This document shows positions 1-36,493 of a stretch of 36,493 nt of DNA, piece by piece (position 1 is the stretch's first letter; the number at the start of each line of letters is the position of its first letter). Source of the DNA: Actinomycetota bacterium. Its GTDB lineage: Bacteria; Actinomycetota; Actinomycetes; Nanopelagicales; Nanopelagicaceae. The stretch lies in assembly GCA_009704505.1 (NCBI GenBank), contig WLEB01000007.1, forward strand, positions 1-36,493. Reading direction: 5' to 3'. The position numbers were made by a program, and so were the translations under genes. The notes beneath the pieces were generated by a model, which saw only the letters and a program-made list of their open reading frames with translations, was not told the origin of the DNA and searched no databases.

Positions 1-28
1 CTCCCATTGGCCGCTCGGGCAACCCGCC
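1..28 (-). tRNA. 5' part of a class II tRNA, probably tRNA-Tyr (cut by window edge)
   Basis: Read on the minus strand from position 28, the sequence starts with a 7-nt acceptor strand GGCGGGT, then T8 and G9, a D-stem CCC, a long D-loop containing GAGCGGCC, and the closing GGG followed by AG. This D-arm (CCC-GAGCGGCCAAT-GGG) closely matches the D-arm of bacterial tRNA-Tyr as I remember it, where CCCGAGCGGCCAAAGGGAG is typical; tRNA-Ser is the next possibility because it is also class II. The anticodon and the 3' half lie outside the window, so the identity is not proven. Confidence 0.72.
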
Positions 29-61
29 AGGGTCGAACAAGTACTGCGGCAATTATGGATT

Positions 62-89
62 GTGCGAAGGGAAAGGATACCTTACGCAC
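62..89. other. Hairpin in the tRNA/yajQ divergent spacer
   Basis: GTGCG at 62-66 pairs with CGCAC at 85-89, and AAGG at 67-70 pairs with CCTT at 80-83, leaving one bulged A (84) and a 9-nt loop. It is a 9-bp stem in the 119-bp spacer between the tRNA (minus) and yajQ (plus). There is no T-tract after it on either strand, so it is not a classical terminator. It could be a 5' UTR element of yajQ or part of the tRNA leader. I see no convincing -35/-10 pair here; on the minus strand TTGATG and TATCCT are 15 bp apart, which is weak. Confidence 0.35.
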
Positions 90-147
90 GTAGGCATCAA
101 AACCCGGTTGTTTGGGTCCGCCTTTATGAGTCAAGGAGCCCATAAAA

Positions 148-639
148 ATGGCAGCAGATAGCAGTTTCGACGTAACTTCAAAGATCGATCGTATGGAGTT
201 AGACAATGCCATTAATCAAGCAGTCAGAGAAATTGATACACGTTTTGATTTTAAAAACACTGGATCAAAAATTGAGCTTGAGGGTGAGAAGATATTGATC
301 GAAGCCGACACAGAAGAGCGCGCTAAGGCGGCACTTGATGTTGTTAAAGACAAAATGATCAAACGTGGTGTCTCGCTTAAGCATTTGGATGCTGGTGAAC
401 CTCAACTATCGGGCAAAATTTACAAAATTGCCGCACCGCTAAAAGAAGGTATATCAACTGAAAATGCCAAGAAGATTGCAAAGAAGATTCGTGATGACGG
501 TCCAAAATCTGTTAAAACCCAAATTCAAGGCGATGAACTGCGCGTAACATCAAAAAGTCGAGATGATCTGCAAGAGACCATGGCCATGATTAAAGATGGT
601 GGCTGGGATTTCGCAGTTCAATTCACGAACTTTAGATAA
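148..639 (+). CDS. yajQ: YajQ family nucleotide-binding protein (DUF520)
   Basis: This is a 163-aa protein, the usual length of the YajQ family. It starts with the typical [14 protein letters not shown]-terminus and ends with the conserved [13 protein letters not shown]. The family has two ferredoxin-like alpha/beta domains and binds nucleotides; a Xanthomonas homologue is a cyclic-di-GMP effector, but the general role is unsettled. It is predicted to be cytoplasmic. AAGGAG at 133-138, 9 nt before the ATG, is a good ribosome site, so this is one of the few genes here with a leadered start. The next gene's TTG start follows its TAA stop directly and in the same frame. Confidence 0.95.
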
Positions 640-1530
640 TTGACTAAAAACAAGCTCGGTCTTTTATTTGGCATTAGTGCCTATTCACTCTGGGGATTAT
701 TCCCTCTCTACTGGCCATTACTTGAACCAGCTAATCCATTAGAGATTGTCTCCCACCGCGCGGTTTGGACGCTAATTTTTTGTGTGATTGTTTTAATTGC
801 AACAAAAGCGTTCAAGGAAACTTTAGTGACACTAAAGCGTCCAAAAGTTGCAGCAAAACTTTTTGCAACTTCCTTGCTGATCTCAATTAACTGGCTAATT
901 TATATCTGGGCAACAAACAATGGCCATGTAGTTGAAGCATCTCTGGGCTATTACATTAATCCACTGATCACAATTGGATTTGGTGTTTTTTTACTTAAAG
1001 AAAAGCTTCGCCCCTTGCAGTGGGTCTCTGTTTCTGTTGCAACAGTTGGAGTCTCAGTTCTAACAATTGCATATGGCCGACTTCCATGGATTGCGCTGGG
1101 ATTAGCTTTATCGTGGGGCAGTTATGGCTTGATTAAAAAGCAGCTAGGACTAGGCGCCCTGGAAGGCTTGGCTATTGAAACCTTTATCTCAGCATTCTTT
1201 TACCTTGCTTATCTAGTTTTTCTTGGAAACCAAGGAACTGGTCAGTTTGGAAATGGCTGGGGACTCACCTTGCTATTGATGAGTGCGGGTGCGGTAACGG
1301 CTATTCCGCTACTTCTATTTAATGGCGCCGCTAACCGCTTGCCTTTTACAACGATAGGTCTTCTTCAATACATCACACCAACATTGCAGTTTTCTTGTGG
1401 TGTGTGGATCTATCACGAGGCGATGCCGACTTCTCGCTGGATAGGATTTTTTATTATTTGGATCGCACTGATCGCACTTGCTGCAGACCTGATTAGATCA
1501 AACAGATCGGTCAATAACAGCATCGCATAA
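640..1530 (+). CDS. rarD: RarD/EamA family permease
   Basis: This 296-aa protein is very hydrophobic, with about ten membrane helices arranged as two EamA repeats. The N-terminal signature (LWGLFPLYWPLLEP) and the following EIVSHRAVWTLIF segment are characteristic of RarD. The family is called chloramphenicol-sensitive protein but the true substrate is not known; related EamA proteins export metabolites. The TTG at 640 is chosen because no ATG or GTG fits and the family begins a few residues before this point. It directly follows the yajQ stop in the same frame and has no Shine-Dalgarno sequence, so it probably depends on translation of yajQ. Its last 33 bp overlap the 3' end of the polyprenyl synthase gene on the other strand. 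Confidence 0.88.
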   Translation: MTKNKLGLLFGISAYSLWGLFPLYWPLLEPANPLEIVSHRAVWTLIFCVIVLIATKAFKETLVTLKRPKVAAKLFATSLLISINWLIYIWATNNGHVVEASLGYYINPLITIGFGVFLLKEKLRPLQWVSVSVATVGVSVLTIAYGRLPWIALGLALSWGSYGLIKKQLGLGALEGLAIETFISAFFYLAYLVFLGNQGTGQFGNGWGLTLLLMSAGAVTAIPLLLFNGAANRLPFTTIGLLQYITPTLQFSCGVWIYHEAMPTSRWIGFFIIWIALIALAADLIRSNRSVNNSIA

Positions 1531-2487
1531 AGACATCAAAGCCCCTGTTGCATCATTAACTGGTAGCGGCCCTAGAGCCAAACGTGCTTGCTTAGCAATA
1601 TCGTGTAATTGCTGACGTGATTCATCCAACGCTTTATGGGTTCTCAGTTCAACTAAAACCTGTTGAACAGTTGATTCATCTTCAATTGGACTAGCTAGAA
1701 GTTGCTTAAGTTCAGAGTCGGCAGAATCTGTAGATTTCATAACATTGAGTGTTACTAACGTTGGAACACCTTCACGCAGATCTGTTCCAGGTGTTTTTCC
1801 AGATTGATTTGATTCACTTGCAATATCAATAACATCATCTGCCAACTGAAAAGCTACTCCTATTTTTTCACCAAAGACTGTTACGGTCTCAGTAATATCT
1901 TTTGGTGCACCAGAGATCATCCCGCCATAGCGAGCAGAGGCTGAAATTAATGAACCTGTTTTATCTGCAACAACCTTTAAGTAATGTTCCAAAGGATCTT
2001 GTCCTGGATTTGGTCCTTGTGTTTCCATTATCTGGCCGATAACAAGTCGTTCAAATGTTCGTGCCTGCAAACGCACGGCCGCTGGTCCAAGGTCAGCCAA
2101 AAGATCAGATGACTTAGCAAAGAGAAAGTCGCCAGTTAAAATCGCAATTGTATTTCCCCAGCGCATGTTGGCACTTTCTACTCCACGTCGTAGTGGAGCC
2201 TCATCCATTACATCATCGTGATAAAGAGTTGCTAAATGTGTAATCTCGCATGCAACAGCTGCAGCGATGATCTCCTGACCAGTTGGGTCGCCATATTGTG
2301 ATGTGAGCAGAGTGAGCAAAGGACGCAATCGCTTTCCACCTGCTGAGACCAAGTGGTGGGCAGTCTCATCTACAAATGGATACTCACTTCTTGTGTGGCT
2401 TCGCAGTAAGGACTCAACTTCTGCCATTCGGGCAACTAAATGCGCTTCAAGATCTGGCGCAATATTTGGAATCCCAAAGGTAGACAT
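1498..2487 (-). CDS. Long-chain polyprenyl diphosphate synthase (menaquinone side chain)
   Basis: This 329-aa protein is a trans-isoprenyl diphosphate synthase. It carries the first Asp-rich motif DDVMD (residues 91-95), followed by the paired arginines (LRRG), and the second motif DDVID (217-221). The fifth residue before the first motif is Ala (LATLYHDD), a small residue that in this family allows long chains, as in octaprenyl synthase IspB; short-chain enzymes have an aromatic there. It therefore probably makes the C40-C50 tail that MenA attaches to DHNA. It is the last gene of the nuo operon: its ATG overlaps the nuoN stop as TGATG. The exact chain length cannot be read from sequence. Confidence 0.9.
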   Translation of the reverse strand: MSTFGIPNIAPDLEAHLVARMAEVESLLRSHTRSEYPFVDETAHHLVSAGGKRLRPLLTLLTSQYGDPTGQEIIAAAVACEITHLATLYHDDVMDEAPLRRGVESANMRWGNTIAILTGDFLFAKSSDLLADLGPAAVRLQARTFERLVIGQIMETQGPNPGQDPLEHYLKVVADKTGSLISASARYGGMISGAPKDITETVTVFGEKIGVAFQLADDVIDIASESNQSGKTPGTDLREGVPTLVTLNVMKSTDSADSELKQLLASPIEDESTVQQVLVELRTHKALDESRQQLHDIAKQARLALGPLPVNDATGALMSLCDAVIDRSV

Positions 2488-4004
2488 CAGCGAATGAAAG
2501 TTGCTAGATCTGAAATGAAGTCAATAATCGGTGTTGGATAAACACCAAGTATTAATGTGATTGCAGCAGATGCCACAATGGCTGATCGTGTAAGGATCGA
2601 AGGGATCTCAACTCCAGTTCCATCTTCACTGGCATCACTAAAGAACATTAATACAATGACACGAATGTAGAAAAATGCAGCAAGTGCACTTGAAAATATT
2701 GCTACAAGTACAAGTCCAGTTGCACCACTTTCATATGCAGCTGAAAAGATTGAAAACTTTCCAATAAAGCCACTTGTTAGTGGAATACCGGCAAAGGCAA
2801 GTAAGAAGAATGCAAATGTTGAAGCGGCAAATGGAGAGCGTTTTCCAAGACCCTTCCAGCGGTTTAGGTCGGTTACTTCACCCGATGAATCACGAACAAG
2901 AGTGACAACTGCGAATGCACCTACTGTTGTAATTCCGTAGGCAAATAGATAGAAAATCGTTGCATCTAACCCAGACTTATTGAGTGCAATAACACCTGTT
3001 AGTAAAAAGCCTGCATGGGCAATAGAAGAGTAGGCAAGCATTCTTTTAACGTCACGTTGTGTTACCGCTACAAGAGATCCAAGTAGCATCGTGATCACAG
3101 CGATTGCAGTTAGCACTGGCGACCAAGACCATTGGGCATTTGCAAATACTGTGTAATAAATTCGCAGCATCGCGCCAAAGGCTGCAACCTTTGTTGCAGC
3201 TGCCATAAATGCTGTTACAGGAGTTGGTGCACCTTGATAAACATCTGGTGCCCATGAATGAAATGGAACTGCTCCAACTTTAAAGAGCAGGCCGATTGAT
3301 AAAAATGCTATTCCAATAAGAAGTAAAACATCATTTCCGCTTCCGCCAATTACAGAGGCTTGAATGCCAGCAAAATCTAGTGATCCCGAGTACCCATATA
3401 GATATGCGGCTCCGAATAAAAAGAATGCGGATGAGAAAGAACCCAGCAAGAAATACTTTAACGCTGACTCTTGAGATGCCAATCGACGACGGCGTGACAA
3501 ACCAGCCATGAGATATAGAGGCAGTGAGAGCATCTCTAAAGCAACAAACAATGTGATCAGATCCCCAGCAACTGGGAACATCAACATTCCAGAGACAGCA
3601 AACAATGTCAGTGGGTATACCTCGGTGACTTGAGTTCCCATTGCAATTGCTCTACGTTCCTCTTCCGAACCAGGTAAGGCTGCAGGAAGGGCCGTGAAAT
3701 GTTCTGTATCTGCGATTAATAGAATTGCAATGATTGAAATAATCAAAATACTGCCCTGTAGAAGAACTGCTGGGCCATCAATAATGATCGATCCCATAGC
3801 CGGTGTCAGGGACTGTTCGCCTCGAATATTCCAAACTTGAAATAGTGCAAGAGTTAAAACACCAAGTGCAAGTGTTAATTGAACAATAGGACGCTTGGCC
3901 TTAGAGACAAAAGCCTCAACTAAAACACCGATTAACGCTCCCCCGAGCAAAATAAGCATGGGTGAAAGCAACGTATATGAAAGTACTGGCGATGTAAAAG
4001 TCAT
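2487..4004 (-). CDS. nuoN: NADH-quinone oxidoreductase subunit N
   Basis: NuoN is one of the three antiporter-like proton-pumping subunits in the membrane arm of complex I. The 505-aa protein has about 14 membrane helices. The key charged residues are present: Glu157 in FVALEMLSLPLYL (helix 5) and Lys242 in LLFKVGAVPFHSWAPDVYQG (helix 7). A charged loop of about 25 residues after residue 100 and the RRRR segment at 171-174 lie between helices. The start ATG overlaps the nuoM stop by one base (TAATG), and its own stop overlaps the polyprenyl synthase start (TGATG), pointing to coupled translation. Confidence 0.97.
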   Translation of the reverse strand: MTFTSPVLSYTLLSPMLILLGGALIGVLVEAFVSKAKRPIVQLTLALGVLTLALFQVWNIRGEQSLTPAMGSIIIDGPAVLLQGSILIISIIAILLIADTEHFTALPAALPGSEEERRAIAMGTQVTEVYPLTLFAVSGMLMFPVAGDLITLFVALEMLSLPLYLMAGLSRRRRLASQESALKYFLLGSFSSAFFLFGAAYLYGYSGSLDFAGIQASVIGGSGNDVLLLIGIAFLSIGLLFKVGAVPFHSWAPDVYQGAPTPVTAFMAAATKVAAFGAMLRIYYTVFANAQWSWSPVLTAIAVITMLLGSLVAVTQRDVKRMLAYSSIAHAGFLLTGVIALNKSGLDATIFYLFAYGITTVGAFAVVTLVRDSSGEVTDLNRWKGLGKRSPFAASTFAFFLLAFAGIPLTSGFIGKFSIFSAAYESGATGLVLVAIFSSALAAFFYIRVIVLMFFSDASEDGTGVEIPSILTRSAIVASAAITLILGVYPTPIIDFISDLATFIR

Positions 4005-5512
4005 TACTTGTCCTCAATGCTTGGAACTGGATCAGTGAAACCTAATTGGGAAATGATGTTTGTGGTTGCTGGATTAATGATCTTTAGCAATGGCGATGGG
4101 TAGAAGCCCAAAACCACAATGATTGCTACAACGGGTGCGATGGCTACTTTTTCGCGAAGATTTAAATCCTTTAAGTTCTCATTGCCTGGAGTCGTTGGTC
4201 CATGCAAAGCTTTTTGAACAGGAATTAAAATATAAAGTGCTGCCAGAACTATTCCAAAGGTTGCAATGACTGCATGAACTGGATATCTAGTAAAAGTACC
4301 CACCAAGACTAAAAATTCACCGACAAAGCTTGAAAGTCCAGGAAGGGCTAGAGAAGAAAGTCCCGCAAAGAAGAAAGTCCATGCCATCACTGGAGTGACA
4401 CGTTGCAAGCCACCGAAATCTGAAATTGTGGAAGATCCACGACGCGAAATCATCCACCCCGCCACTAAGAACAAGGCCGCTGTTGAGAAGGCATGGTTGA
4501 ACATGTAAAGAACTGCGCCAGAGTGACCTTGCGTTGTCATTGCAAAAATTCCAAGTGTTATAAATCCAAAGTGAGAGATTGACGTATATGCAATTAAACG
4601 CTTAATATCTTTTTGGCCGATTGCAAGGAATGCTCCGTAGAGAATTGAAATGACTGCCAGAATCAAAATCAGCGGTGTGAAGGTTTTGCTTGCTTCAGGA
4701 AATAGCGTTAAGCAGTATCGAATCATTCCAAATGTTCCAACTTTATCTAGAACACCTAGAAGTAGAACTGATGTTCCTGGGGATGCCGATCCTGCTGCGT
4801 CAGGTAGCCAAGTGTGGAATGGCCAGACTGGAGCCTTGATTGCAAATGCGATGAAGAATCCTAGGAACAAAAGATTTTGAGTTGTAGAGCTCATTTGCAA
4901 CTGAGATAGCTCGTTAATATCAAATGTATGTCCAAATTGATCGCCAGACATAACGTAAAGCGCGATTATTGAGGCAAGCATCAATAATCCTCCGACAAGA
5001 CTGTAAATCAAGAACTTAACCGCGGCTGCAGAGCGTTCGCCTGTTCCATATCCTCCGATTAAGAAGTAGACAGGAATTAACATCGCTTCAAAAATCACAT
5101 AGAACAAGAAAACATCTGTTGCTGCAAAAACACCGATCATCATTGTTTCAAGCACAAGAATTAAAATATAAAAGGTTTTTACACTCCAACGTCCACCGTG
5201 TGCCTCATTCCAACCAGCAAGCACCACGATTGGTGCCAAAACAGTTGACATTAAAATAAGCACTAATGCAATTGCATCGATTCCCACCGCAAAATTGATT
5301 CCAAAACTTGGGATCCAGGCGTATTTTTCAACAAATTGAAGTTCTACGTTTTCGCGTTCAAAACTCAATGTCATTCCAATTGTCACGAGCAATACGGCAA
5401 TTGTTGTGATGAAAGCAGCCTGCTTTGCAGCTTTTTCGTTTGCCTTAGGCAAAACTGAAACAACGGCAGCGCCAACTAACGGCAAGAACATCAATAAAGT
5501 TAACCAATTCAT
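4004..5512 (-). CDS. nuoM: NADH-quinone oxidoreductase subunit M
   Basis: This is the second antiporter-like proton-pumping subunit of complex I, 502 aa from the ATG at 5512. Glu142 in VIFEAMLIPVYFLIGGYG and Lys226 in AIKAPVWPFHTWLPDA are the conserved channel residues. An in-frame ATG at 5530 would add MGGGFI, but that start lies inside nuoL; the ATG at 5512 overlaps the nuoL stop as TAATG, exactly like other junctions in this operon, and begins with the usual MNWLTLLMFLPLVG hydrophobic helix. The C-terminus ends in a short charged tail (PVPSIEDK). Confidence 0.96.
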   Translation of the reverse strand: MNWLTLLMFLPLVGAAVVSVLPKANEKAAKQAAFITTIAVLLVTIGMTLSFERENVELQFVEKYAWIPSFGINFAVGIDAIALVLILMSTVLAPIVVLAGWNEAHGGRWSVKTFYILILVLETMMIGVFAATDVFLFYVIFEAMLIPVYFLIGGYGTGERSAAAVKFLIYSLVGGLLMLASIIALYVMSGDQFGHTFDINELSQLQMSSTTQNLLFLGFFIAFAIKAPVWPFHTWLPDAAGSASPGTSVLLLGVLDKVGTFGMIRYCLTLFPEASKTFTPLILILAVISILYGAFLAIGQKDIKRLIAYTSISHFGFITLGIFAMTTQGHSGAVLYMFNHAFSTAALFLVAGWMISRRGSSTISDFGGLQRVTPVMAWTFFFAGLSSLALPGLSSFVGEFLVLVGTFTRYPVHAVIATFGIVLAALYILIPVQKALHGPTTPGNENLKDLNLREKVAIAPVVAIIVVLGFYPSPLLKIINPATTNIISQLGFTDPVPSIEDK

Positions 5513-7401
5513 TATGAAACCACCACCCAAATTGCAGCAATCAACGCAAGTGCGCCAATCAAAATAAGAGCGGCATAACTTCTAACAAAACCGTTCTGCA
5601 ATCCACGTAACCCTGATCCAGAACCAATTGCCATTCTTGCTACTGCCCTGACAGATCCATCGACAACAACGTCTTCAGTTTTTACCAATCCCTTAGTAAG
5701 TAACTGACCTGGACGCATAAAGAACTTCTCATTGAACTGATCTTGCATAAGATCTTTACGAACAAACTTTGTGATAAATGAAACATCTGCCGGTGCAATT
5801 GAATCAACGTTCTCACGCATGTACTTATAGACGGCGATTGAAACACCAATGGCAACCATTGTTAGAGCCAATGCAGAGACAACAATTGGTTTAAGCAATT
5901 CTTCATGCTCGCCGTGATCTTCAAATAATGGGCTCAGCCACTTATACAAAGCTTTGTCGTGATAGAGCAAGTATCCAGATGTAACAGAACCAACTGCCAA
6001 AACTGCCATTGGTAGCCACATCAACCACGGAGATTCATGTGGCTCCACGCCTTCGTCCCAACGCTTGGTACCGGCAAAAGTCAGGATCATTACTCGCGTC
6101 ATATAGAAAGCTGTTATTGCTGCACCGATCAATGTTAATGAGCCCAAGATAATTGCTTGGACGCCTCCAGAGTTAAAGGCAGATTCAATGATCATGTCCT
6201 TAGAGTAAAAACCTGCAAATGGTGGAACTCCAAGTATTGCTAGATATCCAATTCCAAATGTAATAAATGTAATTGGCATGAAGTGTCTGAGCGCTCCATA
6301 TTTGCGCATATTTACTTCATCGTTCATTCCATGCATCACCGAACCTGCACCTAGGAACATTCCAGCCTTAAAGAATCCATGTGTAATTAGATGCATGATT
6401 GCAAAGGCATATCCAATTGGCCCCAGACCTGTTGCCAAAATCATGTAACCGATCTGTGACATGGTTGAGGCAGCTAATGCCTTTTTAATATCATCTTTTG
6501 CTGTACCAATTAAGGCACCAAAAATCAGTGTTATTGCTCCAACTATTACAACTAGTAATTGAGCAATAGGAGCTGCATCAAAAACAAAATTGGAACGAGT
6601 GATGAGATAGACGCCCGCTGTAACCATTGTCGCTGCGTGAATCAATGCCGATACAGGTGTTGGACCTGCCATTGCATCTCCGAGCCACGCTTGCAATGGA
6701 AACTGCGCCGACTTTCCAGCAGCTGCAACAAGTAACATAACTCCCATTGCAGTTAATGCTGCTTCAGACGTGTGATGGGCCTGTTCTGCAACTCCGGAAA
6801 ATGAGACAGTCCCCATGGTGGCAAATGCGATCATGATTGCAAGTGAAAGACCCATATCTCCCACACGGTTCATAACAAATGCTTTTTTAGATGCAGTTGC
6901 ATATGCAGGTTTTTGATTCCAGAAACCAATCAAAAGATAAGAGGCAAGACCCACGCCCTCCCAGCCGACATAAAGACTTAAGTAACTATCTCCCAAAACC
7001 AATAGCAACATGGCTGCAATAAATAGGTTGAGGTATGCAAAGAATCTGCGGCGATCACGATCTTCTGACATGTATGCAATTGAATAAATATGGATAAGTG
7101 TGCCAACACCCGTAATGAGTAGGACGAAACAGATTGATAGTTGATCAAGAAGCAATCCGGCGTCAACGTTAAAACTTCCAACAGAAATCCACTCAAAGAG
7201 CTTTTGGGATGTTGGACGCATTTCGGCTGGGCGATTGACCATCTGAATTAAGTGATACGCACCGAGTGCAAAAGATGATCCCGATAAAGCAGTTGCTAAA
7301 AGATGTCCCCACTTGTCTGTACGACGACCGCCCAAGAGCAGAATCGCTGCCCCTGCAAATGGAAGCCCAATCAAATACACCAAGCTAGTTGAAATACCCA
7401 T
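5512..7401 (-). CDS. nuoL: NADH-quinone oxidoreductase subunit L
   Basis: This is the distal antiporter-like subunit of complex I. At 629 aa it has the normal actinobacterial length, including the long amphipathic lateral helix and last membrane helix that run along the membrane arm (about residues 540-629). Conserved channel residues are Glu148 in GWEGVGLASYLLIGFW and Lys230 in AAGKSAQFPLQAWLGDAM. The signature GPTPVSALIHAATMVTAGVY follows. The gene starts 2 bp after the nuoK stop and overlaps nuoM by one base. Confidence 0.97.
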   Translation of the reverse strand: MGISTSLVYLIGLPFAGAAILLLGGRRTDKWGHLLATALSGSSFALGAYHLIQMVNRPAEMRPTSQKLFEWISVGSFNVDAGLLLDQLSICFVLLITGVGTLIHIYSIAYMSEDRDRRRFFAYLNLFIAAMLLLVLGDSYLSLYVGWEGVGLASYLLIGFWNQKPAYATASKKAFVMNRVGDMGLSLAIMIAFATMGTVSFSGVAEQAHHTSEAALTAMGVMLLVAAAGKSAQFPLQAWLGDAMAGPTPVSALIHAATMVTAGVYLITRSNFVFDAAPIAQLLVVIVGAITLIFGALIGTAKDDIKKALAASTMSQIGYMILATGLGPIGYAFAIMHLITHGFFKAGMFLGAGSVMHGMNDEVNMRKYGALRHFMPITFITFGIGYLAILGVPPFAGFYSKDMIIESAFNSGGVQAIILGSLTLIGAAITAFYMTRVMILTFAGTKRWDEGVEPHESPWLMWLPMAVLAVGSVTSGYLLYHDKALYKWLSPLFEDHGEHEELLKPIVVSALALTMVAIGVSIAVYKYMRENVDSIAPADVSFITKFVRKDLMQDQFNEKFFMRPGQLLTKGLVKTEDVVVDGSVRAVARMAIGSGSGLRGLQNGFVRSYAALILIGALALIAAIWVVVS

Positions 7402-7403
7402 AA

Positions 7404-7703
7404 CTATCTCTTCAACAAACTTGCATCATCTACAGATGCAGAACGGCGGGATCTATATATTGCAACGATGATGGCTAGTCCCACTACTACTTCACAAGCA
7501 GCAACTACCATTGTAAAAAACGCCATTACTTGTCCATCAAGATTTCCATTAATTCTAGAAAATGTGACAAAAGATAAATTGGCAGCGTTTAACATCAATT
7601 CAATGCACATAAAGACAACAATGGCGTTACGGCGAACCACAACACCTACGGCGCCGATGGTAAATAGAAGAGCAGAAATGTAAAGATAATTGGAGGCATC
7701 CAT
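7404..7703 (-). CDS. nuoK: NADH-quinone oxidoreductase subunit K
   Basis: This 99-aa protein has three membrane helices, as usual for NuoK (MrpC-like). The conserved segment [20 protein letters not shown] holds the membrane Glu needed for proton transfer, and a second membrane Glu lies in [18 protein letters not shown]. The start ATG overlaps the nuoJ stop as TAATG. The gene is followed after 2 bp by nuoL. Confidence 0.96.
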
Positions 7704-8494
7704 TACTTTTCCTCCTCAACCTGTGTTGAAATCTTTTTGAGATCAAAAGTATTTGAATCAAGCATGTCGCCGCGGGCCTTCAAACTTGCATTTATTGAGT
7801 TAGGTGCTGGAGTTCCATCCGGCAAAAGAGCTGGTACATCAACAGCGTTGTGGCGTGCATAAACTCCAGGCGCAGGTAACCCTGCAGCTGTTGCTAATGA
7901 TTCACCACGGAATCGGTTGATTGATTGTTGACGCTGAGTCGACTTCTTGGAAGAACGTGGTTGATGAGCAAGAACCATTGCACCTAGTGCAGCTGTTACT
8001 AAGAGCGCTGAAATAACCTCGAAGGGCCAAACAAATCTAGAAAATAGTAAGTAACCAATGCCTTCAACATTTCCATCTGCATTTGCCGCAGATAGTCCAA
8101 TTGCATCGCGACCAAGTGTTGCGCGGCCTAGTAATGAAACCATCAAGCCACCAAAGCCAACGGCTGCAGTAATTGCAATCGGACGAAGGCCTTTGATTGT
8201 CTCTGTCAATGAATCGGATGAATCAACACCGACAAGCATAAGAATAAATAAGAAGAGCATCATTACTGCTCCGGTGTAAACAACTACTTGAACAATTCCC
8301 AAGAACACCGCATCTTGTGCGATGTAAAAAACTGCAAGCACAACCATGACAAAGGCCATGAGAATTGCAGAGTGAACAGCTTTTTTAACCAAGAGCATCG
8401 CTAGGGCTGCAAGGACAGCAAGAGGTCCAAGAATCCAAAACATTACAGCTTCTGGAGTTGCAGTCTGTCCGACTTCAAGGGCTAATTGCATCAT
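7703..8494 (-). CDS. nuoJ: NADH-quinone oxidoreductase subunit J
   Basis: This 263-aa membrane subunit has five helices in the first ~175 residues. The [19 protein letters not shown] segment in the third helix is the most conserved part of NuoJ and contains the pi-bulge seen in complex I structures. A hydrophilic tail of about 85 residues ([12 protein letters not shown] onward) follows; actinobacterial NuoJ proteins often carry such a tail, whose role is unknown. Two adjacent ATGs are possible at 8494 (ATGA overlap with the nuoI stop) and 8491 (TGATG overlap); the difference is one Met. Confidence 0.95.
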
Positions 8495-9105
8495 TTATCA
8501 AGCTCCTGCGAAGGATGTGCTTGCTTTACATCACCGTTGTAATAATTCGTATCGTTCATATCTGGATACATCGGGTGGGGCGGCATCAACATTCCTGCAC
8601 GTAAAGGTGCCAAAAGATCTGCTTTTTCAAAGATTAACTTCGCACGTGAATCATCGGCTAGTTCATATTCATTTGTCATTGTAAGTGCGCGAGTTGGGCA
8701 TGCCTCAATGCATAGACCACAAAAAACACAACGCAGATAATTAATTTGATAAACCTTGCCGTATCGCTCACCTGGTGACATACGGTTTTCTTCAGTGTTG
8801 TTTTCACCCTCTACGTAGATTGCATCTGCAGGACATGCCCAAGCACATAGCTCACATCCAATACATTTCTCTAAACCATCTGGGTGTCTATTGAGTTGAT
8901 GACGGCCATGGAATCGCTCTTCTGTTGGAGCTTTTACTTCAGGATATTCAACAGTCAAAGGCTTTTTAAACATGGTTGAAAAAGTGACCCAAAAGCCACG
9001 CATATGACCAAAGAAACCTACTGTCGGCTTCTGATCAACTTCATAAAACTCAACATCATTGATGCCTAAATCTTTTGGCTTTAATGGTTCGAGGTTTTCA
9101 GTCAC
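8491..9105 (-). CDS. nuoI: NADH-quinone oxidoreductase subunit I (two 4Fe-4S clusters)
   Basis: NuoI is the TYKY-type ferredoxin subunit that carries clusters N6a and N6b toward NuoB. From the GTG at 9105 it is 204 aa. Two motifs are seen: C81-x2-C84-x2-C87-x3-C91-P and C126-x2-C129-x2-C132-x3-C136-P. I choose the GTG at 9105 because AGGGGG at 9111-9116 lies 5 nt upstream and the overlap with nuoH is then only 8 bp. The alternative ATG at 9132 would add nine residues and overlap nuoH by 35 bp, with no ribosome site in front of it. Confidence 0.95.
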
Positions 9106-10357
9106 GGTTGCCCCCTGAGTTTTTTGAAACATTGATTGTTGATATTTCTATTGGCAAAATCGGAAGTGAGGGAACAGCAAAATTAGGTGCATCTTTATTG
9201 TCGCCTTCTGGAACCTCAGACTCTTTCTTCTTCTTTACCTTTTCAAAACTAACATTTATTACAAGAATGAAGAAAATAACAATGCTTGCAAATGCTACGA
9301 CCACAGCAGTTGAAGCATTCTCAAGTGAAAGAACTCGAAGAGTTGCAACAACTAATATCCACAAAATCGAAGCTGGAATCAGAACTTTCCATCCAAATTG
9401 CATGAACTGGTCATAGCGCAAACGTGGCAGCGTTCCGCGCAACCACACGAATACGAAGAAGAAGGTAACAACCTTTAGTAGGAACCAAATCGCTGTAAAC
9501 CAACCTCCTAGCCAGCTTTCAGTAAATCCAAGCCCAGGTGGGGCGTGATATCCACCTAAGAACAATGTTGTTGCAAGTGCTGAAACTGTAACGATGTTTA
9601 CATATTCGGCTAAGAAGAACAGTGCAAACTTAAGAGATGAATACTCAGTATGGAAACCACCAACTAATTCACCTTCTGCTTCTGCAAGATCAAATGGAGC
9701 GCGGTTGGTCTCACCGACCATAGAGATAGCAAAGATTACAAATGATGGGAAGAGAACGACTGCATACCACCATGAAGTTTGAGCTGCCACAATCTCAGAT
9801 GTAGACATTGATCCTGCGTAGATAAACACCGCAACCAGTGATAGCCCCATAGCAATTTCATAAGAGATTACTTGAGCGCTAGAACGCAGTCCACCTAGAA
9901 GTGGATAGGTCGAACCAGAAGACCATCCGGCTAAGACAATTCCATAAACACCAACTGATGCAACAGCTAAAATGTATAAAACTCCAACTGGAATATCCGT
10001 CAACTGCATCGCTGTCTGACGTCCAAACATTGTTACTTCACCAGTAATTGGGATAACTGCAAAAGACATAAAACATGTTGTCGCACTAATAATCGGAGCA
10101 ATTATGAAAACGATTTTATCTGCAGCAGTAGGAATGATGTCTTCCTTTAGCGCCAACTTCACGCCATCTGCCAAAGCTTGAATTAATCCGAATGGTCCAA
10201 CACGGTTCGGTCCAGGACGCTGTTGCATACGAGCAACAATTCGGCGCTCTCCCCATACTGACATCAAAGTGAGAAGTACGCAGACAGCAAAAACAATGAG
10301 AGCTTTTACAAGGATTAACCAGCCTGGATCTGACCCAATAAGTTGCGCAGTTGTCAT
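9098..10357 (-). CDS. nuoH: NADH-quinone oxidoreductase subunit H
   Basis: NuoH forms, with NuoB and NuoD, the quinone-binding chamber of complex I. The 419-aa protein has eight membrane helices and the conserved cytoplasmic segments [19 protein letters not shown] and [19 protein letters not shown]; the acidic residues of the second lie near the quinone channel. A C-terminal charged tail ([18 protein letters not shown]) of about 65 residues extends beyond the minimal NuoH, as is common in actinobacteria. The ATG overlaps the nuoG stop (ATGA). Confidence 0.97.
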
Positions 10358-12702
10358 GCTCTCACCACCGTAACTACCTCGGCGTGTACAGCGTTTAGAT
10401 CTGTTAAAAGTTGTGAGCCGCGTGAATTTCGAGGCGCCCAGATTGCATCATCATGAATATTCTCAATAAGTGCCGGCAAAGTTACTGATCCTTGCGCTGT
10501 TGAAACCTTGAGTAAATCTCCATTGGCAACTCCTAGAGCTTGCGCTCTTTTTGCAGATATAACTGCAACTGTTTGTCTAGCAGTACCTGCAAGATTTTCC
10601 TCTCCCTCTTGCAATGTTCCAAGGTCAAGTAGTCGACGCCATGAGGTAATTAAAGCTTCATTTGAGTTCAGCTGACGTTGCGCAGGAGCCGAAGCAGTCT
10701 TCATTTTAAGTGGTTCGCCTTGCCAATTTTTTATTGAAGCAATTTCTTTTGCAGCGGCAGTAACGGTTCCCAAATTAAGAGAAGTTCCCATTTCTTCTGC
10801 AATCATTGAAAGAATACGAAGATCACTGCGGTTAAGTGAGTCGTCTACAGCTGTGTCAAAGGAGCGAGCACGGCCTTCCCAATTTAAAAACGATCCAGAT
10901 TTTTCTGTAACTGCCGCAACTGGAAGAACTACATCTGCTCGTGATGTGACAGCACTTGGTGCAATCTCAAGTGAAACTACGAATGCTTTATCTAAGGCAG
11001 CTAACGCCTCTTTATTGTTCTCTAGATCCAAAGGATCTACGCCACCAACAAGAAGTGCGCCGATTTGATCGGAGTTAACTGAGGCAATAATTTCTGACGT
11101 TGATCGACCAATCTGTGAAGGCAAGGAATTAACTGACCAGGCATCGGCGATCTCTTGTCTAGCAACTGAATCTGTAACTGGGCGGCCACCTGGTAGCAAA
11201 TTACCTATTGCACCAGCTTGAAGGGCGCCACGCTCTCCTGCTCTGCGTGGAATCCATGCAAGTTTTGCACCTGAAGATTGCGCCAACGCAGCAACGGCCG
11301 TAAATACGCCAGCGCTTTCACTTGCTCTTTCGCCAACTAAAATTACTGATTTATCTGTGAGTTTTTGCGCACTGATTGCTGCAGCTTCTTGACCAGGAGC
11401 AACTTTTACAAATTCTCCCTTTAGTTTTTCGACTCCTACTGATTCTTTTGAACCAATTGAGATAACTTTTAATGCACGCTTGCGGAATTGCTTGTTGATT
11501 CTTAAGAAAACTATTGGTGACTCCTCCTCTGGTTCAAAACCAACCAGGAGTACTTGATCAGCCTTGTCTATATCGCGATATGTTGTAGACGAGTTGACAA
11601 CGTGGGCTGCGATAAATTCTCGCTCTTCATCTGACGTTACGCGCGCTCTGAAATCAATATCGTTTGTGCCAAGTGCTAGACGGGCAAACTTGCTATACCC
11701 GTAAGCATCTTCGTGAGTAGCGCGTCCACCAACTAGAACAGCGGCTGACGTTGCTTTCAATCCCTGGGCGGCAACAGCAAGGGCTTCAGGCCAAGAAGCT
11801 TCCACTAATTCGCCTGCTTCATCACGAATCATTGGAACCTTCAAGCGATCGACTGCTGTGATGTATTTAAATGCCCATCGACCTTTGTCACAGTTCCACT
11901 CTTCGTTAACTGATGCATCTTCACCTGCTAGGCGGCGCAGAGTTTTTCCACGGCGAACATCTGTGCGCATATCGCAACCAGATGCGCAGTGCTCACATGC
12001 AGATGGTGTTGAAACTAAATCAAATGGGCGAGCTCGAAAACGATATGCCGCTCCAGTTAATGCACCAACTGGACAGATCTGAACAGTATTTCCAGAGAAA
12101 TAAGATTCAAATGGTTTGTTTTCATAAATACCAACTTGTTGCAAGGCGCCACGTTCATTTAACGTAATGAAAGGATCACTAGCAATTTGCTCTGAAAAAC
12201 GAGTACAACGAGCGCACAAAACGCAACGCTCGCGATCTAGTAGAACTTGTGAAGAGATATTGATTGGTTTTTCAAATGTGCGCTTAACGCCTTCAAATCT
12301 AGACGAACCTTGTCCCGTACTCATCGCTTGATTTTGTAGAGGACACTCCCCGCCCTTGTCACAGACTGGACAATCAAGCGGGTGGTTGACCAATAAAAGC
12401 TCCATCACGCCGCGCTGTGCTTTTTCTGCAACCGGTGAAGTTAACTGAGTTTTAACGATCATCCCTGTTTCAACTGGAATTGTGCAAGAAGCCTGAGGCT
12501 TTGGAAATGCGCGACCATTAATTTCAATATCAACCAAACATTGACGACATGCGCCAACAGGATCAAGAAGTGGATGATCACAAAAACGCGGAATTTGAAT
12601 TCCTAATTGTTCTGCAGCACGAATCACTAAAGTTCCCTTGGGAACCGTGACTTCAAAACCATCGATTACAACAGTAATCATCTCAACTGCTACTTCGCTC
12701 AC
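10354..12702 (-). CDS. nuoG: NADH-quinone oxidoreductase subunit G (with N7-type cluster motif)
   Basis: This is the large iron-sulfur subunit of the peripheral arm, 782 aa. Visible ligand sets are 2Fe-2S C41, C52, C55, C73; the His-Cys set H107, C111, C114, C120; 4Fe-4S C160, C163, C166, C210; and a further set C236-x2-C239-x3-C243-x27-C271, which fits the N7 cluster found only in some bacteria. A molybdopterin-oxidoreductase-like fold follows, with a C-terminal dinucleotide-binding-like domain (about 690-782). The start is GTG at 12702, immediately after the nuoF stop; an ATG at 12681 (residue 8) is an alternative. Confidence 0.97.
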
Positions 12703-13983
12703 TTATGCACCTGCCCCAACAAACAAAGTTGATGCAACTGGATCAAATGGGCAACCACCATTTGTTAAGTGGGCAATGTATTCATCACGGAAATATTTAA
12801 TTGATGATGTGATTGGGCTTGTTGCACCATCACCGAGTGCGCAGAATGAGCGACCCATGATGTTGTCACAGAGATCAAGCAATTTTGCTAGATCTGCTTC
12901 TGTTCCTTTACCGGCCTCTAAATCACGAAGAATCTGTACTAACCACCATGTGCCTTCTCGACACGGTGTGCACTTTCCGCATGATTCATGCTTATAAAAC
13001 TCAGTCCAACGTAACACTGCGCGAACAACACATGTTGTTTCATCAAATATCTGTAAAGCTTTTGTTCCAAGCATCGAACCAGCTGCTGCAACACCTTCAT
13101 AATCAAGTGGAACATCTAAATGTTCATCAGTAAATAGTGGAGTAGATGATCCACCTGGTGTCCAGAACTTCAACTTATGTCCTTTACGTACTCCACCAGA
13201 GAGTTCAAGTATCTCGCGAAGAGTGATGCCAAGCGGTGCTTCAAACTGTCCAGGGTTTGCAACGTGACCTGATAGAGAATAAAGAGTTGTTCCTTTGCTC
13301 TTTTCAGTTCCCATGGATTGGTACCACTCCGCGCCATTTAGAACAATTGCAGGAACAGAAGAAATTGACTCCACATTGTTTACAACTGTAGGCCTGGCAT
13401 ACAGACCTGCAATGGCAGGAAATGGTGGTCGCAAACGTGGTTGACCACGGAAGCCTTCAAGTGAATCAAGTAGAGCAGTCTCTTCGCCACAGATATATGC
13501 ACCGGCCCCAATGTGTAAAACTACATCGACACCATTTCCAAGAATCCCTGCCGCATATGCATCAGCAATTGCTTGATTAACGCGGCGAACTACATGTGTA
13601 ACTTCTCCGCGAATATATATAAATGCATGCTTTGCACGAATTGCATGGCAAGCAATGATGCAACCCTCAATAAGAACATGTGGATTGGCCATGAGTAGTG
13701 GCGTGTCTTTGCACGTTCCAGGTTCTGACTCATCAGCATTAACAACTAAGTAGTGATCTTTGTTATCGCCCTGTGGAATAAATCCCCACTTCATACCAGT
13801 TGGGAATCCTGCACCACCACGACCGCGCAATCCAGAATCCTTAACAAGTTGGATTACTGCATCTGGATCCATTGCAAGTGCTTTTTCAGATGCTTTATAT
13901 CCGCCATGTCGCTTGTAAGCCTCTAAAGTAAATGAATCTTTTTCATCCCAATGCGCAGATAAAACCGGTACAAGTTTTGTCAT
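12703..13983 (-). CDS. nuoF: NADH-quinone oxidoreductase subunit F (NADH/FMN site)
   Basis: NuoF oxidises NADH through FMN and passes electrons to cluster N3. The 426-aa protein has the glycine-rich nucleotide motif GLRGRGGAGFPTGMKWGF (about residues 51-68), the FMN/NADH segment GAGAYICGEETALLDSLEG, and the N3 ligands C335-x2-C338-x2-C341 and C381 (FCALGDGA). The start ATG overlaps the nuoE stop as TAATG, and nuoG begins with no gap. Confidence 0.98.
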   Translation of the reverse strand: MTKLVPVLSAHWDEKDSFTLEAYKRHGGYKASEKALAMDPDAVIQLVKDSGLRGRGGAGFPTGMKWGFIPQGDNKDHYLVVNADESEPGTCKDTPLLMANPHVLIEGCIIACHAIRAKHAFIYIRGEVTHVVRRVNQAIADAYAAGILGNGVDVVLHIGAGAYICGEETALLDSLEGFRGQPRLRPPFPAIAGLYARPTVVNNVESISSVPAIVLNGAEWYQSMGTEKSKGTTLYSLSGHVANPGQFEAPLGITLREILELSGGVRKGHKLKFWTPGGSSTPLFTDEHLDVPLDYEGVAAAGSMLGTKALQIFDETTCVVRAVLRWTEFYKHESCGKCTPCREGTWWLVQILRDLEAGKGTEADLAKLLDLCDNIMGRSFCALGDGATSPITSSIKYFRDEYIAHLTNGGCPFDPVASTLFVGAGA

Positions 13984-14609
13984 TATTTACCTTCTTTCGA
14001 AAGTTTTAATCCAAGCAATGTTGGTTGACCAGCTTGTACGCCTTCATTGGCTAGTCCATCATTTAATCCAGCAAGGACCGCAGATGCTTCTTTCCATGTA
14101 ACAAGTTTATTTGGACCACGAGTTGGTGGTTTTGGACTACCTGCACGCATTGAATCAACTAATTCTTTTGCAGACTCAACTGTTTGGTTGTCATAAAACT
14201 CCCAATTTGCCATCACAACGGGTGCGTAGTCACATGCAGCATTACATTCAATATGCTCTAATGAAACTTTCCCATCTTCTGTCACGCCATCATTTTCAAT
14301 ACCTAAGTGATCTTTTAGTGAGGCAAATATTGCATCCCCACCCATGACTGCGCACAAAGTATTTGTGCAGACACCAACGTGGTACTCACCAATTGCAGAT
14401 GGCTTGTACTGAGTATAGAAAGTTGAAACTGCAGTTACTTCTGCAGCTTCTAAATCAAGTTGCTTGGCAATCAGTTCAATACCTTCATTTGTTACATACC
14501 CAGCCTTTGACTGAACAAAATGAAGCAAAGGCATAATTGCAGAACGAGGGCGTGGATAACGCTTGATTATCGAATCCATTATTTTTAAATCTTCTGGTGA
14601 AAATGCCAT
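13983..14609 (-). CDS. nuoE: NADH-quinone oxidoreductase subunit E (2Fe-2S)
   Basis: This 24-kDa-type subunit carries the N1a 2Fe-2S cluster. The ligands C81-x4-C86 (VCTNTLC) and C122-x3-C126 (ECNAAC) show the thioredoxin-like ferredoxin fold. At 208 aa it is longer than E. coli NuoE owing to a C-terminal extension of about 45 residues (after about 165) rich in Pro, Lys and Gly, common in actinobacteria. It starts with an ATG overlapping the nuoD stop by one base and ends overlapping nuoF. Confidence 0.96.
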   Translation of the reverse strand: MAFSPEDLKIMDSIIKRYPRPRSAIMPLLHFVQSKAGYVTNEGIELIAKQLDLEAAEVTAVSTFYTQYKPSAIGEYHVGVCTNTLCAVMGGDAIFASLKDHLGIENDGVTEDGKVSLEHIECNAACDYAPVVMANWEFYDNQTVESAKELVDSMRAGSPKPPTRGPNKLVTWKEASAVLAGLNDGLANEGVQAGQPTLLGLKLSKEGK

Positions 14610-15946
14610 TAGCGATCAACACCTCCCATAACAGGATCAATTGATGCGACAGCTGCAACGATGTCTGCAACCATGCCACCTTCACTCATCGCTGGAGTTG
14701 CCTGCAAATTGTTAAATGATGGTTCGCGGAAGTGAACGCGATATGGACGAGTTCCACCGTCAGAGACAATTGATGCACCTAGTTCACCACGTGGTGATTC
14801 AATTGCAGCATATGCCTGACCGGCAGGGACTCTGAAACCTTCTGTAACAAGTTTGAAGTGATGGATCAATGACTCCATAGAAGTTCCCATGATTTCGCGA
14901 ATATGATCAAGTGAGTTACCTAATCCATCTCCACCGAGTGCGAGTTGAGCAGGCCATGCAATCTTTTTGTCTGCAACCATGACAGGTGCGCCATGGAGTT
15001 TTTCTAACTTATCAACACACTGTTCGATAATTCGAAGCGATTGTTCTAGCTCGTTCATGCGAATTAAAAAGCGACCATAAACATCACATGTATCTGCTGT
15101 AACAACATCAAAGTTATAGTTTTCATAGCCGCAATAAGGTTGAACTTTTCGCAAATCCCAAGGCATTCCAGTTGAACGAAGAACTGGTCCAGTAATTCCA
15201 AGAGTTGTACATCCTGCTAGGTCTAGATAACCAATACCCTGTGTGCGCTTCATCCAAATTGAATTACCGATAAGCAAAGTTGCATTATCTTTAAAGTTCT
15301 TGCGCATTAGCTTTACGCCTTCGCGGATTTTTGTATAAGCACCCTCTGGTAAATCTTGCTGCACTCCACCTGGTCGCACATATGCCATATTCATACGAAG
15401 TCCTGTAATCATTTCAAAAATCTCTAGAACAGTTTCGCGATCACGGAATGCAAAGAACATAGGGCCCATTGCACCAAGTTCAAGTGCGCCAGTACCTAGG
15501 GCAACCATGTGAGAAGAGATCCGGTTTAGTTCCATCATCATTACGCGAATAACACTTGCGCGCTCTGGAACATCATTTGTAATTCCGAGTAACTTCTCTA
15601 CTGCAAGACAGTAAGCAGTCTCGTTGTGTAGAGGACTTAAATAATCCATTCGAGTTACAAAAGTAGTTCCTTGTGTCCAGTTACGGAACTCAATGTTTTT
15701 CTCAATTCCAGTGTGTAGATAGCCAATTCCACAACGAACTTCGGTGATTGTTTCACCTTCAAGCTCTAGCACTAAACGCAATACACCGTGAGTTGATGGG
15801 TGCTGAGGACCCATGTTAACTACAACGCGCTCTTCTTTAGTTGCGCCAATCTCTTGAACTAATGAATCCCAATCGCCACCGGTAACAGAGAAAACTTTTC
15901 CTTCAGTTGTATCGCGCGAAGGTGCATAAGGATCAAATGTTGTCAC
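14609..15946 (-). CDS. nuoD: NADH-quinone oxidoreductase subunit D
   Basis: NuoD is the 49-kDa hydrogenase-like subunit that shapes the quinone headgroup site. The 445-aa protein shows the family signature [20 protein letters not shown] with the quinone-site His region, then [33 protein letters not shown], and the C-terminal [16 protein letters not shown] and [18 protein letters not shown]. The start is GTG at 15946, which overlaps the nuoC stop as GTGA. NuoC and NuoD are separate here, unlike the fused NuoCD of E. coli. Confidence 0.97.
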
Positions 15947-16569
15947 TTGTAGCTCCTTCGATCGCTAGGAGGTGGAGTAGTTGCACCTTTGTATTCCACT
16001 GGAATTCCACCAAGTGCGTAATCTTTGCGTTGTGGATGACCTTTCCAGTCATCAGGCATAAGAATCCGAGTAAGACCAGGATGCCCATCAAAAATAATTC
16101 CAAACATGTCAAAGGTTTCACGCTCGTGCCAATTATTGCCGGCCCACACTTCTACCAGTGAAGGAATGTGTGGATGCGAATCTGGAACAGAGACTTCTAA
16201 TCGAATTCTTTGGTTCTTTGTTAATGAGAGCAGAGGATAGACAGCGTGAAGTTCACGTCCAGTTTGCTCTGGGTAATGAACTCCGTTTACTCCCATACAC
16301 ATTTCAAATTTCAAAGAGTCGCGTAAAATAAATGCAACTTCGACGAGTTTTTCTGGCTTTATGTGAAGTGTAAGTTCTCCGCGGTCTATAAAAACTCTTT
16401 CAATCGCATCAGAAAACTCTGGATAAGCCCGCTCTAAGTTGTCAGCAACTTCATCAAAATAACCACCGTATGGACGCTCAGAAGAGCCTGGTGTAATAAC
16501 TTTCGAGACTAATCCTCCGTAACCAGAGGTATCGCCAGTTCCTTTTGGACCGAACATGCCATCACTCAT
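15943..16569 (-). CDS. nuoC: NADH-quinone oxidoreductase subunit C
   Basis: This 30-kDa-type subunit of the hydrophilic arm is 208 aa. The signature [18 protein letters not shown] and [17 protein letters not shown] is typical of NuoC. A short N-terminal region rich in Gly and Ser (about the first 35 residues) precedes the conserved fold. It binds no cofactor; it packs against NuoD and NuoI. The ATG overlaps the nuoB stop as TAATG. Confidence 0.96.
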
Positions 16570-17126
16570 TACGCAAGCAGACCCTTCATTTGATGAGTTG
16601 GCGTTGCATTCATTGCAGCAAGTTCAACTTCCTTAATGATCTGTGCGCGATTTGTTCCAATTTTTTCATTGTTGATTTGTTCGTGAAGTTTCAAAATTGC
16701 ATCGAGCAACATTTCTGGACGTGGTGGGCATCCTGGCAAGTAGATATCTACAGGGACGATGTGGTCGACACCTTGAACAATTGCATAGTTGTTAAACATA
16801 CCGCCGGACGATGCACATGCACCCATTGCGATTACCCATTTAGGGGCAGACATTTGATCGTAAATTTGACGAAGTACCGGCGCCATTTTATTTGAAACTC
16901 GACCTGCAACAATCATTAAATCTGCTTGTCGCGGGGATGCTCTGAAAACTTCACCGCCAAATCGTGCAATGTCATATTTTGCTGCAGAACCAACAGCCAT
17001 CATTTCAATTGCACAGCATGCAAGGCCGAAGGTAGCTGGCCATAGTGAGTTTTTACGCATGTAACCAGCGAGTTTTTCAACTGTGGTTAAAACAAAACCA
17101 CTTGGGATTTTTTCTTCAAGACCCAT
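16569..17126 (-). CDS. nuoB: NADH-quinone oxidoreductase subunit B (N2 cluster)
   Basis: NuoB (PSST) carries the terminal 4Fe-4S cluster N2 that reduces the quinone. The 185-aa protein has the tandem-cysteine motif at C37-C38 ([11 protein letters not shown]), C104 in [11 protein letters not shown] and C133 in [13 protein letters not shown]. The protein continues about 50 residues beyond the last ligand, which is longer than mitochondrial forms. The gene starts 3 bp after the nuoA stop; GGGA from the nuoA end is the only possible ribosome site. Confidence 0.97.
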
Positions 17127-17129
17127 TTT

Positions 17130-17501
17130 TTAGTCCCATTCCAATCCACCGCGTCGCCAAACATATGCATATGCAACAAATACTGTTGAAATAAAGATCA
17201 CCATTTCAACTAATCCAAATACTCCGAGAGTGTCAAAAGTGACGGCCCATGGATATAAGAAGACAATTTCAATATCAAAAATTATGAAAAGCATTGCAGT
17301 AAGAAAATACTTAACTGGAAAGCGTCCACCTTCTGCCGCTTGAGGTGATGGTTCGATTCCACATTCATAAGCATCCAGCTTGGCGCGGTTATAGCGAGCT
17401 GGACCTGCGAGCGCTCCAGCAACAACTGAAAATGCAGCAAACCCAAACCCAATGGCTGCTATCACCAAAATGGGAATATATGGATTGGCTGTGGAAATCA
17501 C
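17130..17501 (-). CDS. nuoA: NADH-quinone oxidoreductase subunit A
   Basis: This small membrane subunit has three helices and the conserved loop LDAYECGIEPSPQA that lies near the quinone entry site. From the GTG at 17501 it is 123 aa, a normal NuoA length, and begins VISTANPYIPILVIAAIG. An ATG further upstream (17579) would add 26 unusual residues and run into menG, so I reject it. The chosen GTG has no Shine-Dalgarno sequence but sits 7 nt after a TAGAAT hexamer, which suggests a leaderless mRNA that starts the 16-kb nuo operon. Confidence 0.93.
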   Translation of the reverse strand: MISTANPYIPILVIAAIGFGFAAFSVVAGALAGPARYNRAKLDAYECGIEPSPQAAEGGRFPVKYFLTAMLFIIFDIEIVFLYPWAVTFDTLGVFGLVEMVIFISTVFVAYAYVWRRGGLEWD

Positions 17502-17514
17502 AGACGAAATTCTA
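17501..17514 (-). promoter_or_regulatory. Putative leaderless promoter of the nuo operon (-10 TAGAAT)
   Basis: On the minus strand TAGAAT occupies 17514-17509 and the nuoA GTG begins at 17501, leaving 7 nt. A transcript starting about 7 nt after the -10 would begin at or next to the start codon. No clear -35 box is seen. It lies downstream of the menG stop, so nuo need not depend on the menG transcript. Confidence 0.55.
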
Positions 17515-17541
17515 AGGTGGAAATGAGGTGGCCCATGACCG

Positions 17542-18234
17542 CTAGCCCTTTGTAGCGCTGTGAACTGCAACAACCCCAAAAGTCAGGTTTTTCCAGCTCA
17601 CATTGCTCCAGCCTGCCTTTTTTAGGCTCTCGGCCAGGGCGGCCTGATCGGGCCAGGCTCTAATTGATTCGGCCAGATACACGTAGGCATCTGGGTTTGA
17701 TGAGGTCTTTTTTGCGATCGCAGGCAAGAGCCTCATCAGGTACTTGGTATAGATGGTGCGAAAAATTCGGTTGGTGGGTTGGCTGAACTCTGCAATAACA
17801 ATCCTGCCCCCAGCCTTAGTTACTCGAAGAGCCTCTATAAGGGCTTTTTCGTAGGTGACCGTGTTTCGAAGTCCATATGAAATTGTCACAACATCAAATC
17901 GATTGGCCTCAAATGGCAGATTGAGGGCATCGGCCTTTGAAAAATTCAAATAGGGACGGGCTTTGCGGCCCTGAGCCAACATTCCTTCACTAAAATCTGT
18001 AGCAAAGACAGTGGCACCTGCCTTATAAAGTGGTTCTGAAGAAGATCCAGGCCCGGCCGCTAAATCCAAAATCTGCATCCCGGTTTTAGGGGCGATAATT
18101 GCAGTGGTTGCTTTGCGCCAAGCCTTGGTCTGGCCCAAGCTCAATAAATCATTAACAAGGTCGTAGCGTTTTGCCACCCCATCAAACATTGCCGCGACTT
18201 CGTCGGGATCCTTGTTCAAATTGGCGCGGGACAT
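17542..18234 (-). CDS. menG: Demethylmenaquinone methyltransferase
   Basis: This 230-aa SAM-dependent methyltransferase performs the last step of menaquinone synthesis, methylating demethylmenaquinone. The UbiE/MenG N-terminus is clear (VAAMFDGVAKRYDLVNDLLS), followed by SAM motif I LDLAAGPGS (residues 56-64), FSEGML, and the family motif SYGLRN. It ends TKG-stop, 40 bp before the nuoA GTG. Upstream, GAGAAT on the minus strand lies 6 nt before the ATG, a weaker version of the leaderless pattern seen at neighbouring genes. It is transcribed divergently from menF. Confidence 0.96.
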   Translation of the reverse strand: MSRANLNKDPDEVAAMFDGVAKRYDLVNDLLSLGQTKAWRKATTAIIAPKTGMQILDLAAGPGSSSEPLYKAGATVFATDFSEGMLAQGRKARPYLNFSKADALNLPFEANRFDVVTISYGLRNTVTYEKALIEALRVTKAGGRIVIAEFSQPTNRIFRTIYTKYLMRLLPAIAKKTSSNPDAYVYLAESIRAWPDQAALAESLKKAGWSNVSWKNLTFGVVAVHSATKG

Positions 18235-18240
18235 AACGAC

Positions 18241-18279
18241 ATTCTCTCGTGAAGTAGGCTCATCTACAACTTCTAGGGT
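18241..18279. promoter_or_regulatory. Divergent menG/menF promoter region
   Basis: The 51-bp spacer (18235-18285) must hold both promoters. For menF, TAGGGT at 18274-18279 is followed by 6 nt and GTG 18286. For menG, GAGAAT on the minus strand (18246-18241) is followed by 6 nt and ATG. Between them lie GAAGT (18251-18255) and ACTTC (18269-18273), a weak inverted repeat that might be an operator, and a short GTAG-6 nt-CTAC. None of this is proven. Confidence 0.45.
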
Positions 18280-18285
18280 GGAAAG

Positions 18286-19548
18286 GTGGGATCTACGGTG
18301 ACCAATAAAGAGCTAATCCCTATCACCACCGTTCGACTCGGTGAACACCTACCGTTGTTGGATTTACTTCCAGATTCCAATCCACTTGCTTGGGTTCGAG
18401 GTGGTGAAGGTTTAGTTGGTTGGGGAGTTTTTGCAACAAAAACTGTTACTGGTCCTGCCCGATTTGCAGAAGCCCGCACCTGGTGGGAAAAACAGTTGGA
18501 AAATTTCGTGGTGACGAACTCTGTACATGGAAGTGGAACTGGTCCCGTACTTTTTGCTTCGTTTTCTTTTTCCCCAGATGATGAATCTGTCTTAGTAATT
18601 CCAAATGTTGTTGTTGGAAGTAAAAAAGATAAAACCTGGATTACCTGGATTGGATCAGAGCAGCAACCAATTCTTAACACTGCTCCTGCTTTTATAGGCA
18701 ATGGTCAAATACAGCTAAACGATCAACCAGAAGCCAGATCTCAGGCCGAATCTGAGTGGAAAGAAAAGGTTTCAGCGGCTGTCCAGCGCATTAAAGATGG
18801 TGGACTAGCTAAAGTTGTATTAGCACGAGACATAACATTTAAATCAGAGAAAGAGATTGATCCACGTCCAATTTTGCACAAACTTGCCTCTGAGTACCCA
18901 ACTACATGGACTTACTGTGTCGACGGATTTGTTGGGGCCACACCAGAACTTCTACTTCGTTTATCTCGCGGAATGCTAACTTCGCGAGTATTAGCAGGAA
19001 CGATTAGCAAAACAGGTGATGACTCAAAGGATTTAGCATTAGCGGCTTCATTAGCGCGTTCTTCAAAGGATTTAGCAGAACATGAGTATGCAGTTCGATC
19101 AGTAGCAGATGCTATTGAGCCTTTTTGTACTTCTATAAATGTTCCAGATTCTCCATTTGTTTTACACCTGGCCAACGTTATGCACCTTGCAACTGATGTG
19201 ACAGGTGCAATTGCTGAAACATTGGCGCACGTAGATGCGTTCACAATTCTTGAACAACTTCATCCTTCTGCTGCAGTGTGCGGAACTCCGAGGCCGGCTG
19301 CTGCTGCGTTAATTTCTGAGATTGAAGCAATGTCACGCGGGCGCTATGCCGGTCCAATTGGTTGGATAGATGCAGCAGGTGATGGAGAACTTGGCATTGC
19401 CTTGCGTGGCGGAGAAATAAAAGGAAAGTCGATTCGAATATTTGCAGGATGTGGAATTGTGGCCGAATCAGATCCCGATGTTGAACTTGCAGAAACACAA
19501 GCAAAGTTTGCACCTATGCACAGTGCGCTAGAGGATCACTCGATCTAG
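18286..19548 (+). CDS. menF: Isochorismate synthase
   Basis: This 420-aa chorismate-binding enzyme converts chorismate to isochorismate, the entry to menaquinone. The C-terminal chorismate-binding domain shows the catalytic Lys176 (GGLAKVVLARDI), SRVLAGTISKTGDD, HPSAAVCGTPRPAA and SRGRYAGPIGWID with the Mg-binding carboxylates around it. The N-terminal 150 residues are the usual poorly conserved part. The GTG at 18286 fits a leaderless start (TAGGGT plus 6 nt); a GTG at 18298 is an alternative. The stop TAG is embedded in CTAG shared with the stop of convergent menD. Confidence 0.93.
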   Translation: MGSTVTNKELIPITTVRLGEHLPLLDLLPDSNPLAWVRGGEGLVGWGVFATKTVTGPARFAEARTWWEKQLENFVVTNSVHGSGTGPVLFASFSFSPDDESVLVIPNVVVGSKKDKTWITWIGSEQQPILNTAPAFIGNGQIQLNDQPEARSQAESEWKEKVSAAVQRIKDGGLAKVVLARDITFKSEKEIDPRPILHKLASEYPTTWTYCVDGFVGATPELLLRLSRGMLTSRVLAGTISKTGDDSKDLALAASLARSSKDLAEHEYAVRSVADAIEPFCTSINVPDSPFVLHLANVMHLATDVTGAIAETLAHVDAFTILEQLHPSAAVCGTPRPAAAALISEIEAMSRGRYAGPIGWIDAAGDGELGIALRGGEIKGKSIRIFAGCGIVAESDPDVELAETQAKFAPMHSALEDHSI

Positions 19549-21122
19549 ATTGCTGAAAGTGAATCTAGAATTGACTTTAAGTTGTCGGCGTTTGATTCGC
19601 GGTTAGGCACATTGCAAACAACTACTGAGATTCCCTTAATCGGAGCTTTTATCTGTGCTACAAGATCTTTCAGAGATTTAATCTCGACTGCATTAATTCC
19701 CATAGATTGTGCAATCGCAGCAGGATTTAAACCGTGAGGAGTTCCAAATACAGTTTCAAAGCCCGTTGTTCCGCGCTGTGGCAGAGTAGAAAAAATCCCG
19801 CCGCCATCATTGTTTATGACAATAAATCTACAATTAATCTCTTCCTGATTAATCAATCCAGTTAAATCATGCAAGAAGGAAAGATCTCCAAGAACTGCAA
19901 TCGTAGATTTATGATTAAAAGCTATTCCAAGTGCTGTAGAAATGTTCCCATCGATTCCAGCTAGTCCTCGATTTGCATATGTGGTTACGCCAGTTCGAGG
20001 TGTTGCAAAGGCTTCGAAGTCTCTAATCGGCCGAGAGGATGAAACAAATAATGCAGTGTCATTGGCAATCTCGGCTGCAATAGTTTTTGCTATAACTGCT
20101 TCATTCCAACCATCGAGAGAGTCAATTAATTTATGAGCTCTATCTGCAATTTTTCTCCACTTAGCCATCCATTCTTCAGAGTGGATTACACCTTGAAGTT
20201 CAGGTAATTGGGTGAAAATTCGATCGGCCGATCTTTCGCTATCGACAGTTGCGATGCGTTGATCAACTACATATGTAATTGGGCTCAGATTAATAAATGC
20301 GTTAATAGATCGTGACAATGTTGTGCGCCCAATTACTACAACAGATTGAGGAATTAACGTGCTTCTGATCTCCTGTGAGGCTAAGAAAATCGAAGCATGC
20401 GCAAGAGCATCTGGAAATGACAATGGATCTTCTGCAATGACTGGCCATCCAATTGCTTTGGTGAAGGCTGAAATCTCATCAACGCTTAGGCCACCTCGAT
20501 CATGACCGATAACAACAACTCCACGTGCACCAACTAATCGGAGGGTTCCGGCTTTCTTGCGATCCTTATGGGAGCGCGGATTAACATTTATCTGTCTCAA
20601 CCACTCTGCATCATCATCTGGCAATAAAGGCTCATCGAATTGAAGATTTAAATGAACAGGACCAGAGCGCAAACTATCTAAAGGCAGTTCCATTGGAAAC
20701 ACAGGTCCGTCAACATCTGCAAAATAACGAACGGCTTTACCAAACATGCGCGCTTGCTCGGTAGTTTGGTTAGCACCTGTTTTGCGCAACATAGCTGGAC
20801 GATCGGCGGTTAAAACCAAAAGTGGCAAGTTGGTGTGATGTGCTTCTAAAACAGCGGGGTGATAGTTGGCAACGGCTGTACCACTTGTGCAAACGATCGG
20901 TACAACACGGCCTGTAGATTTAATCAATCCAAGGGCAAAATATGCGGCAGTCCGCTCATCTATTCGAACATGAATCCTAATTAATTTCTCTTGAGCGGCT
21001 GCAAAGAATGCCAGTGAGAGCGGAGCGTTTCTAGAACCAGGTGAGATAACAACATCGCTGACACCAGATTCAATTATTTGGCGAACAACTACGCGCGCTA
21101 ATGAGGTGGAGTTGTTAGTCAT
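19545..21122 (-). CDS. menD: SEPHCHC synthase (MenD)
   Basis: This ThDP enzyme adds the succinic semialdehyde unit from 2-oxoglutarate to isochorismate. The 525-aa protein has the ISPGSRNAPLSLAF substrate motif, the SGTAVANYHPAVLEA region with the catalytic Glu near the N-terminus, GLAGIDGNISTALG, and the ThDP-binding GDLSFLHD ... INNDGGGIF motif near the C-terminus. I start it at ATG 21122, where it overlaps the menC stop as ATGA and has GGAG at 21128-21131, 5 nt upstream. A further ATG at 21161 would run 43 bp into menC. The stop lies in a CTAG shared with menF. Confidence 0.96.
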   Translation of the reverse strand: MTNNSTSLARVVVRQIIESGVSDVVISPGSRNAPLSLAFFAAAQEKLIRIHVRIDERTAAYFALGLIKSTGRVVPIVCTSGTAVANYHPAVLEAHHTNLPLLVLTADRPAMLRKTGANQTTEQARMFGKAVRYFADVDGPVFPMELPLDSLRSGPVHLNLQFDEPLLPDDDAEWLRQINVNPRSHKDRKKAGTLRLVGARGVVVIGHDRGGLSVDEISAFTKAIGWPVIAEDPLSFPDALAHASIFLASQEIRSTLIPQSVVVIGRTTLSRSINAFINLSPITYVVDQRIATVDSERSADRIFTQLPELQGVIHSEEWMAKWRKIADRAHKLIDSLDGWNEAVIAKTIAAEIANDTALFVSSSRPIRDFEAFATPRTGVTTYANRGLAGIDGNISTALGIAFNHKSTIAVLGDLSFLHDLTGLINQEEINCRFIVINNDGGGIFSTLPQRGTTGFETVFGTPHGLNPAAIAQSMGINAVEIKSLKDLVAQIKAPIKGISVVVCNVPNRESNADNLKSILDSLSAI

Positions 21123-22045
21123 AAAAGCTCCGCCGTTCTCATAATGCGATTCTTCCACCATTCAAAGCGCTCCATCGACACATCTAATCCATCAAAATTT
21201 GGAGTGGGGGAAGAAATTTTCATCTGGCCCTTGATGATCGGAATATCGGCGACATCTTTAGCTAGAAGTGAGCCTGTAGCAAGTCCGCATCCATAGCCCA
21301 AATTTTCAATCGAACCAGCTAAAACCAAGCCATAGTCGATACCAATTGCAGACTCTAAGGCGCTGGAAACGACAACGGGTAGCTGGTGGTGATCGATCAA
21401 ATCATGTGTTCGTTTGATCCCACCAAGTGGTTGTACTTTTAACATAAGAATGTCAACTGCCCCACTTAGATCCAGAGCAAAAGGGTCAGTCGCTTTTCTA
21501 AGAACTTCATCCCCAGCAATTTTTGTATCAATACGTTTTTTTAATTCACGCAACTCTTCAATACTTGCACATGGCTGTTCGATATATTCAAGTTCGCCGG
21601 CCAATTTTAAAAAAGAAACTGCTTGTTCAACTGTCCATGCGCCGTTTACATCTACTCTAATTGCGCTATCGGGACGAAGTGAGCGAACTCTATTGATGCG
21701 GGCTAAATCTAGATCTGTGTCATCTCCAACTTTAATTTTAAAGCTTTTCACACCAGGAAATAGATCTACTATCTGGGAGATTTCCTTTTCATCGTTTATC
21801 GCTGGAATAGTTCCGTTTACATTAATGGTGCTTCGAAACAACTTTGGTCTTGGCTGCGTTGCTGCTTCAATTGCGCAGGCTAACCAAGGGGCACACTCGG
21901 CATCTTTGTACTCTAAAAATGGTGAAAATTCTGCCCAGCCATACTCACCCTTAAACAATGCGACTTCGCGTAGTTTGATCCCACGAAAATTTGTTTTTGT
22001 AGGCAGCGCTACAACACGCAAACTATTTAAAAGTGATTGATCCAT
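21119..22045 (-). CDS. menC: o-Succinylbenzoate synthase
   Basis: This enolase-superfamily dehydratase of 308 aa forms o-succinylbenzoate from SHCHC. Catalytic and metal residues can be assigned: the K103-x-K105 pair (FKIKVGD), D132 (RVDVNGAW), E156 (YIEQPC), D179 (AGDE) and K203 (LKVQPLGG). The N-terminal capping domain is short. The gene begins 11 bp after the menB stop and overlaps menD by 4 bp, with no gene for SHCHC synthase (MenH) between menC and menD. Confidence 0.95.
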   Translation of the reverse strand: MDQSLLNSLRVVALPTKTNFRGIKLREVALFKGEYGWAEFSPFLEYKDAECAPWLACAIEAATQPRPKLFRSTINVNGTIPAINDEKEISQIVDLFPGVKSFKIKVGDDTDLDLARINRVRSLRPDSAIRVDVNGAWTVEQAVSFLKLAGELEYIEQPCASIEELRELKKRIDTKIAGDEVLRKATDPFALDLSGAVDILMLKVQPLGGIKRTHDLIDHHQLPVVVSSALESAIGIDYGLVLAGSIENLGYGCGLATGSLLAKDVADIPIIKGQMKISSPTPNFDGLDVSMERFEWWKNRIMRTAELL

Positions 22046-22056
22046 ATATTCGGGGA

Positions 22057-22935
22057 TTAGGGACGCTTAGGGAATTTCCCGAAATCTGGTGCACGCTTTT
22101 CTTTGTAAGCATCTCGGCCTTCCTGACCCTCTTCACTTAAGTAAAAGAGCAGGGTTGCATCGCCTGCAAGTTGTTGGATTCCAGCAAGGCCATCATCTGC
22201 TGCATTCATACTTGCCTTGATTAATCGAAGTGCAAGTGGAGAGTTTTTCAACATTTCGCGACACCACGAAACTGTTTCACTTTCAAGCTCTGCAAGTGGA
22301 ACAACGGTATTTACAAGACCCATTGATAATGCTTCTTGTGCATCATATTGACGTGTCATAAACCAAATTTCACGGGCTTTCTTTTGACCGACATTTGCTG
22401 CAAGTAATCCTGATCCATAACCACCATCAAAAGAACCCACCATCGGACCAGTTTGTCCAAACTTGGCATTATCAGCAGCAATTGTTAAATCACAAACAAC
22501 ATGTAATACATGTCCCCCACCAATTGCCCAGCCAGCGACCATCGCCACTACTGGCTTAGGTGTGCGACGAATCTGAACCTGTAAATCTAAAACATTTAAC
22601 CGACCTAAGCCTTGTTGACCAACGCTGTCTGAACCAACATAACCGTCATCGCCGCGAACACTAATATCCCCACCAGAACAAAAAGCCTCAGTGCCTTCAC
22701 CTGTAAAAATGATAACTCCAACTGATGCGTTATCTCTTGCTAGATCAAAAGCGTTTTTTAATTCAATAATTGTTTCTGGGCGAAATGCATTTCTAACTTG
22801 GGGGCGATTGATGGTTATTTTTGCAATGCCATCACCGACTTGATACTTAATATCCGTAAAGGATTCTCCACCTGGAGCGGTCACCCATGTAGGAATTGTG
22901 CGGTCACCAAAATCACGCTTGATTGGACGGCTCAT
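22057..22935 (-). CDS. menB: 1,4-Dihydroxy-2-naphthoyl-CoA synthase
   Basis: This crotonase-fold ring-closing enzyme converts o-succinylbenzoyl-CoA to DHNA-CoA. Seen are [11 protein letters not shown], the oxyanion segment [22 protein letters not shown], and the MenB signature [18 protein letters not shown]. The Gly of QTG corresponds to the position that in bicarbonate-dependent (type I) MenB is Gly and in type II enzymes is Asp. GGGAG at 22940-22944 is 4 nt before the ATG at 22935, which I prefer to the immediately preceding ATG at 22938. It is the first gene of menB-menC-menD. Confidence 0.97.
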
Positions 22936-22938
22936 CAT

Positions 22939-22977
22939 TCTCCCTTATTCGACTACTGGCGATAGCCTACGGTGGCA
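22939..22977. promoter_or_regulatory. Very short divergent menB/menE promoter region
   Basis: Only about 40 bp separate the two start codons. TAGCCT at 22963-22968 on the plus strand lies 9 nt before menE ATG 22978, and its complement on the minus strand reads TAGGCT, 19 nt before the GGGAG ribosome site of menB. If these hexamers act as -10 elements, the two promoters overlap almost completely. GGC-GATA-GCC around 22958-22967 forms a short inverted repeat. Evidence is limited to pattern. Confidence 0.35.
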
Positions 22978-24045
22978 ATGGATAACTCGTCACAACGAAA
23001 TATTCTCCGGGTCAGCCCTGAATGGGAAACTCCCAAATTAGCGGGAGAAATCACATCAGCTCTCGCCGGCGATGGGCCCACTCTGGGTTTTGGCCAGATA
23101 ACAAGTAGTTATGCCCCCAGTGATATCGCCGTAGTAATTGGAACCTCTGGCACCACGGGTGATCCAAAGGAAGTCGCACTGACTGCGCAAGCAATTACTT
23201 CTTCAGCAAAATCTTCAAATAAATTTCTTGGAGCAAATCATGGCGATACTTGGAGTTTATTGTTACCGCTCACCCATATTGCAGCGGTGAATGTTTTTGT
23301 GCGCGCTCTTCAACTTGGAACCGTTCCGTTAGATCTTCGAAACATTGAAGGTGATTATCCAGATGCAGACTTTACTGCGATTGTTCCGACTCAATTATTT
23401 CGCGCTCTCAATGGTGAATCGCGGCTGCTAAAACATTTACAAAATGCTGACAAAGTTTTAATTGGTGGGGCATCACTATCGCAGGGATTGCGAAGACAAG
23501 CAGAGGCTGCAGGTATAAAAACTGTTAGTACTTATGGAATGACAGAAACCTGCGGAGGTTGTGTCTATGAAGGACAAGCAATTTCTGATGTCGAATATGA
23601 GGTAAAAAACGGACGAGTTCGCTTAAAGGGAAAAGTTTTGGCAACTACATACCTAAATGCACCATGGAGTTTGGACAATGGTTGGTTTGAAACGTCAGAT
23701 TTAGGGGAGATAGTAGATAACAAACTTGTTGTGTTGGGCCGAGCAGATGATGTCATTGTCTCTGGTGGTGAAAATATTTCTTTAAGTGCAATTGAAAACT
23801 CTCTTGCAATTGCATTTCCCCAATTGCAAGCGGCTGCTTTTTCTAGTAACGATCCTCAATGGGGCCAAAGTTTGCAGTTAGCTATTGTGGGTAAGGCCAG
23901 CGACGAAGAAATCTTGCTTCATCTGGAGAAAGATTTAGGATCGATTGCAAAACCAAAAAGTATTCATCGTCTCTCTTCGCTACCATTGCGTGGGATTGGA
24001 AAAATTGACCACGAAGCTTTAGCCAAGGAGATTAACCGTGAATAA
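22978..24045 (+). CDS. menE: o-Succinylbenzoate-CoA ligase
   Basis: This acyl-adenylating enzyme activates o-succinylbenzoate with CoA. It is 355 aa from ATG 22978, short for the AMP-binding superfamily but like actinobacterial MenE. Motifs in order: the phosphate loop GTSGTTGDPKEV (55-66), STYGMTETCGG (184-194), GWFETSDLGEI (235-245), the hinge GRADDVIVSGGENIS (254-268) and the C-terminal catalytic Lys342 in RGIGKID. A GTG at 22972 would add two residues. A perfect 10-bp inverted repeat lies in the coding region at 23803-23830. The end overlaps menA by 8 bp. Confidence 0.94.
   Translation: MDNSSQRNILRVSPEWETPKLAGEITSALAGDGPTLGFGQITSSYAPSDIAVVIGTSGTTGDPKEVALTAQAITSSAKSSNKFLGANHGDTWSLLLPLTHIAAVNVFVRALQLGTVPLDLRNIEGDYPDADFTAIVPTQLFRALNGESRLLKHLQNADKVLIGGASLSQGLRRQAEAAGIKTVSTYGMTETCGGCVYEGQAISDVEYEVKNGRVRLKGKVLATTYLNAPWSLDNGWFETSDLGEIVDNKLVVLGRADDVIVSGGENISLSAIENSLAIAFPQLQAAAFSSNDPQWGQSLQLAIVGKASDEEILLHLEKDLGSIAKPKSIHRLSSLPLRGIGKIDHEALAKEINRE
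23803..23830. repeat. Perfect 10-bp inverted repeat inside menE
   Basis: CTTGCAATTG (23803-23812) and CAATTGCAAG (23821-23830) are exact reverse complements separated by 8 nt. The left arm also contains the 10-bp palindrome TGCAATTGCA (23805-23814). In RNA it would form a 10-bp hairpin in the last third of menE. It has no T-tract after it. Confidence 0.8.
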
Positions 24046-24886
24046 ATGGGTGCTTGGGGCACGCGTTCGCACTTTGCCTGCTGCAATTGCACCTGTTGTG
24101 GTCGCATCTTCTCTAGCTGGAAGTGAATTCAATTGGTTTCGCGCCGTTTTGGCATTAACTGTAGGAATTTGGTTGCAGGTCGGAGTTAACTTTGCAAACG
24201 ATTACAGCGATGGTATTAAGGGAACTGATGATGATCGAGTTGGACCTATTCGATTAGTTGCTTCCGGACTTGCCTCAGCAAACTCGGTTAAGCGAGCTGC
24301 TCTAGTTTCGTTTTTAATTGCAAGTATTGCCGGACTTTGGCTTTCCTTACTTACTTCTTTAGTTCTAATTCCTATTGGCATAATCTGCATTGCAGCGGCA
24401 TGGGGGTATACCGGTGGTAAGAATCCATATGGTTATCGGGGTTTTGGCGAGATTTCAGTGTTTATCTTCTTTGGCATTGTTGCAACTGTAGGAAGTTTTT
24501 ATGTTCAAACTGAGAAAATAACGTTAATGAGTTTTATAGTTGCAATCCCGATGGGAGCACTTTCATGTGCAATATTGACAGTCAATAACATAAGAGATTT
24601 AGACAAAGATAAGGTCGCCGGAAAGCGCACCTTTGCTGTGCGTGTAGGTGATTCAAAAGCCCGGAGAATCTATGTCTCGCTTTTAATTCTTGCCCATATT
24701 GCAGCTGTAGCAACTTTTATTCCAGCAACACTATTAACCCTGATTGCAGCCCCTTTGACTTTCACTCTTTCAAAACTAGTTTTAAGCCAGGCCTCAGGGG
24801 CCTCATTGATCCCAGCATTGAGCAGAACTGGAAAGCTGCAACTATTATTTGCAACCCTTTTTGCTATTGCTCTAGCGATACAATAA
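24038..24886 (+). CDS. menA: 1,4-Dihydroxy-2-naphthoate prenyltransferase
   Basis: This UbiA-family membrane prenyltransferase of 282 aa joins the polyprenyl chain to DHNA with loss of CO2. It has eight to nine membrane helices and the two Asp-rich motifs, NFANDYSDGIKGTDDD (51-66) and NNIRDLDKDKVAGKRTFAV (183-201), the MenA form. The start is GTG at 24038, inside the last codons of menE, with AAGGAG at 24025-24030, 7 nt upstream. Its substrate chain is probably made by the polyprenyl synthase at 1498-2487. Confidence 0.96.
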   Translation: MNKWVLGARVRTLPAAIAPVVVASSLAGSEFNWFRAVLALTVGIWLQVGVNFANDYSDGIKGTDDDRVGPIRLVASGLASANSVKRAALVSFLIASIAGLWLSLLTSLVLIPIGIICIAAAWGYTGGKNPYGYRGFGEISVFIFFGIVATVGSFYVQTEKITLMSFIVAIPMGALSCAILTVNNIRDLDKDKVAGKRTFAVRVGDSKARRIYVSLLILAHIAAVATFIPATLLTLIAAPLTFTLSKLVLSQASGASLIPALSRTGKLQLLFATLFAIALAIQ

Positions 24887-24893
24887 TCCCATG
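24879..24893 (+). promoter_or_regulatory. Putative leaderless promoter for the PLDc_N gene (-10 TACAAT)
   Basis: TACAAT at 24879-24884 overlaps the menA stop and ends 6 nt before ATG 24891. No ribosome site precedes this ATG. The small gene may therefore have its own leaderless transcript besides read-through from menE-menA. Confidence 0.5.
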
Positions 24894-25154
24894 CTAAGAG
24901 TCCTTTCATTAGTTTTAGTCTTTGGTGTAACGATCTATGCACTTCTAGATTGTGCTCGAGCAGATGAATCTCAGATCAAAAATCTTCCTAAATGGGGATG
25001 GCTTTTAATAATTATTCTTCTTGGCCCACAGGCTGTAGCAATTGGACCAATTGCTTATTTAGTTGCTGGAAGAAATAAGCCAAAGAGAAATAAAAACCCT
25101 AAACGGCGTATTTTGCCGCCTGATGATGATCCGGATTTTTTAAGAAAACTTTAA
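24891..25154 (+). CDS. Small PLDc_N-type membrane protein
   Basis: This 87-aa protein has an N-terminal hydrophobic helix (residues 1-19), a short polar loop with DCARADES, then LPKWGWLLIIILLGPQAVAIGPIAYLVAG as the second helix, and a basic tail (KPKRNKNPKRR). The pattern matches the phospholipase D N-terminal (PLDc_N) two-helix domain found alone in many actinobacteria; no phospholipase domain follows and no function is known. It is 4 bp after menA. Its stop TAA lies in a TTAA shared with the stop of convergent ccsB. Confidence 0.85.
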   Translation: MLRVLSLVLVFGVTIYALLDCARADESQIKNLPKWGWLLIIILLGPQAVAIGPIAYLVAGRNKPKRNKNPKRRILPPDDDPDFLRKL

Positions 25155-26041
25155 AGCCCAGAGTAAGTGTGCTTGCCTGTTCCCCAAATGTTTATATAGA
25201 CGTAGTTAAACAAGAATGTTGATCCGGCAAATAAGCAAAGCCACGCAGCGCGGCGGCCGCGCCAACCAATTGTTACGCGCGCATGTAAGTAGGCTGCATA
25301 TGCAACCCAAGTAATAAAAGCCCACGTCTCTTTTGGATCCCAACCCCAGTATCTTCCCCACGCGCTCTCTGCCCATATCGCGCCAGAAACAACTGAAAAA
25401 GTCCATAGTGGAAATACAAATGCAACCAAGCGATAAGAAAGTTGATCGAGTACTTCTAATGAAGGTAAGCGCTTAGCCCACTCATTTCGCTCACTCTTGG
25501 ACTCTATTCGATCTAATACAAGGTATGCAGTTGCAATAACATTTGAAAGTAAGAAAACTCCACCTGAAATTATTGCCGTTGATACATGGATAACTAGCCA
25601 TTCAGATTTTAATGCTGGTACCAAAGGCGCACTCGGTACATAAAGAACTGTGATTGCTGTACCTAATGTAAGTAAGACAGAAACTGAAACAAGTAGGCCC
25701 AACCATCTAAGGTCATACTTTCGAAGCGCAGCAAGATAAGCACCAGAAAATGCAAGAGCCCCAGTTATTGAAAACTCATACATATTGCCCCATGGAGCTC
25801 TGCTTGCCGAAATACCGCGAGCAACTACTCCAACAAGGAGTAAAAGAAATCCAAGGATCATTAACGCCGTTGCAATTCGAGCCGCACGACCATTTCGCGC
25901 ATAATCTAATACTGATTTTCCAGCTGCTGGGACTTTAACTGCCCAGGCGGTCTCAATTGCATGGACAAGGAATGAGAGAGCAAAAACTGCCGTTGCCGAA
26001 TAAATAGAATAGTTTGAGATAACTGCCCAACTACGTGACAT
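25151..26041 (-). CDS. ccsB: Cytochrome c biogenesis protein CcsB/CcsA (heme handling)
   Basis: This 296-aa protein has about eight membrane helices and the tryptophan-rich heme motif WGWDPKETW at residues 232-240, with PWGNMYEF at 83-90. H27, H152 and H253, near the membrane helices, are candidate heme ligands. With ResB it forms the System II cytochrome c synthase that carries heme across the membrane and attaches it to apocytochromes. The start ATG directly follows the resB stop. It is the last gene of its operon and its stop overlaps that of the convergent small gene. Confidence 0.95.
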   Translation of the reverse strand: MSRSWAVISNYSIYSATAVFALSFLVHAIETAWAVKVPAAGKSVLDYARNGRAARIATALMILGFLLLLVGVVARGISASRAPWGNMYEFSITGALAFSGAYLAALRKYDLRWLGLLVSVSVLLTLGTAITVLYVPSAPLVPALKSEWLVIHVSTAIISGGVFLLSNVIATAYLVLDRIESKSERNEWAKRLPSLEVLDQLSYRLVAFVFPLWTFSVVSGAIWAESAWGRYWGWDPKETWAFITWVAYAAYLHARVTIGWRGRRAAWLCLFAGSTFLFNYVYINIWGTGKHTYSGL

Positions 26042-27511
26042 CTACTTATCTCCCTTTACTCTCTGAATGAACTGTGACAACTCTTCTTCAAGTCCTGGTG
26101 CTGCATTCTTGGCTAATCCTGCAACTTCCACGTTCTGGCCTACCCGAATCCAAATTCGTCGTCGTCGAGTAAATAGAGAAGCAAGTAGTCCAATGATGGC
26201 AACAATAGCGCCCAATAAAGCAAACTTCTTTCCAGGATCTGTGACAAAGCTAATGTTGACCCATTGCACATAACCTTCAAAAGTTATTACACCACCAGCA
26301 TAAGCAAAAGATTCACCAGGTTTTAAGGCCTTAAGGCCAACTTGTTGCATCTTTGACGTATCAATTCTGTAGACAGATTGAGGAGTACCTGAATCCAATC
26401 CAAGATCACCCACCCATGCAGCCAAAAGTAACCGTGGATCTAAAGCCTCTGGATAAACACTGATGCCACCTTCCTCGCCATCTCTTGCATAGGTTGGAAG
26501 AAATGATCCGACGAAACCAACTGCGGGATCAGCATCTGGAGCTTTGATCGCACCAATTGAACGTAGCTGTGAATCCTGAGGTAGAAATGGAACAGGACCT
26601 TGAAAAGCGACATTTAACTTTGAATCAACAACAGTGACAACAGGAGAATAACCATTTGCTTGGAGGTAAATTCTTGTATCCCCAATTGTTAAAGGCGAAT
26701 TGACCTTCATGGTTTTTTTCTCGACTAATCCTTGCTCACCTTGTTGCAGCCGAACATCAAGGGTGTAATCCTCTGGTGCGCCAGTTATAACATTATATTT
26801 TGCAACAAATCTATCTGCAGTTAACGTGAAATCTGGAAGATTTGATTCACTATAAAGTTTTCCATATGTCAGTGAGTCATAGCTAGTCACGTTATTAACA
26901 AAACGCTCCCCGATATTTAAAATTGCCTCTCCGCGCATTCCAAAAAGAGAGCTAAAGCTAATTCCCATTAATACAAGAATGAGTGCAAGGTGAAAAAATA
27001 GATTACCTGTTTCGCGGGCAAAACCTTTTTCTGCCGAAATAGATTCCGATGTTTCCAAAACTCTAAACCCGTTTTTCTTAAACCACTCTCGTGCGTTCTC
27101 CAGTTCAGATCCACTGGCGCTCCACTCCTGAAAATGCTCCATTCGGGAGAGGTTTTTGGGTGTTGCTGGTGGCAAGGCTCGCGCATTCTTCAAATGTTCA
27201 ATTGTTCTTGGTAAAACACAACCAATAAGTGAGATGAATAAGAGAATATAGACAGCACTAAACCAAGGTGAGCCGTAAACATCAAAGAGCCAGAATCGAT
27301 CCAGCCACTCTGCCTGCTGAGGTGAATTTTTAAAGTAATCAGAGACCTGCATCGGGTTTTGAGTTCGTTGTGGAAACAAAGATCCTGGAATTGCAGCAAC
27401 TCCAAGAAGTAGCAGCAAGATTAAAGCAGTGCGCATGCTGGTTAATTGGCGCCATAAATATCTGGCAAGGCTTGTGCCATCTAGTTCGGGGATTTGTACT
27501 TGATTACTCAT
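26042..27511 (-). CDS. resB: Cytochrome c biogenesis protein ResB
   Basis: This 489-aa protein is the ResB partner of the System II cytochrome c synthase. Three helices lie in the first ~200 residues (RTALILLLLLGVAAIPGSLF begins the first), followed by a large extracytoplasmic domain of about 230 residues and a last helix near 430-450, then a basic cytoplasmic tail (FTRRRRIWIR). The sequence SLFPQRTQNP after the first helix is typical. The ATG overlaps the ccdA stop as TAATG. Confidence 0.93.
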   Translation of the reverse strand: MSNQVQIPELDGTSLARYLWRQLTSMRTALILLLLLGVAAIPGSLFPQRTQNPMQVSDYFKNSPQQAEWLDRFWLFDVYGSPWFSAVYILLFISLIGCVLPRTIEHLKNARALPPATPKNLSRMEHFQEWSASGSELENAREWFKKNGFRVLETSESISAEKGFARETGNLFFHLALILVLMGISFSSLFGMRGEAILNIGERFVNNVTSYDSLTYGKLYSESNLPDFTLTADRFVAKYNVITGAPEDYTLDVRLQQGEQGLVEKKTMKVNSPLTIGDTRIYLQANGYSPVVTVVDSKLNVAFQGPVPFLPQDSQLRSIGAIKAPDADPAVGFVGSFLPTYARDGEEGGISVYPEALDPRLLLAAWVGDLGLDSGTPQSVYRIDTSKMQQVGLKALKPGESFAYAGGVITFEGYVQWVNISFVTDPGKKFALLGAIVAIIGLLASLFTRRRRIWIRVGQNVEVAGLAKNAAPGLEEELSQFIQRVKGDK

Positions 27512-28236
27512 TAGATCACCGGAATAAAATCAGAAATAAGTCCACGAATAGAGTTCATTAACTCTCCCCAAAAACCCAGCACCTGCATTAACCCGATCAT
27601 GATCAAGAAAATGCCGCCAATTTTTGAAATCAGATCACCGCGGCGATAGATGATTGAACGAAGTTTTGCAGATTTGTCTAGGAATAATCCTGATGCAATA
27701 AATGGCAAACCCAAACCAAGACAGTAACCAAATGAAAGCACGGCCCCGCGAAGTGCACTTGATTCTTGAAAAGCTAGAGTTTGTACTGCAGCAAGTCCGG
27801 GTCCAATGCATGGAGTCCACCCGATTCCAAATAGAACTCCTAACAATGGTGCTCCTAAAAGGCCACCAGTCGTTCGCATTTTCGGACGTATCGTTGGTGA
27901 AAATGGAAAACGTCCATAGAAGATGAAACCTAAAAGTATTGTCATAATTCCCAATATTCTAGAAATGATCTCCTCGTTTGCTACTAGTTGGTTACCTAAT
28001 TGACCAAATAAAGCACCAAAAGAAACAAAGACTGCACTAAAGCCGAAAACAAATAAAAGTGAGCCAAGAAATACTTTGCCGCGGCTTACAGAAAATCCTG
28101 CAGCAAAGGATAAATAGCCAGGGACCAAGGGCAATACGCACGGTGACAAAAATGAAACCACTCCAACAATGAATGCAAAAGGAATTGCAGTCACAAGTGC
28201 ACCACTAAAGAGTTGCTCGACTAAGAATTCTTTCAT
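27511..28236 (-). CDS. ccdA: Thiol-disulfide transport protein CcdA
   Basis: This 241-aa protein has six membrane helices and the two redox cysteines of the family, C33 in SFLSPCVLPLVPG and C143 in GIGWTPCIGPG. CcdA passes reducing power from cytoplasmic thioredoxin across the membrane to the extracytoplasmic ResA-like protein, which keeps apocytochrome CXXCH cysteines reduced. The ATG overlaps the stop of the thioredoxin-like gene (ATGA), in keeping with joint function. Confidence 0.95.
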   Translation of the reverse strand: MKEFLVEQLFSGALVTAIPFAFIVGVVSFLSPCVLPLVPGYLSFAAGFSVSRGKVFLGSLLFVFGFSAVFVSFGALFGQLGNQLVANEEIISRILGIMTILLGFIFYGRFPFSPTIRPKMRTTGGLLGAPLLGVLFGIGWTPCIGPGLAAVQTLAFQESSALRGAVLSFGYCLGLGLPFIASGLFLDKSAKLRSIIYRRGDLISKIGGIFLIMIGLMQVLGFWGELMNSIRGLISDFIPVI

Positions 28237-28769
28237 CCCTGAACAACTCTCTCAATTAACTGGGACAAAGATGCCACAGTGACAACTCCAGAGATTCGAG
28301 CTGCCACACGTCCCTGTTGATCTAAAACTACAGTTGTGGGAATTGCATTTGCCGATAGTGATCCTTTGAAGCCCACCAAAATAGAGTCGTCTATTACTGT
28401 TGGATAAGGAATCTTAAATCTTCGTTCAAAAGCCTCCGCGTTTGCTGGATTATCTCGCGTTAGTATTCCAATGAATTCAACTTCACTGTATTTGTTTGCT
28501 AAGGCAACAAGTGTTGGGGCCTCTGCCCGACATGGTGAACACCATGATGCCCAGACATTAACTACGGCAACTTTATTTTTTTGATAGGTATAGGTCTGGC
28601 CAGATAATGTCATTCCAGAAATTGTTGGTGCTATCTTTCTGTCATCAGCTTTAATAAATGTAATTGCCCCATCACCGGACACAAAACTTTCTTCAGCTAC
28701 TGAACTTCCTCCACCACCACAACCAGTCAGCGTTATGGCAAGGATTAGGGCAGTGAGTGATCTCTTCAT
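28233..28769 (-). CDS. TlpA/ResA-like thiol-disulfide lipoprotein
   Basis: This 178-aa protein begins with a lipoprotein signal peptide with lipobox LTGC (C17), followed by a Gly/Ser linker. The thioredoxin-like domain carries WCSPC (C77, C80) in the AhpC/TSA-like TlpA fold (VVNVWASWCSPCRAEAPTL) and a cis-Pro region NAIPTT. It is predicted to be anchored on the outer face of the membrane, receiving electrons from CcdA and reducing apocytochrome c. It overlaps both neighbours by a few bases (TAATG and ATGA). Confidence 0.93.
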   Translation of the reverse strand: MKRSLTALILAITLTGCGGGGSSVAEESFVSGDGAITFIKADDRKIAPTISGMTLSGQTYTYQKNKVAVVNVWASWCSPCRAEAPTLVALANKYSEVEFIGILTRDNPANAEAFERRFKIPYPTVIDDSILVGFKGSLSANAIPTTVVLDQQGRVAARISGVVTVASLSQLIERVVQG

Positions 28770-29392
28770 TACTTGTTTTCTGGCAGTAGATGTCTGGCAG
28801 GTTCAGAGTAAGTGATCCCTGAGATAAAGCCATCATCATCAAAGTGAATACTTGTTACAGAAGCAAGAGTGCATTCGCGTTTGCGGGGATCATGTAAAAG
28901 TCTTCGGTTTTCAATTGCGCTTCTTAAAATCCAAATTGGTAGTTGATGAGAGACACATATTGCATCTTTGCCCTTTGCCGCATCGCGCGCTGCAAAAACT
29001 GCAGCTAACATACGATTAATCTGTTGATCGTATGGCTCGCCCCATGATGGCTTCCATGGATTCCATAGATGTCTCCAGGAGGCAGGATGGCGTAGCACTC
29101 CATCTCCAACTCCAAATGGTTTTCCTTCAAAAATATTTGATGCCTCGATCAATCTTTCATCTGTTGTTATTGCAATGTTGTGCGTTTTTGCAATTGGAGC
29201 TGCGGTTTCTTGTGCGCGTTGCAAGGGTGAAACATGCAGAGCACCTAAATCAATGTTTTTTGACCATTCGCCAATTGTTGAAGCCATCTCTTGCCCGCGC
29301 TCAGATAATCTCCAACCCGGTTGTCGCCCATAAAGAATTTTGTCAGGGTTATGGACTTCGCCGTGTCTGAGAACGTGCACTGTGGAACTCAT
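28769..29392 (-). CDS. Histidine phosphatase family protein
   Basis: This 207-aa phosphoglycerate-mutase-like protein has the RHG motif at residues 9-11 (VLRHGEV), the partner Arg in SPLQRAQET (R59), and the second catalytic His149 in CVSHQLP. The acid Glu is likely in the ERLIEASNIFEG region. The substrate cannot be read from sequence. The same type of gene precedes the cytochrome c maturation genes in mycobacteria, to my knowledge (Rv0525 before Rv0526-Rv0529). It is the first gene of this operon; TATGCT lies 6 nt before its ATG. Confidence 0.92.
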   Translation of the reverse strand: MSSTVHVLRHGEVHNPDKILYGRQPGWRLSERGQEMASTIGEWSKNIDLGALHVSPLQRAQETAAPIAKTHNIAITTDERLIEASNIFEGKPFGVGDGVLRHPASWRHLWNPWKPSWGEPYDQQINRMLAAVFAARDAAKGKDAICVSHQLPIWILRSAIENRRLLHDPRKRECTLASVTSIHFDDDGFISGITYSEPARHLLPENK

Positions 29393-29442
29393 GGGTAAAG
29401 CATAAAGCGTCTATAAACTCCTTGATTCGCTAGGGTAGTGAC
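29393..29442. promoter_or_regulatory. Two divergent leaderless promoters in 50 bp
   Basis: On the minus strand TATGCT (29404-29399) is followed by TTACCC and the ATG of the phosphatase gene at 29392. On the plus strand TAGGGT (29431-29436) is followed by AGTGAC and the ATG of the HAD gene at 29443. Both have exactly 6 nt between hexamer and start codon and no ribosome site. TAGGGT is the same hexamer that precedes menF. Confidence 0.6.
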
Positions 29443-30213
29443 ATGGCACTCACAGATAAACGGGCTGCCTTCTTTGATGTCGATAACACGCTTATCCGAG
29501 GCTCAACAATTTACTTCTTGGGTCGAGGAATGTACCAACGTGGTTATTTCACAAAGAAGGATATTTCACGGTTCGTTCTTGCCAACCTGAGATTTCGCTT
29601 AACCGGCAAAGAAAAAAAGGAAGAGATTCAAAGATTTCAGGATGCAGCCACTGACTTTATTGGAGGTCACAACGTTGCAGATATTCAGGCAATTGCAGAA
29701 GAGATCTATGATGAGTTTGTTTCACCGGCAATGTGGCAGGGAACAATCGATATTGCTCAAACACATATTGCAAATGGTGATGAGGTTTATTTAGTAACTG
29801 CTGCGCCAGAAGATATGGCAACTTTGATCGCAAAAAGGTTGGGCCTTACGGGTGCAATTGGAAGTAAAGCTGAAATAAAAAATAATGTTTACACAGGAAA
29901 AATGAATGGACCGCTATTGCATGGCAAAGAAAAAGCTATTGCAATTATTGACCTCGCAACAACAACTGGATTAGATTTGAAAAACTGTTTTGCTTATTCT
30001 GATAGCAATAATGACTTGCCGCTACTGCAAAGCGTTGGGCATCCTTCTGTCATCAATCCGGATGCGCTTTTGGGATTGCGCGCAATGGCCGAAGGCTGGC
30101 CCATCCATGATTTTAGAAGAGCTAGATTTATTGGCAGGTTAATCTCACCCGTGGTTGTCCGTCTGGCCGCACTTTCAACGTGGCTTACTCCTCGTAAGCG
30201 AAAAGGTAATTAA
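29443..30213 (+). CDS. HAD-IB family hydrolase (SerB-like phosphatase)
   Basis: This 256-aa protein is a haloacid-dehalogenase-superfamily phosphatase of subfamily IB. Motif I is FFDVDNTLIRGST with the nucleophile D12 and acid D14; motif II is LVTAAPEDM (T119); K162 lies in HGKEKA; motif III is YSDSNNDLPLL with D187 and D191. The helical cap between motif I and II has the size seen in phosphoserine-phosphatase-like IB proteins. A C-terminal stretch of about 40 residues is basic and partly hydrophobic. The substrate is unknown. It is the first gene of a plus-strand group. Confidence 0.92.
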   Translation: MALTDKRAAFFDVDNTLIRGSTIYFLGRGMYQRGYFTKKDISRFVLANLRFRLTGKEKKEEIQRFQDAATDFIGGHNVADIQAIAEEIYDEFVSPAMWQGTIDIAQTHIANGDEVYLVTAAPEDMATLIAKRLGLTGAIGSKAEIKNNVYTGKMNGPLLHGKEKAIAIIDLATTTGLDLKNCFAYSDSNNDLPLLQSVGHPSVINPDALLGLRAMAEGWPIHDFRRARFIGRLISPVVVRLAALSTWLTPRKRKGN

Positions 30214-30249
30214 CTACTTAACCCTCTATCCCTGTAATGTAAGCAAGTT
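30214..30249 (+). promoter_or_regulatory. Short spacer with a possible -10 (TAATGT)
   Basis: This 36-bp gap has no ribosome site. TAATGT at 30235-30240 ends 9 nt before ATG 30250, a looser fit to the leaderless pattern than the other units. A second in-frame ATG at 30256 is 15 nt away. Confidence 0.3.
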
Positions 30250-32445
30250 ATGGAAATGCGCTCATTCTCCGACTACTTGCGTAGCGTTGATGATGCTGCC
30301 CTTATTTCCCTGTTTTCTGCCCGACCAGATTTAGTTACTCCGGTACCACCAGATATCGCATCACTTGCCGTACGCGCATGTTCGGCTCCAAGTTTGGCTC
30401 GTTCAATTGATTCATTAAATAAATGGCAACTACAAGTTCTTGAAGCAGTAGTTAATGTCAATGAACCTTTTTCAGAAAAAGCCATCGCATCACTTACAGA
30501 TAAGCAAGCAGCATCGGCTTTAGAGCATTTGACCAAAGTTGGATTAATTTATCCATCCGATGATGGGTTAAGAGTTCCAACCCAGCTGCGCGAAGTGCTC
30601 GGCGCTGAACCTGCAGGTCTCGGGCCAGCATCAATGGTGAAATTAAAATTAAGTGAGTTAGCACAGGCGCCCCAAGATTCGAAAAAGATTTTAGAGCGAT
30701 TAATGTGGGGGCCTCCCAGAGGAAGTGTTGGTGACATTAAAAATCCTGGCCCAGGGATTGCTTGGCTTTTGGAGAGAAAATTTCTTGTTGCACTCGATCA
30801 GCGCACGGTAATTCTGCCGCGTGAGGTAGCAATTGAACTTCGCGGTAAGAAAATACATAAGGAGTTGTGTGCACAAGCTCCTGAATTCACTGGGGCAAAG
30901 CGGGAAAAGAAACAAGTAGATCTGGCTGCAATTGCTAATGTTTCAACGGTTTTACGCTGGGTTGAAGAATTACTAAATTTTTGGGCAGAGGAACCTGCAG
31001 ATGCTTTGCGAGCTGGTGGATTGGGTGTTCGAGACTTAAAAACACTTTCAACTCACTTGGGTGTTGATGATGCATGTACGGCCTTTATCGCTGAACTTGC
31101 ATACCTAACTTCGCTAATTAGTATCGATGCAAATGATCAGATTTTGCCTAGTAATAAATTTGATATTTGGTTAATGCAATCTCCTGCAGATAGATGGCAG
31201 ATGTTGGCATCTGCTTGGTTGATTACTTCACGTGTTAGCGGTCTAGTTGGCCGTTTAGAATCTAAAAATGTTGCTGCTTTGGGTCCAGAGTTAGATCGCG
31301 TCAATGCTTCTAAAGTTAGGGGATTAACTCTTTCGTTGCTCAAAGAGAACCCTGGAATAGCACCTGATTGGAATAGTTTTAAATCATCTTTAGATTGGCG
31401 CGCACCAGTTCGACGTAACTCATCTTTGCAAGATGAGCTTGCTGAGTGGACTTTGCGTGAAGCGGAATGGTTAGGAATAACAGGCCAAGGAGCAATTTCT
31501 AAGTATGGCATTGGTTTCCTTAATGGAGATGATTTAGATTTAATAAATCAAGACTTGCCAAAAACTGTTGATCACATTTTGATTCAAAGTGATAACACTG
31601 CAATCGCCCCCGGCCCACTTGAACATGAGATCTCACAATCACTTGCAATGATGGCTGAGATCGAAAGTCGAGGTGGTGCGACTGTATATCGATTTACAGA
31701 AGCGACGATTCGCCGTGCACTAGATCATGGTAAAACTGGAGATGAAATAAAGTCGTTTCTTGCAAAAACTTCTAAGACTCCTATGCCTCAACCCCTTGAA
31801 TATTTGATTGCAGATGTTGCTAAAAAACATGGAAAGTTACGTGTTGGTAATACTTCTTCATTCATAAGATGTGAAGATACTGCACTCATTTCACAGATTA
31901 TTACTGATAAAAAGCTTGAGATTTTAGGCCTTCGACGGATCGCACCAGAAGTCGTTATTTGCGAAATGGATGCAACAGATGCAATGCGCATTTTACGTGA
32001 ATGTGGTTACTTGCCAGCGGGTGAATCTGCCAATGGAATGATCTTGACAGGAGCTAAATCTAATCGAGCCTTAACTAAACCAAGACCTCCACGCATTATT
32101 GGAGAAGTTGAAGTTCCAACAGATAAATCATTAACCGCTGCAATTCGCACATTACGAACTGGCGAAAAATCTACTCACCGCCAAACACGTTTGCGCCAAG
32201 TGGCTAATGAAGCTTTGGGTGTGCTTCCGCGAACGACAGCAAATGAAACTATGGATGTTTTACAACAGTTTATTTCTGAGCAAAAAACCCTTTCAATTGG
32301 ATATGCCGATAACAACGGTGGAGTGACCCACAGAATCATTGATCCGATAAGAATTAGTGCAGGCGCACTCATTGCGCGCGATCATGCAACCGGGGAGGTT
32401 CAATCCTTCAGAATTCCCCGCATCACCGGCGTGGCACCGTTATAG
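30250..32445 (+). CDS. XPB-like domain protein with C-terminal WYL-like domain
   Basis: This 731-aa protein is a helicase-associated (Helicase_C_3/XPB-Ssl2 N-terminal-like) protein of actinobacteria, related to mycobacterial Rv0862c as far as I recall. It has no Walker A or DEAH box, so it is not a helicase itself. The first ~200 residues look like winged-helix repeats. Residues about 441-590 (ILIQSDNTAIAPG ... ILRECGYLPAG) align by eye with the N-terminal domain of the XPB helicase encoded nearby. Residues about 668-731 (FISEQKTLSIGYAD ... FRIPRITGVAPL) look like a WYL-type ligand-sensing domain. Predicted cytoplasmic, DNA-associated; function unknown. Confidence 0.88.
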   Translation: MEMRSFSDYLRSVDDAALISLFSARPDLVTPVPPDIASLAVRACSAPSLARSIDSLNKWQLQVLEAVVNVNEPFSEKAIASLTDKQAASALEHLTKVGLIYPSDDGLRVPTQLREVLGAEPAGLGPASMVKLKLSELAQAPQDSKKILERLMWGPPRGSVGDIKNPGPGIAWLLERKFLVALDQRTVILPREVAIELRGKKIHKELCAQAPEFTGAKREKKQVDLAAIANVSTVLRWVEELLNFWAEEPADALRAGGLGVRDLKTLSTHLGVDDACTAFIAELAYLTSLISIDANDQILPSNKFDIWLMQSPADRWQMLASAWLITSRVSGLVGRLESKNVAALGPELDRVNASKVRGLTLSLLKENPGIAPDWNSFKSSLDWRAPVRRNSSLQDELAEWTLREAEWLGITGQGAISKYGIGFLNGDDLDLINQDLPKTVDHILIQSDNTAIAPGPLEHEISQSLAMMAEIESRGGATVYRFTEATIRRALDHGKTGDEIKSFLAKTSKTPMPQPLEYLIADVAKKHGKLRVGNTSSFIRCEDTALISQIITDKKLEILGLRRIAPEVVICEMDATDAMRILRECGYLPAGESANGMILTGAKSNRALTKPRPPRIIGEVEVPTDKSLTAAIRTLRTGEKSTHRQTRLRQVANEALGVLPRTTANETMDVLQQFISEQKTLSIGYADNNGGVTHRIIDPIRISAGALIARDHATGEVQSFRIPRITGVAPL

Positions 32446-32457
32446 ACTTAGATCATG
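32443..32457 (+). promoter_or_regulatory. Putative leaderless promoter of the M20 peptidase gene (-10 TAGACT)
   Basis: TAGACT at 32443-32448 begins with the TAG stop codon of the preceding gene and ends 6 nt before ATG 32455. No ribosome site precedes this ATG. An internal promoter may thus separate the M20-XPB pair from the upstream gene. Confidence 0.5.
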
Positions 32458-33516
32458 TTGGCAGACCTAGAGGCACTCGTAAGGTTGGAATCACCAACGC
32501 AAGATTTAGAAGCGTGTAAAGATGTTGTTCGCCTTGCAAATGAAATCGCAGAGCGCGTCTTAGGATCACCGGCTCAGATACACGATGTAAATGGCAGGCC
32601 ATTATTTTGGTGGGGCTCACCTAATCCAGAAGTTATTGTCTTGGCTCATCTAGATACCGTATGGCCTAAAGGATCTTTTCAACCATTATGGCAAGTTGAA
32701 GGAACTACAGCTCGCGGGCCCGGTGTTTTTGATATGAAGGCAGGATTCATTCAAGCTCTCTATGCAATGAAAACAATCAAAGGACCTGTTGCACTTGTTG
32801 CTACAACAGATGAAGAAACGGGAAGTTTGACTAGCAAAGGTTTTATAAAGGAAATCTCTGCCAAAGCTAAGTCGGTTCTAGTGGTAGAAGCATCACTCGA
32901 TGGAAAAGTTAAGACCGGTCGTAAAGGTACAGCGATGTATCAAATTAAAATTCTTGGAAAAGCATCACATGCCGGCCTAGAACCTGAAAAGGGAGTTAAT
33001 TCAACGATTGAAATGGCCCATGCTGTAATTGCTGTTTCAAACCTTTCTAATGAAGCATTTGGAACAACTGTTGTGCCAACCACACTCACTGCTGGAAATT
33101 CAACAAATACAGTTCCCGATTTAGCAGTGCTAGATGTCGACATCCGTTCATTTTCTATGGCAGAGCTTGAAAGAGTTGATGCAGCGATCAAATCAATTGT
33201 CCCGGTTAATCCAGAGACTACATATGAAGTCACGGGCGGTTTTAATCGACCTCCATTGGAAAGTTCATCGACTATGGATTTGTATGAGCGTGCTGAAAAA
33301 GTTGCAAAAGAAATCGGTATGCCTGCCTTGGGTCATGCATCTGTCGGAGGTGCTAGTGATGGAAACTTTGCAGCTGCTGCGGGCGCACAGGTTTTGGATG
33401 GATTAGGAGCTGTTGGAAGTGGCGCCCACGCCAAGCACGAATGGGTTGATATCAGTACCCTTGAAGATCGAAGCAAACTTTTAAATGCACTAATAAAGGA
33501 TTTATTAAATGAGTGA
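32455..33516 (+). CDS. M20 family metallopeptidase (carboxypeptidase G2-like)
   Basis: This 353-aa dizinc peptidase has AHLDTVWPKG (H65, D67), GVFDMKAG (D93, bridging ligand), TTDEETGS (catalytic E120 and ligand E121), VVEAS (E145), the dimerisation-domain KASHAG (H172) and the C-terminal GAHAKHEWVDI with the last zinc His (H325). The HLDTVWPKG form is that of glutamate-carboxypeptidase-type members. No signal peptide is seen, so it is probably cytoplasmic, used on peptides or acyl-amino acids. Its end overlaps the XPB gene by 8 bp. Confidence 0.93.
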   Translation: MLADLEALVRLESPTQDLEACKDVVRLANEIAERVLGSPAQIHDVNGRPLFWWGSPNPEVIVLAHLDTVWPKGSFQPLWQVEGTTARGPGVFDMKAGFIQALYAMKTIKGPVALVATTDEETGSLTSKGFIKEISAKAKSVLVVEASLDGKVKTGRKGTAMYQIKILGKASHAGLEPEKGVNSTIEMAHAVIAVSNLSNEAFGTTVVPTTLTAGNSTNTVPDLAVLDVDIRSFSMAELERVDAAIKSIVPVNPETTYEVTGGFNRPPLESSSTMDLYERAEKVAKEIGMPALGHASVGGASDGNFAAAAGAQVLDGLGAVGSGAHAKHEWVDISTLEDRSKLLNALIKDLLNE

Positions 33517-35158
33517 TGGTCCGTTAATTGTTCAGAGTGATAAAACACTTCTGTTAGATATCGACCATCCATTATCCGTTGAGTGTCGGCGAGCGATTGC
33601 ACCCTTTGCAGAATTAGAACGCTCTCCTGAACACATTCACACATACCGATTAACTCCACTGGGATTATGGAATGCTCGTGCTGCTGGCCATGATGCAGAG
33701 CAAGTCATTGACACTTTAATCAAGTACTCACGATATGCAGTCCCGCATTCAATTCTTATCGATGTTGCAGAGACAATGTCACGCTATGGGCGCCTTCGTC
33801 TTGAGATGGATCCTGTACATGGATTGATTTTGATTACTACTGACACGGCAGTCCTTGAAGAAGTCATTCGTGCAAAAAAGATTGCTCCACTTCTTGGCGC
33901 CAGAATTGATTCAGAAACGATCGCAGTGCTGCCAAGTCAGCGCGGCCAGATAAAGCAATCACTTTTACGTCTAGGTTGGCCGGCTGAAGATTTCGCAGGT
34001 TACGTGGATGGCCAAGCCCATGAAATCTCTTTAGTGCAAAATGATTGGAAGATCCGTCCATACCAAGAGTTGGCAGCAGAAGGTTTCTGGCATGGTGGAT
34101 CAGGAGTTGTGGTTCTTCCTTGCGGTGCGGGTAAAACAATTGTTGGAGCAGCGGCTATGGCTCATGCAAAAGCAACCACGCTAATTTTGGTTACCAATAC
34201 GGTTGCAGCTCGTCAGTGGCGAGATGAACTTTTAAAACGAACAACATTAAATGAAGATGAAATTGGCGAATACTCAGGGGCAAAAAAAGAGATTAGACCT
34301 GTCACTATTGCTACCTATCAAGTGATGACAAAGAAGAAAAATGGAGTTTATGCTCACTTAGATCTCTTTGATTCTTATGACTGGGGCTTGATTATTTATG
34401 ATGAAGTGCATCTGCTTCCAGCGCCAATCTTTAGATTTACTGCTGATATTCAATCGCGCCGCAGACTAGGCCTAACAGCAACACTGGTTAGAGAAGATGG
34501 AATGGAGGGTGAGGTTTTTTCACTCATCGGTCCTAAACGATTTGATGTTCCATGGAAAGAGATCGAATCTCAGGGTTATATTGCACCGGCAGAATGCATT
34601 GAAGTCAGAGTGAATTTAACTGAGGCAGAACGCTTAACTTATGCAACAGCAGAACCAGAAAATCGCTACCGCACTTGTGCGACCACTCGTACTAAGCGAG
34701 AAGTAGTAGAGCTACTAGTTCAAAAGCATAAGGGCGAACAGATTCTTGTAATTGGCCAATATTTAGATCAACTCGATGAACTATCTGAAGTTCTTGGTGT
34801 TCCTGTGATTAAGGGTGACACCCCTGTAAAGGAGCGCGAAGTGCTGTTCAATAAGTTTAGAAGTGGTGAAGTAACCTGTTTAGTTGTCTCTAAGGTTGCT
34901 AATTTTTCTATTGATCTTCCAGATGCAACAATTGCGATTCAAGTTTCGGGTGCATTTGGAAGTCGCCAAGAAGAAGCACAGAGACTAGGGAGAATTCTGC
35001 GGCCTAAGTCTGATGGGCGAAGTGCAACTTTTTATTCAGTCATTTCCCGCGACACAATAGATCAAGATTTTGCACAAAACCGTCAGCGCTTCTTAGCTGA
35101 GCAAGGATATTCTTACAAAATTATTGATGCTGACGATGTTTTTCAAGGGAAGATTTAA
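33509..35158 (+). CDS. DNA repair helicase XPB
   Basis: This 549-aa superfamily 2 helicase matches the length of mycobacterial XPB. An N-terminal XPB-specific domain (about 1-165) is followed by Walker A PCGAGKT (204-210), the DEVH box (298-301), motif III TAT (323-325), the XPB RED triplet (R328-E329-D330) and motif VI QRLGRILRP (491-499). XPB unwinds DNA 3' to 5'; the bacterial enzyme has repair-related activity in vitro but its cellular role is unclear. AAAGGA at 33495-33500, 8 nt before the ATG, gives the start. The last 38 bp overlap the convergent glutaredoxin gene. Confidence 0.95.
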   Translation: MSDGPLIVQSDKTLLLDIDHPLSVECRRAIAPFAELERSPEHIHTYRLTPLGLWNARAAGHDAEQVIDTLIKYSRYAVPHSILIDVAETMSRYGRLRLEMDPVHGLILITTDTAVLEEVIRAKKIAPLLGARIDSETIAVLPSQRGQIKQSLLRLGWPAEDFAGYVDGQAHEISLVQNDWKIRPYQELAAEGFWHGGSGVVVLPCGAGKTIVGAAAMAHAKATTLILVTNTVAARQWRDELLKRTTLNEDEIGEYSGAKKEIRPVTIATYQVMTKKKNGVYAHLDLFDSYDWGLIIYDEVHLLPAPIFRFTADIQSRRRLGLTATLVREDGMEGEVFSLIGPKRFDVPWKEIESQGYIAPAECIEVRVNLTEAERLTYATAEPENRYRTCATTRTKREVVELLVQKHKGEQILVIGQYLDQLDELSEVLGVPVIKGDTPVKEREVLFNKFRSGEVTCLVVSKVANFSIDLPDATIAIQVSGAFGSRQEEAQRLGRILRPKSDGRSATFYSVISRDTIDQDFAQNRQRFLAEQGYSYKIIDADDVFQGKI

Positions 35159-35372
35159 ACCTTACAGGATCAACTTTCCAATAATCGTGGTGCTCTCCAT
35201 TGATTAAAGTAACAGGTACTTGCTCACCATAGAGCTTTTCTAAATCTTCATTGCCATCTATGAATATCTCATTAATTTCAAACTTCAAATCAGCCCTCAA
35301 TTTTTGCAATACAGTGAAGGCCTCTTCGCAGAGGTGGCACTCTTTTCGACTATAAATAGTTACAAGATCCAT
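35121..35372 (-). CDS. Glutaredoxin-like protein
   Basis: This 83-aa protein has a thioredoxin fold with CHLC (C12-x2-C15) after the first strand (VTIYSRKECHLCEEAF) and a cis-Pro region QVPVTLINGE, as in the DUF836/glutaredoxin-like family. It is probably a cytoplasmic dithiol redox protein. AGGAG lies 5 nt before ATG 35372; a GTG codon directly in front (35375) is too close to that site to be preferred. Its 3' end lies inside the XPB coding region. Confidence 0.88.
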   Translation of the reverse strand: MDLVTIYSRKECHLCEEAFTVLQKLRADLKFEINEIFIDGNEDLEKLYGEQVPVTLINGEHHDYWKVDPVRFKSSLEKHRQHQ

Positions 35373-35454
35373 CACTTCTCCTGTTTAACCTGAAAATCGA
35401 CTTAGAAAACTGCATTCCTTCACCACTGACCTTAAACCATTGAGACTGCACTGA

Positions 35455-35470
35455 TAGCGTTCGCACCATG
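35455..35470 (+). promoter_or_regulatory. Putative leaderless promoter of the metalloprotease gene (-10 TAGCGT)
   Basis: TAGCGT at 35455-35460 ends 7 nt before ATG 35468. There is no ribosome site. It lies in a 95-bp divergent spacer (35373-35467) shared with the glutaredoxin gene, whose minus-strand promoter I cannot place with confidence; a TAAGGT there is the best candidate. Confidence 0.5.
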
Positions 35471-36493
35471 GGATTGCAAAGAATTAACAGAATCCACACT
35501 TTGCGTTCGATGAAACTGTTGATCCTCGTAGCGGTTTTGTTATCAGGAATAGGTGTACCAACTGCTGAAGCAATTACCTTTCGGCAGATACCAGCGACGA
35601 ACTGGGTTCATGTTCTAGCTGGTGATGCCGATACATATCCCTCGGCTCGTACAAGAACTCCACAACTTCCTGCCAAAAAACTTGAAACAGTCTCTAAGTT
35701 TGATGTTACCTATAACAATTTCCCTGATTGGGCAAAAAAAGAAGTTCAAGCTTCTCTTGATGTTTGGGCGGTTAACTTCAAATCATCTGTTGCGATAACG
35801 GTAGATGCAACATGGGAGCGATCTAAATCAAAGGAAATTCTCGGAAGTGCTAACGCTGGGAGCTACTTTTCCTCTTTCCCTGGCGCTCCAGATCCTAACC
35901 TTTGGTATGTCTCTGCTCTTGCGAATGCACTTGCCGGTAAAGACTTAGATAGAAATAATCCTGAAATTATCATTCAAGTTAATTCTGAGGCACCGTGGAA
36001 CTTGCGTACTGATGGTACTCCGAATCAAACTGAATATGATTTACAGTCAGTAATGCTTCACGAAGTAGGCCACGGTCTTGGTTTTTCATCTAATGATTTC
36101 TATGAACCTGTTTTTGGAATTGGAACTCTCAGTACACCAACACCATTTGATGCGTATTTACAAACACTAGATGGGCGTAGATTGATTGATTTACCATCTC
36201 CATCTAAAGAGTTAGGTAATGCTCTAACTTCGCCGCTCGTGTGGTCTGGTCCTCTTGGCACAAAAGCCAATGGTGGTGTTAAGCCAATGATCTTTTCTCC
36301 TATAACTTATATACCGGGTTCATCCATTTCACATTTAGATGAAAATACTTTTTCAAAATCTGGATTTGATTCAGTAATGACCCCAATACTTAGCGCAGGT
36401 GAAGTCTTTGCTGGTCCTGGTCCTTTGATGTTGGCCATGATGGAAGACATGCGAAATAAGCCCCCCACTGGAGTAATACTTGATCTTCCCTTA
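35468..36493 (+). CDS. Secreted HExxH zinc metalloprotease, partial (3' end outside window)
   Basis: The frame stays open for 342 codons to the window edge. Residues 1-35 form a signal peptide: basic start (RINRIHTLRSMK), hydrophobic LLILVAVLLSGIGV, and a likely cleavage after TAEA (A35). The zinc motif is HEVGHGLGF (H198, E199, H202). Downstream are SHLDE (H289) and a Met-turn-like VMTP (M304), then GPLMLAMMEDM. This order (HExxHxxGF, SHLDE, MTP, C-terminal helix) is that of a poorly described group of secreted bacterial proteases with metzincin-like features. The substrate is unknown. It would act outside the cell or on the cell surface. Confidence 0.85.
   Translation, partial: MGLQRINRIHTLRSMKLLILVAVLLSGIGVPTAEAITFRQIPATNWVHVLAGDADTYPSARTRTPQLPAKKLETVSKFDVTYNNFPDWAKKEVQASLDVWAVNFKSSVAITVDATWERSKSKEILGSANAGSYFSSFPGAPDPNLWYVSALANALAGKDLDRNNPEIIIQVNSEAPWNLRTDGTPNQTEYDLQSVMLHEVGHGLGFSSNDFYEPVFGIGTLSTPTPFDAYLQTLDGRRLIDLPSPSKELGNALTSPLVWSGPLGTKANGGVKPMIFSPITYIPGSSISHLDENTFSKSGFDSVMTPILSAGEVFAGPGPLMLAMMEDMRNKPPTGVILDLPL

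Follow-up and report, generated by a model that had tools for sequence, protein, structure and literature searches.

In eukaryotic TFIIH, the same domain is present in XPB, as its N-terminal domain (NTD), and in p52, as the clutch (residues 306-399), and it joins the two proteins as a pseudo-symmetric dimer (PMC6422496; partial text, as for all papers cited here). XPB is present in most actinobacteria, and the role of the bacterial protein has been called elusive (PMC13024598); Rv0861c is named ercc3 (PMC10534295). The available text of a 2012 study reports that p52 homologues were not found in bacteria, that the existence of an XPB partner there could not be ruled out, that purified M. tuberculosis XPB showed activity only at large molar excess and was inefficient, and that Archaeoglobus XPB is without an NTD (PMC3353954).

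Like the protein described here, Bax1 is a dedicated companion of a prokaryotic XPB, in its case that of archaea (PMC7672443, PMC7293015). Bax1, however, is a nuclease, and its own helical N-terminal domain contacts the thumb and the second helicase domain (same sources). Our protein matches no nuclease family up to E 1 (Pfam, NCBIfam), and no Bax1-type helical domain was found in it. A search of PMC open-access papers (preprints excluded) found no published description of a bacterial p52 counterpart or of a link between WYL domains and XPB.

Gene layout of the locus

The window analysed here is a stretch of 36,493 nucleotides from an actinobacterial contig (WLEB01000007.1). All features discussed lie on the plus strand. 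The two open reading frames (ORFs) reported in the initial annotation are present: one encodes a 731-aa protein (30250..32445), hereafter the partner, and the other a 549-aa XPB helicase (33509..35158). The XPB ORF scores 854.7 bits against the NF045503 model (cut-off 610) and is full length, with an NTD and DRD-like lobe common to XPB and the partner (residues 1-165; 33509..34003) and a helicase core (residues 181-541; 34049..35131). XPB sequences of the lineage share 92-99% identity. XPB is strongly conserved overall (mean column identity 72%). The partner matches no helicase or ATPase family in Pfam or NCBIfam: no ATPase motif family is among its matches, and its NF045503 match is limited to the N-terminal domain of the model (31 bits vs 610). 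Elsewhere, this protein carries the generic database name "helicase-associated domain-containing protein".

An M20-family peptidase ORF (32455..33516), absent from the initial annotation, sits between the two genes, starting 9 nt past the end of the partner gene and overlapping the XPB start by 8 nt. It recurs in this position in Nanopelagicales-like loci and is missing there in many other actinobacteria.

The partner can be divided into four regions. Residues 1-437 (30250..31560) are mostly helical and, in a low-confidence model, contain at least one winged-helix-like unit (approximately residues 32-123). These are followed by a clutch-like lobe 1 with the XPB-NTD/p52-clutch fold (residues 438-530; 31561..31839), a lobe 2 that aligns with the DRD-like domain found after the XPB NTD (residues 531-597; 31840..32040) and a C-terminal WYL-like domain (residues 660-731; 32227..32442).

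A domain shared by the partner and XPB

The similarity of about 150 residues first seen by eye between the two proteins is right and far above chance. A direct BLASTP comparison aligns 133 residues at 26% identity (E 4e-7), and hhalign of the two domain profiles (built from 47 and 44 sequences) aligns 148 columns with a probability of 99.3% (E 1.2e-20). Both proteins match Pfam Helicase_C_3 (PF13625), the partner at residues 443-565 (E 2.5e-40) and XPB at residues 6-134 (E 4.1e-38). The shared domain is two-lobed: the clutch-like lobe of the partner and the XPB NTD represent the same domain in two copies, and lobe 2 is placed on the DRD-like part of XPB by both fold comparison and hhalign. The clutch is also the best-conserved region of the partner, with 19/93 invariant columns vs 27/433 in the N-terminal part.

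The clutch profile matches eukaryotic XPB (E 2.3e-9) and six p52/Tfb2 sequences at E 0.011-0.019, the latter interspersed with chance matches in the same list (E 0.0066 and 0.054). The XPB-NTD profile matches XPB (E 2e-16) and no p52 up to E 10. Unlike p52, the partner scores under the Pfam Tfb2 cut-off (10.5 bits vs 34.5; E 0.27; one short stretch, residues 480-508), and in a Pfam scan of 23 partner relatives, Tfb2 was not among the 25 families matched by most.

Structural similarity to TFIIH p52

The AlphaFold model of the full partner is of low confidence (mean pLDDT 52.5, pTM 0.25) because the alignment was limited to close relatives; the clutch is better modelled. When this model was compared using Foldseek, the top seven matches were p52-type TFIIH chains, followed by XPB chains. 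The best p52-type match is 8ebu_D (E 3e-8, 504 columns); of these chains, 8ebt_D is named GTF2H4 and the others were identified by inference from chain label and length. With VIA, partner residues 439-528 superpose on p52 residues 303-399 (7nvv_2; Z 13.3, 2.3 Å, 89 residues), the clutch superposes on the p52 crystal structure 6trs_A (Z 12.2, 2.3 Å, 88 residues, 24% identity), and residues 440-589 match XPB chains with Z up to 14.2. The structural match between the two shared domains, proposed as a check in the initial annotation, is thus found with both methods.

The partner therefore resembles p52/Tfb2 (GTF2H4) in having a clutch (HubA) with the XPB-NTD fold (PMC6422496, PMC9557730). The position of the clutch also matches, with a large helical region on its N-terminal side and a short stretch on its C-terminal side. 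The two proteins differ beyond the clutch. In the partner, the next element is a DRD lobe like that of XPB, to which Actinomycetota add a WYL-like domain, and no p8-dimerisation domain is recognisable. In the fold comparison, most alignments to p52 stop near residue 528.

The N-terminal half of the partner gave no significant match to the N-terminal domains of p52 (NTD, MD1 and MD2). In a second AlphaFold model (residues 1-440; pLDDT 49.4), Foldseek gave no match under E 0.13; p52 chains recur in the results (ranks 3, 4, 7, 8, 9 and 11-13), with E values of 0.22-0.50, so that even the best is below significance. The first winged-helix unit superposes on p52 using VIA (Z 8.8, 3.4 Å, 88 residues), with unrelated chains equally good; the tied rows include the winged helices of NLR, CED-4, ORC and Rio2. 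A profile search with this half yielded no p52 match.

Co-occurrence and proximity of the two genes

Among 296 Actinomycetota genomes, 48 carry both genes, 247 carry neither, one carries XPB only, truncated by the end of its contig, and none carries the partner only. In the source class, sampled under strict cut-offs, the pair is close to universal and usually single-copy: 171 of 196 genomes have both genes, none has XPB only, three have the partner only (one of these solid) and 22 have neither. This is the opposite of frequent occurrence of one gene alone, the pattern named in the initial annotation as contrary to its proposal. Genome G301 encodes the partner but no XPB, even though its contig offers a further 3.3 kb of sequence. 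Genome G083 was considered as a case of XPB without an NTD in a partner-free genome; its contig stops 6 bases past the gene, and it is therefore uninformative on XPB without the partner.

The two genes are on one contig in 48/48 genomes, on the same strand in 46/48 and within 7 kb in 47/48. Pairs are seen 1-19 kb apart, also in opposite orientations, and the gene order occurs both ways, with XPB first in Deinococcus and Paenibacillus. Both genes are jointly absent in separate lineages: within one genus, G369 is without both and G411 has both, and within one family the same holds for genera g10 and g221, respectively. Rv0862c, which we take to be the M. tuberculosis homologue of the partner, adjoins XPB (Rv0861c). 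In a plasmid collection, a PF13625 partner lies within 7 kb of 10/10 intact NTD-bearing bacterial XPB genes, and these pairs span four phyla: Actinomycetota, Deinococcota, Bacillota and Cyanobacteriota (one cyanobacterium). One Streptomyces plasmid encodes a partner paralogue with no XPB nearby.

The WYL-like tail

The C-terminal WYL-like domain suspected from the initial reading is real. Residues 666-729 match WYL (PF13280) above the Pfam cut-off (23.8 bits vs 21.8), and the tail has the fold of PafBC (6sj9_B; Z 11.1, 1.6 Å, 70 residues with VIA). As in PafBC, BrxR, DriD and CapW, it forms a C-terminal small beta-barrel (superposing at 1.5-2.9 Å), but the rest of the partner, a large protein of which WYL makes up only the tail, is unlike these regulators. 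A WYL match was obtained in 19/23 partner relatives at E up to 10. The tail is detected only in Actinomycetota partners; neither Pfam nor a family-specific profile detected it in the partners from Deinococcus (three), Paenibacillus and Gloeocapsopsis, all five of which still pair with XPB. The system therefore probably does not centre on the tail, and we rejected this as the main reading. Judged by eye, the C-termini of these five partners may hold a WYL-type barrel.

Proposed role of the partner and alternative explanations

The presence of a p52-type docking domain, together with two genes that are almost never apart, suggests a bacterial version of the XPB-p52 machine. The 731-aa protein is probably a dedicated bacterial XPB adaptor or regulator that works like p52 (yeast Tfb2); as p52 is for XPB/Ssl2, the partner is a near-obligate companion of XPB. 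This p52 parallel was absent from the initial annotation, which had suggested a two-part system whose shared domain serves for interaction or as a competing DNA-binding module. Co-occurrence and the domain match favour the two-gene system and the interaction module; the competing DNA-binding module is unsupported, because the same domain pair in TFIIH is a protein-protein joint (PMC6422496).

By analogy with TFIIH, the clutch-like lobe (residues 438-530) and the XPB NTD would most likely pack via their beta-sheets as a pseudo-symmetric heterodimer. In such a complex, the partner would tether XPB, restrict the freedom of the second motor domain and set the ATPase rate; the weak activity of purified M. 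tuberculosis XPB would be expected if its activator were missing. The helical/winged-helix N-terminal part would link the motor to DNA, to ssDNA at damage or to another machine, as would the WYL-like tail in Actinomycetota, and the pair may act in DNA repair or the damage response. A near-obligate partner with a TFIIH joint makes the role of bacterial XPB directly testable.

Alternatively, the partner might work in the XPB pathway without binding XPB, as a regulator of WYL type or a sensor of nucleic acids; both proteins would then owe the shared domain, a DNA-binding or homodimerisation module, to duplication. The WYL domain above its cut-off, with a fold like that of PafBC, BrxR and DriD, and the winged-helix-like N-terminal unit are consistent with this, as is the alignment of lobe 2 with the DRD, described as DNA-binding where it follows the XPB NTD (PMC6422496). 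The tail is, however, poorly conserved (4/72 columns invariant) in a protein whose clutch is conserved best, it is undetected in five partners that are all paired with XPB, and a separate regulator need not accompany every XPB genome; we regard this explanation as unlikely.

A further view is that the genes stay together only through duplication in one operon and joint inheritance, with no common function. The shared domain and the constant location on one contig would fit, but concordant absence in separate lineages and the persistence of pairs at distances of up to 19 kb, in opposite orientations and in both gene orders, make this very improbable. An anti-phage or anti-plasmid defence system is hardly credible: XPB weakly matches PbeA and other defence helicases, and the partner, likewise weakly, CRISPR-associated WYL models, but such matches are generic to helicases and WYL domains. 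A near-universal, single-copy pair (171/196) with 92-99% XPB identity in the lineage is a housekeeping-type pattern, and the partner was found in only 1/50,697 phage records, a 9-kb record of bacterial look. Among viral contigs, 129 pattern matches included no relative.

Lobe 2 and small deinococcal proteins

The strand-helix-strand-strand-helix order of lobe 2 is reminiscent of p8/TTDA. Three deinococcal plasmids encode, between XPB and the partner, a stand-alone protein of approximately 100 aa that consists of lobe 2 only, behind a basic tail. Lobe 2 (38 sequences) and these three small proteins were used as profile queries against the PDB, which yielded no p8, Tfb5 or p52 C-terminal match; the best matches were to de novo TIM barrels and to unrelated chains. 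With no p8/Tfb5 among the profile matches and lobe 2 aligning with the DRD-like part of XPB, a p8 identity of lobe 2 is doubtful.

The adaptor reading makes the pair a small two-protein model for the control of XPB by p52, and it bears on the origin of TFIIH. It is conceivable, if rather doubtful, that the XPB-p52 joint predates eukaryotes, TFIIH having grown around a bacterial-type obligate pair built on one duplicated domain, and that the small deinococcal protein is a counterpart of p8, in the sense of a likeness in position and role, with descent not implied.

Gene arrangement and the shared domain

The genes for the 731-aa partner (30250-32445), an M20-family peptidase (32455-33516) and XPB (33509-35158) are closely packed open reading frames, all on the + strand. 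In this lineage the peptidase gene interrupts the pair, to which it has no evident functional link; it begins 9 nt beyond the end of the partner gene, and its last 8 nt overlap the XPB gene. At 854.7 bits (cut-off 610), XPB belongs to NF045503 and matches it over the full length; no named NCBIfam family was found for the partner. A HAD-IB hydrolase gene lies directly upstream of the partner gene, and menaquinone genes (menE-like, menA) and cytochrome c biogenesis genes (ccsB, thioredoxin-like and one for what we take to be a CcdA-like protein) are located nearby at 22972-29392.

The common domain and the WYL-like end proposed in the initial annotation are both recovered by domain searches. The one strong domain match in the partner, PF13625 (Helicase_C_3), covers residues 443-565; XPB carries this domain at residues 6-134. 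A WYL-like domain is present at the partner's C-terminal end (666-729; 23.8 bits, cut-off 21.8). Direct alignment of the two PF13625 copies gives 26% identity over 133 residues (E 4e-7), and comparison of the domain profiles gives a probability of 99.3% over 148 columns. Among 20 diverse partner sequences, invariant columns number 19/93 in the first lobe (clutch, 438-530), 8/67 in lobe 2 (531-597), 27/433 in the N-terminal part, 0/53 in the linker and 4/72 in the WYL-like tail. Across the class, conservation is about 70% for XPB versus 33% for the partner. With matches up to E 10 accepted, 19 of 23 relatives have the tail, all of them Actinomycetota; it was not found in deinococcal, Paenibacillus or cyanobacterial partners.

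Similarity to the p52 clutch of TFIIH

The human XPB N-terminal domain (NTD; residues 1-165) and the clutch of the TFIIH subunit p52 (306-399) are described as having one fold and forming, via beta-sheets, a pseudo-symmetric dimer that recruits XPB (PMC6422496). Yeast mutagenesis is reported to map XPB-binding residues to the clutch region (PMC9557730), and p52 is reported to stimulate the XPB ATPase (PMC7708078).

A profile of the partner's two lobes (47 sequences, 161 positions) was searched against 177,635 PDB sequences. It matched eukaryotic XPB (E 2.3e-9) and six p52/Tfb2 sequences (yeast, human and 6trs; E 0.011-0.019, with a few unrelated chains at comparable E of 0.0066 and 0.054), and all six matches start at profile position 44. 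A bacterial XPB NTD profile (44 sequences) reached XPB (E 2e-16), with p52 absent among its matches up to E 10; the weak p52 signal is thus the partner's own and not general to the domain. Threonine 119 of human XPB, a disease mutation site, is said to be conserved in the p52 clutch (PMC6422496); partner residue 483, which aligns with it, is also threonine.

The AlphaFold model of the partner (51 close relatives) is poor (mean pLDDT 52.5, pTM 0.25), with the clutch and tail better modelled (blocks of about 64-82). In a Foldseek search of the PDB, ranks 1-7 are p52-type TFIIH chains (best 8ebu_D, E 3e-8), followed by XPB chains and then WYL regulators; 8ebt_D, 7o4i_2 and 6trs are named as p52/Tfb2, and the other chains are taken to be of this type from their label and length. 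By VIA, partner residues 439-528 superimpose on p52 303-399 (7nvv_2; Z 13.3, 2.3 Å, 89 residues) and on the p52 crystal structure 6trs_A (Z 12.2, 2.3 Å, 24% identity), residues 440-589 on XPB 73-290 as two lobes (6ro4_A; Z 14.2, 8.3 Å over 145 residues), and residues 662-731 on PafBC (Z 11.1, 1.6 Å). Alignments spanning partner 54-528 and p52 46-399 have an rmsd near 17 Å, so the model does not capture the partner's overall arrangement. With the N-terminal half alone (pLDDT 49.4), p52 chains appear at ranks 3, 4, 7, 8, 9 and 11-13 (E 0.22-0.50). This half also contains a winged-helix-like unit (about 32-123), whose fit to p52 does not exceed its fit to unrelated proteins.

Co-occurrence in Actinomycetota

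In a sample of 296 Actinomycetota genomes, including the window's own, BLAST detected the partner in 48, all within the 49 that have XPB above the cut-off; in the 49th (G083), the XPB gene is cut by a contig end. Neither gene is present in the other 247. A profile search with A2 gave 71 genomes, the additional ones, with short, WYL-tail or lobe-2-sized matches (E 1e-8 to 1e-5), not being counted as partners. Of 196 genomes from the class, 174 gave a partner match (E up to 1e-8) and 171 an XPB match (E up to 1e-150): both in 171, XPB only in 0, partner only in 3 and neither in 22, as tallied by hand from two tables, one of which does not list four of the "neither" genomes. Of the partner-only genomes, G412 has XPB split over two frames beside the partner, in G343 the partner runs to the contig end, and in G301 a further 3.3 kb of contig lacks XPB.

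Fisher tests of co-occurrence give 8e-55 and 3e-26; since the sampled genomes are related, repeated joint absence is the better argument. One genome (G369) lacks both genes and another of its genus (G411) has both; g10, a genus without either gene, shares its family with genus g221, which has both; and G374 lacks both, which are present in other genera of its family.

In the first sample, each of the 48 pairs shares a contig, the partner lying on the 5' side, and in 46 the two genes are on the same strand. Measured from match ends, the distance is at most 300 nt in 25 pairs, 1.5 kb in 34 and 7 kb in 47, and 19 kb in the remaining one. XPB is seen in 49 of 57 close loci, and the remaining eight stop before or near its expected place. 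Five loci (L003, L041, L048, L050, L056) from genome records titled Bifidobacterium breve or Streptomyces griseus are 77-91% identical to this freshwater-type lineage, and the record titles look wrong. Family f19 has a shorter XPB-like helicase (e.g. G073:C1:1886316-1887458; about 100-110 bits) with neither NTD nor partner.

Proposed role of the partner

The partner clutch most likely docks onto the XPB NTD, as judged from the fold match, the co-occurrence and the precedent of TFIIH. Docking would tether the XPB motor and tune its ATPase, while the remainder of the partner would connect the motor to DNA or another complex; in this reading the partner works like p52, and we infer the ATPase effect and the pathway. 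Nucleic acid sensing is a possible function of the WYL-like tail in Actinomycetota. The partner is not assigned to p52/Tfb2, because it falls below the Pfam Tfb2 cut-off and its N- and C-terminal homology to p52 is at most tentative. Homologues of p52 were stated in 2012 not to have been found in bacteria (PMC3353954), and searches of open-access papers turned up no later statement against this.

Plasmids and other phyla

XPB matches occur in 42 plasmid-collection records, ten of which encode full-length bacterial XPB from the first NTD residues (Nonomuraea, Arthrobacter, Nocardia, Tsukamurella, Actinomyces, three Deinococcus, Gloeocapsopsis and Paenibacillus). A PF13625 partner is close to XPB in all ten, the Gloeocapsopsis domain scoring just under the cut-off (31.5 bits, cut-off 34.2). 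An eleventh XPB, from C. diphtheriae (L176:5995-7575), is a shortened copy amid insertion sequences, without a partner; it adjoins penicillin-binding protein and erm(X) genes on a mobilizable plasmid and was probably captured with a transposon. The other 31 matches are mostly haloarchaeal or shorter; for one of them, from Haladaptatus, PF13625 was found neither in XPB nor in its neighbours.

The reverse search found the partner in 12 plasmid records. Five of the best ten are also among the XPB records; the other five (Kitasatospora, three Rhodococcus and Streptomyces) are not, plasmid records alone having been searched. XPB was not found next to the Streptomyces paralogue. The unannotated 9.2-kb record MT836665.1 ("Bacteriophage sp."), which encodes a partner (2290-4428) and XPB (7721-9226), looks like bacterial chromosome.

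The three Deinococcus plasmids have an open reading frame of 99-115 aa between XPB and the partner (L167:7738-8067, L173:6741-7040 and L174:6734-7081) that contains lobe 2 of the shared domain only. A lobe-2 profile built from partner sequences, with the small proteins left out, matches them at E 3.5e-9, 1.2e-6 and 6.5e-6, and 0 of 999 shuffled sequences reached E 10. The small protein looks like a lobe set free as a subunit. Its start is basic and AT-hook-like, under significance (0.11, 0.13). Residues 672-715 of the L167 partner (8064-10508) include a further stretch resembling XPB lobe 2 by eye (3.1 bits).
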